Shown: one piece after another, positions 1-51,948 of the stretch | Layout: every line of letters starts with the position of its first letter | How positions within the stretch are numbered: position 1 is the stretch's first letter | IMG/VR virus record: IMGVR_UViG_3300025112_000019 | Location: 1-51,948 of that record | Length of the DNA: 51,948 nucleotides | Source: a virus | Direction: 5' to 3' (one strand) | Translations under genes and position numbers: made by a program | Notes under the pieces: model-generated | What the model was told of the DNA's origin: nothing | The model's database searches: none | The model's input: only the letters and a program-made list of their open reading frames with translations

Positions 1-2673
1 TGGGATCTGCTCCATGGCGGTCTGGGCAACATCACGTGCTGCCTGCGTCTGGTGGGGACCTTCAAGAGAGGTCATCACCCCAGATAGCGCCATAAAATCA
101 TTACGGATTTGCTCATCAGGGTGGCTAAATAAATACTGGTACAAGCTGCCGGTATCTTGTCTCTCTATGGTCATAGAAGCCAACCTATCAAGATCAAAGT
201 TGTCTGGACCTGGATTAGCAGCCTCAAAGTTTTGCCGCGCCGTGGTGTTCATGGCCCGCTCAGCGGCGCCAGGAAACTGCTGCTGTTGGGCCTGCACCCG
301 TGCCTCCTGGGCGTTGCGGAAGTAGGTCGTCAGCTTGCCCTGCAGGATCTGCACGGCATCCTCAGACGGCACGCCATGCAGCTCTGGGAAGATGTCAGTT
401 ATACCACCAAGGCCCACGTCGGCTACATCGTCCCATTGCACGTGTGACGTCATGAGGTCATCCATATAATCAAGGGCAATTTTCGCCACGTCCCTGACAT
501 TTTCATCTGGGATACGCTCATTGATGGCAGCTTTTGTCTGTTCATATAATCGCCGCGAAAAATCACCATCAAGTCGCAGCTCCTCAGGCGACAGCCTCTG
601 CATCTCGTACAACAGCTCAGGCACGCCTGAGTTCTCAACCAGGTTGGCCTGCTGCAAGGCATGGGTCGCCTGCGCGCGTTCACGGGCAATCCGGTTTTTC
701 TCAGCCGCCGCGTCGTAATCGGCCTGGGCCTTGGCCCGCAGGCTCTCCTCAGACAGCTGCTCGAGCCCCATGTTCGGGTCAATGGGAAAGACATCCTTTT
801 TCTTGTCACCACCGTACTGGCCCACGATCTTCCGGGCATCGTTGACGTGCTGCTGGTCATAGGTCACCCGCTTGCCCTTGTAGCCGTAGGTGACAGAGGT
901 GACATCATCTTGTAGACCGGTGGCAAAGCTGGAGACATAGTCAGGGCCCTCAGGGTGGCCGACACCTGTCTCAGCCAACCGCTCATCGTATATCCCAAGC
1001 AATGCCTTGGCAGACTTCTTATCAAAGTCCAGTTCCACGTCCTTACGGGTCAGTGGCTTGCCCTTGTTGATCAGCTGCTGACGGCTGCGGTTATCCATTC
1101 CATCAAGCTGCTCGGGCGTTTTGGTATGGCCCTCAAAATGCCAGAGCGGGTCTCCCTTGTCGTTGTACTCGACCCAGTACTCCAGGTTTCTGGCATCATT
1201 CAGGTCCATGCTGGCCCACCGGTCGGCCTGGATGGTGCCGCCGGTCCAGATCAGGTAGTCATCACCGTCCTCAATCGCGTTGGACAGCTGGTGCTTCAGG
1301 TTCTGCAGGCCATATGTCTTCTTAGCAGGGCCCTGGGGCGGTGGCACGGCCCGCAGGTTCAGCTCATCAGCCGCTGCCTCGTCCCAGAACTCGAACAGAC
1401 GACGGTCCATGACAGCTATACCACCCTGGGTACCAGCCTCGATAAAGTCCATCGAGGCATCAGGCGTGTCAGCAATTGTCATGTCAATACCAAGCTCGGC
1501 CAGCCTCTCCCTGGCCTGCTGAATCTTCGCCGTGGCTGCATCACTGACTGGCTCATCCCAGTGGGCGCTCGCTGCCATCTCAACCCAGTGCTGCTCCTCA
1601 GGTGATGCCGGCCTGATCTCCTGCTCCACGCCCTCGTAGTCATAGCCCGACGGCCACTTGCGAATGTCACCATAGTGGTGGCCCCCAGCCTTCTGGTACT
1701 GGATCTGCAGGTCTGACTGCGACTCATCGATGTGCCTGTACCTAGTGCCGTCGGGCAAGACACGGCGGTCAGCCTTGCTGAAGTGGGTGATGTCTTGGCT
1801 GGCCCCTGAGAAGTGAGGTGAGTCGATCCGCCGCGGCTGACGGGCCCTCAGGCTCTCGCGTTCTGGGAACAGCTCCATGTACCGCGACAACTGGGACATG
1901 TCGACCCCCTGGTCAAGGAGGTGGTCGACCCGGTGCTGGCCGTATTTACTGGACAGCTTCCCGTACTCGGCCACGTCGGCCGGGATACCAGGCCGGTACT
2001 TAAACAAGGCCTCCTCATACTCGATGGCCTTGTGAGGGCTATAACGATCACTGGTCGGGTAGGACGGTGGCCGTGGCTGCCGGTTAGGGTCAGATAAGCC
2101 CAGGTAGTTGAGACCTAGCTCACCTGCCTCCTCAAGTGCCTCAGCAGAGGTCGGCAAAGGCGTGACCTCGCCCTCATCTGCCACCTCCTGTAAACCTCGT
2201 TGCATCTCGGTTTGCAGGGCCATGCTAGGGCCCATTGCGTCCAGCTCTGGGGCATCGGGCCGGCCCCACAGGTCAACCTCGTACGACGTAGGTCGATGTG
2301 GTCCTTGACCCGCAACTGGTTGTGGCAGACGCCCCAGCACCCCGGCCCGCTGCAGGTCGCGCGCAACTGGCAACATCTGCTGCTGTGCCTGGGTCTCCAG
2401 CTCATAGGTTGGTGACTGCTCAGACATAAGGAACTCAAGGATCTGCTGCCGGGTCACCGGCTCCCTGGACCTGGCAAAATACCCAGGCAGGCCAGACAGG
2501 CTGTATTCCTCAGTTGTAACCGGGAACTGCATACCCTCAGCCTTGAACGTTGCACCCTTGGTCAGCCGGTTGAGCCACTCCTCGGCCGGCAAGGCCTTCT
2601 TGACGTCCATTCCACGGAGCAGCTGCTCCATGGGCGAGAACAGGTAGTTACCAAGTGGGCGTTTAAACGGCAT
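1..2673 (-). CDS. giant phage protein with polyvalent-protein-type domain, 3' end outside window
   Basis: From the ATG at 2673 there are 891 open codons to the window edge with no stop, so the C-terminus is missing. The first 300 residues are rich in Pro, Gln and Glu. Around residue 314 is HIDESQSDLQ, and around residue 472 is LIWTGGTIQADRW. Both match the paired motifs (H-I-E-E-x-Q-S-D and W-T-x-G-x-x-Q-A-x-R) found in very large virion or polyvalent proteins of marine and other podoviruses. The biochemical role of that domain is not established. The gene overlaps the end of the upstream gene by 11 bases and follows portal and other packaging-block genes. A virion or co-injected protein is therefore likely; this is inference from context. 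Confidence 0.8.
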   Translation of the reverse strand, partial: MPFKRPLGNYLFSPMEQLLRGMDVKKALPAEEWLNRLTKGATFKAEGMQFPVTTEEYSLSGLPGYFARSREPVTRQQILEFLMSEQSPTYELETQAQQQMLPVARDLQRAGVLGRLPQPVAGQGPHRPTSYEVDLWGRPDAPELDAMGPSMALQTEMQRGLQEVADEGEVTPLPTSAEALEEAGELGLNYLGLSDPNRQPRPPSYPTSDRYSPHKAIEYEEALFKYRPGIPADVAEYGKLSSKYGQHRVDHLLDQGVDMSQLSRYMELFPERESLRARQPRRIDSPHFSGASQDITHFSKADRRVLPDGTRYRHIDESQSDLQIQYQKAGGHHYGDIRKWPSGYDYEGVEQEIRPASPEEQHWVEMAASAHWDEPVSDAATAKIQQARERLAELGIDMTIADTPDASMDFIEAGTQGGIAVMDRRLFEFWDEAAADELNLRAVPPPQGPAKKTYGLQNLKHQLSNAIEDGDDYLIWTGGTIQADRWASMDLNDARNLEYWVEYNDKGDPLWHFEGHTKTPEQLDGMDNRSRQQLINKGKPLTRKDVELDFDKKSAKALLGIYDERLAETGVGHPEGPDYVSSFATGLQDDVTSVTYGYKGKRVTYDQQHVNDARKIVGQYGGDKKKDVFPIDPNMGLEQLSEESLRAKAQADYDAAAEKNRIARERAQATHALQQANLVENSGVPELLYEMQRLSPEELRLDGDFSRRLYEQTKAAINERIPDENVRDVAKIALDYMDDLMTSHVQWDDVADVGLGGITDIFPELHGVPSEDAVQILQGKLTTYFRNAQEARVQAQQQQFPGAAERAMNTTARQNFEAANPGPDNFDLDRLASMTIERQDTGSLYQYLFSHPDEQIRNDFMALSGVMTSLEGPHQTQAARDVAQTAMEQIP

Positions 2674-3691
2674 CGTACAGCGACTCCCAGTCAGGGTCAT
2701 CAACGAACAGGCCGATAGTCCAGCAGAGAGGCTCACCGATCACCCTGACCAGCTTACCTAGCCCTGACCCACCGTCCCTGAGCTCACGCGCCCGCGCCTC
2801 AGCGATGGGTGCCACGGCGCGTCCTAACCATGGGTGCCGGCGCATCAGCCGCACAAACGGGACCGCCCACCAGCGATAACCACGCAACGTGACCGGGCTC
2901 ATGTGCTCAACGTGGTTGGCGCTGGCGTAATACAGGTCAGGCTCCATTAGGCCCTTGTCCATGAGATGGGTGCAGATGACCCAGCCACCGCCACCTCCGC
3001 CTCCGCCACCACCGTCCTCGTCATAGGCCTCGCCACCAGCCACACCAGCAGCCGCGTCATGGGCCTCACCGGTATCGGCCGGGTCGTCATCATCTATTGA
3101 GTCATCGCCAGTTGACACTGTATAATCACGAGACTGACTTTGATTTGAGGCGTACATAGCGCCCTCAGGTGAAGGCGAATCAATGCCCGGCACGCCGCCA
3201 TCGGGATCGCCTGTAAACCCGTAGTCGCTGAAGTCCCAGCCACCTGGTCCAGGCGAGCCAAGCTTACCAGTATCCCAGGTTGCCGGGTCAGCGTTCTGCC
3301 AGGTCTGGTCATAGAAGCTCTTGCCGTAGTTGCCAAAGGTCAGGTTGCTCTCCAGGGCCTCCTTGTAACTCAGTGGGTTGGGGTAGTTGGTGTACAGCCC
3401 CTCGGCCTTCGACTGATCCAACGCCGTACCAGCCGCTGCGCCCGCCGCGCCAAGACCTGGCACCCCAGTTCCCATACTGGCACCAAGGCCGACGGCACCA
3501 AGGGCACCAGCCATATTACCAAAATTGCTGCCCGTCCCAGTCTGGCCACCGCCTGGGCCACCGTCCTCGTCCCAACCGCCATCCATGTTCGGGTTGTACA
3601 GGCCAGGGTCGTTGGGGTCGATCGGCTTGGGAGACGCCGGCGGCAAGGCCCCATAGCCTGTATACCGTCCCTGCCAGTTCCAAAAGGGCAT
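2663..3691 (-). CDS. Gly-rich virion-associated protein with conserved C-terminal domain (paralogue of 39101-40243)
   Basis: This 342-residue protein begins at an ATG with a strong GGAGGAAT ribosome site. The N-terminal two thirds are low-complexity (Gly, Asp, Pro, Ala) and include a Gly-Ala hydrophobic stretch near residues 59-90 and an uninterrupted run of about ten glycines near residue 230. The C-terminal ~100 residues form a compact domain starting WVICTHLMDKGLM and running through GYRWWAVPFVRLMRRHPWLGRAVAPIA. The same domain ends the protein at 39101-40243. It recurs in phage structural regions, but its function is unknown to me. The long disordered arm plus small domain suggests a virion component or membrane-interacting ejection factor; that is inference. 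Confidence 0.75.
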   Translation of the reverse strand: MPFWNWQGRYTGYGALPPASPKPIDPNDPGLYNPNMDGGWDEDGGPGGGQTGTGSNFGNMAGALGAVGLGASMGTGVPGLGAAGAAAGTALDQSKAEGLYTNYPNPLSYKEALESNLTFGNYGKSFYDQTWQNADPATWDTGKLGSPGPGGWDFSDYGFTGDPDGGVPGIDSPSPEGAMYASNQSQSRDYTVSTGDDSIDDDDPADTGEAHDAAAGVAGGEAYDEDGGGGGGGGGGWVICTHLMDKGLMEPDLYYASANHVEHMSPVTLRGYRWWAVPFVRLMRRHPWLGRAVAPIAEARARELRDGGSGLGKLVRVIGEPLCWTIGLFVDDPDWESLYDAV

Positions 3692-4420
3692 CTATTCCTC
3701 CTCATCCAGCATCAACGGAGCCATGGCTGGCAGCTTGAACAGGTCGCTAAAGCGACCAACTGGCGAGTGCCCGGTACCGTACTCATGGCCATACTCGCTA
3801 AAGATATATGGGTCTTGCTCGTCAAACAACGCCCGGGCCTCATCAAGTTTATTTAAAAATTCCGGCACCACCAATCGCAAAGGATAATCCTCGACACCAG
3901 CGTCACGAGCTGCCCGAGCACGGTGGCGTGACTCATGGCCGGTCACTCGCCAGTCTGTATCCGAGTCTGAGTGCCTTCTAAGCCGAAGAAACGGCATATC
4001 CCCAAACCCAGGCGGTGTCTCACCGTATAATTCAACCACGCCTCTAATCTCTGAGGCTTGCTGTCCTAGCCCTGGCCGCTGACCTTGGTACGGAAGCAAA
4101 TGTTGCCAGGGCCGACGCCTCATAATAGCATGAAGGTATTCAATATTGCGCATTGTCCATGGATCATATGGGTCGTCCATCTCCAACGCCAGGTCTAAAA
4201 ACTTCTTAGGTGTCGTGATCCCGAACAACTCATCGCCGTACTGACCCTCATTCTTATTGATATGGTAGCGTGATGCCTTTGGGTCGATTAACCCCAATAC
4301 CCCAGGATATTCACGCTCAATCCCAATCGCCTTGCGCACAACTGAGCGGTCAGCGCCCAGGTTGCGCAGTGCCCCGACCGCCTGGCGACCGTATGGAAGC
4401 AACCATTTAGGATTTGGCAT
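3692..4420 (-). CDS. unknown phage protein with ParB-like GHExRHRA motif
   Basis: The protein has 242 residues from the ATG at 4420, which follows GAGGGTGG; two GTG codons directly upstream are alternative starts. Residues 161-170 read GHESRHRARA and are followed by a short hydrophobic strand (YPLRLVVP). This resembles the G-R-H-R core of ParB/sulfiredoxin-like folds, where it binds phosphate. The rest is unfamiliar. It lies between portal and the Gly-rich protein, overlapping the portal end by 14 bases. The protein at 10291-11214 carries the same kind of motif, so the packaging block holds two such proteins. Enzymatic activity is not established. Confidence 0.65.
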   Translation of the reverse strand: MPNPKWLLPYGRQAVGALRNLGADRSVVRKAIGIEREYPGVLGLIDPKASRYHINKNEGQYGDELFGITTPKKFLDLALEMDDPYDPWTMRNIEYLHAIMRRRPWQHLLPYQGQRPGLGQQASEIRGVVELYGETPPGFGDMPFLRLRRHSDSDTDWRVTGHESRHRARAARDAGVEDYPLRLVVPEFLNKLDEARALFDEQDPYIFSEYGHEYGTGHSPVGRFSDLFKLPAMAPLMLDEEE

Positions 4421-7034
4421 CACCACCCTCGATCTTCACAGTGTTGGCCTTCTCAGCCGCCTCGCCCATGGCCTCAGCCACCTTGACGTCGGCATCAGCC
4501 TCGGCCTTGGTCTGCTCGAGCTTGGCCTTGGCCTGCAGCTCCATGAACTTGGCCTCAATGGCCGCCGTGGCCTTGCCCTGGGCGATCATCACGTCTGCCA
4601 TGGCCCGCATCTTCATCGCCTCGAGCTCCTGGTTAAGCTTCATGGCGTCGGTCTCCTGGTCAAGTGAGGCCTCAGCCTGCTGAAGCTGGATCTGCCCGGC
4701 CGTCTTGACCTGGTCGACCTGCATCTGGCTGGCAGCCTTAGCCTCGGCCACCCGGATGTCAGACGCTGCCTTGGCCTCGGTCGCCGCTATGGCCGCCTGG
4801 CTCTTGGCCTGCGTCGCCTCGACCTGTGCCTTGCCCTTGGCAATCTCAACCTCGGTCAGGGCCTGCATCTCACCGTCGCCCTCGCCGTCCTGCGGGCCAC
4901 CTGGCGGTGGCGGGCCCATCCCCATTGGCGCCTGCTGCACGACCATGGCAGCAGCCTCACTGATCTGGGCATCAAGGATCGGGTGGATCTCCTCGAACTC
5001 ATCGTCCGGGTCAGCAAAGTCAGGCAGCATGGGCAACGGGGCCTGCAGCCGCTGCTGCATCTGCACCCGGTAGTAAAGTGCCATGTGCTCCGCCCGGTGG
5101 GCCATGTAAGCCCCGATCCAGATCTGCTGCGCCTGCGGTGGTAAGGCGCTGAACCAGCTGTCAAGTACCACCATGTGGGCCTGATGGTCCTGGTCGATCA
5201 GGGTCTTGATTGGCTTGCCCTGCATGATGGCGATGTTCTCAGCGATCGGGTCGAGTCGGACTGCCTCCTGAGGCTTTTGCAGAATGGCCTCCCAGTTCGG
5301 CACCCGCAGTGCCTCGTACATTCGCTTGTGCGCCTCATACCGGTCATGCAGGTCAGGCGCGTCCTTGGCCATTTGCAGGGTGGCCTGTGCCTGGCCAACC
5401 CGCTGGGTGATTGAGAAGATGTTGGGGTCAGACGTCGGCACCACGTCGACCCGCTCGTCGAAGTCTGCCCGGCGGACCACCTTGTCCTCACCAGCGACCT
5501 GGTATGGGTACTCATCATCCAGGTGGCGGCCGTTCAGCTTGGCAAGCAGTTGGAATTCCTGCATCTGCGACCAGTGAGACCGCTTGTGCACAGCTGAAAA
5601 GACCTTGCTGCCCTCCTCAAGGAGCGCAACCGTCGTGCCAACCGGCGTGTTCTGGTTGGCATCGGCGATGTTCATCTCGATCGTGTTGGCGAACCGCTTA
5701 CCTGTGTCGACGAGGAAGCCGAGCAGCTGAAACAGCACGGCCGACGGCTCCTTGAACGTCAGCGGCATGACCGCCTTGCGGATATCATCCACCGGGGCAT
5801 CGATGTCTGGGAACTCGCCGGGGCCAATCTCGATCTCACCACCGTCGACACGGCCCTTTAGCTTGAGGCCACCCTGCAGGTTTGCATACTGAGCTGAGTC
5901 AAGCAGCGCTCGCAACGACCCGGTCGCCGCCTCGTTCAAGCCGCCAATCGCGTGGTACAGACCATAGCCATGGAAGCCAAGACCTGGCAGGAACTTATAG
6001 CTGATATACCAGGTCTCACGGTTAAACTGCTCGTCGTCCTCGTCCCAGTTGCGACAGATGCGGACCACCTTGTTGGTCTGCGGGTGCACGGTGATGGTGT
6101 AGGGCCTGGCGATCCCATCCTTGCTGGCATGCTCACCAGGCAGGTCATAGTCAACGCATTGCTCAATGAGGATTATCTGGCCGTCATCAGAGTCAGGTGA
6201 CTGGGTAACACCCTGGATCTTGTCAATAACCCCTGAGGTATAGTCATCCGTCTCCGACGTGACCTCGGCCTGTGGGTCATCAAGGCCGACGTAGAAGTCA
6301 GCCACCACGTGCTTGGCGTAGTCGTTCGGGGCCGGACGCAGGATATGACTGATCCGCTTGGCAGTCTGCAGGTCCCGGGTATCATACTCATGGACCACCA
6401 GGTCATCAACCGTGACGTACCTGATTGTCGTACGGCCGAGGAGTGGGTCGTACCAGGCCTTGCGAAAGATCTGGCCAACAAGCGGCTTGTGAAACAACAT
6501 CTGATCTAGATCGGGGAAATACTCCGGCATCTCGGTCGTAAGCTGGTAGTTCATATAGTCCTTGACCCGGTCCTTCTGCGCATCAAGCTCGTCACTGATC
6601 TCCCCCATGACATTCGAGTTGACCGGCCCCTCAGAGGGAAAAAGCTCAGCGATCGCACGGGCCTGGTACTGGGTGGCCGCCTCAGCGATCAGCGGGTGCC
6701 GAACCTCGCTCAGGCCACGGATCGACCGGGCGTCATTATCACTGGTCGAGTCATCAGCGAGCAGGACCTTCAGGCCCTTCTCGTACAGGCTCTCCCATGC
6801 CGACCGCGACGCCTTGTCGGCCAGGAACCCCTCCATGACCTCCATGCCAATCTTGATAAGCTCGTCATCGGTAAAGTCCTCGACCAGGTTGTCATAGTGC
6901 TCCAGGTCGTCGACATCTGGCTCAACACTCTCGGCGTCAGGGTCAACGACCTCGATCGAGCCATCAGGCAGCTCTATCACACCCTCCTCAAGAGGCTGCG
7001 GGTGCTGGATCTGGAAGGGTAATGTGTCGCCCAT
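4407..7034 (-). CDS. portal protein
   Basis: The portal forms the dodecameric head vertex through which DNA is packaged and ejected. At 875 residues it is long, as in podoviruses. The body contains the region RFANTIEMNIADANQN followed by TPVGTTVALLEEGSKVFSAVHKR, typical of portals in marine podovirus-like genomes. The last ~148 residues (about 728-875) are an Ala/Lys/Glu/Gln-rich heptad region predicted to form a long coiled coil, comparable in position to the barrel of P22-type portals. It lies 10 bases downstream of TerL. The start ATG is preceded by TAGGAGAG at good spacing. The identification is firm from sequence style and context. Confidence 0.93.
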   Translation of the reverse strand: MGDTLPFQIQHPQPLEEGVIELPDGSIEVVDPDAESVEPDVDDLEHYDNLVEDFTDDELIKIGMEVMEGFLADKASRSAWESLYEKGLKVLLADDSTSDNDARSIRGLSEVRHPLIAEAATQYQARAIAELFPSEGPVNSNVMGEISDELDAQKDRVKDYMNYQLTTEMPEYFPDLDQMLFHKPLVGQIFRKAWYDPLLGRTTIRYVTVDDLVVHEYDTRDLQTAKRISHILRPAPNDYAKHVVADFYVGLDDPQAEVTSETDDYTSGVIDKIQGVTQSPDSDDGQIILIEQCVDYDLPGEHASKDGIARPYTITVHPQTNKVVRICRNWDEDDEQFNRETWYISYKFLPGLGFHGYGLYHAIGGLNEAATGSLRALLDSAQYANLQGGLKLKGRVDGGEIEIGPGEFPDIDAPVDDIRKAVMPLTFKEPSAVLFQLLGFLVDTGKRFANTIEMNIADANQNTPVGTTVALLEEGSKVFSAVHKRSHWSQMQEFQLLAKLNGRHLDDEYPYQVAGEDKVVRRADFDERVDVVPTSDPNIFSITQRVGQAQATLQMAKDAPDLHDRYEAHKRMYEALRVPNWEAILQKPQEAVRLDPIAENIAIMQGKPIKTLIDQDHQAHMVVLDSWFSALPPQAQQIWIGAYMAHRAEHMALYYRVQMQQRLQAPLPMLPDFADPDDEFEEIHPILDAQISEAAAMVVQQAPMGMGPPPPGGPQDGEGDGEMQALTEVEIAKGKAQVEATQAKSQAAIAATEAKAASDIRVAEAKAASQMQVDQVKTAGQIQLQQAEASLDQETDAMKLNQELEAMKMRAMADVMIAQGKATAAIEAKFMELQAKAKLEQTKAEADADVKVAEAMGEAAEKANTVKIEGGDAKS

Positions 7035-7044
7035 TCAATCTCTC

Positions 7045-8586
7045 CTAGCCGTACAACGGCTTTTTGCGCTTCTTCACCTCGTCGCCACTGTCCCAACCGT
7101 CCTGATCATCGGGATGGGGCAACAGCCACATGTTCCGCAGTCGCAACCAAGCCTGGGTGCAGGTATCCACCAGGTCGGCACCATCACCAGCCGGGAAGAC
7201 CGCGCACTTCTCAATCAGCCCTGTCGCCCAGCGACGGTTCGGGTACCACACCATGCCAGCCTCCAAGATGGCCGACGAGGAGTGGGCCCGGGCCACCTTA
7301 TCACGGTCTGGGCTATATTCTATACAGGGAATGTTGGCCATGCGCAGATCCTGGATCAAGGACTGCCCTGACGCCTTCTTCTCGACCAGGACCGCGTCAG
7401 GCTGCCACTCCATGTAGGCCTCCTTTGCCACCCGGCGAAGGGTCGGGTAGGGCACGTGATCCCGCCACATCTCCAGCACCATGGCATTCTGGTGGCCCTT
7501 GTTCTCGAACACACCCCACGTCGTCCGGGCCGAGAACGAGGCGTCGTCCTTCTCGGAGTACGCGGTGTCCCACGACTGCAGGACATAATCGAACACCGGC
7601 AGCAGCAGGTTGCCCTCGCTGTCCTGCTCATCCCAGCAGTTCCACCAGCTGGCGCGCAAGATGCCGCCGCCCTTGGGGGCTGGCCGCTGCTGCAACTGCC
7701 CAGCCGCCGCGTAGCTGCCCATGCTGTTCTTCAGCCGCTCAAGCGAGTTCTTGTCGAACTGGTCAGGCCACAACAGCTGACCCTCCACCTTGCGCGGGTC
7801 CTTGAACCCAATGCTCGACTTGACTGGAAACGGAAACTTCTTCTCGTACTCGGCCGGCAGCACCAGGTGGTCCCAGTCCTCGTACTCCTCCTTGATGATG
7901 TGGCCTGACAGGTCCCGCTCATGGATCCGCTGCATGATGACAATAAAGGCCCCGGTCTTCGGGTTATTCAGCCTGGACTGCATGGCGTAGTCCCACCACT
8001 CCAGCACCCCCTCACGGGTGACATCTGACTCGGTCTCCGCCACGTTGTGCGGGTCATCGATCAGGATGATATCACCACCCTCGCCGGTCAGTGCCCCGCC
8101 GACCGAGGTGGCAAGCCGATAACCTGACTTGTCGTTCTCATAGCGGCCCTTCTGGTTCTGGTCGCCGGTCATCTCGAACTTATGGCCCCAGCGCTGTTGA
8201 TACCACAGCGACTGGATCAGGCGGCGGCACTTGACATTGTCGCGCACGGCCAGTGGGCCGGCGTATGAGGCCGCCAGGAACTGGATGGCAGGGTTCTGGA
8301 TCCAGACCCAGGTCGGAAACGACACGGAGACCGAGATCGACTTCATGTGCCTTGGGGGGATATTTATAAGGAGCCGGCGTATCTCACCACGGTGCACCGC
8401 CTCAAGGTGCTCACAGATAGCCTGGATGTGCCAACCGTCCACGAACTCCTTGCCAGGCTCCATGATCGGCCAGGCCTGCTTAATGTACTCGTGCAGCGAC
8501 TGCTCAGCCAGCTCCAGCTGCACCTGTTGGAATAAGGCCGACGGGTCAGTGCTGTCAAGCATTGATTGGAGGTCGGTCTGGGTCAT
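7045..8586 (-). CDS. terL: terminase large subunit
   Basis: This is the ATP-driven DNA packaging motor and headful or end-cutting nuclease. In 513 residues it shows an adenine-region GWHIQAICEHL (51-61), Walker A PPRHMKS (77-83), Walker B IILIDD (173-178) followed by PHN, a coupling segment around IVIMQRIHERDLSG, and a C-terminal RNase H-like nuclease part with YVLQSWDTAYSEKDD and AVLVEKKASGQSLIQDL supplying acidic residues. The Walker A has Met where many phage enzymes have Gly, a modest departure. The ATG overlaps the upstream stop by 4 bases, indicating translational coupling. TerS lies further upstream (11216-11635), separated by three other genes. Confidence 0.96.
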   Translation of the reverse strand: MTQTDLQSMLDSTDPSALFQQVQLELAEQSLHEYIKQAWPIMEPGKEFVDGWHIQAICEHLEAVHRGEIRRLLINIPPRHMKSISVSVSFPTWVWIQNPAIQFLAASYAGPLAVRDNVKCRRLIQSLWYQQRWGHKFEMTGDQNQKGRYENDKSGYRLATSVGGALTGEGGDIILIDDPHNVAETESDVTREGVLEWWDYAMQSRLNNPKTGAFIVIMQRIHERDLSGHIIKEEYEDWDHLVLPAEYEKKFPFPVKSSIGFKDPRKVEGQLLWPDQFDKNSLERLKNSMGSYAAAGQLQQRPAPKGGGILRASWWNCWDEQDSEGNLLLPVFDYVLQSWDTAYSEKDDASFSARTTWGVFENKGHQNAMVLEMWRDHVPYPTLRRVAKEAYMEWQPDAVLVEKKASGQSLIQDLRMANIPCIEYSPDRDKVARAHSSSAILEAGMVWYPNRRWATGLIEKCAVFPAGDGADLVDTCTQAWLRLRNMWLLPHPDDQDGWDSGDEVKKRKKPLYG

Positions 8587-9845
8587 TCTTCCACACCAGT
8601 ACCAATAAACTTATCCAGCTCATCGAGTTTATCAATTAAGGTTTGGCGAACCTCGCCAGGAGAAGCTGTTTTGCTGTCCGTCACCTCGCCCCACCTGTTT
8701 ATAACGTTTGACGTCTCTTTTTCAGCCGCCCTTATTACGGAGAATAATTCTGGATGACTTTTATCGTTGTACCCCATGTCAAGATACGAAAGACCTAAGT
8801 CTAACAGTTCTTTAGAGATACGGTAATTAAGCATAAAATAAGGATCATCGACTCTGGATTTAAACTCCCCCAAGGAGTCTCTAAATTCAGAGACGGCCTT
8901 TTTTGGGTCAACAGTATCAGGTCCAAACAGGTCAGGATCTTCTGCCCGGGCGAGACTGATGTCGTCATCGGTATAGTGTTGAAAGCGGAGCAAGTCCTCA
9001 TAATCTGGTATATACTGCTCAGCAGCATCTTCAGCCAACTCATCCATCCTATCCACCAGGTGGCCGAACTCAGGATCATAAGTCTCGGATAAACTGTATA
9101 GGTCCTCAGGGGTAACAACACCTGGAAGCGTGACCATTGGGTCCGAAAAGTTTGGCATAGTCTCCTCACCTTCCAACCAGCTACGCCACAGCTCTTTAGG
9201 TCGGCCATCCTCAGCATAATAAGTGAGGTTATCCTGCCAGGCGGGAATATCTTGCAGCAACGAGGTTGCCTCTTCAGTCTCAGCAGGCGACTTTAGCCGC
9301 TGGGCCAAGTAAGAGGTCATCTTATCCTCGAAGCGAGGATCATCATAGGTTAAATCACCAGTTTCTTCGTTCCCCATACTCCATATATTAAAATCATTTT
9401 CCCAGCCCACATCAGCTGGACCTGGCTTTGTTTCTAAAAGTGGTGTTGCCCTCGCCAACAACGGCCGCACAGTTCGCAGGATCCGCTCACGACTCACCTC
9501 AGGGTAACTGCTAGTCATTACCTCAGGTATCAGGTTCGCCAGGCCACCGAAATTACTCGCCATCGAGCCTGCTTGCGCGGCATCACGACCAAGGCGGAAC
9601 AGGTCACGGCGACTCATCTCAGCTTGCAGACCCTCCTGCCTGATGGCGTCCAATGCCTCGGCCAACGAATAGCCTGACTCAGTCAGCGCACGAAAGAGCT
9701 GCTCGTCTTTACCGGCCAACTGCTCAGGTGCCACCAGCCGCTGCTGCTCAGGCACGACGAGCGAGCCACGGTTCGGAGCCTCACGGAGGTTAAATACCGA
9801 CCGCAGCCGGTTCAACACTCCAGGTGATGGCTTCCAGACGGGCAT
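8583..9845 (-). CDS. unknown packaging-block protein
   Basis: This 420-residue soluble, acidic protein lies between TerL and the 149-residue protein upstream, overlapping both neighbours by 4 and 1 bases. Residues 40-100 contain a likely helical segment (SGYSLAEALDAIRQEGLQAE, then MSRRDLFRLGRDAAQAGSM). The rest is rich in Asp, Glu and Ser, with no motif I recognise. The base composition of its second half is more AT-rich than the neighbouring TerL and portal genes. The position suggests a phage-specific structural or packaging accessory protein; no function can be assigned. Confidence 0.7.
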   Translation of the reverse strand: MPVWKPSPGVLNRLRSVFNLREAPNRGSLVVPEQQRLVAPEQLAGKDEQLFRALTESGYSLAEALDAIRQEGLQAEMSRRDLFRLGRDAAQAGSMASNFGGLANLIPEVMTSSYPEVSRERILRTVRPLLARATPLLETKPGPADVGWENDFNIWSMGNEETGDLTYDDPRFEDKMTSYLAQRLKSPAETEEATSLLQDIPAWQDNLTYYAEDGRPKELWRSWLEGEETMPNFSDPMVTLPGVVTPEDLYSLSETYDPEFGHLVDRMDELAEDAAEQYIPDYEDLLRFQHYTDDDISLARAEDPDLFGPDTVDPKKAVSEFRDSLGEFKSRVDDPYFMLNYRISKELLDLGLSYLDMGYNDKSHPELFSVIRAAEKETSNVINRWGEVTDSKTASPGEVRQTLIDKLDELDKFIGTGVEE

Positions 9846-10294
9846 CAGGCGCTCGCGTAGAAGATCTCAACGTCACAGCTGGCGGTGTCAGCGTCCATGG
9901 TCATGGTATCCCACTGGCCGAAGGCGCTGAACGCTGAGCCATTGGTGAAGGCCTCAAGGTCATCGTTGTACAGGATGAATGATTGGCCAGCCTCAAGCTT
10001 CACATAGAAGGTGTCAGCCGACGTGTCCTTGAAACCGAGGATCACGAAGTTGGTCTTGTCCAGGTTCGTCACCCGCAGGTACCGCATGTCGGTGTTGATG
10101 AACTGACCGGCACCGGCCGCTGAGCCAAGGGTCAGGAACGTGGCGGATGTGGTCGTCACCGTCACGATGCGCCGGCTGACCTCGTTGATCGACTGGACTG
10201 AGAACTTGGTCGTGCCACCACGAGGCTGGCCGTCCAAATTGATGTCCTCAGTGATCACCACCTGCATGGTGGCTGAGCCTACATTTGATGTCAT
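9845..10294 (-). CDS. small beta-rich virion-type protein
   Basis: This 149-residue protein is rich in Thr, Ser, Val and Asp and looks entirely beta-stranded (IVTVTTTSATFLTLGSAAGAG, then YLRVTNLDKTNFVILGF). That composition is typical of phage decoration or fibre-tip domains. The ending DVEIFYAS suggests a final exposed strand. It overlaps the gene upstream by 4 bases. Similar small proteins occur near terminase and capsid genes of uncultured marine phages, but I know of no demonstrated role. Decoration protein is a reasonable guess, not an identification. Confidence 0.65.
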   Translation of the reverse strand: MTSNVGSATMQVVITEDINLDGQPRGGTTKFSVQSINEVSRRIVTVTTTSATFLTLGSAAGAGQFINTDMRYLRVTNLDKTNFVILGFKDTSADTFYVKLEAGQSFILYNDDLEAFTNGSAFSAFGQWDTMTMDADTASCDVEIFYASA

Positions 10295-11214
10295 TCTTCG
10301 GTCTCCAGTAATGAGAGTGCCCCAAGCGGTGCCACACTGCGAAGTAGTGGTCCTCTGAGGCCGAATACCTCATCAGGTTTGTATTTGGGTATTGGCTTAG
10401 CGCCAAGAGATTTATAAAAACCACGGTATCTTGTTGTTGGCACGAATTCCATGGTCTTATTTGGATGTAGGCCAATAACCTCCTTCATGATCTGAGTGCC
10501 GCCACCTGGTCTCATCGAGCCTAAATACTCTCCCCACAAATCCTTGCCTGTGTCCTCGTAGATCATACCACCTGACATCAAACCCTCGTCATCAATCCCG
10601 ACAACCGATCTCCAGTCCTCGTTGTCAGGTCGCGTGCCCATAAAGTTTTTAACCTTGTTAATGAAATCCCACTTGTCTCGATCATCATTGGACCGGCTTA
10701 GTCTAGGTCTCTTCGGCAGCACTAAATCCTCAATATCCTCTACATTCCACCCCTCTTTAGGTACCGGAGCGTGAGACGTAGTGAATGGTATATCAGAGGC
10801 AAGCAGTCCAGAGTCTCTAAAATTCTGAAGTTGCGCTGACGGAATAGTGACTGTCTGGCGAGGCTCGCCCAGCAGCTCGGCCATTTTCATGCGATGGCGC
10901 CCACTGTCTACCGACTTACGGCCAGTGCTGTCTATCCGCAGTGAAGGTGCTTCAAACGGGGTCTTAGGGTTGTCTCTCAACCAATTAAAAAGGCCGGTGA
11001 ATTTATTAGCCTCATACCGTGACAATGGCTCAGCGTATTCTTCACCCCAGGCAACAGGGTTGACCTCAACCTCAGTGAATGCAGGAGACGAGAATTGATC
11101 GCCGCGGGTTACCGGTCGCTTTCCTCGTTTAAATAAACCTCTGAGTTTACTTGGTGTTACGCCAAACAAGTCTTCGATCACGTATCTAGCTGCGCGTACA
11201 CGAGGATCAGGCAT
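10291..11214 (-). CDS. ParB-like domain protein
   Basis: The protein has 307 residues. Residues 45-125 follow a ParB/sulfiredoxin-like plan: an early strand with charged residues (FTEVEVNPVAWGEEY), a helix (LSRYEANKFTGLFNWLRDN), a strand (FEAPSLRID), then DSGRHRMKMAELLGE with the G-R-H-R phosphate-binding core at 105-108 and the strand TVTIP. Phage ParB-like proteins can be nucleases, ATPases, kinases or partner-specific adaptors, so activity cannot be read off. The remaining 180 residues are unfamiliar. It sits directly after TerS, overlapping the next gene by 4 bases, consistent with a role in packaging or in processing DNA ends. Confidence 0.6.
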   Translation of the reverse strand: MPDPRVRAARYVIEDLFGVTPSKLRGLFKRGKRPVTRGDQFSSPAFTEVEVNPVAWGEEYAEPLSRYEANKFTGLFNWLRDNPKTPFEAPSLRIDSTGRKSVDSGRHRMKMAELLGEPRQTVTIPSAQLQNFRDSGLLASDIPFTTSHAPVPKEGWNVEDIEDLVLPKRPRLSRSNDDRDKWDFINKVKNFMGTRPDNEDWRSVVGIDDEGLMSGGMIYEDTGKDLWGEYLGSMRPGGGTQIMKEVIGLHPNKTMEFVPTTRYRGFYKSLGAKPIPKYKPDEVFGLRGPLLRSVAPLGALSLLETEE

Positions 11215-11215
11215 C

Positions 11216-11635
11216 TCAATTCACCATCTTCATCTGAATGTCATCGTCATCATCACCTTGGGCCACGAGTGTATGCGCTAGCAACGTCTCCAGGGTCTTG
11301 AGGTCGCCGCGGCCCAGGACGGAGAGGTCAGCAACCGCCACCAGGTGCTGCTGTTGTGTCTGAATGGGACCGCCGTTCGCGCCTGTGACCTGCTGCTGCT
11401 CAGGCACCTTGCCCATGCCACGGTTCAGGAGCTCCTGCGCCGCGATGAAACGGTTGTGGAACTCCGGGTCGTTCTTCATCTCCTTGAGGAGCTGGGCAAT
11501 GACCTCGTCGGCCTGCGCCAGGAACTTCAGCTGAATGGCTGCCTTAACGTTGGCTATCTTTACAGGCACACCCTTCTTGGGGCCTGCACCGGCGCGCTTG
11601 CCGCCATGTCCATTTTTCTTAGGGACTGCTGCCAT
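11216..11635 (-). CDS. terS: terminase small subunit-like protein
   Basis: The 139-residue protein opens with GHGGKRAGAGPKKGVPVK, the basic Gly-rich leader common to a class of phage small terminases. A helical segment with ELLNRGMGKVPEQQQ follows, then a Gln-rich linker and an acidic C-terminus (DDDDDIQMK). TerS binds the packaging site and loads TerL. The place at the head of the packaging block, three genes before TerL, supports the assignment. The 5' leader contains a small stem (CTTGAT/ATCAAG on the minus strand) next to the start. The ribosome site is weak, so coupling to the membrane peptide upstream is possible. Confidence 0.75.
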   Translation of the reverse strand: MAAVPKKNGHGGKRAGAGPKKGVPVKIANVKAAIQLKFLAQADEVIAQLLKEMKNDPEFHNRFIAAQELLNRGMGKVPEQQQVTGANGGPIQTQQQHLVAVADLSVLGRGDLKTLETLLAHTLVAQGDDDDDIQMKMVN

Positions 11636-11689
11636 GCTTGATCCACAATCAAGTTTTTAATTAACCCGCAACCGGTTAACTCTCGGTGT

Positions 11690-11797
11690 TCAAAACACTG
11701 CATACCACCAGGTGGTATGCCACGCAAGCCATGCGACGCAGCACTCTACCACGATTGCCGCTGCAAAGAACACCACGATTAGGCCGAAGTCCCGCAC
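11690..11797 (-). CDS. 35-residue candidate membrane peptide
   Basis: A GTG codon follows the SNF2 helicase stop (TGA) with no intervening base. The AGGAGG inside the helicase's last codons lies four bases before it, an excellent ribosome site. The 35-codon frame begins MRDFGLIVVFFAAAIVVECC and continues with several tryptophans, so one membrane helix is predicted at about residues 5-27. It fills most of an otherwise empty gap before TerS. A competing 41-codon frame from the nearby ATG is less convincing because the ribosome site would touch its start codon. Function is unknown; a phage inner-membrane effector is possible. Confidence 0.45.
   Translation of the reverse strand: MRDFGLIVVFFAAAIVVECCVAWLAWHTTWWYAVF
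11700..11720. repeat. perfect 10-bp palindrome
   Basis: The arms GCATACCACC (11700-11709) and GGTGGTATGC (11711-11720) are exact complements around a single central A. The element lies inside the frame of the 35-residue membrane peptide and about 65 bases upstream of the TerS start. It could be an operator, a protein-binding site such as a TerS recognition site, or an RNA hairpin with too tight a loop. No T-run follows on either strand, so it is not a classical terminator. Confidence 0.5.
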
Positions 11798-13279
11798 TCA
11801 TCCTCCTAGCCACTCACGCCATTTATCCCCGAGCACCTGGAACGCCAACTTGTTCTTGGTCACCAGCGCGTCGACCACGTGCTCATCCACCGTGTCCCTG
11901 GCAATCAGGTCCACGTACGTCACCTTGTTCTCCTGGCCGATCCGGTGTGTCCGGTCCTCAGACTGCAGCCGGTACTCCAGGTTATAGCCGTTCGAGTAGT
12001 ATATCACGTTGCTGGCAGCCGTCAGCGTCAGGCCAAAGCCGCCAACCTGCGGGTTGGCCACCAGGAACTGGCTGTCGCCCTCGCAGAACTCATCAAGGGC
12101 AACAACCCGGTTCTTCTCAGATATGCCACCATGCAGCGGGACAGACGGCCTCACCCCAAAATGCTTGCTGATAACGTCAGGCAGCCGGTCTAGGTTATAC
12201 CTGAACGTCGCCCAGATAATCACCTTACCGGTCATCTCGTCCAGCACATCAAGCAGGGCCTGGTCGCGCTGGCTCTCAATGTCCCTGATCAGGCCGTCAT
12301 CATCCTCACGGGTGTGGCCACAGACAATCTGGTGCAGTCGCTGCAGCTTGGTCAGCGCCGTTATGGCCGTCACCGTCTCCTCATGTTCAAGTTCGATGAA
12401 GGCCTCCTTGGCCATCTCGTCATAGGCGTCTCGTTGGGCCTTGGTCAGCTCAACGTCCCTGGTCTCATAGACCTTATCAGGCAGGTCCAGACAGTCAGCC
12501 TTAAGGTGGTGACTGCTGAAGGCCCTCATCTTCTCACGCAGCTCATCCAGCCGTTGGTAGCCAACCACCTTGTTGAAGGACCTGTTGGGCCCAAGAAACT
12601 GCTTCTCAATGATGGCGTACCGGTTCTTGAAGGCGAAAAAGCTCTTGAACCCCAGCAGGCCCTTGTCCAGGAACTCACACTGGGGGTAGACGTCCAGGGG
12701 TGACTGGGTGATCGGGGTGCCGGTCATGATCCGCCTGACCACAACCGAGGCATGCCTGGAAAGCTTGAGCAGCTGCTTGGTCCGCTTGCTGCCTGCATGC
12801 TTGATACAGCTGGACTCGTCAAGCACGAACATCACCCGCTCAAATGAGTTCAGAAACTCAAGCACCCGCTTGAGCCCCTGGCCCTTGGGGTTCGACAGCG
12901 CCTCCACGTTGACCAGCAAGATGGGCAGTTGGTCCTTAGCCTTGTACAGCCCAGCAAGCCTCAGCCTGTCGGCCTTCAGCCAGTAGCTGGTGTGCCACGC
13001 CACATAGGGCTCCTCCTCAAGTGGCCAGTGGGCCGGTATCTCCTTCCTGGCCCAGTTGAGGTACACCCCCTTTGGGGCCACCACCAGGACCGCGTCAACC
13101 CAGTTTTTACAATGATACCAGGCCGCCTGGTCGATGATAACCTTGGTCTTGCCGGTCCCCATCTCCATGAACAGGGCCCAGGCAGGCTTTTTGTTCGACC
13201 TGGTCAGCACGTCCAGCTGATGGTCATATGGCTGCATCTTGAAGCCTCGCCAGCCCTCAGGCCTCTCTTGTTTTGCCAT
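11798..13279 (-). CDS. SNF2-family helicase/ATPase
   Basis: This 493-residue DNA translocase of helicase superfamily 2 belongs to the short phage SNF2 type without accessory domains. It shows motif I MEMGTGKTK (38-46), motif Ia region VVAPKGV, DExx-type motif II VLDES (153-157), motif III MTGTPI, a second RecA lobe with VIIWATFRYNL and PLHGG, motif V NPQVGGFGLTLTAA and motif VI QSEDRTHRIGQ. Such enzymes remodel protein-DNA complexes during replication, recombination or transcription. It starts with the AGAGAGGAGA leader common to early genes, yet sits at the head of the packaging block, just downstream of the repeat array at 13452-13839. Confidence 0.93.
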   Translation of the reverse strand: MAKQERPEGWRGFKMQPYDHQLDVLTRSNKKPAWALFMEMGTGKTKVIIDQAAWYHCKNWVDAVLVVAPKGVYLNWARKEIPAHWPLEEEPYVAWHTSYWLKADRLRLAGLYKAKDQLPILLVNVEALSNPKGQGLKRVLEFLNSFERVMFVLDESSCIKHAGSKRTKQLLKLSRHASVVVRRIMTGTPITQSPLDVYPQCEFLDKGLLGFKSFFAFKNRYAIIEKQFLGPNRSFNKVVGYQRLDELREKMRAFSSHHLKADCLDLPDKVYETRDVELTKAQRDAYDEMAKEAFIELEHEETVTAITALTKLQRLHQIVCGHTREDDDGLIRDIESQRDQALLDVLDEMTGKVIIWATFRYNLDRLPDVISKHFGVRPSVPLHGGISEKNRVVALDEFCEGDSQFLVANPQVGGFGLTLTAASNVIYYSNGYNLEYRLQSEDRTHRIGQENKVTYVDLIARDTVDEHVVDALVTKNKLAFQVLGDKWREWLGG

Positions 13280-13484
13280 GCTCTCCTCTCTTTAGAATGA
13301 TTAAAGCCATCAAGATAGTATCAAATGTTACTAATAGTGGCTCTCAACCTGTAGCCTAACGACAACTGCCTGTCATCTTCCTACATCTTATCACAATTTC
13401 GCAAATCAGCCAACCGACCTTTTTTAGTTGTTCTTTATAATCATTCAAACCTGTCTGGGTAAACGTCCATTCTGTCTGGGTAAA

Positions 13485-13498
13485 CCTAAAAAAATGTG
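13485..13498. promoter_or_regulatory. degenerate CACA-N6-TGTG-type site upstream of SNF2 gene
   Basis: On the plus strand the right half TGTG (13495-13498) is preceded by AAAAAA, but the left half is CCTA. The surrounding AAAAAAATGTGGTTT is a 15-base exact match to the good site at 26402-26415. It lies about 206 bases before the SNF2 start, inside the repeat array. It may be a weak or half site of the same regulator. Confidence 0.35.
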
Positions 13499-13592
13499 GT
13501 TTTACCCAGACAAGAAAAAAGTGAATAAAAACAAGTACTTATCTCTCTTTATTATATATATAATATAATATATATATACTAAGCCTGTACCT

Positions 13593-13746
13593 TTTCTGGG
13601 TAGTCTGGGTAGTCTGGGTAGATCGCGATATCGTGTAGGCTTTTGGCCCCCGGAAAAAACTTTTCCAGAAAAGTCCAGAAAAATTGGAAAAAGGCCCAAA
13701 AAGCCGAGGCAATATAGTTACCCAGACTACCCAGACTACCCAGAAA
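13593..13746. repeat. 28-bp perfect inverted repeat with 98-base loop
   Basis: Positions 13593-13620 and 13719-13746 are exact reverse complements; each arm holds the tandem TCTGGGTA units. The loop contains short palindromes (around TCGCGATATCGTG) and purine-rich stretches. The element could extrude as a cruciform or form a long RNA stem. It is the centre of the larger symmetric array. Confidence 0.85.
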
Positions 13747-13858
13747 TTGTCTCTAAGTGCTTGATCTGATTATCATATTCTTGTCTGGGTAAAATTGTCG
13801 TTTAATTCTTTACCCAGACAGGCCTGGTTTACCCAGACAATCTCCCCTAGATACAGAC

Positions 13859-13888
13859 CAGGCCCGCAGCCACCTGGGCCCGGGCCTG
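13859..13888. repeat. GC-rich 8-bp stem-loop
   Basis: Arms CAGGCCCG (13859-13866) and CGGGCCTG (13881-13888) with a 14-base loop lie at the right-hand edge of the repeat array. Neither strand has a T-run after the stem, so it is not an obvious intrinsic terminator. A second short stem, CTCGACG/CGTCGAG, follows at 13921-13937. The rest of the gap 13840-14001 shows nothing else I can name. Confidence 0.4.
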
Positions 13889-14001
13889 TGAGGTTATTCA
13901 CCTCAAGTTTAACAGGGAGGCTCGACGAGACGTCGAGTGATCAATCACGATCACATGCATAGTAACATGTTTTTTGTGAGAAAAAACAGAAAAATCCTAA
14001 A

Positions 14002-14277
14002 TTAACTCCATTTTCTCTCAACAAACTGGCTGTGCCCACATTGCATGCACGTGGCGTCGATGTCAGCTGGCCCCTTCTCTCGCGCCCTGAGGGCCTGCGC
14101 CACCTTCTTGGTCAACCAATCATAGTTGTCCGACATGCCAGCCTCGACGCGCCTCTGCATGGCCCTAGCTATGTCCTGGGCATGTAGGTGTGCCTCGTCC
14201 ACCGGCGCACGCCTGGTGGCCCTCATGTGGAGGAACCTCACCTCGACCTCCATGAACTTGCCCAGGGTGTCAGTCAT
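14002..14277 (-). CDS. unknown small protein with single CxxC
   Basis: The protein has 91 residues with ATG at 14277. The middle is helical and Ala/Arg-rich (AQDIARAMQRRVEAGMSD). The end carries CMQCGHSQFVE, one CxxC that could be half of a zinc site completed by a partner or a dimer. It is the last gene before the repeat array, so its mRNA would run into that region. I recognise no family. Confidence 0.6.
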   Translation of the reverse strand: MTDTLGKFMEVEVRFLHMRATRRAPVDEAHLHAQDIARAMQRRVEAGMSDNYDWLTKKVAQALRAREKGPADIDATCMQCGHSQFVERKWS

Positions 14278-14304
14278 AATGGTCCTTGCTCCTGCTCACC
14301 GCGT

Positions 14305-14484
14305 TCATTGCGCAAGGTAGACCAGTGACTCCTCAGGCACGTCTGAATATATGTGGAACGCGGCCTGGGTGCCAGTGGGCCCCTGGTTGTAGTCGATGTG
14401 CGTGGCCTTGACGGTGACGGCTGCCTCTGGCCCGTTACTGCTCAGTGGCCGCCAGATCCGCCAGGTCTTGAGCTCGTTGTCCAT
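14305..14484 (-). CDS. 59-residue unknown protein
   Basis: The frame of 59 codons from the ATG at 14484 is preceded by GGAGATGAAAG, a good ribosome site. It starts MDNELKTWRIWRPL and ends with VPEESLVYLAQ. The composition looks like a small beta-rich soluble protein. It overlaps the end of the upstream gene by 50 bases in another frame and leaves 27 bases before the next gene. Placement and ribosome site make it likely to be real; function unknown. Confidence 0.6.
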   Translation of the reverse strand: MDNELKTWRIWRPLSSNGPEAAVTVKATHIDYNQGPTGTQAAFHIYSDVPEESLVYLAQ

Positions 14485-14851
14485 CTTTCATCTCCTCATC
14501 CACCATGTTCAGCACGTGGTCAGGGAACCGATACCCCATGGCCCTGAGCCATGTCAACCGATCCCTGAATTGGAATAATGTCTGGTCTATAAAGCTCTCC
14601 CCGTCGGCCGGCAGGCCGATGGGCTCGAGCGGGATCGTCTCCAGGTCCTTGATCGTGTCGTTGTGTTCCTTGCAGAATAACGCCACGGCCTCAGCGTCGT
14701 TCCTGTCGAGTATCGCTGAGAAGTCCGGCGCCCCGGGCCTTGGCTCACGGGTTCGGCGCTGCGAGGCCACGTGGGTCTCGTACCCCAGGACCCCACGGTA
14801 GCAGTACAGGTCGCACTGCCAGTTCAGGCTGCTCCAACGACAGTAGCTCAT
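14435..14851 (-). CDS. conserved phage protein, MSYCRWSS type
   Basis: This 138-residue protein begins MSYCRWSSLNWQCDLYCY and contains IGLPADGESF in the middle. I recall that combination from a family of small proteins of unknown function in uncultured marine and other phages. The three early cysteines could bind metal or flavin-type ligands but form no classical motif. It overlaps the preceding gene by 4 bases (ATGA), indicating coupling. It sits in the early small-gene cluster between the zinc-ribbon protein and the repeat array. Confidence 0.7.
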   Translation of the reverse strand: MSYCRWSSLNWQCDLYCYRGVLGYETHVASQRRTREPRPGAPDFSAILDRNDAEAVALFCKEHNDTIKDLETIPLEPIGLPADGESFIDQTLFQFRDRLTWLRAMGYRFPDHVLNMVDEEMKDGQRAQDLADLAATEQ

Positions 14852-14991
14852 GATTTGGTCTCCTTGATATAGCGTCGCTGTTGTTCCCTGAGGATCTGCT
14901 CGAGGATCTTGGTGGTCTTGATAAAGGCCTGCAGCAGCTCGGCGTCAGGCAGCTTTGGGATTGGCGTCCCAGCCCATTTGTAGTCAGTCAT
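14848..14991 (-). CDS. 47-residue unknown protein
   Basis: The start is placed at the ATG at 14991 because GGAGGGTGAC directly precedes it; a longer frame to 15042 would begin inside the upstream gene without a ribosome site. The product starts MTDYKWAGTPIPKL and ends in a charged helix (EQILREQQRRYIKETKS). It overlaps both neighbours by a few bases. No family recognised. Confidence 0.6.
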   Translation of the reverse strand: MTDYKWAGTPIPKLPDAELLQAFIKTTKILEQILREQQRRYIKETKS

Positions 14992-15556
14992 TGTCACCCT
15001 CCTCTGTCTTTGGCGGTTTACGACCCTCAAGCCTGTCGGCAAACATGTTAGCGATAAAGGCCACTGACACTGCCAGGGTCCTTACGCTGCGGTCGTATTG
15101 ATCAGGGTACTGGGTCATGTTAGCAATAAACGTGCTGGCGCAAAACTCACAGAGGTTGCGGTCCTCAAATTTTGCTAACGGCGCCTCCGCCCCACAGCTG
15201 TCGCACAGTTCGATGTAAGTATCAACGACTATATATTTATACTGCTCGTCGATGGTATCATCCTCGTTGTCGACGTTATAGCCTATCAACCTGTTGACCT
15301 CAGCGTCGGCCCGTTCGACCGTGTCAGGGTCAGCGTAGCTCAGGTCCCCGAACCCGCTGACCGAGTAGCCGATCAGCTGCGCAAACTGTTCACGGTCCTC
15401 GGCAGAAAACTCACCTTTTTGGGCGGCAGCGCACATCGACAGGTGGTTCATGTCGAATGGCCCCTTATCAAGCAAATACTCGACTATCTTGTTCTTCCGG
15501 AACCTGGCGACGCTCTGGTCGTCCAGGTAGACCGGCTGCATGGGATGGGGTTTCAT
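14984..15556 (-). CDS. unknown protein with zinc-ribbon-like CxxC pair
   Basis: The protein has 190 residues. CDSCGAE near residue 118 and CEFCAS near residue 136 form two CxxC knuckles spaced like a small zinc ribbon. The segment before it is acidic (VDNEDDTIDEQYKY) and the C-terminus is charged. Zinc ribbons of this kind bind DNA, RNA or protein; the role here is unknown. The gene opens a transcription unit: the AGAGAGGAGAG leader precedes the ATG and a CACA-N6-TGTG site lies 38-51 bases upstream. Confidence 0.7.
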   Translation of the reverse strand: MKPHPMQPVYLDDQSVARFRKNKIVEYLLDKGPFDMNHLSMCAAAQKGEFSAEDREQFAQLIGYSVSGFGDLSYADPDTVERADAEVNRLIGYNVDNEDDTIDEQYKYIVVDTYIELCDSCGAEAPLAKFEDRNLCEFCASTFIANMTQYPDQYDRSVRTLAVSVAFIANMFADRLEGRKPPKTEEGDND

Positions 15557-15593
15557 GTGATCATCTCTCCTCTCTATAAGCTACCCAATCATC

Positions 15594-15607
15594 CACAATT
15601 TTATGTG
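15594..15607. promoter_or_regulatory. CACA-N6-TGTG operator-like site (exact)
   Basis: CACA ATTTTA TGTG; extended by one base on each side it is CCACA-N6-TGTGG, a full dyad. It lies between the J-protein stop and the gene starting at 15556. The flanking minus-strand sequence GGTTTACAAACCACA resembles that at the 31962 site. Confidence 0.6.
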
Positions 15608-15620
15608 GTTTGTAAACCGA

Positions 15621-16250
15621 TTAAAGTGATGTCGTGGTAGAGTTGCTGCTGCTGGTAAAGTAGACATGCTGGTAGCGAATCGTCTCGGTCAGGCTTCGGT
15701 AGTTCTTGAGCTCATGCCTGACGGCCACGCAGACCCTGACCTTCAGCTCGAGATCCTCGACCTGGTCGTCGCACCTTCTTATCTGCTCGTTGGTGATTGC
15801 CTCGAAGATGTTCGGCTTCTTGTCGTCCCTGGTGATCCTGTTGATGATCTTTTTCAAGAGCGTTCGCCTCTCCCGGACCTGGCCCAGGGTTTCGCCGTGG
15901 TCGCTACGGCTCTGCTCGATGACCTTGAGCATCGCCTCTACCAGGTCGACCTCGGCGTTGAACACAATCCCGGCCTCGATGGCCTGGGTGTACAGGGTCG
16001 CCAGGTCAGCGGTGACCCGCTGGGCCATGGTCAGCTCGGCCTGTTCACTGTACTCGCCATCTTTGTCGTATTTCCTACGGCGGGCCTTGTCCCGCAGGAC
16101 CTTGTAGGCCAGGTCGACCTCGCGGAACCTCTCAGCACTGCCACCAGGCATGTCAGGGTGCAGCTGCTTTGCCAGCCTACGGTGGGCGGTCTTGATGGTG
16201 GCGTCTGACGCGTTGCGCCTGACCCCGAGAATTTCATACAGGGTTTTCAA
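15621..16250 (-). CDS. J-domain (DnaJ-like) protein
   Basis: In 209 residues, positions 2-65 form a J domain: LYEILGVRRNASDATIK, a helix II ending in LAKQLHPDMPGG with the HPD signature at 31-33, and helix III FREVDLAYKVLRDKARRRKYD. The J domain stimulates ATP hydrolysis by host DnaK and so recruits the chaperone. The rest is helical and charged with no Gly/Phe or zinc-finger region, so this is a class III J-protein with its own targeting tail. The TTG start overlaps the primase stop as TTGA, preceded by AGAGGA. Tight coupling suggests it serves the replisome, for example by remodelling initiation complexes as lambda replication uses DnaJ/DnaK. Confidence 0.9.
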   Translation of the reverse strand: MKTLYEILGVRRNASDATIKTAHRRLAKQLHPDMPGGSAERFREVDLAYKVLRDKARRRKYDKDGEYSEQAELTMAQRVTADLATLYTQAIEAGIVFNAEVDLVEAMLKVIEQSRSDHGETLGQVRERRTLLKKIINRITRDDKKPNIFEAITNEQIRRCDDQVEDLELKVRVCVAVRHELKNYRSLTETIRYQHVYFTSSSNSTTTSL

Positions 16251-18553
16251 AACGGAATATCCTCTTCATGGTGGCCGCGCATGCCGGTCAGGTCGAGCTC
16301 GGTCACCGCGTCCCAGTCCAGGGCCTTGCCAAGCTGCTGCTCCATGAAGATCCGGCAGCCCTCAAGGTCCTCGATCGTGTAGCCCCAAGCCCGCTTGACC
16401 TCGCCCTGGCCGTACTCACCTGGCTGCTCCAGCTTGACCCGTAGCTGGACACCAGAGCTGGCGGTGTCCGGGATCATCCGCCTGAGGCGGCGTGTAAAAT
16501 GAACCTGGTTCAAACGGCGGTTGATCCCGAGCTCCTTCATGTCGTCGATGTAGGCTTGGTGCAGGCTTGCCGTCACGACGTGACTGCCCCACTCGCAATG
16601 GGCTGGCAGCTCGCCCTCCCGAAGGAGCTTGAGCCACCAGCCCAGCTCAGGGGGTAGACTCTCCAGCTTCTGGTTGACCAGGCCACGGGTCATTGGCACG
16701 TCGCGAATGTCCCGGCCTGAGTAGTCCCGGTGCATCAGCTCGTGGAGCATGGCCTCGTAGCCGCCGTTCGTCAGCTCCTTCTGGATCTTGCCGAAATAAA
16801 CCCGGTCCTGCATCTTCTTGTCCGACACCTCAAACACCGCAAACCGGCGTTCTTCCAGGCCTGCCGGCACTACCCACTCATTGTTGCTGGCGACGATGAT
16901 GTGTAGCATGTTCCTAGCCTGCACGACGTCACGGCCCTTGCCCTCGATGGTCAGCGTCGGCTCCGTGATGATCGTCTTGAGGACCCCCTCCCCCTGCTTG
17001 TCCCCAGCCCAGAATGCCTCATCAGCAAACAAAAGTACGCAATCACGAAGATGCTGGTTGAAATGACCAAGAATATGCTTAGGTTGGGATACATGAAGAA
17101 AATGCTGGCCAAACAAATGACCGAGAGCCCGAGCAAGGATACCCTTACCGACTCCTCTCTTTCCCTGGAGCACCATCGCGACCTCGGCCTGCTTGTCAGG
17201 TTCCTGCACAGCATGCGCCATCCAGTCGAGGACCCACCCCGCATGTTCCTTGACGCCATGACATACCTCCATAAGAATGTGATCCTTGAGTGTGTCCCAG
17301 CTGCCCTGTACCGGGTCAACCCGGAAGCCCTGCCACAGGTTGTAGTGGTCCGGTGGGGCGTCGCCCTTGGGGACAAACACCAGCCGCTCGAACTGCCGCC
17401 GCCGTGAGTGGGCCAGCCACCAGCTGCCTAGCTTGGCGGTCTGCGGGTTGCCCTGGGCGTCGAACCCGATCAGGACCTGTTGGTTGCTGAAGAAGTCCCG
17501 GAACGCCGTGAAGCTCATCATGTGGTGCATGCGTCGGTCCATGGCCTCGTCCCAGCACTCCTCGGCCACGACCGTCTTGTTGCCGTCCTTGATGACGAAG
17601 TAGCGCTTGTTTATGTCGGTGATGGCCTGCTCGGCGTCGTCAGCGCCAGGTGGTGGCGGGGCCGACTCGTTGGGGTCGGTGGTGCTGGCCTCGTTGATCA
17701 GCTTGCGGACCGCCTCCTCACCGTCCCGTTGCAGGACGTCGTTGATGTCAGTCTTTTCCTCGCCGTCGTAGAGGGCAGGCCGGCAGGTCAGCACCTTGAC
17801 GCCCTGGCGCCTGAGCTTGTTGAGCTGTTTGGCCGAGGCCTTGGCCGCCTGGCTGTCAGGCGGGTCATGGTCGAGGACGACGATGACCTCGGTGCCAGCC
17901 GGTATCTTCAGCCTGCCAATGTTGGTCTGGCCCAGGGCCGCGATGGTCTGGTTGCCGGTGGCCTGCCAGACTGACAAGGCGTCCTCGACCCCCTCAGTGA
18001 CGCAGATGGGGGCGTGCCCTGGCAGCAGGACCCCGGCGCCGTCGAGCTTGCCGGTCGTCTTACGCTGGACCTTTAACGGGGCTTTTTCCCCATCGTCGAG
18101 GAAAAGCTGTTGATATCCTTGTATGACACCTCCGTCGGAATATGCAAGGCCGACCATGGCGCCATAGGTCTTACCGGCGAGTTTTCTGGCGGCGGGCTGG
18201 TATAGGACTGTTGGTGGAGGTAGGGCTGTAATCCCACGGCCAGCAAGATACGCCGCCGCCGGGCTCTTTTCAACAGGGACAAGTTGTTTGAGTAGGTCGG
18301 CATGTTTTCCTGCTCCGTTTACCTTGCCACGTACCTTGTGCGCGGTGCCATCCCAGAGGTCGCGCTTGGCGAGGACCGCCATGATGTCGTCGCGCTCGCA
18401 GCCGGCGTAGCACATGACCCCAAGGCTGCCGTCCGGGTTTTCCCAGAGCGATAGGCTTGGCTCGCTGTCGTCGTGCGACGGGCAAAGGCATGACCAGCCA
18501 TTACCGGCCTGCCGGCCCTTCAGCTGCCGGGCGATTTCTTCAATTGTTGCCAA
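16247..18553 (-). CDS. primase-helicase (CHC2-TOPRIM-P-loop)
   Basis: This replication protein has 768 residues. It has an N-terminal zinc-binding part (CLCPSHDD and CYAGC, residues 22-52), a TOPRIM domain with TEGVEDALSVW (186-196) and LDHDPPDS (227-234), an acidic Pro-rich linker near 290-305, and a superfamily 3/D5-like helicase domain. The helicase part shows Walker A GKRGVGKG (464-471), Walker B CVLLFADEAFW (505-515) and sensor region IIVASNNEWVVP. It should prime and unwind at the fork. The C-terminus is HHEEDIPF, nearly identical to the acidic tip of SSB proteins. The J-protein overlaps its 3' end, and a CACA-N6-TGTG site lies 42-55 bases before its start. Confidence 0.95.
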   Translation of the reverse strand: MATIEEIARQLKGRQAGNGWSCLCPSHDDSEPSLSLWENPDGSLGVMCYAGCERDDIMAVLAKRDLWDGTAHKVRGKVNGAGKHADLLKQLVPVEKSPAAAYLAGRGITALPPPTVLYQPAARKLAGKTYGAMVGLAYSDGGVIQGYQQLFLDDGEKAPLKVQRKTTGKLDGAGVLLPGHAPICVTEGVEDALSVWQATGNQTIAALGQTNIGRLKIPAGTEVIVVLDHDPPDSQAAKASAKQLNKLRRQGVKVLTCRPALYDGEEKTDINDVLQRDGEEAVRKLINEASTTDPNESAPPPPGADDAEQAITDINKRYFVIKDGNKTVVAEECWDEAMDRRMHHMMSFTAFRDFFSNQQVLIGFDAQGNPQTAKLGSWWLAHSRRRQFERLVFVPKGDAPPDHYNLWQGFRVDPVQGSWDTLKDHILMEVCHGVKEHAGWVLDWMAHAVQEPDKQAEVAMVLQGKRGVGKGILARALGHLFGQHFLHVSQPKHILGHFNQHLRDCVLLFADEAFWAGDKQGEGVLKTIITEPTLTIEGKGRDVVQARNMLHIIVASNNEWVVPAGLEERRFAVFEVSDKKMQDRVYFGKIQKELTNGGYEAMLHELMHRDYSGRDIRDVPMTRGLVNQKLESLPPELGWWLKLLREGELPAHCEWGSHVVTASLHQAYIDDMKELGINRRLNQVHFTRRLRRMIPDTASSGVQLRVKLEQPGEYGQGEVKRAWGYTIEDLEGCRIFMEQQLGKALDWDAVTELDLTGMRGHHEEDIPF

Positions 18554-18594
18554 GTCGTTCTACCCCTAGAGCGCGTGACCTGTATAGACCTTAA

Positions 18595-18608
18595 CACATA
18601 ATTTTGTG
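18595..18608. promoter_or_regulatory. CACA-N6-TGTG operator-like site (exact)
   Basis: CACA TAATTT TGTG lies in the 68-base gap between the stop of the cysteine-protease gene and the primase start. It shares the AT-rich centre of the other sites and lies 42-55 bases before the gene it probably controls. Confidence 0.6.
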
Positions 18609-18621
18609 GGTGTGTGCCGAT

Positions 18622-19170
18622 TTATTCAAGCACGGTAATCCTCCAGGGCATGTCTGGTAGCCTGACTCCTATACTGCCATGGGCTTGCCTTGCCTTGGCC
18701 CGTGTTTTTTGAACAATTCCAGCGTTCAGGCTCATAAACCAATGGTGATACGGGTTGGTGTCCGGCAACGCCCAAACATAATCATTTAGATCGCCGACCT
18801 GCCAGACCGTTTTTGGGTAGCGATTATCCAGCACCAATGAGCTCTTTTCTAAATCAACGGTGCAGACCATATGGTAACGATCGGCTAGGCTAGAATAAGT
18901 ATGGCCCCATTGGTCAGTAAAAGGTTCAACACAACAGGAGGTCAGGTTCACTAGATCTGGTGGAACACCGCTTTCCAAGCAGCCAACATATTTGCTCATG
19001 CCGAAGTTGTCACAGTCGCCATACCACTTGACGCCCAACACTGACTCATTCCAATATGATTTCCAATAGTCGGGCATGTGCCATTGTTCACTATCTCGTT
19101 TGTAGGTGCCAGTGTCCTCGACTATCTTGTGGACTTCATTGGCGATGTCTTCAATTTCATTGTCATCCAT
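18622..19170 (-). CDS. transglutaminase-like cysteine protease (BTLCP-like)
   Basis: The 183-residue protein resembles the bacterial transglutaminase-like cysteine peptidases, the superfamily that includes LapG. GDCDNFGMSKYVGCLESGVP (51-70) carries the nucleophile Cys53 in the usual G-D-C-x-x-F/Y setting. YHMV gives His100, and LVLDNRYP gives Asp115, completing a Cys-His-Asp triad. No signal peptide is visible, so it acts in the cytoplasm or after lysis. The ATG at 19170 is chosen over the upstream GTG (19212) because it overlaps the previous stop as ATGGATGA and follows AAGAAAGAG. The substrate is unknown. Its place among early small genes suggests action on a host or phage regulatory protein. 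Confidence 0.75.
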   Translation of the reverse strand: MDDNEIEDIANEVHKIVEDTGTYKRDSEQWHMPDYWKSYWNESVLGVKWYGDCDNFGMSKYVGCLESGVPPDLVNLTSCCVEPFTDQWGHTYSSLADRYHMVCTVDLEKSSLVLDNRYPKTVWQVGDLNDYVWALPDTNPYHHWFMSLNAGIVQKTRAKARQAHGSIGVRLPDMPWRITVLE

Positions 19171-19348
19171 CTTTTGGTACTCTTTCTTGGTTGGCGGTGT
19201 AACGTGCAGCACGATTATGAATTTCAGACAACGGCAACCTACTATCGGTTAGATGCTGGACCCACCGCCTATAGAGACGGGCTTCCTTTTTGGTAGGCCT
19301 CCTCCTCACTGGGCGTAAATCGCTGAAATCTATTAGGTCATCCATCAT
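19163..19348 (-). CDS. 61-residue basic unknown protein
   Basis: It starts MMDDLIDFSDL and continues with an Arg/Lys-rich helical part (RPVRRRPTKKEARLYRRW). Both ends overlap neighbours through ATG/TGA junctions, which supports a real cistron. GGGACAGG precedes the start inside the upstream gene. The basic character suggests nucleic acid or protein binding; no family recognised. Confidence 0.55.
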   Translation of the reverse strand: MMDDLIDFSDLRPVRRRPTKKEARLYRRWVQHLTDSRLPLSEIHNRAARYTANQERVPKDG

Positions 19349-19508
19349 CCTGTCCCTTTTTTAGAAGCTCGTCAGCCTTTTCTAAAGCGTCCTGCATACT
19401 CCATCCCACCTTGTACGCGCCAACCACTCGTTGAAGACAGGCCCGCAATTGCTGGATCTCATCGTTTTTGTCGAAGCAGCCCAAACAACCTGTTTCGCTG
19501 TCATTCAT
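19338..19508 (-). CDS. 56-residue unknown protein with CxxC
   Basis: The frame of 56 codons from the ATG at 19508 begins MNDSETGCLGCFDKNDEIQQL. A single CxxC near the N-terminus is followed by amphipathic helices. Its stop overlaps the start of the next gene (GATGATGGATGA) and its own start overlaps the preceding gene's stop. The unbroken chain of overlaps argues that it is translated. Function unknown. Confidence 0.55.
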   Translation of the reverse strand: MNDSETGCLGCFDKNDEIQQLRACLQRVVGAYKVGWSMQDALEKADELLKKGQDDG

Positions 19509-19710
19509 TATCTTCATTCCTTATTGCTTTAGCCAAGGCGGCTCTTGCTGCCTCGGAGATAATGGCTGGCGCGGTTAGCCTGTGGTTTTCCACGATCTTT
19601 GCAGCCCGGTCTCGCTCATCTCGGAGGGATTGGGCGGCGCGGCTAAAACTCAAATGCCTCTCCCGCACATCCCAAGCCCTACATCTTACAATCTCTTCAG
19701 CGAAGTCCAT
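19501..19710 (-). CDS. 69-residue helical unknown protein
   Basis: ATG at 19710 forms a TGATG junction with the lipoprotein gene upstream. The product is highly charged and helical (RERHLSFSRAAQSLRDERDRA, then IISEAARAALAKAIRNED). It could be a small DNA- or protein-binding factor. No recognised family. Confidence 0.55.
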   Translation of the reverse strand: MDFAEEIVRCRAWDVRERHLSFSRAAQSLRDERDRAAKIVENHRLTAPAIISEAARAALAKAIRNEDNE

Positions 19711-19940
19711 CACTCAGGCTTCTCATTGGTGCAGACCCACTTCTCCCATCGTTCAGGGTCAGCGCACATGGCGGTGTGGCTGGCCGGGCTGGCGACGGGC
19801 TTGCCGCGCTCCAGCTTGGTCGGCGGGGTGCAGCCGGTGAGCAGCATACCAACCACACTCAGCCACAGGAGAAAGAAGGTCACAAAGAAAAGCCGTGACA
19901 CTTCTATTGTCGGATCGAGTAGCCATCTGCATATCCTCAT
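19710..19940 (-). CDS. small lipoprotein
   Basis: The protein has 76 residues with ATG after AGGAGACTGAA. A basic N-terminus (MRICRWLLDPTIEVSR) precedes the hydrophobic stretch LFFVTFFLLWLSVVGMLLTGC. The last four residues (LTGC) are a lipobox, so Cys37 should be lipidated. The mature part of about 40 residues is polar, starts CTPPTK, and has two more cysteines. Phage lipoproteins of this size are usually o-spanins or superinfection-exclusion proteins. Because it sits in the early cluster, far from the lysis genes near 43000, exclusion seems more likely; this is inference. Confidence 0.65.
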   Translation of the reverse strand: MRICRWLLDPTIEVSRLFFVTFFLLWLSVVGMLLTGCTPPTKLERGKPVASPASHTAMCADPERWEKWVCTNEKPE

Positions 19941-19941
19941 T

Positions 19942-20244
19942 TCAGTCTCCTATTTCCCAATCATCAGCGACAAGGTCATCCAGTCTCGGATTCCAGGGCC
20001 AATCTCCGAGGTAGATTGTCTCATCTCTCAAGTGGAGGCCGGACTGCTTCATCTGGATTGGCCAGGATGTACGGCAAGCGGTCATGCCGGTGGCGAGGGA
20101 CCGAAGGAGGTGCGGGATGTTGAGCATCCGGTCACGGTCCTTGTCCTTCAGAAAATCCGGCCACCAGGGGCCTTCCTTCGCAATTGGCCCCGATGCCATC
20201 ATCTGGTCAAAAAACTTTCGTATGGCTTTTCTTCTAGTGACCAT
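19942..20244 (-). CDS. 100-residue unknown protein
   Basis: ATG at 20244 is preceded by TTTTGGAGGGTTGATCA, a strong ribosome site. The product starts MVTRRKAIRKFFDQMM and has several tryptophans (GPWWPDFLKD, DWPWNPRLDDLV) and an acidic C-terminus. It leaves one base before the lipoprotein gene. No family recognised; a soluble early protein. Confidence 0.6.
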   Translation of the reverse strand: MVTRRKAIRKFFDQMMASGPIAKEGPWWPDFLKDKDRDRMLNIPHLLRSLATGMTACRTSWPIQMKQSGLHLRDETIYLGDWPWNPRLDDLVADDWEIGD

Positions 20245-20247
20245 TGA

Positions 20248-20316
20248 TCAACCCTCCAAAAGGTAGTAGGTGGCAGCCTCGTAATCCGGCCAAGGATCCA
20301 CGCGACTGCCACCCAT
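20248..20316 (-). CDS. possible 22-residue micro-ORF
   Basis: In the 96-base gap between the SSB-like gene and the 100-residue gene, one ATG frame of 22 codons (MGGSRVDPWPDYEAATYYLL, then EG) ends where the next ribosome site begins. It has no convincing ribosome site of its own. It may be a leader peptide or chance. Confidence 0.22.
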   Translation of the reverse strand: MGGSRVDPWPDYEAATYYLLEG

Positions 20317-20340
20317 GACGAGCCTATCCCGTGGTGCAGG

Positions 20341-21162
20341 CTAAAACGGGATTTCGTCGTCAACCTCGTCACCGCCTTCCGACGGTGACTCAGCCTCGGA
20401 GTCGGCAGTCCCCTGACGCGACTCCTGCACCTTGACGATCCCGTCAAGGATTGCGGCGTGGAAATGACGGCCATCGACGTAGAGCTGCTCATCGTCGACA
20501 ATGCCCTCGGCCTTGATGTCCCAGTTGAACCAGTCACCGTCGTTGTTCGACTGAGGCACCGTGGTCAAGTGATAACGCCCACCGAACGTCGGCACCTGGC
20601 CCAAGGTACCATCAGCCTTGGTGTACCTGAGGGCTGCCATCAGGCTGACCCACTGCCGGCTCTTCTTGAGCTGGCTGCTGGTCATGCTGATCACGCCCTG
20701 TTGGGCACCATCCTTGCCCTCGACCAGGACGTAGTGGTACTTCGTCTCGACCAAGATGTTGCCGTTTGGCAGCACGTGCTTCTTGGTCTCCTCGTTGTAC
20801 GTCGTCCGGTGCTTGATGGGGTCGTCGATCTCATAGGCCTGGATGAACCCGCCGCCACTGTCACGCGGCGTCCACTCGACCTGCTTGGCGATGAACCCGC
20901 ACGGTGTGACAAAGATACCATCGTCGGAGTCTACGAGCTCCTTTGTAACCGTGTTGAAGATCATCCCCTCCTCGGCGCCCTTGATGTAGGCCCCATTCGA
21001 CTTGCTTGCCTGCGGGCTATTCGACTGCAGGATCGTCAAGAACGGGATGGCCATGTCATCGGTCGTCACGTTCTCCATGCCAGCACCGCTGTCCTCGTCG
21101 AACAGCGTGGTCGTTGCCGGCACGTTGGTCTTACCCTTTTTGGCAACAGCATTCCTTGCCAT
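20341..21162 (-). CDS. single-stranded DNA-binding-protein-like protein
   Basis: The 273-residue protein has the layout of phage SSB-like proteins. A mixed alpha/beta core begins with DMAIPFLTILQSNSPQ and includes KYHYVLVEGKDGAQQ. A low-complexity Ser/Glu linker follows, and an acidic tail ends in VDDEIPF. In E. coli SSB the tail ends DDDIPF and docks replication partners, so the tail here is strong evidence. The gene sits among replication genes. The primase-helicase ends in a near copy of this tail. The ribosome site GAGGAG lies a little far from the ATG. It would coat replication intermediates and recruit partners. Confidence 0.7.
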   Translation of the reverse strand: MARNAVAKKGKTNVPATTTLFDEDSGAGMENVTTDDMAIPFLTILQSNSPQASKSNGAYIKGAEEGMIFNTVTKELVDSDDGIFVTPCGFIAKQVEWTPRDSGGGFIQAYEIDDPIKHRTTYNEETKKHVLPNGNILVETKYHYVLVEGKDGAQQGVISMTSSQLKKSRQWVSLMAALRYTKADGTLGQVPTFGGRYHLTTVPQSNNDGDWFNWDIKAEGIVDDEQLYVDGRHFHAAILDGIVKVQESRQGTADSEAESPSEGGDEVDDEIPF

Positions 21163-21222
21163 GAGTGCATACTCCTCTATGCTTGTGGGTCGCCAGGCTC
21201 ATCCCCGCCTGACCTGGGGTTT

Positions 21223-21780
21223 TTATTCTGCCCTCTCGATCGTGGCCTTCTGGCCGATGAAGCCGTTGAACATCTCCAGCGGCACGGCCTCGCCCTTGGT
21301 GAGCTGCTCCCGCAGCCAGGCCTGCAGCGTCTGCGTGTGGACGCTTTCCTTCGCGGTGTAGTTGTACCCCTGGGCCTTGAGGTCCTCGAGCAGCTTGGCA
21401 GCCTTGGCGTCCTCATCCTTGCCGAAGTCTGTCTTGACCTGGTTTTTGATCAGGTCCCCGTGCCCGTTGTCGCGCAGCCAGGCCAGGGACTCCTCCCCCT
21501 TGGCCCCGGCCGGGATGCTGGCCCGGTAAAATGGCTTGACCTTGACCTTATTGCCGTTGCTCAGCGGCACCTCACCCATCCCAATCTCGGTCAGGGCCTC
21601 GGGCAGGTCGACCGTGCTGACCTTCTGGTGCTGGGCCTTGAGCTCCTTGACCCTGCCCTCCAGGTCCTCGATCTCGTCCTCGATCTTTGTCTGGAACTCG
21701 GCCAGGTTGGCGATCTTGGTGATGGCGTTGCCACCAACCACCTCGACGTCCTTGCTGTCTGCCTCAAAGTCGATGGTCAT
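21223..21780 (-). CDS. conserved early phage protein, coiled-coil N-terminus
   Basis: The protein has 185 residues. Residues 20-55 form a coiled coil (AEFQTKIEDEIEDLEGRVKE). A small domain follows with EVPLSNGNKVKVKPFYRASI and a segment around ESLAWLRDNGHGDLIKNQV. This pattern recurs beside SSB-like genes in marine phages, but I do not know a demonstrated function. A recombination or replication accessory role is possible. It overlaps the ThyX stop by 4 bases (ATGA). Confidence 0.65.
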   Translation of the reverse strand: MTIDFEADSKDVEVVGGNAITKIANLAEFQTKIEDEIEDLEGRVKELKAQHQKVSTVDLPEALTEIGMGEVPLSNGNKVKVKPFYRASIPAGAKGEESLAWLRDNGHGDLIKNQVKTDFGKDEDAKAAKLLEDLKAQGYNYTAKESVHTQTLQAWLREQLTKGEAVPLEMFNGFIGQKATIERAE

Positions 21781-22436
21781 TGGTCTTCTCCTATGTCACC
21801 GAACAGGATTGGTAGCCTATCCTTGAGCTTGGCCAATAGGGGCCTCATCAGGTCCTGCATCTGTGGGTGCGCCGCCTTGGCGGCGCGCAAGGTCAGAATG
21901 TGTCGCCACTCCCGAATGTTCGCCGTGACATCGATCTCCGTCTTGAGTGAGTTGGGCAGGACGGCGCGTGCCTCCTGTGGCTTGGCGTCGGCGTCAAGCA
22001 TCTGAAAGTAAAACCCTTCAGCCTCCAGCATGGCATTATGCCAGGCCCTTTGATCGATAGTCAGGATATCAGGAACTCCATCATCCCACCCAAACCATGA
22101 CGGGATGATAAAGGTGCACTCGCCCCCGAACTTGCCGTCGGCGTAGTTACAATAGCGTGTGCTCTCCTGGGCAAAGGCCGCGATCCGATGACGGACCAGC
22201 TCATGGGTGACGCCGCGGTCAGTGATGAACCGGACCCGTAGCGACTGGTGCTCGAGCATGGCGTGGTGGCCACGGCTGATGATCGACGCCACCAGCTTGT
22301 CTGCCGTGCCTGTATCGATCTTGTCCTCTGACTTGTAACAGAGGCGGGTGGACCGCTCCAGCTCCTCCATAATCCGACCGGCATTCCAATCGTTCAAGGG
22401 CGTCAGGATCTCATACGACTGGTGAATGAGCCGCAT
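21777..22436 (-). CDS. thyX: flavin-dependent thymidylate synthase
   Basis: ThyX makes dTMP from dUMP with FAD, NADPH and methylene-tetrahydrofolate. The 219-residue product from the ATG at 22436 (after GGGAGATACTGAG, overlapping the previous stop) has the ThyX signature RHRIAAFAQESTRY, matching R-H-R-x7-S, and the upstream HHAMLEHQSLRVRFITDRG. The C-terminal part has EWRHILTLRAAKAAHPQMQ. The length is normal for the family. An upstream extension to 22511 is in frame but lacks a ribosome site. A ThyA-family gene also lies at 28751-29620, so this phage has both folds; ThyX is the better candidate for true dTMP synthesis. Confidence 0.94.
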   Translation of the reverse strand: MRLIHQSYEILTPLNDWNAGRIMEELERSTRLCYKSEDKIDTGTADKLVASIISRGHHAMLEHQSLRVRFITDRGVTHELVRHRIAAFAQESTRYCNYADGKFGGECTFIIPSWFGWDDGVPDILTIDQRAWHNAMLEAEGFYFQMLDADAKPQEARAVLPNSLKTEIDVTANIREWRHILTLRAAKAAHPQMQDLMRPLLAKLKDRLPILFGDIGEDQ

Positions 22437-22437
22437 C

Positions 22438-22644
22438 TCAGTATCTCCCGTCGAGCCTGGAGACCACGTCGAGCACATGGGCCGCCTCAGGATTTTTGTT
22501 GAGTACCTCAAGTGCCTCCTCGATCTGGGCCAGCTGCTCCTTGAGGGCGTCTCGCTGTATGGTCAGCCGCTCGGTCACACTGGGCCTGGTAAGCGTGTGG
22601 CCACCCAGCATGGCAGCCTGCTTCTGGCCCTCTATCTGTGTCAT
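22438..22644 (-). CDS. 68-residue coiled-coil protein
   Basis: ATG is preceded by the common early leader (AGAGAGGAGAAG). The product has a polar N-terminus and one heptad helix (RLTIQRDALKEQLAQIEEAL). It is likely a dimerising small protein. It precedes ThyX with an overlapping stop/start. No family recognised. Confidence 0.6.
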   Translation of the reverse strand: MTQIEGQKQAAMLGGHTLTRPSVTERLTIQRDALKEQLAQIEEALEVLNKNPEAAHVLDVVSRLDGRY

Positions 22645-22658
22645 TTTTCTTCTCCTCT

Positions 22659-22973
22659 CTAAATCTCATAGATGTCAATCAGGACCGGGATGTATGTTTT
22701 CTCCTGTCGGTCCCATTTAAGCACCTGAAAGCGTCCGCTTGTCAGGTCTGACGCCATCGCCGTCGCCGTCGCCATGTAGACCGGGTCACCGATCAGAAGC
22801 AGGTAGTCGTCTGACGTGATGTCCCGCATCTTCTCCTCGAGCCTGGTCACGGTCGGGGTCGTGTCGACCAACGGGCCCTCGCCCGGTGGCAGCATGATCA
22901 CAAGGTCACCAAAGGCCTTGGCCGGTTGAATATTTTTATTGGAGACCTCCTGGGTCACGAAGACGGTTGGCAT
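22659..22973 (-). CDS. conserved early phage protein of unknown function
   Basis: This 104-residue protein begins MPTVFVTQEVSNKNIQPAK and ends with FQVLKWDRQEKTYIPVLIDI. The middle contains TPTVTRLEEKMRDITSDDYLLLIGDP. I recall this organisation in early regions of marine podovirus-like genomes, where it is conserved but uncharacterised. The gene has the AGAGAGGAGAG leader. A TTGTGG half-site lies about 45 bases upstream, near 23020, which may be a weak relative of the CACA-N6-TGTG sites. Confidence 0.65.
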   Translation of the reverse strand: MPTVFVTQEVSNKNIQPAKAFGDLVIMLPPGEGPLVDTTPTVTRLEEKMRDITSDDYLLLIGDPVYMATATAMASDLTSGRFQVLKWDRQEKTYIPVLIDIYEI

Positions 22974-23010
22974 CAGTTCTCTCCTCTCTTATAAGGTTAC
23001 TATACCATTA

Positions 23011-23400
23011 TCACTTATTGTGGAAAACTAACAAATTACGGGTAAAGGTTTCCCAATCATCATTGTTAAGTTCATCCACTAGTATTAGCTCACGATTTAG
23101 GGTGTTTGCCCGCCAGTGTTTAATCACCTGAGTGTCCCCATGAACAGTATCAGTAGAAACTATACTGAGCCCCATATTGTACCTGTTTAGTCGCTTGGCG
23201 AAGCCATTTTGGGTACCTGACAACCTTGGTGCCATCCCGGTTCGTTGGATCTTCAACTCGACCATAAACAGGCAGTTATACCCCATGACCAGGCAGTCTG
23301 GCACCCCGGTCACGGTGCTGGTCTCAAGCCTGGTCCAATACAAGTCAGGTTTGGTCTTGCGCTTGAGCAGTTGGTAGAGCTCGGCCTCAGTCGAGATCAT
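23011..23400 (-). CDS. PD-(D/E)XK nuclease (VRR-NUC-like)
   Basis: In 129 residues the core motif is complete. TVTGVPDCLVMGYN supplies G-x-P-D, LFMVELKIQRTG supplies E-L-K, and LSGTQNGFAKRLNRY supplies the following Gln/helix. This order (E-early, PD, ExK, Q) fits the VRR-NUC class of restriction-like nucleases, which act as flap or junction nucleases. In a phage replication block it would trim or resolve DNA intermediates before packaging. It overlaps the upstream gene by 14 bases. Confidence 0.78.
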   Translation of the reverse strand: MISTEAELYQLLKRKTKPDLYWTRLETSTVTGVPDCLVMGYNCLFMVELKIQRTGMAPRLSGTQNGFAKRLNRYNMGLSIVSTDTVHGDTQVIKHWRANTLNRELILVDELNNDDWETFTRNLLVFHNK

Positions 23401-23761
23401 CGGCCTGGTCCTGGGTCAGCGGTTGATAGGGATCGTGAAATAACTTTTGCTCCAGCAAAGTCATCCGGGCTTGCAGGTCGTGGACTATGGCCTCGACCTC
23501 CTCGATCAACCTGACCGTCTCCCACTCTGCCATATCGTCCTGACCGACTGGGTCAAGGTCATGGTCGCGTAGCTGCTGCTTCCGGGCCTTGGCCAGGGTG
23601 ATCAGGCCCTTCCGGGCAGCTGACAGCTCGCCCACCGAGACCGAGTTGTTGCGGGCCTCCTGGCCTAGGTCCCTGATCTCCTGCCGGTTGGTCGCCAACA
23701 CGCGGCGCATGCCACGGTTTTCAGCAAGCAGGTCGAGGTACGTCTCACGTTTGAGCCACAT
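23387..23761 (-). CDS. 124-residue coiled-coil unknown protein
   Basis: The start is placed at the ATG at 23761, which follows GGAGGCAAGA; longer in-frame starts lie inside the upstream gene. The product (MWLKRETYLDLLAENRGMRR) is charged and largely helical, with a final segment VRLIEEVEAIVHDLQARMTL likely to form a coiled coil. It precedes the PD-(D/E)XK nuclease and overlaps it, so the two may work together. No family recognised. Confidence 0.6.
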   Translation of the reverse strand: MWLKRETYLDLLAENRGMRRVLATNRQEIRDLGQEARNNSVSVGELSAARKGLITLAKARKQQLRDHDLDPVGQDDMAEWETVRLIEEVEAIVHDLQARMTLLEQKLFHDPYQPLTQDQADDLD

Positions 23762-23903
23762 TCTTGCCTCCATCTTTCTTGAAATCTTGCCAACTGCAGA
23801 TAGACCATAGCACAGCCAGCTCATACTGCAGTTTTGGTGGATCGTGCCACCACAAGGCACAGATGCCCGGCGACAGCTTGAACCACACCTCCCACTTGGT
23901 CAC
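23745..23903 (-). CDS. 52-residue Trp-rich unknown protein
   Basis: The GTG at 23903 overlaps the preceding stop (GAGTGACC). The frame of 52 codons runs MTKWEVWFKLSPGICALWWH and on through LQYELAVLWSICSWQDF. Six tryptophans and hydrophobic patches suggest membrane association or a compact fold. The ribosome site is weak, so expression would depend on coupling. It fills a 140-base gap that otherwise has no gene. Confidence 0.42.
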   Translation of the reverse strand: MTKWEVWFKLSPGICALWWHDPPKLQYELAVLWSICSWQDFKKDGGKNVAQT

Positions 23904-24160
23904 TCGTCGACACCAAGTGACGCCAAGGTGTCCTTGGCGTCGTTAACCAAGGCCGACAACTCGATGCAAACATACGCCTTGAGCCTGGTAATAGCGTTAA
24001 CGCTGAAAAATGACTCCAGCGCTATGTGTGTCTTGTCAGCGTTGACCAAGGTGATTTGTAGCGTAGACTGTGGGCCAGTAACCCCGGCCTTAAGTTGTTC
24101 CAGCTGTTCCAGCTTACGGATGACCCCAGCGGCGTTTTCGATGTCTGCTCGTTTAACCAT
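23900..24160 (-). CDS. 86-residue unknown protein
   Basis: ATG at 24160 overlaps the stop of the previous gene (TGATG). The product has a helical start (MVKRADIENAAGVIRKLEQL), a beta segment (STLQITLVNADKTHIAL) and a helical C-terminus. It looks like a small alpha/beta protein. Function not recognised. Confidence 0.6.
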   Translation of the reverse strand: MVKRADIENAAGVIRKLEQLEQLKAGVTGPQSTLQITLVNADKTHIALESFFSVNAITRLKAYVCIELSALVNDAKDTLASLGVDE

Positions 24161-24477
24161 CAGAAGTGCTCCTTGAAAAGTTCATCTATGACATTGTACA
24201 ACATTCCGGCCGGGATTTCCATTCCCTCGCCACCTTCGTTCACTATCCAGACGGTGCGTGGTGAAGAACTGTATACCTCATACCGCTGCTCGTTCAACGG
24301 CACCTTTAAGATGGGCTTATTCTTGGCGAGCCGGCGCTTCAACCGGTCGATCCTGGCGTTGCGCCTAGTGATCGCGTCGTTCAGTTTACGCAACTCCATC
24401 ATGCGCCTCAGACTTTCGTTGATCAGGTGGCCTTGGGCAAGCATCGCCGCCTCATATTTTTCCTTCCAGTTGGTCAT
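24160..24477 (-). CDS. 105-residue helical, basic unknown protein
   Basis: ATG at 24477 follows GGAGGGTCGTGCC, a strong ribosome site. Residues 1-60 are amphipathic and basic (ITRRNARIDRLKRRLAKNK). The C-terminal 40 residues are mixed (RTVWIVNEGGEGMEIPAGML). The T-tract of the terminator upstream directly abuts its ribosome site, so expression may depend on incomplete termination. Possibly a small nucleic acid-binding protein; no family recognised. Confidence 0.6.
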   Translation of the reverse strand: MTNWKEKYEAAMLAQGHLINESLRRMMELRKLNDAITRRNARIDRLKRRLAKNKPILKVPLNEQRYEVYSSSPRTVWIVNEGGEGMEIPAGMLYNVIDELFKEHF

Positions 24478-24490
24478 GGCACGACCCTCC

Positions 24491-24523
24491 AAAATAAAAC
24501 CGCCAGGCACACGGCCTGGCGGT
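24491..24523 (-). terminator. intrinsic terminator after the HTH-like gene
   Basis: Read on the minus strand, a perfect 10-bp stem ACCGCCAGGC/GCCTGGCGGT with loop CGTGT is followed by TTTTATTTT. It begins just after the stop of the gene at 24530-24826. The T-tract runs into the ribosome site of the next gene, so it could act as an attenuator. Confidence 0.8.
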
Positions 24524-24529
24524 AGATGA

Positions 24530-24826
24530 TTAGATCATGCTGGCCAGCTTGATCACCAGCTCCTTTTTGTTGGCCTCGGCAGCGAGCTGGATCATGTCGA
24601 TGATCTCCTTCTGCTCCAACCCGTTTCCGCTGCACTTCCCGTTCAGCCCTATCAAGGCCCACTTGGCAACCTCAGGCACCTCACCTTGCCTGATCCAGGT
24701 ATCCCAGACACTGTAGCCTGAGTAACCGATAGCCTTCATCACCTTGTCGATACTTCCAAGGCAATTTACTGCGTCAGACATCATAGCATCAACAGTAAGA
24801 ACGCCGACCTTTTTGGATCTTCTCAT
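24530..24826 (-). CDS. possible HTH regulator (YdaS/Cro-like)
   Basis: The 98-residue protein begins with basic residues (MRRSKKVGVLTVDAMM). Around 22-60 it has CLGSIDKVMKAIGYSGYSVW followed by DTWIRQGEVPEVAKWALIGL. The pattern of a short helix, a turn and a recognition helix with W-x-R-x-G-x-x-P resembles Cro/YdaS-type helix-turn-helix proteins. The C-terminus is helical. The AGAGAGGAGAG leader precedes it, and a strong terminator follows, so it may be the end of a regulated unit. A DNA-binding role is likely but not certain. Confidence 0.55.
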   Translation of the reverse strand: MRRSKKVGVLTVDAMMSDAVNCLGSIDKVMKAIGYSGYSVWDTWIRQGEVPEVAKWALIGLNGKCSGNGLEQKEIIDMIQLAAEANKKELVIKLASMI

Positions 24827-24839
24827 GCTTCTCTCCTCT

Positions 24840-25412
24840 CTATGCGCGGTCGATCTTCAGGATCCCATCCTCAATGAGGCGGGCACGGTAGTAGCTGAAG
24901 ATCCGCCACGGGTCCTGCTTGGTCTTGAGCTGGGCAGCAGAGCCCTGCAGCTTTTTCTTCAGCCGGTCGTATGATGGGTCGCCCTCCTTTTCCTTGAGCT
25001 CCCGGATGGCGTCGACAATGACCTTGGCTTGACGCGGCAGCTTGGCGATCACCTCATCCGTGGCCCCGTTGATCTTGAACACCTGGTTGGCGCGCTTGGG
25101 GCCGGCCTTGATCTTGACCACCTCACCTTCAGGGGTCTTGCGCTCGTATGGGTCCTTGCCGTGGAGCAGGACCGCCCGCCAAAGCTTGTCGGCTGCCGCA
25201 GTCTTGTCCTTGGAGTACCTGGCCTCCTCGCCGGTCAACTTGCGGATCTCGCCTTCCAAGGCAACCTTGGAATAGAAGTTGGTCAGGCCGGTCGGGCCAA
25301 CATGGACCGGTGTGCCTGCCATCGTGAAGGCACGGGCCCGGCTCACGGTGTCGAACTTGCACCAGTTGCCTGTCGGCATATGGGCAATGGCCTCATAGTC
25401 AAACGTCGTCAT
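24840..25412 (-). CDS. 190-residue conserved early protein of unknown function
   Basis: The start is set at the ATG at 25412, after AGAGAGGAGAGTTGAA. The product begins MTTFDYEAIAHMPTGNWCKF. It has many Lys/Arg-rich helices (EEARYSKDKTAAADKLWRAV), and the last 60 residues (PSYDRLKKKLQGSAAQLKTK, then RIFSYYRARLIEDGIL) look like a winged-helix or similar nucleic acid-binding tail. I recognise no named family. It belongs to the same unit as the two genes upstream. Confidence 0.62.
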   Translation of the reverse strand: MTTFDYEAIAHMPTGNWCKFDTVSRARAFTMAGTPVHVGPTGLTNFYSKVALEGEIRKLTGEEARYSKDKTAAADKLWRAVLLHGKDPYERKTPEGEVVKIKAGPKRANQVFKINGATDEVIAKLPRQAKVIVDAIRELKEKEGDPSYDRLKKKLQGSAAQLKTKQDPWRIFSYYRARLIEDGILKIDRA

Positions 25413-25426
25413 TTCAACTCTCCTCT

Positions 25427-25648
25427 CTATTCTGTCCGCCAAACCCGGACACCGCCTTCGACGGTGCGGGTGACGAACCTCATGTCTGGAAACAGGCGGC
25501 GGTAGTAGCCTACCACCCCCGCCATGGACTGTATGTTGCGGCCTTCAGCCAGGAAGCTGTCACCAACCTCCATGTCCTTGAACGGCCACTTGGTGTTCTT
25601 GGGCCTAGATACCGGAACACCCTTTTCGATTTTTATATCAGAAGGCAT
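25427..25648 (-). CDS. 73-residue conserved phage protein
   Basis: The product starts MPSDIKIEKGVPVSRPKNTK, then KWPFKDMEVGDSFLAEGRN, and ends with FVTRTVEGGVRVWR. The D-M-E-V-G-D-S pattern followed by a helix and the strand pair is a small domain common in phage and plasmid early genes, function unknown. ATG overlaps the previous stop by one base. Confidence 0.6.
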   Translation of the reverse strand: MPSDIKIEKGVPVSRPKNTKWPFKDMEVGDSFLAEGRNIQSMAGVVGYYRRLFPDMRFVTRTVEGGVRVWRTE

Positions 25649-26337
25649 CAGGCTGCCTCAATCGACTGGCCAAGCTGGATGCTGTCACCATAGATCTTGC
25701 CGGCCGTGACGCCTGCCATATTTCTGGGGGCACGCTCCCGGGACTTTTCTGTCTTGGTTTGCATGTTACTGGCCATCCAGTCGGAATTCTCAGCGGCAGC
25801 CTGGTCATACTCGACCACCATCGGCAGGTTGGTGCCGCCCTCGGTGGTGATGCCGTCGGCCTTGGCAGCCTCAATCATGTCAAAGACACGGCTGCAAATT
25901 CGCCGACTGGCGCCCTTCATGAAGGCCGTGACGAAGGCAGCGCCCTCGGTCTTCTTGTGGCGATAGGCCTCATGGCCGACAGCCTCAACCACCCAACGGG
26001 CCATGGTCTGGGCCGTCTGGACATTGTGCTGCTTGCCGATGAAGATGTGGGTGTTGTGGTAGGACTTGACCGCCCAGGTGCCATAGACATAGTCACAGAA
26101 ATACAGCTTGGCGATGGCCGAAGAAATCCGGCGGGCCCAGGGGCCGCCCCAGTATTCCACGTCGCTGCGGTCGATTTCGGACTTGACGGTCTGCACATCG
26201 GACATGGCCAGGTTGTGCTCGGCCAGCATGGCCTGCACCTTCTCCATGGCGGCAGCCGCCTCATTCTCGTTGGGGTTGTTGCCGGCCAGGGCCAGCAGCT
26301 TCTGCACACGCTCTACGATCTTCTCTTGCTCGGTCAT
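25648..26337 (-). CDS. DUF2786-type protein
   Basis: The 229-residue product from the ATG at 26337 (after AGAGAGGAGAGAGTCC) begins EKIVERVQKLLALAGNNPNE and NEAAAAMEKVQAMLAEHNL. This is the hallmark of the DUF2786 N-terminal domain of phage proteins. The rest contains a segment with KLYFCDYVYGT and FIGKQHNVQTAQTMARWVVE that matches the usual companion region. Function is unknown; such genes are frequent near phage replication genes. It opens the unit controlled by the CACA-N6-TGTG site 65-78 bases upstream. Confidence 0.8.
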   Translation of the reverse strand: MTEQEKIVERVQKLLALAGNNPNENEAAAAMEKVQAMLAEHNLAMSDVQTVKSEIDRSDVEYWGGPWARRISSAIAKLYFCDYVYGTWAVKSYHNTHIFIGKQHNVQTAQTMARWVVEAVGHEAYRHKKTEGAAFVTAFMKGASRRICSRVFDMIEAAKADGITTEGGTNLPMVVEYDQAAAENSDWMASNMQTKTEKSRERAPRNMAGVTAGKIYGDSIQLGQSIEAA

Positions 26338-26401
26338 GGACTCTCTCCTCTCTAAGACCAATTCTCGTAGGCCCAATATATCAAGCTGCCTCAGGCGTGT
26401 A

Positions 26402-26415
26402 CACAAAAAAATGTG
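26402..26415. promoter_or_regulatory. CACA-N6-TGTG operator-like site (exact)
   Basis: CACA AAAAAA TGTG, inside CAGGCGTGTACACA...ATGTGGTT, matches the 33470 site over about 27 bases (about 24 identical). It lies between the polymerase stop (26418) and the DUF2786 start, the only gap in that stretch. Confidence 0.65.
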
Positions 26416-26417
26416 GT

Positions 26418-28304
26418 TTAATTTATCTTTTTAATCTCACCCCAATTAGGCCCCAGCTCCACGTCCACCTTCAAGGGGACCTCCAGCTCCATGCAAGTCT
26501 CCATGATCTCAGCCTGCTGCCGGGCCTCAGCCTCGCTCGAAACTGTCGAGTCGAGCTCGTCGTGCAAGGTCAGGTGCAACAAGCCAGCTTTTTCGCGGTG
26601 ACACAACACCATCGCCCGCTTGATCATGTCGGCCGACGAGCCCTGGATCAACTTGTTGAGGGCCTTGAACCCGAAGGTCCGACGCAGATGCGAGTTCGGC
26701 CACTGACGCTCGGCCTCCTCCCGGCGTAAAGGTTTCTCGTCGTCGCGCATTTCGCCGTAGGGCGGCTCCCAAAATGGAAAGTGGCATCGGCGTCCTCCTA
26801 GGGTTATGATATAGCCTCGGTCCTCAGCAACCTCAGTGCATTTTTTCGCCAGGCCCTTGACATACGGCACGGCCTCGTGATAACCGTCGTAGACGTGACC
26901 AGTCTCACCAACGGGCACCCCTGCCTGGATGAGGTTGGTCTCCATCAACGCCCGTCCCATCCCGTACGCTGCCCCAAGATTCAGGGTCTTGGCTGGCTTG
27001 CGGGTGATGCCGGCCATGTCTGCCACCAGCTGATGGTAGTCGGTGTCAGGGTTGTCGACATACCGCTGTTTAGCGACGGCTGCCCCGATCATGTTCATCA
27101 GGACCGCGTAGTGGACCGTGACACGTGGCTCCTGCTGACTGTAGTCGTTGCAGCACCAGATGCCACCCTCCTCCGGGATAAACATCCGCCGGATTATGCC
27201 GGCAATTTCTGGGTTGTTCTCGGTTGACGGCATGGTCTGGAAGCCAGACGACAGGCGACCAGAGACGGTGCCGCCCTTGTCGTCCTTGACCTGGCGAAAT
27301 TCCGGGTGGACGTGGTCGCCAACCACCTGCCTGAGGATCATGTTCTCGAGGTAGGTCTTACGGGCCTTGTGGAGCTGTCGGCCCTCAAGGACAAGTGGCG
27401 ACAGCTCGTCTGTCTGCAGCTCTAGCCACTCCTTGGGAAAGCTACCGTTGCCGGCGGCAGTCTTGTTAAACGGGATGCCCAGCCTGCTGTAGGCCCTGGC
27501 CATCGAGACATGCGAGTGGATGTCGACTTCCCCGGCGAACTTGGCGATCCTATCGAGCACCTTTTGCTCACGGGCCACGAAGTCATCTCGTGTGGCCTCT
27601 ACCTTGTCAACATCCACCCGCACCCCGGTGAAGCGCATCTCAAGCAGCACCTCAATCAGGTCGCATTCCAGCTCGAACACACGCCACAGGTCCTCGGCTA
27701 TGAGCTGTTCTTTTTGTTTCTCCCAGATCCGTAGTGGCAGCTCAGCGTCGGCCTCGCCGTAGGGCCCGACGAAGGCTGCCGGAAGCTTCCACAGTCCTGA
27801 CTTTGGGTCAACACCATAGGTAGTCGCTGCCTCGCGCAGGAGGGTCTCGTCCTTGCCCTCGCCGAGATATTCCAATGACAGCGCCTGCAGGCTGTAGGAA
27901 CGCTTGTACTCATCGATCAACGGCTCCGCTACCTGGATGTCGTAAAATGGGCCCTGTGGCCTGATGTCCAGCGTCCGCAGCCACTCTAGGTCGTAGATGA
28001 TCTTAGCGCCGACCTTAGGGGTCTTGGTGCCTAGCTGCTCCCTGGTGTATCTGATGACCTTGTCTCGGTCAAGGTTGCCGCCACCAGCGTGCGCGATGGG
28101 GTAATACCGACTACCGTGTTCCTTGGTAGCCAGGGCAATTCCAACAACCTCACCATCACCCCTGGCGCCACCTGGACCGAGGTCCATGAGGTTGGGGTCA
28201 CGTGTCTCAAGATCGACTGAGATTTCTGGCGCATTACGAAGATCCGGGTAGTCCTCAGTGGGGGACCATGTCACCGCCGGCGTGAATAAAGGCAGTTGGC
28301 TCAA
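26418..28304 (-). CDS. polA: family A DNA polymerase with 3'-5' exonuclease domain
   Basis: The replicative polymerase is 628 residues long. The N-terminal exonuclease domain shows motif I SVDLETRD (29-36), motif II GAKIIYDLEWLRTLD (99-113) and the motif III region YSLQALSLEYLGEG (137-150). The polymerase domain shows motif A CNDYSQQEPRVTVHYA, motif B RKPAKTLNLGAAYGMG and motif C LHDELD. In motif B the position equivalent to E. coli Phe762 is Leu. The start is TTG at 28304 with GAGGGAG upstream. It overlaps the deaminase gene by 50 bases in another frame, and the CACA-N6-TGTG site follows its stop. Confidence 0.95.
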   Translation of the reverse strand: MSQLPLFTPAVTWSPTEDYPDLRNAPEISVDLETRDPNLMDLGPGGARGDGEVVGIALATKEHGSRYYPIAHAGGGNLDRDKVIRYTREQLGTKTPKVGAKIIYDLEWLRTLDIRPQGPFYDIQVAEPLIDEYKRSYSLQALSLEYLGEGKDETLLREAATTYGVDPKSGLWKLPAAFVGPYGEADAELPLRIWEKQKEQLIAEDLWRVFELECDLIEVLLEMRFTGVRVDVDKVEATRDDFVAREQKVLDRIAKFAGEVDIHSHVSMARAYSRLGIPFNKTAAGNGSFPKEWLELQTDELSPLVLEGRQLHKARKTYLENMILRQVVGDHVHPEFRQVKDDKGGTVSGRLSSGFQTMPSTENNPEIAGIIRRMFIPEEGGIWCCNDYSQQEPRVTVHYAVLMNMIGAAVAKQRYVDNPDTDYHQLVADMAGITRKPAKTLNLGAAYGMGRALMETNLIQAGVPVGETGHVYDGYHEAVPYVKGLAKKCTEVAEDRGYIITLGGRRCHFPFWEPPYGEMRDDEKPLRREEAERQWPNSHLRRTFGFKALNKLIQGSSADMIKRAMVLCHREKAGLLHLTLHDELDSTVSSEAEARQQAEIMETCMELEVPLKVDVELGPNWGEIKKIN

Positions 28305-28758
28305 GGTTCAGCTCCCTCTTGCTAATGAAATGCCAGTGCCGTCCCTGGCTTGTCCACTGGGCCTTGGCCCGTTCGGTATGCTCTGAGGCGTATTCCTCTG
28401 AGAACACCATCCGCCCGGCCGACGTGGCCATCAGGGCGTTGACGCACGTGATGCATGGGCTGACGGTGCAGTAGACCGCCGACACCAGCATGTTGTTGTG
28501 GCACGAGATCAAGGCATTGATCTCAGCGTGGATGGCGCCGCACAGGTCGAGGCCCTGGCCTGGTGGCTGCTCAGCCCCTGGGCACGGGGCATCAATGCAG
28601 TGAGGCATACCAGGTGGGTTGCCATTGTGACCAGTGGCCAGGACCCTGTTTGCTGGGTCCACCAGCACGCAGCCGACCTGCCTTCGCACGCAGGTGGCAC
28701 GGGTTGCCACCTCGTGGGCAATGCGCAGGTAATATTGATCGATGCTAGGTCTATTCAT
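28255..28758 (-). CDS. dcd: dCMP deaminase
   Basis: This zinc enzyme converts dCMP to dUMP, the substrate of thymidylate synthase. In 167 residues it has the deaminase zinc signature: HAEINAL (His ligand and catalytic Glu) and SPCITCVNALMA (two Cys ligands). The N-terminal part RATCVRRQVGCVLVDPANRV and GHNGNPPGM are typical of deoxycytidylate deaminases of the T4/ComEB type. The gene overlaps the ThyA-family gene by 8 bases. With ThyX, the ThyA-family enzyme and the kinase fusion it forms a pyrimidine-nucleotide cluster. An allosteric site cannot be judged. Confidence 0.93.
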   Translation of the reverse strand: MNRPSIDQYYLRIAHEVATRATCVRRQVGCVLVDPANRVLATGHNGNPPGMPHCIDAPCPGAEQPPGQGLDLCGAIHAEINALISCHNNMLVSAVYCTVSPCITCVNALMATSAGRMVFSEEYASEHTERAKAQWTSQGRHWHFISKRELNLEPTAFIHAGGDMVPH

Positions 28759-29620
28759 CGTATAACCCCATTAGCCAGTCTTGGCCATAGGCCTCGTGAA
28801 TGTATTGACGGGCAGTGCTGCTATGTGTGCTGGACATTTGTAGGTACTCAATCAGGTCGAACGGGTCACCCTCATCATACCACCTGGTCATGTTGATTTG
28901 AACGCTTCTTGTCTCTTCATCAGTGGCCACATAGACCCCAGCGTCCAGGCAGTCGTTCACCTTCTTCCAGTTTTTCTCGTAGAGGTGGGCCGAGCCTGGG
29001 GTGATCCGCAGGTTACCAAGCTTAAGGCCGACGCCGCGATTTTTGTTGAGCAACATGGCCACCAACATGGTGATGCAGGTGAAGTTGAAGGCATCATATG
29101 GGATGCCGAGCCAGGCATCTGACGACCGCATGGTCACCAGGCAATGCAGCCGGCCACCACGGATCAGCCACTGCATCGCCACGGTGCACGGCACGTCCCT
29201 GCTGCCTGGTGGGTTGGGCCGCCAGATGGTCATGACCGCCTGCCGTGAGTTGTCGTCCAGGGCCAGGTTTTGCACCACATACATCAACTGATCGATGACC
29301 TGTGGGCCATACGCCCCGGCGAACATGTAACCATCGTCGGAAAACTGCTCGATATTTTTAGACAGATCCTGCATCTCCCGGAGCCGGTTAGAGCCAGATA
29401 GGATCCAGGCCGCCTCGCCCGCCATGAACCGATAACCCAGCTTGCGGCCAGGGTTCAGCAAGACCGGGTAGTTCATGTCGAATGTAAACGGCCGGCCGAG
29501 CAGCTCCACGGTCGCCATGTCGCGCGGCTTGGAGGCGGCGCCATGGATCATAATGTCACGGATATGCGAGATCCAGGCCTGGTCGATCAGCTCGGCACGA
29601 GCATCAATTGGAAAGTGCAT
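28751..29620 (-). CDS. ThyA-family enzyme, probably pyrimidine (dCMP) hydroxymethylase-like
   Basis: The product has 289 residues from the ATG at 29620 (after GAGGAGCTTAAAG). It keeps the thymidylate synthase framework: Glu69 in GEAAWILSGSN, catalytic Cys145 in DVPCTVAMQW, R165-S166-x-D168, and H212-x-Y214 in SAHLYEKN. The position that recognises the pyrimidine in ThyA (Asn177 of E. coli, in PFN) is Asp176 here, in LGIPYDAF. T4 dCMP hydroxymethylase has Asp at the matching position, which selects cytosine. With ThyX already present, a hydroxymethylase making 5-hydroxymethyl-dCMP is the best reading. A relaxed or dUMP-specific enzyme is possible. Confidence 0.8.
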   Translation of the reverse strand: MHFPIDARAELIDQAWISHIRDIMIHGAASKPRDMATVELLGRPFTFDMNYPVLLNPGRKLGYRFMAGEAAWILSGSNRLREMQDLSKNIEQFSDDGYMFAGAYGPQVIDQLMYVVQNLALDDNSRQAVMTIWRPNPPGSRDVPCTVAMQWLIRGGRLHCLVTMRSSDAWLGIPYDAFNFTCITMLVAMLLNKNRGVGLKLGNLRITPGSAHLYEKNWKKVNDCLDAGVYVATDEETRSVQINMTRWYDEGDPFDLIEYLQMSSTHSSTARQYIHEAYGQDWLMGLYDE

Positions 29621-30620
29621 CTTTAAGCTCCTCAGCGTAGGTTGAGACGTCACTGTGATCGAACCGCCTGGCATGCTGCGGGTGCCGGATTTTTTCATGG
29701 AAAATGTGAAGATCATGCAGCTTGCTGCTGGCGTTAGCCCCCAGGGCGATGACCTTTTTGCAGTTGTCGGCCACCTCCTTGAGCTGCTCAGCCGTGGTCC
29801 CTGGGTCATTGGCGTTCATGAGGCACATCTCCTCCTCAGGGATGTAGGCAGCATGCAGGGCCTTGGTCAGATACAGGCTGCAGCCGCCGTTCTCATAAAA
29901 CGGCCAGTTGAGAATGTGCTTCTTGCCGCTGACGTCACCTACCAAGAGGGTAGATCTGTTCCCCACCCGGCCGGCCAGGTTGCCCCAGTTGGGGTTCAGG
30001 CCTGGCTGATAGGTCAGCCCGTCCCTAACAATCTCCAGGCAAGAAAGCAAGCCCTTGACACAGGACTTAATGTCCTTCTTGGGGTGCTTGGCGATGTCAT
30101 ACTGAAACCAGTGAGTATCAGTGATGACGCCCCCCAGGGCCGCCAGCTGCTCGGCGTAGCTGCCGGTGTTGGGCCTGGTGACCGAGCCGTGAACCAGGTT
30201 CAAAAACCGGTCTGAGACCTCGGACACATCAGCATACATCTCATCCCGACTTTTCTTTAGCTCACGGTGGTTTGCCACCACCATCTCGGTTGGCGGCGCC
30301 GCAATCACGTAGATGGCCCCAAACCGCAGGAGCATTCTATGCATCATCCGGGTGGCAATGCCGATGCCCACGCCATCGCGGTAGGTGTCGGCATAGATGT
30401 TTTCGCTCGGCCACAGGCGATCGACGACCACGGTCTTGATGTCTGACAGCGCGATGGCGTTGATCAGGGCGTCGGTCTGATACCGCCACATGTCCCAGGT
30501 CGGGTCGAAGGACAGGTGCATATACTTGCTCTTGTCCTCGCCAACCTCGTCACAGATGGCCTGGGCCAGGGTGGTCTTGCCAGTGCAATCACACCCGTCA
30601 ATTACAATAATGCCGGTCAC
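29604..30620 (-). CDS. thymidylate-kinase-like domain fused to uracil-DNA-glycosylase-like domain
   Basis: The product has 338 residues with GTG start at 30620, overlapping the previous stop (TAGTG), with GGAG upstream. Residues 1-200 are a nucleoside monophosphate kinase: P-loop GCDCTGKTT (9-17) and VVVDRLWPSENIYADTYRDG (64-83), matching the thymidylate kinase DR(Y/H) motif. Residues 222-325 match the uracil-DNA glycosylase superfamily plan: STLLVGDVSG (family-4-type G-E-x-x-G, here G-D-V-S-G), WPFYENGGCSLYLTKAL, LMNAND, KKVIALGANASSKL and RHPQHARRF (the H-P-x-x-x-R-R end). The kinase could phosphorylate modified dNMPs. Whether the second domain excises, binds or modifies bases is unknown. 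Confidence 0.75.
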   Translation of the reverse strand: MTGIIVIDGCDCTGKTTLAQAICDEVGEDKSKYMHLSFDPTWDMWRYQTDALINAIALSDIKTVVVDRLWPSENIYADTYRDGVGIGIATRMMHRMLLRFGAIYVIAAPPTEMVVANHRELKKSRDEMYADVSEVSDRFLNLVHGSVTRPNTGSYAEQLAALGGVITDTHWFQYDIAKHPKKDIKSCVKGLLSCLEIVRDGLTYQPGLNPNWGNLAGRVGNRSTLLVGDVSGKKHILNWPFYENGGCSLYLTKALHAAYIPEEEMCLMNANDPGTTAEQLKEVADNCKKVIALGANASSKLHDLHIFHEKIRHPQHARRFDHSDVSTYAEELKDALSN

Positions 30621-31015
30621 TACTTCGGCTCCAGCCCCAGCAGCGGCCGCAGGTCGGGTGGCTCCCAGCCGTCAGGCTTGACCACATCGAACTCGCTGCC
30701 GCGCTTACTATCCTCGGCCGACTCAGCCCGCTCCTTCCGCATGTTAGCCCAGTGTACCTCTTGCCAGCACGCCTCGAACGGAATGCCCATCAAATACGCC
30801 GTGCCGAGGGCGACGTAGACAAGGTCGACCAGGGCATCAGCCGCACCCTCAAGGTTGCCAGCCATATGGGCAACAACCAACTCGTCAAGCTCCTCCAGAA
30901 GAAAATCTTTCCGAAAGTTGAAAAGATCGTCTTCAAGCAGCTTGGGCTCCGGGTCCAGGTTCTCGAGCCCGAACTTCGTGTGGAAATCCTTGATGTCGTA
31001 GGTAAAGCTGGTCAT
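30620..31015 (-). CDS. MazG/PRA-PH-like NTP pyrophosphatase
   Basis: The 131-residue product begins at the ATG at 31015; a longer frame to 31033 lacks a ribosome site. FLLEELDELVVAHMAGNLEG (39-57) supplies the acidic E-x-x-E segment, and AADALVDLVYVALGTAYLMG (58-77) the second metal-binding helix. EVHWANMRKER completes the all-alpha fold. Enzymes of this superfamily hydrolyse (d)NTPs to the monophosphate; T4 dCTPase is believed to be related. In this cluster it could remove unmodified dCTP or dUTP so that only a modified nucleotide is polymerised. Substrate is inferred from context. Confidence 0.8.
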   Translation of the reverse strand: MTSFTYDIKDFHTKFGLENLDPEPKLLEDDLFNFRKDFLLEELDELVVAHMAGNLEGAADALVDLVYVALGTAYLMGIPFEACWQEVHWANMRKERAESAEDSKRGSEFDVVKPDGWEPPDLRPLLGLEPK

Positions 31016-31848
31016 CTTGCGAGTTCCTTCCATTTATCAGAGCTGGTCCACGGCCCCTCGACCTTGGCCAGGGGCTTGAAGCGTCGGGCATATGAGTCGT
31101 CTGCCACCGTCAGGTGCCAGAGGTTGTTGCGGGAAAATTCTGGGTAGAGCGGTGCAAAAACCGTCGCCAGGACGTTCACGTCGTAGTAGGTCCTGAGATC
31201 GTTGAAGATGTCCATCAGGCCATCCTCCTCGAGCCGGTCCTTGTAATCCCGGATAGAGGCGAAGGTGCCCCAGTTTCCCTCGATGGCAAAGCCCAGGTCC
31301 TCGAGCAGGGCCCCCAGGGCCTCACGGGTAATCTCGCTGACGTGGTTGCCAGCAGCCCCAACCCGCTCGTCGTAGCATGGGGTAGAGATGAAGAAATCGG
31401 CCTCTAACAGCGCCAGCCGGTGCATGCCGGCCAGCATTTTCCTGGCAGCACCTGGCTCCACATGCTCAAGCACCTCAAATGAGATGACCACATTCGGGGC
31501 CTCGTCGTGTCCGTAGTCACATGGAAATTCAACCCCAGCCACGGTCGTGATCGGGAATTTCCCGGTGTGAAATGGTGACAGGTCCAGCTTTTTGTTGTAG
31601 TCGATGCCGATGTAATGCTTGGGGATCAGGCGGCTGGAGTAGAGCAGCTTGGCCAGCGGCAGCTCCTTGCCGCACCCGACATCGAGGATCACAGCGTCCT
31701 TATAACGGCTCTTCTCGTTGAGCCACCTGCAGACATGCGACCATCGGAAGCAGTGGGCAATGTAATCACGGTGGATAAACCCACGGGCCTCGGCCTGGTC
31801 GATTGACAGGTGGGTGTTGTCGATCTCCTTGCCACGGGCATTTGTCAT
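31012..31848 (-). CDS. class I SAM-dependent methyltransferase
   Basis: The product has 278 residues. Motif I is VILDVGCGKELPLAKLL, the next acidic strand is YIGIDYNKKL, and the later strands carry NVVISFEVLEHVEPG (a motif of small-molecule and metabolite methyltransferases rather than DNA adenine methylases) and ADFFISTPCYDERVG. No DPPY or IPCQ motif is visible, so it is not a standard DNA methylase. It opens the nucleotide cluster behind the AGAGAGGAGAG leader and a CACA-N6-TGTG site, so it may methylate a modified nucleotide, a protein or a cofactor. It overlaps the MazG-like gene by 4 bases. Confidence 0.85.
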   Translation of the reverse strand: MTNARGKEIDNTHLSIDQAEARGFIHRDYIAHCFRWSHVCRWLNEKSRYKDAVILDVGCGKELPLAKLLYSSRLIPKHYIGIDYNKKLDLSPFHTGKFPITTVAGVEFPCDYGHDEAPNVVISFEVLEHVEPGAARKMLAGMHRLALLEADFFISTPCYDERVGAAGNHVSEITREALGALLEDLGFAIEGNWGTFASIRDYKDRLEEDGLMDIFNDLRTYYDVNVLATVFAPLYPEFSRNNLWHLTVADDSYARRFKPLAKVEGPWTSSDKWKELAR

Positions 31849-31872
31849 AATCTCTCCTCTCTATTCCTAGCC

Positions 31873-31895
31873 GTCGGCCGCACACGGCGGCCGAC
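31873..31895. promoter_or_regulatory. GC-rich hairpin in the 5' leader of the nucleotide cluster
   Basis: Arms GTCGGCCG (31873-31880) and CGGCCGAC (31888-31895) with loop CACACGG lie just upstream of the ribosome site of the methyltransferase gene, in a ~110-base leader. There is no T-run. It may affect mRNA stability or initiation; no known riboswitch class is recognised. Confidence 0.5.
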
Positions 31896-31961
31896 TGATC
31901 GGCAGGGAGTCACATGACAACCTCCAGGTCAAACATGAGTCGCTAGGATATTATGATCGTA

Positions 31962-31975
31962 CACAAAAAATCGTG
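31962..31975. promoter_or_regulatory. CACA-N6-TGTG operator-like site (one mismatch)
   Basis: CACA AAAAAT CGTG differs from the consensus at one base. It lies 114-127 bases before the methyltransferase start and just downstream of the terminator at 31990-32021. It probably marks the head of the methyltransferase-to-polymerase operon. Confidence 0.55.
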
Positions 31976-31989
31976 GGTATGTAAACCTA

Positions 31990-32021
31990 CAAAAAAAAAT
32001 GGCCCCACACCATGCAGGGCC
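31990..32021 (-). terminator. probable intrinsic terminator downstream of the DUF932 gene
   Basis: On the minus strand GGCCC...GGGCC (arms 32017-32021 and 32001-32005, 11-base loop) is followed by ATTTTTTTTT. The stem is only five GC pairs, but the T-run is long. It ends the DUF932 transcript before the operator-like site of the nucleotide cluster. Confidence 0.6.
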
Positions 32022-32064
32022 GAGTTTAGGCAGTGTCGTCGGGGGGAACCTTCGACCACCGCCG

Positions 32065-32123
32065 GCCCGGCCTATCAAACCTGCTGGGAGCAGGCACTCT
32101 GGGGGAGAGAAAATAGGCCGGGC
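32065..32123. repeat. nested stem structure after the DUF932 stop
   Basis: An 11-bp perfect outer stem (GCCCGGCCTAT at 32065-32075, ATAGGCCGGGC at 32113-32123) encloses an inner hairpin CCTGCT/AGCAGG with a GGG loop (32080-32094). It begins about ten bases after the DUF932 stop codon. As RNA it would be a stable two-layer structure, possibly protecting the 3' end or serving as a processing site. Confidence 0.6.
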
Positions 32124-32132
32124 AGAACTGTC

Positions 32133-33119
32133 TTAGGCGGCGTTGGCCATGTCCAAGGCGGTCTCCAGGGCCTTGGCCTTGATCTTGGCGCGTGAGCCGA
32201 ACCAGGCGGACTCGAGGGCGGTGTCGCGGTCACGGCCGGCCTCATGGTCGGCGAAGTATGTCACCGCGTTGGTCAGGCCCCAGTAGGTGCCCTTGCTCGA
32301 CTTGAGGTCGGCACCGGGTTGGGTCTCGACCAGCTCGAGGACCTTCTTGCCGGTCCGCTTGAAGCAGTCAGCCAGTGGCAACAGCTCGTTGTCATTGTTG
32401 GTCGGCGGCTCAATCAGGAGCTGGGGCTCGAACACCCGGGCGATGAACTCGTCACGCTGGTCCGAGGTGTATTTGGCGGCTGCCAACAGCTCGGCCTGCT
32501 GCTCGAAGTCGGCCAGGGCATTCTCAGCCAGGCCCAGGGCCTCCTCAGCCTCGAACTGGACATCGGCATCGAACGCCCGAACATGCGGCATCCTGAAGGC
32601 CATGCCTCCGCTCATCGCCATCTCCAAGGTGTTATTGCAGACAACCCGGACCGAGGTGAACTTGCCACCGAGACTTTCGCCCCAGACGTGCGGGCTGTGG
32701 AGAAGCAAGAAGCCATGCACCTCGTCGCCACCCGGCAGGGTAAAGCCCTTGCGGATCGACGCCAGGGCCCAGATCTTTTTGCCATCGAGCAGGGAGCCTG
32801 CGGTGTGCATCTCCATGTCGCCGGCATCCACGAACCGCTTAAAAAAGTCCATGACCTCGGAGTTCTGGGTCGGCACGAACCTGGGACCGCACGGCCCCAA
32901 GACCGCCTGGTCGGAGTCGCGGACCAACGCCCGCAAGTTGCCGGCCAGGCTGTACCTGCCCTTGTCGTCCTTGGCCCGGACCTCACGGGCGGAAACCGTC
33001 CAGTCCAACTCGGCCGCCTTGAGCATCTCCTCAGGGGTCAGGTTGGGGTCGACCTTGACACCTAAGCCATGCCAGGGAAGATCGCCCGCGTACGCCATCG
33101 TCTCAACTGCTGCTGTCAT
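32133..33119 (-). CDS. DUF932 phage/plasmid-like protein
   Basis: The 328-residue protein starts with AYAGDLPWHGLGVKVDPNLT and has YSLAGNLRALVRDSDQAVLG, GSLLDGKKIWALASIRKG and SVRVVCNNTLEMAM, the pattern of the DUF932 (phage/plasmid-like) family. The family is common in large plasmids and phages, but its molecular function is not established. The long leader (33120-33470) and a CACA-N6-TGTG site at its far end suggest a separately regulated, strongly expressed early transcript. A nested stem and a terminator follow. Confidence 0.9.
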   Translation of the reverse strand: MTAAVETMAYAGDLPWHGLGVKVDPNLTPEEMLKAAELDWTVSAREVRAKDDKGRYSLAGNLRALVRDSDQAVLGPCGPRFVPTQNSEVMDFFKRFVDAGDMEMHTAGSLLDGKKIWALASIRKGFTLPGGDEVHGFLLLHSPHVWGESLGGKFTSVRVVCNNTLEMAMSGGMAFRMPHVRAFDADVQFEAEEALGLAENALADFEQQAELLAAAKYTSDQRDEFIARVFEPQLLIEPPTNNDNELLPLADCFKRTGKKVLELVETQPGADLKSSKGTYWGLTNAVTYFADHEAGRDRDTALESAWFGSRAKIKAKALETALDMANAA

Positions 33120-33210
33120 CGTCTTATTCCTCTCTTCTCTCTAAATGTGGGCACCAACTAAGAGAAATTGGCTTCTTAGGTTCCGCTAGGTTTCTGTGGT
33201 CCGTTGGCGG

Positions 33211-33420
33211 CTACGAAGCCGATGGGGGCTGCAAGTGTCGCCTTGTCCCACCCTTTAACTTACCGCTCCGCGTCATCTTACCTAGCTTTATGGGAAACCT
33301 TATCAGGGCGTTTAAGGATCTGATCCAACCTGCGCCGGTTATGCCTTGCGGCCCGGCATTTTGATTTCTGTTTGCGTCAAGCATGCGCGTCCACTTTCCG
33401 TCTAGTTTCTCCTCCACCAA
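33211..33420 (-). CDS. doubtful 69-residue basic ORF in the DUF932 leader
   Basis: A GTG frame (or a 57-codon ATG frame from about 33384) runs through most of the leader. The product is basic and low in typical globular pattern (FPIKLGKMTRSGKLKGGTRR). No good ribosome site precedes either start. The operator-like site 50 bases before the GTG is at the distance seen for the 15556 and 18553 genes, which argues mildly in favour. It may equally be an untranslated RNA leader. The rest of 33120-33499 holds only a GGCCTA/TAGGCC palindrome (33438-33450). Confidence 0.28.
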   Translation of the reverse strand: MVEEKLDGKWTRMLDANRNQNAGPQGITGAGWIRSLNALIRFPIKLGKMTRSGKLKGGTRRHLQPPSAS

Positions 33421-33469
33421 TTGCTCTCAGCGTCGTAGGCCTATTAGGCCACGTTGCCACAGGCGTGTA

Positions 33470-33483
33470 CACATAAAAGTGTG
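33470..33483. promoter_or_regulatory. CACA-N6-TGTG operator-like site (exact)
   Basis: CACA TAAAAG TGTG lies between the XRE gene stop (33500) and the DUF932 leader. The neighbourhood AGGCGTGTACACA...TGTGGTTA is nearly identical to that at 26402. With the site at 33724 it brackets the XRE gene. Confidence 0.65.
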
Positions 33484-33499
33484 GTTACGGTGAAATTAA

Positions 33500-33712
33500 T
33501 TAATCATCCACCAGCGTCAGCCGTAGACCTAGCTGCTGGCAAATCGATCCCAGCACTCGCGTGCTGGGCTGGGTGTCGCCGTTCTCAATCAGGGTAAGCG
33601 TGTTCAGGTGCACCAGGGCCCGTGCTGCCAGCTTCTCGCGCGACCAGCCCTTCTCAAGCCTGCGTGACTTAATCCTGGTTCCGATTGAAGGTGTGGCGTC
33701 CATGGCTCCCAT
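33500..33712 (-). CDS. XRE/Cro-family transcriptional regulator
   Basis: The 70-residue protein from the ATG at 33712 (after GGGAGGTGTACC) is almost entirely one helix-turn-helix domain: IGTRIKSRRLEKGWSREKLA, then ARALVHLNTLTLIENGDTQP, a typical HTH_3 fold with the L-x-x-I-E-x-G turn. There is no effector or cleavage domain, so it would act as a simple dimeric repressor or activator like Cro. Longer in-frame sequence upstream lies inside the neighbouring virion gene. An operator-like site covers its ribosome-site region and another follows the gene, suggesting autoregulation. It may bind the CACA-N6-TGTG sites across the genome; this is inference. Confidence 0.85.
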   Translation of the reverse strand: MGAMDATPSIGTRIKSRRLEKGWSREKLAARALVHLNTLTLIENGDTQPSTRVLGSICQQLGLRLTLVDD

Positions 33713-33723
33713 GGTACACCTCC

Positions 33724-33737
33724 CACATAATTTTGTA
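33724..33737. promoter_or_regulatory. CACA-N6-TGTG operator-like site (one mismatch) at the XRE gene
   Basis: CACA TAATTT TGTA lies 12-25 bases before the XRE start and touches its GGGAGG ribosome site. The spacer TAATTT is the same as at 18595. This placement is what an autoregulatory operator would need. Confidence 0.55.
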
Positions 33738-33746
33738 TACCGACTT

Positions 33747-35939
33747 TTATTTGGGCTGCTGCTGCGGCCCAATATACCGCCGTCGCACCTTGCCTCGTAC
33801 CATTGGCGACATCGACCGGTACAGCTTCTCGAAGGCTGGCGACCTCGGGAGAATGTCAGTGACTGGCGGCTCAAACATATACTTATTGACGTCCTTCTCA
33901 ACGTCCTTGACCATCAATAGATGGGATAGCCCCATAATCCCTGCCTCAGTCGATGGGGCAAGTTGTTGGAGCTCCTTTAACCTGGCCAGGCCGGTCTCAC
34001 TGGTAATCAGATCTGCCATATTGTTAAAATAGCGACCCTGCAGGATGCCGCGTACATAATCAGTCATTCGTGACGGTGTTCGCCAAACCTCCAGCGAGTC
34101 AATCAGTGGGAAGATCAGGGCTGGGGCCCCACCAAGCTGGTTCTTCTCAGACGCCCTTTCAAGGGCCTTGAGCCCTGCCTGGTTATAGGCCGTCAGCGAG
34201 CCCTCGTTCATTGCCCGCCCGGTCGCCTCCAGGACGTTGGCCAACCACCTCATGGTCTCCTGTATCTCAGGCCGGTCCTCCAGGGCCGCGTTGATCAGCT
34301 CCCGGCGCTTGGACTTGGCAGGCCCGAAGATGGCGTTATAGAATGTCTTCCCCACGTTGACCACAGACCTGTTGGCCTCATCTGGAACCTGGTCGATGCC
34401 CTCCTGAAGCCAGGAGCGTAGCAGGCCATAAAACTCCTGCTCACGGTCTGCCTTCTTGAAGGCCTCGCGCAGGGCCCTGACCGTGGCAACATCTGAAATA
34501 TCAGACTGAAAGGCGTATCTGGCGGCACGGAGCACGTTATCACCCTCGAGCCCGGCGATACGCCCGGTGGCTCCCTTTTCCAGGGCCGTGACCTGTGGCA
34601 TCCCCTCCTCATAGGTTTTGCGGGCCTCAGCATATCTTCCCTCGGGAAAATCTGGCGTCTTGGTTGCCTCATTCGCCTTGTCCACCATGAACTTGCGGAA
34701 GGCCTTCAGATGGTTGATTGTGTCAGTGTCGACTGCATTGCGTGGATCTTCACCCCACTTGACCTGGGAGTCGATGATTTTTTTGACGCGGTCCAGACCC
34801 TCGACCGAGGTGTCCGGCACCGTAATATGCCTGGGCGAGTCAGGAACATTTGGGTCATAGTCAGGGTTATTTTCACGGCGATAAAGGTGCTTGCGGATTG
34901 CCTCGAGTGCGTTTCGCTGCGGTTCTTTCAAGCGATTGTTATCGAGCAGGCGGTCGAGCTCGCCAAGAATTTCTGGGGTATCAACCTCATCAATCTCCTT
35001 GGAGGCGTCATAATGAGGTTTAGCTTGCTTTCTTATTTCATCTTTTTCAATTTCGATAGCCTTTTTGGCGGCGTCACTTGCTGCCTGCCTCGCCTCAAAA
35101 GTGGCCTCACGAGGTGCTAAAGCGCCTAGCGCCTCATTAACGGCCTTGCGGACCTGCGGATTGCGGACATCTCGCATCCACTCGATAATTACATCGGCTG
35201 ATGGTTCAAGGTTTTGTAGGTGCCGTTGCTGGGCCACCAGTGACCGCAACCCTGTGGCCTCGGCTGGAGTCAAGGTGATCCCAAACCGCCGCTTAGCCTC
35301 ACGTGAGAATTCTTGAGCGGAGGCCAAGGCTTTGCGACTGAAGTCACGCACCAAACCTCGTTCCATAAACATTCCGAACAGCTGGGCAACGCCTTCGGCG
35401 CCACCCTCCTCGGCTGCCGCCATAATCACATCGAACGGCACGACCTTTTCATCAGTCATCTTAGAACGGAGGAAATCATACGCCGCCCCAACCGTGGCAG
35501 CTCCAGCCAAGGCACCCTTCTTACGGCCCATGCCTAATTTTTTACCGATCGCCGCCCCAACTGCCCCAGCAACACCTTGGGTGTGCTCTGCCCCTGAGGT
35601 GGCCAAAGCTGACGGGGCGTTCTTGATGTTTTTAAACAACCGGTCCATCAGGTCCGACCAGCCTGAGGCGCTAAACATTCGAGGGGCCTTGACCTCGACC
35701 TTGTTCAACTGGCCAGCATCATCCTCATAAACTAAGTCACCTTGATATAAACCGAAACGCTTGCGGGCCTCAGCCTGATCCATGTCTGGGAAAAAATGCT
35801 TGGCAAAAACATTGACCTTGTTCTCAAGCAGCCGTGGCCATGACGCTTCGAGCCGGACACCAGCTGGCGCATCTTCCTCCATGCTGGAGGTTATAAGCGG
35901 CTTGCGAGGCCCGCGAGTAAATTTAGGGCGTTGGGCCAT
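33747..35939 (-). CDS. large internal virion / DNA ejection-type protein
   Basis: The protein has 730 residues. After a basic start comes a Gly/Ala-rich amphipathic segment near 112-158 (TQGVAGAVGAAIGKKLGMG, then GALAGAATVGAAYDFL) that could insert into a membrane. FGITLTPAEATGLRSLVAQQ and a long helical, charged region with DAAKKAIEIEKDEIRKQAKP follow. This design recalls P22 gp16-type ejection proteins, which leave the capsid with DNA and cross the host envelope. No lytic transglycosylase motif is visible. It is the last of three such genes at the end of the virion block. Confidence 0.65.
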   Translation of the reverse strand: MAQRPKFTRGPRKPLITSSMEEDAPAGVRLEASWPRLLENKVNVFAKHFFPDMDQAEARKRFGLYQGDLVYEDDAGQLNKVEVKAPRMFSASGWSDLMDRLFKNIKNAPSALATSGAEHTQGVAGAVGAAIGKKLGMGRKKGALAGAATVGAAYDFLRSKMTDEKVVPFDVIMAAAEEGGAEGVAQLFGMFMERGLVRDFSRKALASAQEFSREAKRRFGITLTPAEATGLRSLVAQQRHLQNLEPSADVIIEWMRDVRNPQVRKAVNEALGALAPREATFEARQAASDAAKKAIEIEKDEIRKQAKPHYDASKEIDEVDTPEILGELDRLLDNNRLKEPQRNALEAIRKHLYRRENNPDYDPNVPDSPRHITVPDTSVEGLDRVKKIIDSQVKWGEDPRNAVDTDTINHLKAFRKFMVDKANEATKTPDFPEGRYAEARKTYEEGMPQVTALEKGATGRIAGLEGDNVLRAARYAFQSDISDVATVRALREAFKKADREQEFYGLLRSWLQEGIDQVPDEANRSVVNVGKTFYNAIFGPAKSKRRELINAALEDRPEIQETMRWLANVLEATGRAMNEGSLTAYNQAGLKALERASEKNQLGGAPALIFPLIDSLEVWRTPSRMTDYVRGILQGRYFNNMADLITSETGLARLKELQQLAPSTEAGIMGLSHLLMVKDVEKDVNKYMFEPPVTDILPRSPAFEKLYRSMSPMVRGKVRRRYIGPQQQPK

Positions 35940-37333
35940 TAACGCTTGTTCCGGTTAAACCAAATTTCTTCGCCAAGCGCGCCGTAACGTTTCCTAAGGG
36001 CGTCAGAAAACTGTGTTGGGTCGGGTATTTGCCGCTGTAGTACTTTCATCTCAGCAAGCAGTTCATCCTTAAGTGACCCAGCAGTGTTTTCTTTTTCCCA
36101 TTTTCTAGCAAACCTTAGCACGTCTCTATTCGACGGGATCTTTTTCTGCTGGTCGCTTAATTCCCAATTAAAAATAGCGTCTCTACGCTTTGACTGACGT
36201 TGAAGCCCAATCCTCGTGTAGTGCAGCATTAACTTTAGGGCGTCTGGCTGATCACCAAGCTTATTAGCCGCCTCGGTGATAAAGCTAAGTTCCTTATCAG
36301 ACAAGGCGCCTTTCAACTTGGCCGTCAGGTCAAGGACGCGGCGCTTTGAAATCTTTGAAAAAATTTCCTGCTCACTGAGGTTTGCTGTTTCTTCCTCTGA
36401 CAAAAGCCCAAGAGCCGACAGCCCGGTTCTCAGACCCAACAACCGCTCCTCTCTCGGGCCAGCCCTCATGCCGCCCTCAAGCAGGTCAAGCATCATGGTC
36501 GTATCAGTCAGCGTGTCACTTGAGGGTATTGTGGTTAGCCGGTTAACCTCGTCGGTGTAACGTTTAACAGACCCTTGCTTATCCTTGGTATTCACTTTGA
36601 GGTCGATATTAGTTGCACCTCTGGAGGTTTGGTATTTCAGCAGCGCTGCCTTTTGCTTTGGGTCGTTTTGCCAATTTGGAAATAATTTGTTCCACTCTTT
36701 AATGTCATCAGTGCTGGTGTCCATTGCCTTTGTCATGGCGGCCAGCGCAGCTATACGCTTCAGCACCAGCTCCTCAGCCTTGGTCTTTTCACCAATCCGC
36801 TGGGCCCGCACGGCCTCGCTGGTCTTGAATCCGGTCCGCAGGCCCTTGCCGATAGCCGACAGGGCCGACTCACCCGGCTTGGCCTGCATCATCTCCAGGC
36901 CAGCGTCGACCATCCCCAGCATCTGGGCACGGCGCGGATCCTGCCGCCTGTTCCATAGTGAGGCGGTCGGGTCGTCTTTCGGGGTTTTCGGGGTCAGCAT
37001 GGCCTGCAGCGCAGCCAGTGAGCTGGGCTGCTTACCTAGCGCACCTAGGGCCCCAGCCGCCTGCGGCGTCACCGCAGCAGAAGAAAGCCCAGGCGCCACG
37101 GTGCTTGGATTTATCAATGGTACCTGCGCCGGCGCAACCGCCCCAGCAGTCGTCCCAGGCCGTAGGGCACCCTGTGTTGCACTAGCCACCTGATAGCCGG
37201 TGCTGCCAAGTGGCTGTCCGCCAAGCGCCCGCCGCGGGTCAGGTGGCTGATTGTCCGTTCCAAACGCCTGCAGCGCCGGGCCACCAACGGTCATCGGCCG
37301 CTGCGTGCCGTGGATATAGGGGTTATATGCCAT
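35939..37333 (-). CDS. internal virion-type protein
   Basis: The 464-residue protein has a Pro/Ala/Gly-rich first 110 residues (TTAGAVAPAQVPLINPSTVA), then a helical body (KAEELVLKRIAALAAMTKAM) and a C-terminus with RFARKWEKENTAGSLKDELL. Its position between two other ejection-type genes and its overlap by one base suggest a component of the same DNA-delivery complex. No enzymatic motif is visible. Confidence 0.6.
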   Translation of the reverse strand: MAYNPYIHGTQRPMTVGGPALQAFGTDNQPPDPRRALGGQPLGSTGYQVASATQGALRPGTTAGAVAPAQVPLINPSTVAPGLSSAAVTPQAAGALGALGKQPSSLAALQAMLTPKTPKDDPTASLWNRRQDPRRAQMLGMVDAGLEMMQAKPGESALSAIGKGLRTGFKTSEAVRAQRIGEKTKAEELVLKRIAALAAMTKAMDTSTDDIKEWNKLFPNWQNDPKQKAALLKYQTSRGATNIDLKVNTKDKQGSVKRYTDEVNRLTTIPSSDTLTDTTMMLDLLEGGMRAGPREERLLGLRTGLSALGLLSEEETANLSEQEIFSKISKRRVLDLTAKLKGALSDKELSFITEAANKLGDQPDALKLMLHYTRIGLQRQSKRRDAIFNWELSDQQKKIPSNRDVLRFARKWEKENTAGSLKDELLAEMKVLQRQIPDPTQFSDALRKRYGALGEEIWFNRNKR

Positions 37334-37335
37334 GT

Positions 37336-38253
37336 CTACCCACCCGGCCGTTGTGATGCTGTGGTGTTCGGGTTTTTCATCAGGTTGTAGCCACCATAAA
37401 ACGCACCTAGGGCACCAACCCCCTGGGCAAGCGGTGATGGGGTCGGGATGAACTGGGTGTTGTAGCCTTGCTGCTGGGTACGTGTCTCATACGGGATGCC
37501 CTGTAAGGCCCCAAGAGCAAAATTTACCTGCCGGTACGGATATTCGCGCCCCTCCAGGTAGTCCTGGTAGGCAGTGTCAAGGTTCCGCTGGCCCTGCTGT
37601 TGCTGCAGCCCACCGGATTGAAGTAATTGCTGCACATCAGCCGCCCCCATGACCGAGCTGAGCTGGCCAAGCTGTGCCATCTGCGAGCCACCTGCCATCA
37701 TACGTTGGGCATTTTCATTAAAGCCTTGCCTAGCAGCCTCATAGCCAGCCATCCCGCCCTTCAGCTGGGTGTCGGCGATCGCCAGCTGGCGGTTACGGTC
37801 GATCTCAGCGTTGAGGATACCGTGACGGGCACCGCCAAATGATTGGGCCCCGACAGCGGCAGCGTTTGCCCCAATTTGCCGCTGCCCGAAGTCACGGTTC
37901 AGCTCCTCAACCGCCCGGTTGGTCACCAGCTGCTGGTACGGGTTCATGTAATTCTGAGCAGTTTCAGCATTCCACGGGGTCAAAGCACTACGTGTAGCAG
38001 CTGCCCCTTCGGTAATATACGGGGTCGCGGCGCCAACGTTGGTGCTGGTAAGGTCAAAGGCTTGTTGCTGTTGGGCAGTAATCGGCGCGACGCGAGGGCC
38101 GCCATACGGGTCAAGTGGCTGCTCTGCCAGGTGCTGGGCCTGCCCAAACAGCTCCTGGCCACCCTGTGATACCCACTCAGGGATCGAGGTGTTCTGAAGC
38201 ACACTTGACGGCGCCGCCCGCTGCTCAATATTTGTCGCGCAAAGTCCACCCAT
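37336..38253 (-). CDS. Gln-rich virion protein, conserved in marine phages
   Basis: The 305-residue protein has YGGPRVAPITAQQQQAFDL near residue 48, a helical repeat-like body rich in Gln and Ala (NRDFGQRQIGANAAAVGAQS, then GGARHGILNAEIDRNRQLA) and a C-terminus with a Gly-rich hydrophobic stretch (PLAQGVGALGAFYGGYNLM) that may insert into membrane. I recall the R-V-A-x-x-T-x-x-Q-Q-Q-A-F pattern from many uncultured marine phages near tail genes. It is probably part of the ejection machinery. Confidence 0.65.
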   Translation of the reverse strand: MGGLCATNIEQRAAPSSVLQNTSIPEWVSQGGQELFGQAQHLAEQPLDPYGGPRVAPITAQQQQAFDLTSTNVGAATPYITEGAAATRSALTPWNAETAQNYMNPYQQLVTNRAVEELNRDFGQRQIGANAAAVGAQSFGGARHGILNAEIDRNRQLAIADTQLKGGMAGYEAARQGFNENAQRMMAGGSQMAQLGQLSSVMGAADVQQLLQSGGLQQQQGQRNLDTAYQDYLEGREYPYRQVNFALGALQGIPYETRTQQQGYNTQFIPTPSPLAQGVGALGAFYGGYNLMKNPNTTASQRPGG

Positions 38254-38255
38254 GC

Positions 38256-38717
38256 CTACTCTCCAACGTAGATACTTCCAACCGGCCTAAAGCCCATGCG
38301 CCGGTAAAACTTGTCCTTTCGCTCCAGGTCCTGGTCGCCAAAGACATGGCCAACCTGAAGTGGTACTTGAAGGGTCTTGGCAGCCTCTCGAAAGCCCTCC
38401 ATCAACTGCACCGCGGCCTTGGTCTTACGACAACCTGGCACCACGTAGAACCACAGGTCACCAAGGTGGCCAGCCGTCGAATACCAGTGGCTTGAGACAT
38501 AGCCACCAATCGAGCCAACAATACAGCCCTCCTCATCTTTTGCCACCAGGGCCACACCTGACAGCACCACGTCGGCTACCACGTGTGTCGTCTTCGTCCA
38601 GTCGATCTCTGGCAGGTCCTGGCCCTCGCCGTGCATGTGCGCCAACAGGGCCAAGATGCCACTGATGTCGACAAGCGAGGCCCTGCTATAGCTGAGCGAG
38701 GCCACCAGGCATACCAC
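38256..38717 (-). CDS. GNAT acetyltransferase-like protein
   Basis: The product has about 150 residues. CRKTKAAVQLMEGFREAAKT provides the GNAT motif-A-like loop and helix (R-x-x-x-A-A/G), preceded by strand GDLWFYVVPG and followed by VGHVFGDQDLERKDKFYRRM and GFRPVGSIYVGE, the usual last elements of the fold. The start is uncertain: GTG at 38717 or 38705, both inside the end of the previous gene; sequence further upstream is an artefact of that gene's repeats. Small phage GNAT proteins sit in virion blocks of several podoviruses. Substrate unknown. Confidence 0.65.
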   Translation of the reverse strand: MVCLVASLSYSRASLVDISGILALLAHMHGEGQDLPEIDWTKTTHVVADVVLSGVALVAKDEEGCIVGSIGGYVSSHWYSTAGHLGDLWFYVVPGCRKTKAAVQLMEGFREAAKTLQVPLQVGHVFGDQDLERKDKFYRRMGFRPVGSIYVGE

Positions 38718-39114
38718 CAGGTGGCATTCCGGCCGGGTCTTGAGGCATTGGCCCAGGGGCAACAGGACCTGGCATAGGACCTGGCATAGAACCTGGCATA
38801 GGACCTGGCATAGGACCTGGCATAGGACCTGCTGGTCCCTGTGCACCCTGCACGTTGTTCTGGACCAGCATCTCAAGCACCGGGATCAGCTCCGGAAATA
38901 CCTTTGCCATCACAATCGCCAGCTCTGGCGTGATCGACTGGTCCAACAGGGCCAGCTCCTCAGGGGCCAGGCTGCCAAGGCGGGCATCCAGCTCCTGCAT
39001 GAAGTTGTCCGGCGCAGGCGTCCCAGGCATCGGGCCCGGGGCAGCCGCCATGTCCCTTGGGCCACCAGGCGCCAGGGTAGGAGGCGGACCCCCAAGTTGA
39101 TCAAACGCTGGCAT
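38686..39114 (-). CDS. Pro/Met/Gly-repeat protein of the virion block
   Basis: The 142-residue protein has ATG after GGAGGAAGTTAT. The N-terminal part is Pro-rich, the middle is a helical segment (ELDARLGSLAPEELALLDQS, then IVMAKVFPELIPVLEMLV), and the C-terminal third is a PGPM tetrapeptide repeat encoded by 12-bp tandem DNA repeats. It overlaps the GNAT gene. The composition suggests a flexible virion linker or scaffold; no family recognised. Confidence 0.6.
   Translation of the reverse strand: MPAFDQLGGPPPTLAPGGPRDMAAAPGPMPGTPAPDNFMQELDARLGSLAPEELALLDQSITPELAIVMAKVFPELIPVLEMLVQNNVQGAQGPAGPMPGPMPGPMPGSMPGPMPGPVAPGPMPQDPAGMPPGGMPGGLAQL
38764..38830. repeat. 12-bp tandem repeats encoding PGPM units
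   Basis: GGACCTGGCATA recurs head to tail about five times, with one copy altered (AGAACCTGGCAT). The repeats lie in frame in the Pro-rich gene and also give a spurious repeated frame (VLCQ) opposite the GNAT start. Copy number may vary between strains by slippage. Confidence 0.85.
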
Positions 39115-40243
39115 ATAACTTCCTCCAGTCTCGTTGAATTGGGATTAGGGTGCCGACGACAAGACAGAGTCCCTCGAACACGACCCGGACCCCCTTGCCA
39201 AGCAGGTTAGGCCTCTCACTGAAGCCCATCTGGTACATGATCTCATGACCTCTGGCCACGGCGATCGGGGCAACCAGCCTCGTCATCAATGGCGATCGCC
39301 GCATCACGTTGACCACGGTCGGGGCCATCAGGTGGTAGCCGCGTACGACCGCTGGCGACAGGCGCCTGGTAAATATCAAATCTAACCGCTGCATGGTCTT
39401 AGGCATCAGGCCCTGGGCATGCAGCTCAGTGCAGATGACGCGTCCTGTAAATGATCCAACAACAGTGCTTCCAACAAATGCCCCAATTGGGCCTCCAAGT
39501 GCAAAACCAACCACACCACCCACGCCGGCACCTGCTGCCTTTTTAAGGTTCGGCTTCTGACCCATCAACACGTCCATGACCAACGAGGCCGCAGCTGAAT
39601 AGACCCCTGATACTGCCGGGGCATGCCAGCCAGGTACAACAGGCGGCGCAGCACCGGATATTGCTGGAGTTTGAGCAGGATACGCTGCTGGCGGTCCAGG
39701 TGGTGGCAAGTTACCTAAGGTCACTGGCGGCGGAGTACCAATCCCGCCAACCGCAGCAGGTGTTAAATTTGCTTCTGCAGCGTATGGCGACCAGGTAGTT
39801 TGAGGGACTGAGGCAGCTATATTACCTCCAACCTGCCCGAGCTGCGCGGCCGGTGACTCCGGAAACAGGCTCGTGGCCGCGTTCTTTAGGTCATTCCACG
39901 ATGACTGCGCCGCCCCGGTATGGGTCGACAGGGCAAGCGGATCAGCACCAGCCTTTACAGCCTCAGCCGCCTGGTTACCGACATACTGAAGTGCGCCGCC
40001 GGCACCAATGGCCGCCAGGCTTTGCATCTCGCCAGGCACCCGCTGGGGATCATACTGTGGTGGAACGATCTGAGGGGCTGAGGCACTAAAGTCCTCGAAC
40101 TCGCGGATTGGGCCTGGGGTACGCTTAAAGAACTGCATGTCAGCACCCATGCCGCCAGGCTCACCATAGGTCAGCCAGCGCGGGTCGCTAAGCGGTGGTA
40201 CCTCAAGTGCCTCTGGGGTGTAGAGTTGATAGGTGTTTGCCAT
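39101..40243 (-). CDS. virion-associated protein with conserved C-terminal domain (paralogue of 2663-3691)
   Basis: The 380-residue protein has a low-complexity N-terminal part (Pro, Ala, Gly) with hydrophobic Gly-rich stretches (GAGVGGVVGFALGGPIGAFV) that may cross or bind a membrane. The C-terminal ~110 residues start RVICTELHAQGLMPKTMQRL and run through VRGYHLMAPTVVNVMRRSPL, matching in order the C-terminal domain of the Gly-rich protein in the packaging block. Both end with a short hydrophobic helix (VFEGLCLVVGTLI here). The domain is known to me only from phage structural regions. Confidence 0.7.
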   Translation of the reverse strand: MANTYQLYTPEALEVPPLSDPRWLTYGEPGGMGADMQFFKRTPGPIREFEDFSASAPQIVPPQYDPQRVPGEMQSLAAIGAGGALQYVGNQAAEAVKAGADPLALSTHTGAAQSSWNDLKNAATSLFPESPAAQLGQVGGNIAASVPQTTWSPYAAEANLTPAAVGGIGTPPPVTLGNLPPPGPPAAYPAQTPAISGAAPPVVPGWHAPAVSGVYSAAASLVMDVLMGQKPNLKKAAGAGVGGVVGFALGGPIGAFVGSTVVGSFTGRVICTELHAQGLMPKTMQRLDLIFTRRLSPAVVRGYHLMAPTVVNVMRRSPLMTRLVAPIAVARGHEIMYQMGFSERPNLLGKGVRVVFEGLCLVVGTLIPIQRDWRKLYASV

Positions 40244-40494
40244 CAGCCTAGTGTTCCCTTGCTCTTCATGTCCTCGATCAGGGTCCCAAGCACCGCAAGC
40301 CCCTGGGCCAGGGTGTCACCGGTAACGTCCAGGGTACGGTCAGTCGTGCCATTCGCTACAGTATACCCTGTTTGTGCCGGCTGGGACAAAAGAATGTGGA
40401 TCTGCTCAAGCCGCTCCACGAACTGCTGCATCCACACTGGGTCATACTGTGATGGGGCAATGCCAAGGGGGCCAATTGGGGCACCACTGCTCAT
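40243..40494 (-). CDS. 83-residue conserved small virion-block protein
   Basis: The product has a Pro/Gln-rich start, a helix (QQFVERLEQIHILLSQPAQ), a short Thr-rich strand (TTDRTLDVTGDTLAQGL) and a C-terminal helix (LAVLGTLIEDMKSKG). The T-T-D-R-T-x-D-x-x-x-x-x-L pattern followed by L-G-T-L-I recurs in small genes next to tail genes of marine phages. Function unknown. ATG and stop overlap neighbours by one base or none. Confidence 0.6.
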   Translation of the reverse strand: MSSGAPIGPLGIAPSQYDPVWMQQFVERLEQIHILLSQPAQTGYTVANGTTDRTLDVTGDTLAQGLAVLGTLIEDMKSKGTLG

Positions 40495-42288
40495 CTACCT
40501 TCTCCCACTCGGCCGCCAGTCGGCCCTGAGGATGCCCAGCTTGGCAAAGCTCTCCACCTCGCTGCTTGAGTAGCCAAGCCGCAGCTGCCGGCCCCTGATC
40601 CGAGCCGAGGTCTTCTCGGTGGTCGAGCTGATCGTATATGTCTTGCTTGACTCAGTGGCATTCGAGTAGCGCCGGTAGTAGACCGTCAGCGTTACGTCGC
40701 CAGTCTGCTGTGAGACGTCTGTGATGAACTTTTCGACCAAGAAAAACTGATCACCGGCCTCCGGTACCTCCAGGGTGCCAGACTCAATCGACCAGCTAAG
40801 GGCAGCGCCGTTGGCGTTTTTCCCCTTCTCATGGAGATAAAAGTTGCCGCTTGAGTCATAGGCAATTGGGTTGTCCTGCCACGAGCTGGCATCCTTCCAC
40901 ACGGTCCGGCCAAGCGTCCCAAAGGCCCACTCGTTGGTGACGTAGTCCAGCACCACGTAGCGGTCGGGATAGTCAGCCGAGCTGGACGACGGGTAGTGCC
41001 ACCAGATCTCTGAGAACCCGTCGTTGGTCCCGGCGTGCACCAGGTCTGTCATCTCAAGGTTTATGTCGTCGAACACATGGTCCCGCACTGGACAGGGCAA
41101 CACCTGGGCCGTACCGTTATACAGGTGAAAGTCAGTCTTAGACATCCAAAAGACCATGCTGTTTTTATGTACGGCAGCATTGGGGCCTACTGGGGCCTTT
41201 TCAGTTGCCAGGTGCCTGAAGGTAAACGTAAACGGGGCCCCTGAGAAGATCATGCCAAACAGGGCAGCGTCAGTAAAGAAGATAATCTGGTCACGGGTCT
41301 GGACCGCCGCGACCACCTTATCACCGATATGGACCCGCTGACTGCCGGCCGTGTTGCCAGCCGCCGCGGTCCAGGTGGTGTTGACCTCCTGGTCGGTCCA
41401 TCTGATGTTCAACGGATCGCTGGCAGAACCATCATGCGCCCCAAAGCTGATCAGATGGCGATCGGGCACCGAGGTCATGATAAACTTATTTGTGCTGGGG
41501 GCGTTGGTAACCGCAGTCGCCCTGGTCCCGGTGCCAACTGAGGCATCCCAGGTATAGATGCCACCGTCACGCCGGTTGGCAATAAGGTCCTCGCCCCACA
41601 GGTCAAACGACCACGTGTTCGCATCCAGCGTCACGGTCGAGGTGGTCCTGGCCGTGCCCCAGGTGGTGCCTGACTCGTTCCAGGTGCCAGCACCCCAGCC
41701 AAGCCCAGCCGTTGGGGCCGGCACCCCGGTGCCCAGCAGGTACTCAACCTTGACAGATGCCCCGCCACCAGTGCCTGTGCTCGAGGCCGTGGTGGTCACC
41801 GTGATCACGAAGTTGTCGTCATCAGTTATCGATGTAATCTGATGTGCGGCGTTCAGCTCGGTGTCTGGGATGCCGTTCGTCGTGGCGGCCCCAGACATGA
41901 CAGCATAGTCACCGGCTGCTGCCCCGTGGGCCGTGTCGTTTACGGTGACGGCTGCCGAGCCTGAGGCGGTAGTCAATGGGTCATTGCCAAGCGGGTCGGT
42001 CTCGGCCCTGACCGGCGTGATGTCAAAGATGGTTCCGTTCTTCACCACCGCCAGCCGCTGCTCGGTGCCTACTGCCATCAGGTCATTGCCAGACAGGTCA
42101 CGCCAGATGATGACATTCGACGGCACCCCGGTGGCGTTATAGTCAGTCAGGGCCTCCCAGCCACCAATCGGCTCAGGGTCATTCTGCTCAAACCGGACCT
42201 TGTCACCGGTCTTCCAGACAGGGCCCAATGAATAATCAGACCGGTCAGAGTTGATACCAGGTGGGATGTTTAACCGCGATAACGTCAT
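40495..42288 (-). CDS. tail protein, beta-propeller/stabilisation-type
   Basis: This 597-residue protein begins MTLSRLNIPPGINSDRSDYS and contains KVRFEQNDPEPIGGWEALTD and GNDLMAVGTEQRLAVVKNGT. These mark the group of tail or stabilisation proteins (P22 gp10-like or T7 gp12-like in role) of podovirus-like phages. It is rich in Thr, Asp and Gly with beta repeats and an inserted Thr/Ala-rich part near 105-180 (TDDDNFVITVTTTASSTGTG). It probably forms the tail tube or hub below the connector. The role assignment is by pattern and position. Confidence 0.55.
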   Translation of the reverse strand: MTLSRLNIPPGINSDRSDYSLGPVWKTGDKVRFEQNDPEPIGGWEALTDYNATGVPSNVIIWRDLSGNDLMAVGTEQRLAVVKNGTIFDITPVRAETDPLGNDPLTTASGSAAVTVNDTAHGAAAGDYAVMSGAATTNGIPDTELNAAHQITSITDDDNFVITVTTTASSTGTGGGASVKVEYLLGTGVPAPTAGLGWGAGTWNESGTTWGTARTTSTVTLDANTWSFDLWGEDLIANRRDGGIYTWDASVGTGTRATAVTNAPSTNKFIMTSVPDRHLISFGAHDGSASDPLNIRWTDQEVNTTWTAAAGNTAGSQRVHIGDKVVAAVQTRDQIIFFTDAALFGMIFSGAPFTFTFRHLATEKAPVGPNAAVHKNSMVFWMSKTDFHLYNGTAQVLPCPVRDHVFDDINLEMTDLVHAGTNDGFSEIWWHYPSSSSADYPDRYVVLDYVTNEWAFGTLGRTVWKDASSWQDNPIAYDSSGNFYLHEKGKNANGAALSWSIESGTLEVPEAGDQFFLVEKFITDVSQQTGDVTLTVYYRRYSNATESSKTYTISSTTEKTSARIRGRQLRLGYSSSEVESFAKLGILRADWRPSGRR

Positions 42289-42295
42289 CGTACTC

Positions 42296-42514
42296 TTACA
42301 CCTGTTCTCTGTTCAGCTTGATGGTAAAGCACTTGGGGTCGACATTGGCTATGGTGCCACGCCTCTCAGGTGGTAGGTTATCGAGAAATCTAATAGCTAC
42401 TCTCATTGACGTTTCAACGCAGGTCTTTTGGCTGAAGTACGCCCTGTTGTCATTCAGCGTGACGCAGCCAAAATCACCGCAGATCAAAACCGCTATGACA
42501 AAAATAGTGTTCAT
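42296..42514 (-). CDS. 72-residue small exported protein
   Basis: It starts MNTIFVIAVLICGDFGCVTL, a short hydrophobic leader that could be a signal peptide or membrane anchor. A small cysteine-containing part follows (YFSQKTCVETSMRVAIRFL and VDPKCFTIKLN), with two cysteines that could pair in the periplasm. The ATG overlaps the endolysin stop by 4 bases, so it belongs to the lysis cassette. Similar small proteins follow endolysins in marine phages; role unknown. Confidence 0.6.
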   Translation of the reverse strand: MNTIFVIAVLICGDFGCVTLNDNRAYFSQKTCVETSMRVAIRFLDNLPPERRGTIANVDPKCFTIKLNREQV

Positions 42515-42966
42515 AGGTCAAATAACTCCCGCTCAGCCACACGGCGCCTTACAAGTCCTCGTAATATTCGTCCACCTGCCAGCCGCCATTTAGGAAACTC
42601 CGCACTCGCGCCTTCGATATCTCCACGATTTAACCTTTGCCTAAGAGTAGAAGCCTGGGCATTCCCACTGCCAACATTATAAGCCCAAGACACAAGAGCA
42701 CTAAACTGGTTCTCTCCAAGAGGATGGTAAAAAAGTACCGCGACCACCTGCTCAAACTTGGCTACCTCCATACTGAGGAGTGTCTCGGCCTCTTCTTCTG
42801 TAATGTCTCGATGATCCATAGAAATCCGGCAGCGATCAAAGCCCCGAGTGCTACCGTAGCCCACAGTAGGCACACCAACGGGGTCACGATAAACCGATAG
42901 CCGAAGTCCTTCAAAGTGGCGAATAATTTCAAAACCGTCATTGTTACACCTCATCTCAGCCGCCAT
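42511..42966 (-). CDS. endolysin, GH24 lysozyme family
   Basis: The 151-residue muramidase cleaves the peptidoglycan glycan strand at lysis. The catalytic triad follows E-x8-D-x5-T: Glu19 in RHFEGLRL, Asp28 in YRDPVG and Thr34 in VPTVGYGST, all present. NQFSALVSWAYNVGSG and FPKWRLAGGRILRGLVRRR are typical of the C-terminal lobe. There is no signal peptide or SAR domain, so release needs a holin; a holin-like gene lies just upstream. ATG at 42966 is preceded only by AAGG, and an internal ATG at 42954 is an alternative. Confidence 0.94.
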   Translation of the reverse strand: MAAEMRCNNDGFEIIRHFEGLRLSVYRDPVGVPTVGYGSTRGFDRCRISMDHRDITEEEAETLLSMEVAKFEQVVAVLFYHPLGENQFSALVSWAYNVGSGNAQASTLRQRLNRGDIEGASAEFPKWRLAGGRILRGLVRRRVAERELFDL

Positions 42967-42986
42967 TTAAACCTTGGACACCAGTT

Positions 42987-43019
42987 GATCAAGACACACA
43001 TCGAGCAGCTATCTTGATC
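42987..43019. repeat. 8-bp inverted repeat between holin-like and endolysin genes
   Basis: GATCAAGA (42987-42994) and TCTTGATC (43012-43019) surround a 17-base loop. The element spans the holin-like stop codon and the 42-base gap. A short RNA stem here could set relative translation of the two lysis genes. No T-run follows. Confidence 0.5.
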
Positions 43020-43461
43020 GCATACGTCTAAACTCTCGCCCGCCGAACCAGAACGATAGGATGGCGGCCCACATCGCCATGACCTCGTCTGACCAGATGG
43101 CCGGCAGGGCCTCGACCATTGTTCTTCCTTCTTGCAACAAGGCAACCAGCGCCGCAACCTCGACGGCAATAAAGAGCAACATAAAAAGATACGTAACCAC
43201 CGGACGCACTGAGCCACGAAGCCCATCAATGAACGGAATTTTGACCGGACGATCGTGCTTGCGAACCGACTCCATGTCACGAACCTGTGCATCTACGGTC
43301 ACCATCTCAAGCTTCTGTTCATGCAGTTTCTCCTGCATGGCAATCTGCTTGTCCATCAAGGCTAGCTCGTGCTTCTTATCCTGCTTATCCTGGAAATATT
43401 CCATGATCTTCGGTAAGAAGCTGGTGCCAAAGCCAAGCAACGAGCCGAGTAGGGTCAGCAT
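43009..43461 (-). CDS. 3TM-holin-like membrane protein
   Basis: The 150-residue product from the ATG at 43461 begins MLTLLGSLLGFGTSFLPKI, has a charged helical middle (YFQDKQDKKHELALMDKQIA) and two more hydrophobic segments (VVTYLFMLLFIAVEVAALVA and EVMAMWAAILSFWFG), ending RRMRSR. This layout resembles the 3TM holin family associated with phages and gene-transfer agents. It would permit endolysin escape. The TTG at 43485 is an alternative start. The start lies one base after the stop of the 16-residue membrane peptide. A second holin candidate lies at 46794-46997. Confidence 0.65.
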   Translation of the reverse strand: MLTLLGSLLGFGTSFLPKIMEYFQDKQDKKHELALMDKQIAMQEKLHEQKLEMVTVDAQVRDMESVRKHDRPVKIPFIDGLRGSVRPVVTYLFMLLFIAVEVAALVALLQEGRTMVEALPAIWSDEVMAMWAAILSFWFGGREFRRMRSR

Positions 43462-43462
43462 C

Positions 43463-43513
43463 CTATACCGCCCAGGTGACGACAAGAATGCCGATGATCA
43501 CAAATGGTAACAT
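43463..43513 (-). CDS. 16-residue membrane peptide
   Basis: ATG at 43513, with AAGGAGCAAGTAAG before it, opens a 16-codon frame: MLPFVIIGILVVTWAV. It starts one base after the stop of the upstream gene, and its own stop is one base before the holin-like ATG. Good ribosome site, tight junctions on both sides and a purely hydrophobic product argue for real translation. It could tune holin timing, or serve only to couple translation. Confidence 0.55.
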   Translation of the reverse strand: MLPFVIIGILVVTWAV

Positions 43514-43514
43514 C

Positions 43515-43766
43515 TTACTTGCTCCTTAACTCATCCAGATCGCGCCTCAGGTACTTATTTTCAACGACCAGCTCACGGACATCAGCGTTCAGGCCGTCGA
43601 ACTTCTTCCACTGCTGTTCGTTCTCTGTCTTGATCTTGTCAACCCGATCAGCCAGTGCCTTAACCGCCTTCTGCACCTCTCCAAGACCGTACTTGACGGC
43701 AAACCACGCTGACAGCCCGGCGAAGAGGACCGTGCCGACTGTAATAAGAATACGTATATCATCCAT
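43515..43766 (-). CDS. single-TM coiled-coil protein, possible i-spanin-like
   Basis: The product has 83 residues from the ATG at 43766. A membrane segment (ILITVGTVLFAGLSAWFAV) is followed by a charged coiled coil (VQKAVKALADRVDKIKTENE and VRELVVENKYLRRDLDELRS). An N-terminal membrane anchor with a periplasmic coiled coil is the plan of inner-membrane spanins. However, the helix is short and no o-spanin lies alongside; the lipoprotein at 19710 is far away. It belongs to the lysis cassette by position. Confidence 0.6.
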   Translation of the reverse strand: MDDIRILITVGTVLFAGLSAWFAVKYGLGEVQKAVKALADRVDKIKTENEQQWKKFDGLNADVRELVVENKYLRRDLDELRSK

Positions 43767-43768
43767 TG

Positions 43769-44518
43769 TCAATCCGTAGGCCGTGTCGAGGCGGTGGTCA
43801 GGGCACCTGTAACCGTGAAGGCACCGCCAGAGCCATCGGCATTGTCAGCGAAGTTGTCAGCGGCCTCGCCGCGGTCCAGGTGAAAGCCGACCAAAGGTGT
43901 CCCGACATTTGTGAGTATGCTTGCCCACTCAACAGGCTTGCCGTTCGCGTCTATAAGCAGGCGGCGATTAGCTTCAACAGACAGGTCCAAATATGACTGA
44001 TCATAGTAAAAATCAAAGGCATCACCATCCCATCTCTGGGTGGTCACATGGGAAATTCCAAAATACCAAGCGGTACCAGTACCAATCCCGACCACATCTC
44101 TTTCAACAGTGGCGTTTTTAACCTCTACATCGTCCTGATAAAAATGGAAGTTGGTGCCGTCCCACGAAGACATAATGTGGTGCCAACCAGTTGCAACAGC
44201 CGCCGTGGTAGTAGTGGTTGAAAAAAATTCAAAGTTGGTAACTGTTGTATCGTGGTTAATTATCCTATGTGTATCTGAAGTGTGGCGCTGAAGTATTAAG
44301 TCACCACCGGCTCCAGAAGAATTTTGAAACAAAGCCAACCCATCCCCGTCTCCCGCAGCGAAATTAAACCAGCCAGATATGAGATGAGTTTTTGTGTTTG
44401 CCGCCCCAGTTAAATCTGAGGATATTCTCATGCTGTCATTCGTGCCGTCGAAATGAGCAGCATCTGCTGAGTACCCAGATGACCCAGCCCCGAACCCTGT
44501 ATATTGCCCATAGAACAT
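43769..44518 (-). CDS. LamG-like lectin-domain virion protein
   Basis: The 249-residue protein has the plan of a concanavalin A/LamG-like jelly roll: SADAAHFDGTNDSMRISSDL (first strand), LISGWFNFAAGDGDGLALFQ, ATGWHHIMSSWDGTNFHFYQ (the W-H-x-x-x-x-W-D-G-T motif typical of LamG domains) and DFYYDQSYLDLSVEANRRLL near the end. It probably binds host surface glycans as a fibre tip or virion decoration. It lies between the tail-fibre gene and the lysis cassette and overlaps the next gene by 4 bases. Confidence 0.8.
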   Translation of the reverse strand: MFYGQYTGFGAGSSGYSADAAHFDGTNDSMRISSDLTGAANTKTHLISGWFNFAAGDGDGLALFQNSSGAGGDLILQRHTSDTHRIINHDTTVTNFEFFSTTTTTAAVATGWHHIMSSWDGTNFHFYQDDVEVKNATVERDVVGIGTGTAWYFGISHVTTQRWDGDAFDFYYDQSYLDLSVEANRRLLIDANGKPVEWASILTNVGTPLVGFHLDRGEAADNFADNADGSGGAFTVTGALTTASTRPTD

Positions 44519-45741
44519 CAGGCGTCGTTTCCTGCATCAGTGCTGAAGATGACACGGACACCAAGGAGCCTGGCATCCTCAGCAGCCGTGTCGTTGGCAT
44601 CTGACACGTCTCTAAACACCCTGAAATAGCAGAGTTGGTCTACTGCTGGTGAGCCTGCAATCGTAATGGCTGAGCTCTCATCAGTCAGGTAAAGGTCCTC
44701 TGCTGTTGACTGGTTGGCGTCATCAACAGTGACCGCAGTGCCGAAGGCCACGTCGATTGTGTCACCGTCACCCACAGCTACGCCCTGCATCGCCCAGGTA
44801 ACACCGTCGGTGTCTGTGGCAGTGCTCGTCCAAACTGCCCTAAAGGTAACTGTGCCCTCGTCCCAGCTTTTTGGGAAAAACACCTGGAACTGGGCGTGTT
44901 CATCAGAGCTGGCATCAAAGTCCAGCACCTGCATGTCAGGCCTGCCGGAGGTCGTCTCAACATCTACCAGCGTGGCGCAGCCATTGCTGACAGTCGGCCT
45001 CATCGCAGCAGAGGGCACCCAGATGGTCTGCTTACCTGTCAGGCCAACAGGGGTGGTGCTCTGACGAAGAACCCCGGAGCCCTTCGGGATCAGGTCGATG
45101 CCAATGTTGGTGTCACCACCACTTGCTGTAAAACCCGGGTTGGAGGCCGCAGCCTCATTCTTCAGGGTCAGCTCGTTCACCGCACTGCCAGTCGCCGTGA
45201 ACTTCATCAGCTCATTGCCGTTGGTATCATCGAGCCCGAACGAGTTCATGTCGAGATCTGCCCCAAGCTGGGGAGAGGTATCATCGACAATGTTCAACGA
45301 GGCCAGTGCCCCGGCCGTCGTGAACAAGATGCTGGCGAACTCGACATTGGTGCCGTCGCAAAATACCCAGGCCAGGTGGCCGTTGGTGATGGTCACGGTG
45401 TCGCCTGTCGCGCCGCCAACCGTCATGCTGGACGAGTCAGTCGTCGCGTTCCAGACCAGGTAGGTCTTGGTCCGTAACGGCACGATGATCTGGCGGGTGG
45501 CGCCTGGGGTACCAGAGGCCTTAATAATGGCTAGATGTGACTCAGCCGTGGTTGTCGAATTTTCCTGGTACTGGGTATCATCCAAGGTGTAGTTGGCACC
45601 AGCCAGGGTGATCTCCGTCATCCCAGCGACCGCCTCCTCGAGGCGCCCGAACAGGGTATTTGCCTTGGTGCCCCAGGTCCCGGAATTCTCACCAGTGGCC
45701 TGAAGCTCAAGCTTAAGAAGATCTGATGCAGACGATGCCAT
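44518..45741 (-). CDS. tail fibre-type protein
   Basis: The 407-residue protein starts LLKLELQATGENSGTWGTKA, a signature of short tail-fibre proteins in marine podovirus-like phages. The middle (PQLGADLDMNSFGLDDTNGN) and DTNIGIDLIPKGSGVLRQST are trimeric fibre-type beta repeats. The C-terminal part (PKSWDEGTVTFRAVWTSTAT) looks like a binding or virion-tip domain. It is expected to contact the host. ATG is preceded by TAGGAGCAGCGGC. Confidence 0.8.
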   Translation of the reverse strand: MASSASDLLKLELQATGENSGTWGTKANTLFGRLEEAVAGMTEITLAGANYTLDDTQYQENSTTTAESHLAIIKASGTPGATRQIIVPLRTKTYLVWNATTDSSSMTVGGATGDTVTITNGHLAWVFCDGTNVEFASILFTTAGALASLNIVDDTSPQLGADLDMNSFGLDDTNGNELMKFTATGSAVNELTLKNEAAASNPGFTASGGDTNIGIDLIPKGSGVLRQSTTPVGLTGKQTIWVPSAAMRPTVSNGCATLVDVETTSGRPDMQVLDFDASSDEHAQFQVFFPKSWDEGTVTFRAVWTSTATDTDGVTWAMQGVAVGDGDTIDVAFGTAVTVDDANQSTAEDLYLTDESSAITIAGSPAVDQLCYFRVFRDVSDANDTAAEDARLLGVRVIFSTDAGNDA

Positions 45742-45751
45742 GCCGCTGCTC

Positions 45752-46171
45752 CTATAAAAGCCTGATCAAGGCGTTGGAAAGGTCAGCCGTCGGAAACCCA
45801 ATTGAAAAGGTCTCGCTCGAGGCCGTAAAATTATCGCTAAAGTCAAGCACACAGACTGCCTTGTTGCTGTTTGACGAGTTGTAGATCAACGCGCCGCGCG
45901 CCGTAAACGTGGCACCTGCCCAGCTAGGGTCAGCGAAATCAACAAAGGCAGTCGTGCCATCTGTCGCAATCACCCCGCCGGTAAGCGTGGCCCCACCAGC
46001 AGAGTAGCCAGTCCCAGAAATCTCCTCGGTGGTTGTATACGCCGTGGTGCCAGCGCCCAGGGTAGCGTCCTCGGTGTAGAGGGCAATCTTGAACGTGTCA
46101 GTGTCGAGGTCGTGCTCCTTGTTGAGAAGCTCCTCCTTGAAACTCGTGCACACTGCCTGCGTTATCGCCAC
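45752..46171 (-). CDS. conserved beta-rich virion protein
   Basis: The 139-residue protein from GTG at 46171 (GGAG upstream) begins MAITQAVCTSFKEELLNKEH. FKIALYTEDATLGAGTTAYT and EISGTGYSAGGATLTGGVIA form a recognisable phage family pattern. It is often next to tail genes, with unknown role, and likely a virion component. Strands and Thr/Gly loops dominate. Confidence 0.7.
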   Translation of the reverse strand: MAITQAVCTSFKEELLNKEHDLDTDTFKIALYTEDATLGAGTTAYTTTEEISGTGYSAGGATLTGGVIATDGTTAFVDFADPSWAGATFTARGALIYNSSNSNKAVCVLDFSDNFTASSETFSIGFPTADLSNALIRLL

Positions 46172-46174
46172 GGA

Positions 46175-46792
46175 TCATGCTCCAGCACTGTTCTCGTTCA
46201 AGATGGTCATGCCCATCTCAGCCTGCAATGACGCCAGGCCCTTTTGGTATTCGGCCTCCCAGACGGCCTGGGCCTCTGGGTTCTTGAGGTACTTTTCAGC
46301 CTCGACCATGCAGGCGTATAATAGCACGTCAGCTGCGTTATCGGAAATCCAGTTGGTGGTGTTACTGCCAGACAGCCTGGTCTGGAAGTTCCGGCCCTTG
46401 ATTGTATAGGCATAGGCAGCATCTGGGGTCGGGGCCATCTTAAACGACGAGTCCGACTGCCTGGTGTAAAAGACCGGGATGTCCGTCATCGACGAGTTAG
46501 GCCAGTAGTCCTCAAGGTAGCTGTCAGTCCGGTGCTTCAGGTATTTTTCCTCACCTGACACCGTGATTGAAAAGGCCCGTGCCACCCGCATACCAGATGG
46601 CACTGACAGGGTCGCCGTGCCTGATACCAGGTTGCCAGTCGACTCAGCCTTGAAGAACGGCAGTAACGGGGCGTCCCTGAAGATCCGGTCCTCGGCACGG
46701 TCCAAAAAATCGTCGTTAGCCGTGACGAACTCAGAGTCATCATTCTCAGTCTCAGACTGGATTTGTAGCAGTAAATTTGCGTATGTGACCAT
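46175..46792 (-). CDS. head-tail adaptor-like protein
   Basis: The 205-residue helical protein begins MVTYANLLLQIQSETENDDS and contains FLDRAEDRIFRDAPLLPFFK. A central beta insert (SVPSGMRVARAFSI) and WISDNAADVLLYACMVEAEK with WEAEYQKGLASLQAEMG complete the plan. These fit the small adaptor proteins (SU10-adaptor/P22-gp4 type) that attach below the portal ring. A second such protein is at 47297. The pair suggests two stacked connector layers. Confidence 0.7.
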   Translation of the reverse strand: MVTYANLLLQIQSETENDDSEFVTANDDFLDRAEDRIFRDAPLLPFFKAESTGNLVSGTATLSVPSGMRVARAFSITVSGEEKYLKHRTDSYLEDYWPNSSMTDIPVFYTRQSDSSFKMAPTPDAAYAYTIKGRNFQTRLSGSNTTNWISDNAADVLLYACMVEAEKYLKNPEAQAVWEAEYQKGLASLQAEMGMTILNENSAGA

Positions 46793-46793
46793 G

Positions 46794-46997
46794 CTACTTC
46801 AACTTGTTAACAATTTTTTCAGCGCTGCGGCCGCCGACATAAATCCCGCCTAGCACGGTGATCAGGGTCAGCATCTTGCCTTGTACGCTCTCTGGGATAT
46901 CATTTGCCGTCAGGCCAAACCAATGAGCGGTGATCAAGACCGTAAAGATGATCATCAGCATCGGCCGCCAGTGCTTTTGAAACCAAGACTCATTCAT
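46794..46997 (-). CDS. 67-residue holin-like membrane protein
   Basis: WFQKHWRPMLMIIFTVLITA is followed by a loop with NDIPESVQGK and a second hydrophobic segment MLTLITVLGGIYVGGRSAEK. The K-H-W-R-P start and G-G-x-Y-V-G-G-R-S-x-E-K end match a family of small phage holin-like proteins. It lies in the connector cluster rather than the lysis cassette. It may be the true holin or an accessory; a candidate with different topology is at 43009-43461. Confidence 0.7.
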   Translation of the reverse strand: MNESWFQKHWRPMLMIIFTVLITAHWFGLTANDIPESVQGKMLTLITVLGGIYVGGRSAEKIVNKLK

Positions 46998-47296
46998 GAG
47001 ACTGTCACCGTCACGTCACCAACAAATGCCTGGAATTGTACCCCGTTAAACCGCAGCCCGGACACCCGAACCGTGGCATCGTCGCTATCAGGCCGGGCAT
47101 GGTGCAAGATCTGCGCGTCCACCGCTGAACGGGGCCGCAGCTGCGGGTGCTTGGCCTCCCACTCATCCTCATGGACCCAAAGCCCGTTCCACTCCTTTTT
47201 CAGGTCCCGGTAGTTGACCTTAAAGCCGGTGCGGTCATCAATGGCCTTGGCCTTGCGACCGGAGGCATATTTACGGCGGCGTCTTACCCTGGCCAT
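46994..47296 (-). CDS. 100-residue basic virion-block protein
   Basis: The protein begins MARVRRRRKYASGRKAKAID, then DRTGFKVNYRDLKKEWNGLW and VHEDEWEAKHPQLRPRSAVD. The pattern D-R-T-G-F-x-x-x-x-x-D-L and D-x-W-E-x-x-H-P-Q recurs in small proteins next to the connector genes of marine phages. The basic start suggests DNA or capsid interaction. The role is unknown. The stop overlaps the holin-like start by 4 bases. Confidence 0.65.
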   Translation of the reverse strand: MARVRRRRKYASGRKAKAIDDRTGFKVNYRDLKKEWNGLWVHEDEWEAKHPQLRPRSAVDAQILHHARPDSDDATVRVSGLRFNGVQFQAFVGDVTVTVS

Positions 47297-47959
47297 CTAG
47301 ATCACCGACGACGGCACGATCCGCAGGGTCGCCCGCTCACGTTCGTCACCCTTGGCCAAGGTAAACGCATTCTCGGCCTGGGTGGTCAGCATATCTACCC
47401 GGTCCACAGCCTTCTTGACCGACAGCTTGGCAGCCAGGCCGGCGCATGTAGCCTCGGTCCAGCGGTATGGAATGTCCACGTCAGCGCGGGCAGTATCTAC
47501 GTCCTCCACCTGCGCCAGCCGCCAAAACCTGAACTGATCAGTACTATTTTCCGGCGTCTGCCACAAGAACACGTTTGGCACATACTGGCGGTCGAACCAA
47601 AACACCGTGGGGCGGCCTGTTGTCGTCTTGTCAGGCAGCTCGTGGTAGTCAGCCAGGCTGATCCGGTCCATGACGGTATCGACATTGGAACGCCGCAGCA
47701 CCGCCGTAAGGACATCCACCGTGCCATCAGGCAGTGGGTACTTGGCCTGCGAGGTGGTGGTCGTGATAATCTGCTCGTCAACCGCCCAGTAGTTGACACC
47801 GCGCACTGACCACTCGGTGAACATCAGGTTGAGGCTGCGCCGGGCCGACTCAGCGTCATACTGGGTCAGCATCTGGGCATCAACGCCGCAGCGCTCATAG
47901 GCCTCGACCACCATCTCCTCGGCAGACAGGCGAAAGTTAAAGGTTCCTGAGGTAGGCAT
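47297..47959 (-). CDS. P22 gp4-like head-completion/adaptor protein
   Basis: The protein has 220 residues. EEMVVEAYERCGVDAQMLTQ and DAESARRSLNLMFTEWSVRG form the helical core of gp4/SU10-adaptor-type proteins that bind under the portal and close the head. A central beta domain (EQIITTTTSQAKYPLPDGTV) and the final helices (AGLAAKLSVKKAVDRVDMLT) fit. It is followed by the 100-residue protein and the holin-like gene. With 46175-46792 it forms the connector set. Confidence 0.8.
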   Translation of the reverse strand: MPTSGTFNFRLSAEEMVVEAYERCGVDAQMLTQYDAESARRSLNLMFTEWSVRGVNYWAVDEQIITTTTSQAKYPLPDGTVDVLTAVLRRSNVDTVMDRISLADYHELPDKTTTGRPTVFWFDRQYVPNVFLWQTPENSTDQFRFWRLAQVEDVDTARADVDIPYRWTEATCAGLAAKLSVKKAVDRVDMLTTQAENAFTLAKGDERERATLRIVPSSVI

Positions 47960-49437
47960 TAGTCAAATTCCACCCATGACATAGCTGCTGAAATATCAGA
48001 ATTTCCAGAAAACGAGGTTGCTGAAAGCACAAACAACTCTGAGTTCGTGCTGTCGTGGTTTTGAGTAAGGAACCTGTGCTGATCAGCCTCTTCACCGATC
48101 TTCACACTTTCACCAAGGCCCTTTCCAGCCTGACCAGCAACGGCAAATCCCTGCTCAATCGTATGCTCTGGATTAGGTGTGTAGGCAGAAATATCTGTTG
48201 AATACTCAATGGCACTATCGTCACCAGCAGATGTCCAGGTTGCAGTTATACCGGTTGGGTCATGAACATGATTTAAATCATAATGGGCGTTGTTTGTAAC
48301 GGCCATTACAGCCACAGAACCAATCCTTGCTGTTTTTCTATTGGGGCCACTGTCACTCCCGTAAGCGGCTTTCAGTCTTATCGCCAAAACAGGAACAGAC
48401 CCAGAGGCCGCAGCAACAGTCTTTGGCGCAACCTCATTTGACACTGATGCGCCAAATCCAGCAAGCCGCTCACCACCCTCACTTACCACCGAAGAGCAGA
48501 TTTCATCCATCGTGTTCGTACCGGATGTGGCGCCAGTATTCGTGATCTCATACCGAACAGGAAGTGACCCGGTGGACATAAATGCCGCTGTGGCCACGTT
48601 GCCAAAACCTTCCTCATGAACAAAAATTATGTCGCCGTCTATCTCAAAGCCCCACCGAACATTTCCGACACCCTGCCAAACAAATTCGATAACTAGATAC
48701 TGCACCTTGGCCAAGTCCAAGGTAATGCCAGAAAGCCCTGACCCATCAATAAGAGTATCCAGATTCCAATCGGCTTGTGCCGTTGGGTCATCAACCACTG
48801 AGCCAGATGTGCTAGAACGCCGGACAAGGTTAACCCCGCCTAATGTCTGCTCAAGAAACAAACCGTTCAATAAGTCAAAATACCCCTTGCGGCGACGAAC
48901 ATTAGTTACCGCTGCACCAAAACAAGATGTCAGCGTAATCAGTTGCGCCTTTCCCGGGACATAGGGAATATAACGATGTGTCGTTCTGACTGCCTGATCA
49001 CCGCTTGCTGAACCAACCTGTAAAACTATAGCGCCCTTATCACGACTGTGAGAAACATTCGACCCTGTGTTGCTGTTTGTGACTGTTGCTGTCGCGCCAG
49101 ATGTCCCGCCAGTTATCGTCTCGGTGTCAGTGAAATCATTATGGTTGACGGTATAGGTGACCGACAGGTTGTCGCCAGCAACCGCCGTCACCGTGGCTGT
49201 CTGTCCAGATGTTCCACCTGTGATAGTCTCCGCAACCTGAAACGGGCCACCAGTGACCGTGCCATGAACAATAATTGCCCCGACAATAGGCTCTTCCCAA
49301 AGTATCTTGTTACGGTCATGAATATTTTTATTGAGAAACAAGTTTACAGGGTTACTGACCCGGGTCCTGTTAAACCCGTCAAGAGAGCGAGAGTCTAACG
49401 GCGAGTCAGTCCTGCTTATGCCTCCGTTAAGGCCCAT
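47959..49437 (-). CDS. tail/virion protein with ETITGGTSG repeats
   Basis: The 492-residue protein begins MGLNGGISRTDSPLDSRSLD and RTRVSNPVNLFLNKNIHDRN, a start seen in large virion proteins of marine phages. Near residues 70 and 105 it has two copies of ETITGGTSGxTATVT, a beta-sandwich-type repeat. The rest is beta-rich with YLVIEFVWQGVGNVRWGFEI and NNAHYDLNHVHDPTGITATW. A tail appendage or fibre-attachment role is likely. No depolymerase motif is visible. Confidence 0.7.
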   Translation of the reverse strand: MGLNGGISRTDSPLDSRSLDGFNRTRVSNPVNLFLNKNIHDRNKILWEEPIVGAIIVHGTVTGGPFQVAETITGGTSGQTATVTAVAGDNLSVTYTVNHNDFTDTETITGGTSGATATVTNSNTGSNVSHSRDKGAIVLQVGSASGDQAVRTTHRYIPYVPGKAQLITLTSCFGAAVTNVRRRKGYFDLLNGLFLEQTLGGVNLVRRSSTSGSVVDDPTAQADWNLDTLIDGSGLSGITLDLAKVQYLVIEFVWQGVGNVRWGFEIDGDIIFVHEEGFGNVATAAFMSTGSLPVRYEITNTGATSGTNTMDEICSSVVSEGGERLAGFGASVSNEVAPKTVAAASGSVPVLAIRLKAAYGSDSGPNRKTARIGSVAVMAVTNNAHYDLNHVHDPTGITATWTSAGDDSAIEYSTDISAYTPNPEHTIEQGFAVAGQAGKGLGESVKIGEEADQHRFLTQNHDSTNSELFVLSATSFSGNSDISAAMSWVEFD

Positions 49438-50001
49438 CTAGGCCACAGCCTCCTGGATCCGGCGCATCTTGGCATTGGCCTCGTCCAGAGCCTTCTTGGC
49501 AACCTTCTTGTCCTTGGCAGCCGCTGCACGGTCCTTTTTGGCCTCGTCTAGGATCCGCTCGTTCTTGGTAGCCAGCTCTTGGCGCTCAATGTCAAGGCTC
49601 TCGACCTGTGACCTCAAGCGTCCCTCAGCTGTTTTCACCTGGGCCTCACGTGACGCCAGGGCCTCCTCAGCTGTTGCAAGCTCCGCCTCACGGGCAACCA
49701 GGGTCGAGGCATCAGCCCGCTTGGCCTCGGCAACAGCACCCTCCATGGCCTCGACCTGGCTGCGCCTGACCTCGAGCTGGTCCTCGTCACGCTTGCGGCC
49801 AGCCTCCTCGATGACAAGGGCGTCTGTCCGCTCCTTCTCCAGCTTGGCCAGCGCCCGCCGGGCCTTATCGGCCTTGGCTGCCGCCTTCTTCAACGACTCC
49901 ATGGTCACCTGCACCTTTTCAGGCGACCCGAGCAGCCTCATCAGCTGTGTGACTGTAAAGCTCTCGATCTCGGAGTCAACAGCTATTTGGGTTACGGTCA
50001 T
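49438..50001 (-). CDS. long coiled-coil protein
   Basis: The 187-residue protein begins MTVTQIAVDSEIESFTVTQL, and the remainder is almost wholly a heptad coiled coil (AAAKADKARRALAKLEKERT, then VAREAELATAEEALASREAQ), with a Lys/Ala-rich end. A rod-like structural or scaffold-like spacer is plausible. Scaffold for the missing capsid is unlikely because it sits with tail genes. Confidence 0.65.
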   Translation of the reverse strand: MTVTQIAVDSEIESFTVTQLMRLLGSPEKVQVTMESLKKAAAKADKARRALAKLEKERTDALVIEEAGRKRDEDQLEVRRSQVEAMEGAVAEAKRADASTLVAREAELATAEEALASREAQVKTAEGRLRSQVESLDIERQELATKNERILDEAKKDRAAAAKDKKVAKKALDEANAKMRRIQEAVA

Positions 50002-50375
50002 TATCTGTCTCCAGCCGTGTGAAGGTCCTTATTGTGCATGTGATCACGAAGGCGATTTACCGCTCGTTCCAATCGATTATCCATACTTTCAAGCTTAATG
50101 GTAGCCGGAGTTCCAGCCTCAATCTTTCGAAACAGCCCACTGACTTGGTTTTCCATCGTGGTAAACCGCTGGGTGAATTTGTCATCCAATGCCTTGTACT
50201 GAATGCTGAGAACCGACAGCGCCTTTTCGTTCTCAAACGAGGTCGCGACCAACCAGGATATACCCAAAAGCATGATAGGCACAAGCGCAGCACCGATGGT
50301 CTGCACATGCCGCTCAAGCATTGGAGGCCGAATAGGCACACGCCGTTCTTCACCAGTATAGGGTTCATTAGCCAT
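50001..50375 (-). CDS. membrane-anchored coiled-coil protein
   Basis: The 124-residue product from the ATG at 50375 (TGATG junction with the upstream stop) begins with a cytosolic stretch (MANEPYTGEERRVPIRPPML). A membrane helix (TIGAALVPIMLLGISWLVA) and a coiled coil (QYKALDDKFTQRFTTMENQV and LESMDNRLERAVNRLRDHMH) follow. It could be an i-spanin-type or signalling protein, but it lies within the virion block. An in-frame extension upstream lies inside the previous gene. Confidence 0.6.
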   Translation of the reverse strand: MANEPYTGEERRVPIRPPMLERHVQTIGAALVPIMLLGISWLVATSFENEKALSVLSIQYKALDDKFTQRFTTMENQVSGLFRKIEAGTPATIKLESMDNRLERAVNRLRDHMHNKDLHTAGDR

Positions 50376-50758
50376 CACGCGGTGTCCTTTACCGCTTCGA
50401 TCTTCTTGACCGTCTCGGCATCCTTGATGTGGACCCACATGTCCAGCATGTAATCATTTAGCCGAAGGATCCGTTTGCCGTAGTTTTGGAGATGATCGCG
50501 GATTTTGCGCCATTCCTCGTCTTCCAAGATAACTTCATCCTCGTCATCATAACCTTCGAGCTTGGAGATCAATTCGCGGGATTTTTCCTGCTCATTCCAA
50601 TCGGAGAAGGTGTCTCCCTTGGGCGGCATCTTGAGGACATTGATGATCATCTCCTTGTACCGGAGACGCGGCTCCCAGTCATCGGGCATACCGGTCTTGT
50701 CCTCGGGAATATCCTTTTCCTCGAATTCGACTACCTTGAGTTCGATCTTTCTTGCCAT
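50375..50758 (-). CDS. 127-residue acidic unknown protein
   Basis: The product starts MARKIELKVVEFEEKDIPED and is highly charged throughout, with helices (LISKLEGYDDEDEVILEDEE, then WRKIRDHLQNYGKRILRLND). It resembles small tail-assembly-type proteins seen between tail-fibre and connector genes, where a chaperone role is sometimes proposed. No family recognised. The ribosome site is AGGAAGGAAATTTAACG, inside the end of the upstream gene. Confidence 0.6.
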   Translation of the reverse strand: MARKIELKVVEFEEKDIPEDKTGMPDDWEPRLRYKEMIINVLKMPPKGDTFSDWNEQEKSRELISKLEGYDDEDEVILEDEEWRKIRDHLQNYGKRILRLNDYMLDMWVHIKDAETVKKIEAVKDTA

Positions 50759-50760
50759 CG

Positions 50761-50940
50761 TTAAATTTCCTTCCTGTGTTCGATTACGTTAATTCGTGAC
50801 TGAAGAACCACATTCTCCTGGGTCAATCGTTCGATCTTTTCGTCCTGGGTTTCAAGGCGACTCTCGATCTGCACCTGTCCGCGGCCAAGTTGCCGGATGG
50901 CACCGATTTGTAGACGATTAAGCTGGCTAGTATTGGTCAT
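50761..50940 (-). CDS. 59-residue coiled-coil protein
   Basis: The frame of 59 codons from the ATG at 50940 (after AAGGGATACAAC) begins MTNTSQLNRLQIGAIRQLGR, and the rest is one heptad helix (IESRLETQDEKIERLTQENV) ending with a basic tip. It fills the only gap between the tail-fibre gene and the 127-residue gene. A small trimerisation or spacer element is plausible. Confidence 0.6.
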   Translation of the reverse strand: MTNTSQLNRLQIGAIRQLGRGQVQIESRLETQDEKIERLTQENVVLQSRINVIEHRKEI

Positions 50941-50969
50941 GTTGTATCCCTTCTGTGCGAGTTGCGCGG

Positions 50970-51948
50970 TTAATACAACCGAACGTAAGAGAAGGCAGAA
51001 TAGCCATTAGCATCTTGAAATGTGCCGACTGTATTAGCGACGCTGGCTTTACCTTGCAGTCTAACCTCATCTGCACTATCAAACGTCACGATCCAATGAC
51101 AATGAATTGTTGCATTCACAAGCCCCTGTGTTGTCTCAGTAATCTCCAACGCCATCCTAATAGTATTGGAAATAGCCGCTGTATCCGACTGGTTGTACAG
51201 TTGGACTGCCGACCAAGCCGCCGCATCCCCATCATGGATCATTCTCATATCTGCTAAAATTAGATAGGTTCCGGCAGTTGGTAATGTAAAAGCCATATTC
51301 GTAGCATCGATGTCGGCAAAGGACGTACCAAAATGATCTGGTGCATCTGCCATATCAATCGAAAGAGCCGCCGCGTTATCGACACGCTTCGTGGTGTCGT
51401 ATAAAATCTCACCAGCGAATGTGGCGTTCTGAGAACTGTCTAGGGTGAGGGCATCGGTCATCGTGCCGGATGCTGGACCCGCCGTGCTGAACACCAACCG
51501 CCCTTGCTCAGTGCCATCGGTCGGGCTTTCGATGAAAGCATCAATCTTGGCATAACCAATAACATTTCCGCCACTGTCTTTGCCGAGCCAAGACAACTGA
51601 AAGATACTGTCGTCAGCCGCCGGACTGGCGCTGTTGCGATACAGATTAAGTCGCACATCAGCATTAGCCGCATCAGAGGCTTCAAATGTTGCTTGGGTGC
51701 CACTGGTACCGGATGTATTGAGCAAGCCAGAAGTGCCACTGAATGTTGCTGCACCAGCCGTGACAGTCCCAGCGAATGTGGTGGGATCGGTATTATGCCC
51801 AATCGTAATTGTGCTTGCACTATCGTCGTATAGAAGAATGTTGTTAATGCCGCTTCTAATCTGAACATCGTTAGCTGCGGCATGACCGGCGCCATAAAGC
51901 CAAATATTTCCACCGTCGCTGTTTCCATTCCCGCCAGCGATAGTCACG
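50970..51948 (-). CDS. tail fibre protein, 5' end outside window
   Basis: An open frame of at least 325 codons enters from the right edge. The first visible codon that could start (GTG at 51947) lies inside the protein by appearance, so the N-terminus is missing. The visible part is built of short beta repeats typical of trimeric fibres (TPATFAGT-type strands such as DPTTFAGTVTAGAATFSGTS). It ends in a compact jelly-roll-like tip (MAFTLPTAGTYLILADMRMI and FDSADEVRLQGKASVANTVG) like C1q/TNF-type or other receptor-binding heads. It is the first gene in transcription order here and probably determines host binding. Confidence 0.75.
   Translation of the reverse strand, partial: VTIAGGNGNSDGGNIWLYGAGHAAANDVQIRSGINNILLYDDSASTITIGHNTDPTTFAGTVTAGAATFSGTSGLLNTSGTSGTQATFEASDAANADVRLNLYRNSASPAADDSIFQLSWLGKDSGGNVIGYAKIDAFIESPTDGTEQGRLVFSTAGPASGTMTDALTLDSSQNATFAGEILYDTTKRVDNAAALSIDMADAPDHFGTSFADIDATNMAFTLPTAGTYLILADMRMIHDGDAAAWSAVQLYNQSDTAAISNTIRMALEITETTQGLVNATIHCHWIVTFDSADEVRLQGKASVANTVGTFQDANGYSAFSYVRLY

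Follow-up and report, generated by a model that had tools for sequence, protein, structure and literature searches.

The array of twelve repeats in this phage DNA is most likely the origin at which its replication starts, although origin activity was inferred and not measured. The repeats are probably iterons recognized by the predicted winged-helix domain at the C-terminus of the phage's own Toprim-SF3 primase-helicase. In related marine phages with AEP primases, the core of the repeat motif co-varied with one small patch of the primase, the predicted wing of a C-terminal winged helix, which suggests a rapidly evolving lock and key.

The repeat array and its genomic context

The window, that is, the whole stretch of 51,948 b that was analyzed, is an IMG/VR record. 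Twelve exact TCTGGGTA units were confirmed in it at 13452-13839, in the strand order ++- +++ --- +--, and six of them are the exact 12-mer TGTCTGGGTAAA, for which 0.004 occurrences are expected in the whole window. Since only 0.01 units are expected in 388 b, chance is excluded (Poisson P about 4e-33). Outside the array only two further TCTGGGTA were found, with a shuffle mean of 1.2 for the whole window. The inner triplets repeat every 9 bases and form a perfect 28-nt inverted repeat. The preliminary description had presented the array as symmetric. The strand order does read the same on both strands, but for 8 elements this alone has a 1/16 chance, and although the start-to-start spacings (21/28 on the left and 27/19 on the right) are nearly mirrored, the outer and inner groups are separated by about 82 b on the left, where the A/T-only tract lies, and by about 36 b on the right. 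The symmetry is therefore partial. The array lies in a gap of 722 b, and no other clear non-coding stretch above 500 b was seen in the ORF lists, although the tiling was mechanical.

All of the identified genes are on the minus strand. Read on that strand, the order is DNA polymerase A, dCMP deaminase, thymidylate-synthase-like genes, Pam3 gp32/33/34-like genes, the Toprim-SF3 primase-helicase, DnaJ and small genes, the array, an SNF2 helicase, a TerS-like gene, TerL and portal. Head and tail genes resemble those of the Roseobacter phages CRP-901/902, whereas the primase resembles that of Mesyanzhinovviridae such as YuA. The coordinates of the features are collected in the table.

Table. Features of the window related to the repeat array and its surroundings.
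Position	Strand	Feature	TCTGGGTA units at
13280-14001	.	non-coding gap holding the whole array
13452-13463	+	outer left iteron A1, TGTCTGGGTAAA	13454+
13473-13484	+	outer left iteron A2, TGTCTGGGTAAA	13475+
13501-13512	-	outer left iteron A3 (inverted), TGTCTGGGTAAA	13503-
13548-13578	.	A/T-only tract of 31 b, candidate duplex-unwinding element
13593-13620	+	inner triplet at 9-b pitch, left arm of the 28-nt inverted repeat	13595+/13604+/13613+
13621-13718	.	98-b segment between the inner arms, with A-tracts GGAAAAAACTTTTCC
13719-13746	-	inner inverted triplet at 9-b pitch, right arm	13719-/13728-/13737-
13782-13793	+	outer right iteron, TGTCTGGGTAAA	13784+
13809-13820	-	outer right iteron (inverted)	13811-
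13828-13839	-	outer right iteron (inverted)	13830-
7045-8586	-	large terminase (TerL), 61% to Roseobacter phage CRP-901
11216-11635	-	small-terminase-like protein (weak; phrog_15261 3e-9, phrog_10899 0.03; no helix-turn-helix found)
11798-13279	-	SNF2-family helicase, ATG at 13279, directly next to the array (same neighbour in L350, YuA and CN1)
14002-14277	-	next gene beyond the gap
15621-16250		DnaJ-domain protein encoded directly after the primase-helicase
16247-18553	-	Toprim + DUF5906/SF3 primase-helicase, 768 aa, predicted initiator
16247-16768	-	primase-helicase residues 596-768, predicted winged-helix DNA-binding domain (pLDDT 84)
16376-16453	-	predicted wing beta-hairpin of that domain (about residues 701-726), predicted to read the iteron by analogy with the AEP primases
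19942-20244		weak match to the Tad2-like anti-Thoeris domain (E 1e-4, below the Pfam cut-off)
21777-22511, 28255-30620		two thymidylate-synthase-like proteins, a dCMP deaminase and a thymidylate-kinase-like protein, as in YuA-type phages; the DNA may carry modified thymine
24530-24826		XRE-like protein
1-2736 and 50970-51947		window ends, both inside minus-strand reading frames; the record may be a nearly complete circularly permuted genome cut within one gene

Arrays of the same build in related phages

A nucleotide search for near relatives in phage records and a search for the exact triplet in IMG/VR gave nothing. Relatives were then scanned for 8-mers repeated at 9 bases with inverted partners, and many arrays were obtained (loci of relatives are designated here by L and a number). 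These arrays share the build of doublets or triplets, inverted partners and an A/T-rich flank, and lie at the same boundary between replication genes and helicase or packaging genes, but the motif differs between phages. In marine phages related through the helicase, the arrays lie just upstream of TerS, with units such as CTCGTTACA, CTGGTTACA, CTCAACACA, CTTGTCCCA, TTGTGACAC and TTGTATCAC, while a flank like ACCATTTTTCAAAAATTTTTTCC stays as the unit changes. In the arrays of L063, L069 and L033 and other AEP-primase loci, a conserved A-tract AAAAACTTTTT and a GAAAACACTATA-like box follow the right triplet although the iteron motif itself changes. Terminase relatives carry TGGTTTCG pairs about 107 b apart, 2-2.5 kb upstream of TerL. 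Repeated CTAGGAAAA units upstream of TerS in Pelagibacter phage HTVC023P (11680-11775) are possibly another array of this kind.

Among the SF3-primase relatives, TTGACTCG was found in L350, CTGACTCC in L393 and AAGTTAAG in L353, L358, L364 and L386. These six scored 19.5-34.5, against a best of 13.5 in shuffled copies of the 80 loci. L350, the closest SF3-primase relative with an array, has primase, array, an ORF, SNF2 helicase and TerL in the same order as the window. A last IMG/VR scan with the window and L350 primases gave no further close relative. The preliminary description had set the absence of the array from related phages as evidence against its interpretation, and this was only half observed. 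The nearest isolates by terminase, CRP-901/902, lack the array upstream of TerS, but they also have a different replication module. The closest IMG/VR terminase (L076, 89%) stops 0.5 kb upstream of TerL, before the array region.

Interestingly, YuA and Bordetella phage CN1 carry the same AAGTTAAG triplet array twice, upstream of the SNF2-like helicase and upstream of TerS (621-651 and 33158-33190 in YuA; gaps 1-707 and 34664-35304 in CN1), which a single-origin model does not predict. In YuA both arrays lie next to annotated promoters and precede the helicase and the terminase operons, and in L029 a TTGACA-17-TACTAT promoter-like sequence lies beside the array. An operator array, bound by a phage-encoded regulator (possibly the primase itself or an XRE-like protein) to control the early and packaging operons that start here, was considered, but is unlikely as the sole explanation. 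Only weak promoter-like matches were found in the window gap (5 versus 1.5 expected), triplets at 9-base pitch in dyad order are not explained by it, and the co-variation described below points to the primase wing rather than to a small regulator encoded nearby. A dual role as origin and operator is not excluded, and an operator alone remains possible.

GC skew in the window does not turn at the array. The GC-skew minimum coincided with the array in two genomes with divergent operons (18,688 vs 18,720; 5,342 vs 5,370) but not in the others, and it is confounded by gene strand.

Motif variation and the primase wing

L063 and L069 are 97-98% identical DNA, yet their array units change in concert from CTCGTTAC to CTGGTTAC. 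Their primases differ only by F114L, A242T, E470R, N476K and H505Y, two of these changes (E470R and N476K) being radical and six residues apart near the end of the protein. Looking for a specificity gene in the region where the two loci are non-homologous gave only large proteins that look structural. Downstream of the array, a cytosine-C5-methyltransferase-like gene is open in L069 (2364-3350) and frame-broken in L063 (2211-3345).

ALTERNATIVES. A pac site, at which TerS would bind the array and start headful packaging, could be suggested by the position of the array immediately upstream of TerS in dozens of marine loci and near the packaging block in the window. However, TerS is 100% identical over 181 aa between L063 and L069 although the array units differ, TerS windows did not track the motif (p = 0.13), and the TerS-like protein of the window shows no helix-turn-helix match. 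This alternative is therefore considered very unlikely.

To further examine which protein reads the array, more primase loci were fetched and all primase windows were tested against motif distance, controlling for overall primase distance. In 34 marine loci, the top six of about 170 nine-residue windows all lie at residues 470-495 (r up to 0.485; mean 0.02, sd 0.14). With near-duplicates removed, the maximum was still there (max-r permutation p = 0.027). TerS, the SNF2 helicase, gp33-like and UvrD were not supported as reader, although another control protein, gp34 (Pam3_Gp34-like), was borderline (p = 0.03).

The comparison of matched pairs was clearer. Of the primase changes in pairs with different motifs, 9 of 17 (L252/L268), 8 of 20 (L246/L236) and 5 of 7 (L030/L035) fall in a 21-residue stretch, while the same-motif pairs L030/L046, L314/L316 and L054/L055 have none of 16, 20 and 6. 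Over the close pairs, 26 of 57 changes fall in these 21 of 513 residues when the motifs differ, versus 1 of 51 when they are the same (Fisher p = 3e-8; p = 3e-5 for all chosen pairs). Motifs were aligned by hand and pairs were chosen after seeing the pattern, so these p-values are optimistic, but the window scan was not guided to the wing. The stretch is the wing of a predicted winged helix. One locus contradicts this pattern: L039 has the primase of L030 with an L035-type array, and its identity to the two parents switches near 1.8-2.2 kb, so it is a recombinant or an assembly chimera. In the primase of L037 (same in L230) the reading frame departs from the family inside the wing (NPDGNASGQKSSRGLM...), giving a 552-aa product, due to a sequencing error or a real frameshift.

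The predicted initiator and related replicons

The C-terminal domain of the window primase-helicase is predicted as a winged helix. Its structural neighbours by VIA-align include RFX with DNA (Z 5.7), archaeal Orc2 (5.7) and Orc1, and the phage P4 origin-binding domain 1ka8 (4.6). The fold matches are all below Z 6, a level that shows a common arrangement and not function. Foldseek searches gave no E below 0.001, and no sequence-level PDB relative of the domain was found (weak RFX5/ARID2 hits, E 0.4-0.8). It is inferred that this domain reads TCTGGGTA. The co-variation was shown for AEP primases without a helicase domain, not for the SF3 class of the window, in which too few arrays are known.

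By analogy with the replicons discussed below, the winged helix of one subunit would sit on each TCTGGGTA, and the two inverted triplets, helped by the outer singletons, would nucleate two oppositely oriented SF3 rings. These would melt the neighbouring A/T-only tract, and the fused primase domain would lay the first primers, giving two forks. All of the steps after recognition are inferred. In the AEP-primase relatives no helicase domain is fused (AEP-TOTE plus PriCT_1 only), and a separate helicase must be recruited. A purely structural element, in which the inverted repeat acts as a hairpin or cruciform (e.g., a single-strand priming signal or terminator) with no sequence-specific reader, seems very unlikely. 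The inner segment does fold far better than shuffles (z = -9), and a stem-loop origin read by an AEP-SF3-winged-helix protein has been proposed for plasmid pRN1 and phage BIP-1 (PMC4234260). Nevertheless, a hairpin needs complementarity and not twelve identical units, the outer units repeat the same 8-mer in both orientations, and in relatives such as L037 the left arm is only loosely complementary while the right triplet is exact.

Therefore, the reading of the preliminary description that iterons plus an AT-rich element suggest an origin is the best supported, and it is held with reasonable, not full, confidence. It would locate the origin and name the initiator for a large set of uncultured marine phages and for Mesyanzhinovviridae such as YuA, for which no origin was found named in the family paper searched (PMC11946847). 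The natural pairs of motif and wing residue would provide a candidate recognition code. More tentatively, and somewhat less likely than not, the iterons and the wing that reads them may diversify fast and in step across several lineages of tailed phages, even between phages that are otherwise 97-99% identical. This would be a modular origin-specificity system under diversifying selection, perhaps to escape satellites or rival phages that borrow the replication machinery, and would include AEP primases that lack a helicase domain and act as origin-recognition proteins.

The principle of such an origin is known. The carriers (tailed phages, including those with helicase-less AEP primases), the dyad layout at 9-base pitch and the rapid co-diversification are not described, as far as the open-access papers found here show. 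The preliminary description stated that no named system with this arrangement was known, but related arrangements exist in PICI/SaPI origins and in the phage P4 ori. In the PICI/SaPI replicon, a self-loading primase/helicase reads short, element-specific iterons near its gene through its C-terminal domain, as described for SaPI Rep and Cch2 (PMC7581432; Ubeda et al., 2007, as cited therein), and E. coli PICI origins always have two iteron sets flanking an AT-rich region (PMC6092414). Here the array is found in a tailed phage, with 12 units in dyad order including 9-base triplets, next to the packaging block. It is not directly 3' of the initiator gene as in PICI/SaPI origins, but about 2.4 kb past it with small genes between, although the directly 3' position is found in L350. 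Relatives also include AEP primases without a helicase domain.

The phage P4 alpha protein likewise combines a Toprim primase, an SF3 helicase and a C-terminal winged helix that binds origin repeats, and then unwinds and primes (PMC4234260). No sequence-level match to it was found, and P4 is a satellite, whereas this is a phage with its own structural genes. Finally, pRN1 ORF904 and the stem-loop origin of Bordetella phage BIP-1 (PMC4234260) share a primase, an SF3 helicase and a C-terminal winged helix acting on a dyad element, with two rings proposed. Those authors found a stem-loop without iterons, while here the dyad is made of iterons.

Follow-up and report, generated by a model that had tools for sequence, protein, structure and literature searches.

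The window, by which we mean the whole 51,948-nucleotide stretch of viral DNA analysed (IMGVR_UViG_3300025112_000019), carries a compact gene cassette on the minus strand between 28255 and 31848. Its five genes are transcribed in the order methyltransferase (MT), pyrophosphatase (PP), kinase/UDG fusion, ThyA-family enzyme (HM) and dCMP deaminase, with the gene for PolA following. The initial annotation had described this five-gene cluster followed by PolA, and all of the genes were found at the coordinates given, on the minus strand, each with a match to its family. The ThyX claimed for another part of the window is also present, with a PHROG match and an NCBIfam match above cut-off. The features are as follows.

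31012–31848, minus strand: MT, class I SAM-dependent methyltransferase, 278 aa (PF13489, 4.5e-8)
30620–31033, minus strand: PP, PRA-PH/MazG-type nucleoside triphosphate pyrophosphatase, 137 aa (PF01503, 5.4e-17)
30021–30620, minus strand: kinase domain of the fusion (residues 1 to about 200), thymidylate-kinase-like P-loop fold (profile and fold match)
29604–30011, minus strand: UDG-like domain of the fusion (residues about 204–338), family-4/UdgX-like (profile and Foldseek)
28751–29620, minus strand: HM, ThyA-family predicted dCMP hydroxymethylase, 289 aa (PF00303, 2.3e-24)
28255–28758, minus strand: dCMP deaminase, 167 aa (PF00383, 3.3e-20; phrog_174, 1.1e-40)
26418–28304, minus strand: PolA, family A DNA polymerase with a 3'-5' exonuclease domain (PF00476, 8.9e-46)
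21777–22511, minus strand: ThyX, flavin-dependent thymidylate synthase (phrog_85, 1.2e-40; TIGR02170, 1.1e-30)

The ThyA-family gene was present as annotated, but its start at 29809 had to be moved; homologues support the ATG at 29620, which has GAGGAG in front. Read from there, HM has 289 residues, as against 352 in the longer mechanical ORF, and its overlap with the kinase gene is 17 nt instead of 206 nt. Alignment with T4 gp42 and E. coli thymidylate synthase (TS) matches HM C145 and E69 to the catalytic Cys (T4 Cys148) and Glu60, and places D176 at TS-177 (T4-179), in agreement with the proposal of an Asp at the pyrimidine-recognition site. In the loci retrieved by an MT or kinase query, 104/104 distinct HM proteins have this Asp; a Thr (T146) occupies TS-147 in the window HM. 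In the MetaGPA paper, positions 177 and 147 ranked top for association with cytosine-modified contigs, position 177 being mostly Asp (PMC8670742).

Three residues before the catalytic Cys, HM has an Asp (D142-V-P-C145), as does T4 (Asp145) and as do ∼90/101 relatives; Asp here is the hydroxymethylase signature, Leu being found in TS (PMC6400193). S166 and R126 occupy the Ser169/Arg123 positions, at which Ser and Arg favour deoxyribose (PMC5175136). The top-scoring PDB relative of HM is the CMP hydroxymethylase MilA of mildiomycin biosynthesis (1.4e-21), which likewise picks cytosine through an Asp but prefers ribonucleotides through an Ala and a Lys at the Ser169/Arg123 positions. HM is homologous to T4 gp42 (hhalign probability 97.7, E 2.4e-12), yet the Trp at the TS Trp80 position, retained by gp42, is lost. 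The T4 Ser94-x-Tyr96 signature reads G102-A103-Y104 in HM, with the Tyr retained and Gly for Ser (or Thr), and because of this replacement we do not claim strict gp42-type membership. From these residues HM is predicted to work like a dCMP hydroxymethylase.

PP also matches phrog_671 (3.7e-27), and its residues E47, E48, E51, D66 and D70 are invariant among six cassette members. The zinc motifs of the deaminase, HAE and PCxxC, are intact. PolA lies directly downstream of the cassette in the window and in many relatives, and ThyX is a dTMP source independent of HM. The initial annotation had given each step of the T4 route a counterpart here. For the gp42 step the counterpart is homologous, but for the gp1 and gp56 steps the enzymes are analogues, with no detectable sequence relationship. 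PP, a PRA-PH protein (PF01503), aligned with the T4 gp56 dCTPase (dUTPase_2) at an hhalign probability of 0.6%; the kinase aligned with gp1 at 4% and over the P-loop only, and homology of either enzyme to its T4 counterpart was rejected. PF21448, the gp1 family, is detected in gp1 and is absent among the 25 listed families of kinase members.

For the proposed fusion of an NMP kinase with a UDG-like domain, the window protein alone gives a weak thymidylate kinase match (0.008) and a UDG match below threshold; with relatives and a structural model, both domains are solid. Pfam finds Thymidylate_kin in 48/68 family members and PF03167 UDG in 8/68 (best 1.9e-5). The UDG domain was not visible in single-sequence searches and was revealed by family profiles, which matched YorR (6.5e-16) and the UDG TM0511 (2.4e-4). 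With the AF2 model (mean pLDDT 95.2), Foldseek matched T. maritima UDG (1l9g, 2.0e-5) and thymidylate kinases, and the kinase domain superimposed on P. aeruginosa thymidylate kinase (VIA Z 14.8, rmsd 3.4, 174 aligned). The match list of the VIA comparison was filled by the kinase domain.

The kinase domain has the P-loop (Walker A, G9..G14 K15 T), the DR motif (D67-R68) and the fold of thymidylate-kinase-like NMP kinases, and G9, D11, G14, K15, D67, R68 and Y76 are invariant in the 68 fusion members. For the UDG-like domain, the best 27 PDB matches of the profile are all UDG/UdgX chains, and its motifs VG[D/E]229, P240-F241, N269, LG294 and H313-P314 align with those of TM0511 and UdgX. These columns are well conserved (G228 66/68, D/E229 63/68, P240 68/68, F241 58/68, N269 64/68, H313 63/68, P314 68/68). 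The domain thus carries the family 4/UdgX motifs, and a glycosylase activity is putative. It keeps the positions that family-4 UDGs use for base binding and catalysis, and our guess is that it may discard wrong bases or nucleotides, e.g. hmdUMP or uracil. The two folds are fused in 58/60 non-redundant kinase-query loci, a count inflated by a query that covered both domains; the kinase of MW202510 has no UDG domain, and UDG-less versions stand alone next to HM. We found no earlier description in the literature of a kinase–UDG superfamily fusion.

MT is of the small-molecule/O-methyltransferase type (Methyltransf_23), with PF13489 matched by all 71 relatives; its ATG has GAGGAGAG in front. Its profile matches UbiG and Hen1, and its AF2 model (pLDDT 94.2) resembles small-molecule and tRNA methyltransferases in general, CmoM (Z 19.5) and ChlM (18.8) being the top structural matches. 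DNA-methyltransferase-type folds are absent from the best 50 structure matches, with which a DNA substrate is still compatible. E125-x-x-E128-H129 and H169 are invariant in the 71 sequences. In HEN1 the ExxEH motif is formed by E796, E799 and H800, with H860 as a later His (PMC1397878); the ExxEH of MT aligns with Hen1 EVIEH, and by motif spacing H169 may correspond to H860.

MT occurs in 5/50,697 phage records, each a cassette carrier. In one further locus (L088) it adjoins a T4-gp42-type HM (46% identical to gp42), without a kinase or UDG domain, and we therefore regard MT as tied to the hydroxymethyl-dCMP step. Where an HM gene is present, MT and UDG are found together more often than expected (26/6/3/11, Fisher p 2e-4, contig relatedness uncontrolled). 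MT may O-methylate the hydroxymethyl group; an open-access literature search found nothing relevant on methoxymethylcytosine in phages.

IMG/VR was searched with alignments, single-protein queries having given nearly no matches. The exact order MT-PP-kinase/UDG-HM-deaminase-PolA was found in 38/106 non-redundant contig groups, and the cassette gene order also occurs in AXL3, MW202621, PW916 and MW202510. Because identical gene order recurs in these phages and in dozens of unrelated contigs, the cassette is far beyond chance. HM-kinase pairs lacking MT and UDG are found in HTVC200P and HTVC119P, and HM-PP-deaminase sets without MT also occur. When the neighbours of ∼100 loci were clustered, MT was the sole recurrent cassette-linked enzyme of recognised function, some recurrent families being unnamed. 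The idea that the closest virion relative, Roseobacter phage CRP-901, also has the cassette was rejected: it has virion genes in common with the window, but in the 50 kb examined no match to the cassette HMMs was found.

AXL3 connects the cassette with a phenotype. Its DNA resists 35/37 restriction enzymes and is cut only by AATT and TTAA cutters (PMC7504290). In a reference panel, resistance was 94.3% for T4 (glucosyl-hmC), 81.9% for T4gt (hmC) and 8.3% for the hmdU phage SP8, and Xp12 DNA (5mC) was resistant to ∼90% of enzymes (PMC7653180). The AXL3 pattern resembles that of phages with fully modified cytosine, unlike that of hmdU phages; an hmdU genome was set aside, since most enzymes cut SP8-type DNA but not AXL3 DNA. 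AXL3 HM is ∼41% identical to the window HM, and the AXL3 resistance data cannot tell modified C from modified G. The order MT-PP-kinase/UDG-HM-deaminase in AXL3 and PW916 is identical to the window's, and ThyX is separate in AXL3; they differ from the window in that PolA is not adjacent and the PW916 kinase ORF lacks annotation.

The residues of HM, the strict synteny of the cassette, the separate ThyX and the resistance of AXL3 all point to the modified base that the initial annotation had envisaged, made along a T4-like route to hydroxymethyl-dCTP to which MT and the UDG-like domain would add further steps. Leaving the MT and UDG steps aside, we consider it probable that the cassette places a hydroxymethyl-type cytosine in place of cytosine in phage DNA. 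Gene content, residues, folds and synteny are observed directly, the resistance of AXL3 DNA is taken from the literature, and the chemistry of every step is our inference; the best reading is that hydroxymethyl-dCMP is made and then phosphorylated, with dCTP depleted. PP would hydrolyse dCTP, which both clears away the normal nucleotide and supplies the pathway with dCMP, and HM would convert dCMP and methylene-THF to 5-hydroxymethyl-dCMP. The modified dCMP would be phosphorylated by the thymidylate-kinase-like domain, the triphosphate completed by host NDP kinase and the modified nucleotide incorporated by phage PolA. Leftover dCMP would pass to dTMP via dCMP deaminase and ThyX.

The role of MT that we favour, tentatively, is methylation of the new 5-substituent (giving e.g. 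methoxymethylcytosine), before or after incorporation. The full scheme would then comprise a hydroxymethylcytosine with an O-methyl group (5-methoxymethylcytosine or a close relative) formed at the nucleotide level, absent from the literature searched, and a kinase whose built-in glycosylase domain removes unwanted pyrimidine nucleotides or bases and lets only the modified one into DNA. Taken as a whole, this is possible but rather unlikely to be right in every part.

The same core with plain 5-hydroxymethylcytosine as its product has a substantial chance of being correct. MT would then act elsewhere, on RNA, protein or a small molecule, and the UDG domain would only repair uracil in phage DNA, a role that suits the Asn kept at its uracil-recognition position. 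The T4-type steps are all covered without MT or UDG, as the natural sets lacking one or both of them illustrate, and the resistance of AXL3 is compatible. Set against this are the near exclusivity of MT to the cassette, its recurrence next to a T4-type HM and its co-occurrence with UDG.

It is unlikely that HM instead methylates dCMP to 5-methyl-dCMP, like the enzyme reported for Xp12, in a genome with 5-methylcytosine. An Asn-to-Asp change at TS-177 turns TS into a dCMP methylase (cited in PMC8670742), and the 5mC DNA of Xp12 is also largely resistant to restriction enzymes, but Asp142 in place of the TS Leu and the hydroxymethylase MilA as closest solved relative by score point to HM being a hydroxymethylase.

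We think it improbable that the modification is elaborated within DNA, by analogy with thymidine hypermodification, the kinase phosphorylating hmC in DNA, the glycosylase-fold domain swapping the phosphate for another group and MT methylating the product. An hmdU DNA kinase is known in phages (PMC7653180) and the frequent fusion, subject to the query bias noted above, would suit such coupling, but by its fold the kinase belongs with the nucleoside-monophosphate kinases, and UDG-less kinases stand alone beside HM. Moreover, the Pfam/PHROGs scan of window proteins, small ORFs left out, revealed no enzyme for amino-acid or sugar transfer; a glucosyl- or carbamoyltransferase was likewise looked for and not recognised.

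Ordinary dTMP supply by deaminase, thymidylate synthase and thymidylate kinase in series, which suits the gene names and the order dCMP to dUMP to dTMP to dTDP and is how the authors of AXL3 (PMC7504290) and PW916 annotated the genes, is hardly credible with Asp for Asn at the uracil-recognition position of every cassette member examined, dTMP already available from ThyX and AXL3 DNA withstanding almost every enzyme whose site contains G/C.

With the T4 pathway (gp42, gp1, gp56 and cd) the preferred hydroxymethyl-dCMP route shares the logic of a dCMP hydroxymethylase, a modified-dNMP kinase, a dCTP-removing pyrophosphatase, a dCMP deaminase and separate dTMP synthesis. It differs in drawing its kinase and pyrophosphatase from other families, in having one operon with dTMP from ThyX and MT and the UDG-like domain added, and in having no recognised glucosyltransferase among the proteins scanned. 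According to the MetaGPA paper, TS (Asp-177), PRA-PH, dCMP deaminase and MafB19-like deaminase domains co-occur on cytosine-modified contigs (PMC8670742), and the window deaminase matches both deaminase models. A search of that paper's main text found mention of neither a methyltransferase nor a kinase, and unlike the 5-carbamoyloxymethylcytosine system it describes, the window has no recognised carbamoyltransferase.

If the cassette does rebuild phage cytosine, it would serve phages of several environments as a compact, mobile and portable anti-restriction module, and it offers a concrete genetic explanation for the hitherto unexplained restriction resistance of AXL3. Should MT cap the hydroxymethyl group, a single methyl would be an alternative to the glucose of T4. 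MT and the glycosylase-like domain hint at a further chemical step, which may aid escape from bacterial defences. Brig1 is a UDG-superfamily enzyme that acts on modified cytosine (PMC11078745); unlike Brig1, family-4 UDGs and UdgX, the UDG-like domain of the window is fused to a nucleotide kinase within a phage base-making operon, and isolates and standard substrates are available for assaying the activity of this conserved fusion.

The initial annotation described five overlapping genes followed by PolA, with ThyX elsewhere, and all of these were located. In the window, a single virus record of 51,948 bases, the cassette occupies 28255-31848 on the minus strand, and its adjacent genes share 1 to about 50 nt:

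31012-31848, minus strand, SAM methyltransferase (MT), first in transcription order
30620-31033, minus strand, PRA-PH/MazG-type pyrophosphatase (PP), second
29604-30620, minus strand, thymidylate-kinase-like domain fused to a family-4-like UDG domain (kinase/UDG), third, GTG start
28751-29620, minus strand, ThyA-family predicted dCMP hydroxymethylase (HM), fourth, ATG start at 29620
28255-28758, minus strand, dCMP deaminase, fifth
26418-28304, PolA, after the deaminase
21777-22511, ThyX, elsewhere in the window

The 352-aa ThyA reading frame of the mechanical list is overlong, because relatives start near its residue 64 and GAGGAG precedes ATG 29620; we therefore shortened HM to that start. 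A DUF932 (TIGR03299-like) gene lies immediately upstream of the cassette (32133-33119); a relative is close to the cassette in two loci fetched for comparison, L002 and L004, and in ∼30 of 100 loci.

The cassette is conserved as a unit. Scans of IMG/VR with alignments, together with local profile searches, yielded 247 loci in 106 groups with no sampled 60-mer in common. The exact order MT-PP-kinase/UDG-HM-deaminase-PolA was found in 38 groups, and in a further 14 the order was the same with PolA absent from the fetched stretch; because the groups were drawn from three queries, these fractions are not population frequencies. Among 46 loci found with HM and having at least 3.5 kb upstream, 26 carried both MT and UDG, six MT only, three UDG only and 11 neither (Fisher p 2e-4, uncorrected for kinship). 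MT occurred in five of 50,697 phage records (four phages), all five with the cassette. Bacterial assemblies added a few copies: two loci (L251 and L253) hold all five genes in order, and a third (L254) has MT and PP swapped. A fourth (L250), from a 305 kb contig of a Methylococcaceae assembly, encodes an MT homologue at 5932-6882 of the locus, with no HM inside 6 kb of it. Actinomycetia phage DSL-LC01 (L256, 4389-8537) keeps the order kinase/UDG-HM-deaminase-PolA and has neither MT nor PP.

HM is predicted to be a dCMP hydroxymethylase. Its top-scoring solved relative is the CMP hydroxymethylase MilA (1.4e-21). Alignment with T4 gp42 and E. coli thymidylate synthase (TS) places catalytic Cys145 and Glu69, Asp176 at the cytosine-selecting position and Thr146 in place of His147 of TS; Ser166 and Arg126 match deoxyribose-preferring enzymes (PMC5175136). 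The cytosine-selecting Asp was present in all 104 distinct HM proteins from loci found with MT or kinase queries, and thus unselected for HM sequence. T4 structures and mutants define a hydroxymethylase signature of an Asp before the Cys plus Ser94-x-Tyr96 (PMC6400193). HM has the Asp (Asp142, three residues ahead of the Cys) and lacks one defining residue, as Gly102 occupies the Ser94 position. In a metagenome-wide association, TS positions 177 and 147 were the top two markers of cytosine-modified DNA, and TS, PRA-PH and dCMP deaminase domains co-occurred on modified contigs (PMC8670742). The T4-like modified-base route first proposed for the cluster is supported in its main line, although T4 gp1 (dNMP kinase) and gp56 (dCTPase) are only analogues of the cassette enzymes, with no detectable homology. 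New here are the MT, which is conserved, and the fusion of kinase and UDG.

In one comparison locus, L088, an MT 56% identical to that of the window lies directly behind an HM 46% identical to T4 gp42 and is followed by a deaminase, with kinase and UDG genes absent beside them; the same MT is therefore common to two separate HM lineages. MT is a small-molecule-type class I methyltransferase. Its profile matches UbiG and Hen1. The structures nearest to its AF2 model (pLDDT 94.2) are CmoM (Z 19.5, rmsd 3.2, 212 aligned), an enzyme that methylates the carboxyl of the C5 substituent on a tRNA uridine, and ChlM (Z 18.8). An E-x-x-E-H motif and a later His, invariant in 71 sequences, resemble conserved HEN1 active-site residues (PMC1397878). 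From these matches, structures and motif, it is reasonable to infer that MT would O-methylate the hydroxymethyl group.

In the AF2 model of kinase/UDG (pLDDT 95.2), the N-terminal domain is thymidylate-kinase-like (Z 14.8, rmsd 3.4, 174 aligned), and the top Foldseek match of the C-terminal domain is T. maritima UDG; the 27 best PDB matches of the UDG-domain profile are all UDG or UdgX chains. Motif positions are kept (D/E229 in 63, P240 in 68, F241 in 58, N269 in 64 and H313 in 63 of 68 sequences). Modelled fold, profile matches and motif together indicate that this is probably a working pyrimidine-binding domain, perhaps base-releasing. Asn269 points to recognition of the uracil type, not of cytosine, and our guess is that the domain might edit against hmdUMP or uracil.

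Stenotrophomonas phage AXL3 carries the same five genes and ThyX. Its DNA resists 35 of 37 restriction enzymes, being cut only by TasI (AATT) and Tru1I (TTAA), and its authors proposed an altered G or C (PMC7504290). In a reference panel, MluCI and MseI, which share these two sites, cut T4 DNA fully; T4, T4gt and Xp12 resisted 94%, 82% and 90% of enzymes respectively, and the hmdU phage SP8 just 8% (PMC7653180). The AXL3 pattern resembles that of the first three, unlike SP8, and so fits modified cytosine, with hmC, capped hmC and 5mC fitting equally; hmdU does not fit. The published reading of the pathway as one of dTMP supply is probably wrong.

As to existing annotation, AXL3 HM is recorded as a thymidylate synthase, and the kinase/UDG reading frame is unannotated in Pseudoxanthomonas phage PW916 (L005, 2319-3299) and in MW202621 (L004, 5241-6170).

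The window terminase and several virion proteins resemble those of Roseobacter phage CRP-901 (TerL 61%), yet no cassette was found in the 50 kb of CRP-901 read; the cassette therefore appears to be mobile between phage backbones. The likeness to CRP-901/902 covers portal, terminase and several virion proteins (4407-8586 and ∼37336-47959) and does not extend to the replication and nucleotide genes. ThyX is flanked by homologues of Pseudanabaena phage Pam3 gp32, gp33 and gp34 (20341-22973), families recurrent in ∼27-36 cassette loci. A 200-aa protein (24840-25442) that matches neither Pfam nor PHROG is found in ∼35 of 100 cassette loci, and a DnaJ-domain protein (15621-16250; PF00226, 6e-19) adjoins the primase; AXL3 encodes a DnaJ-type protein as well.
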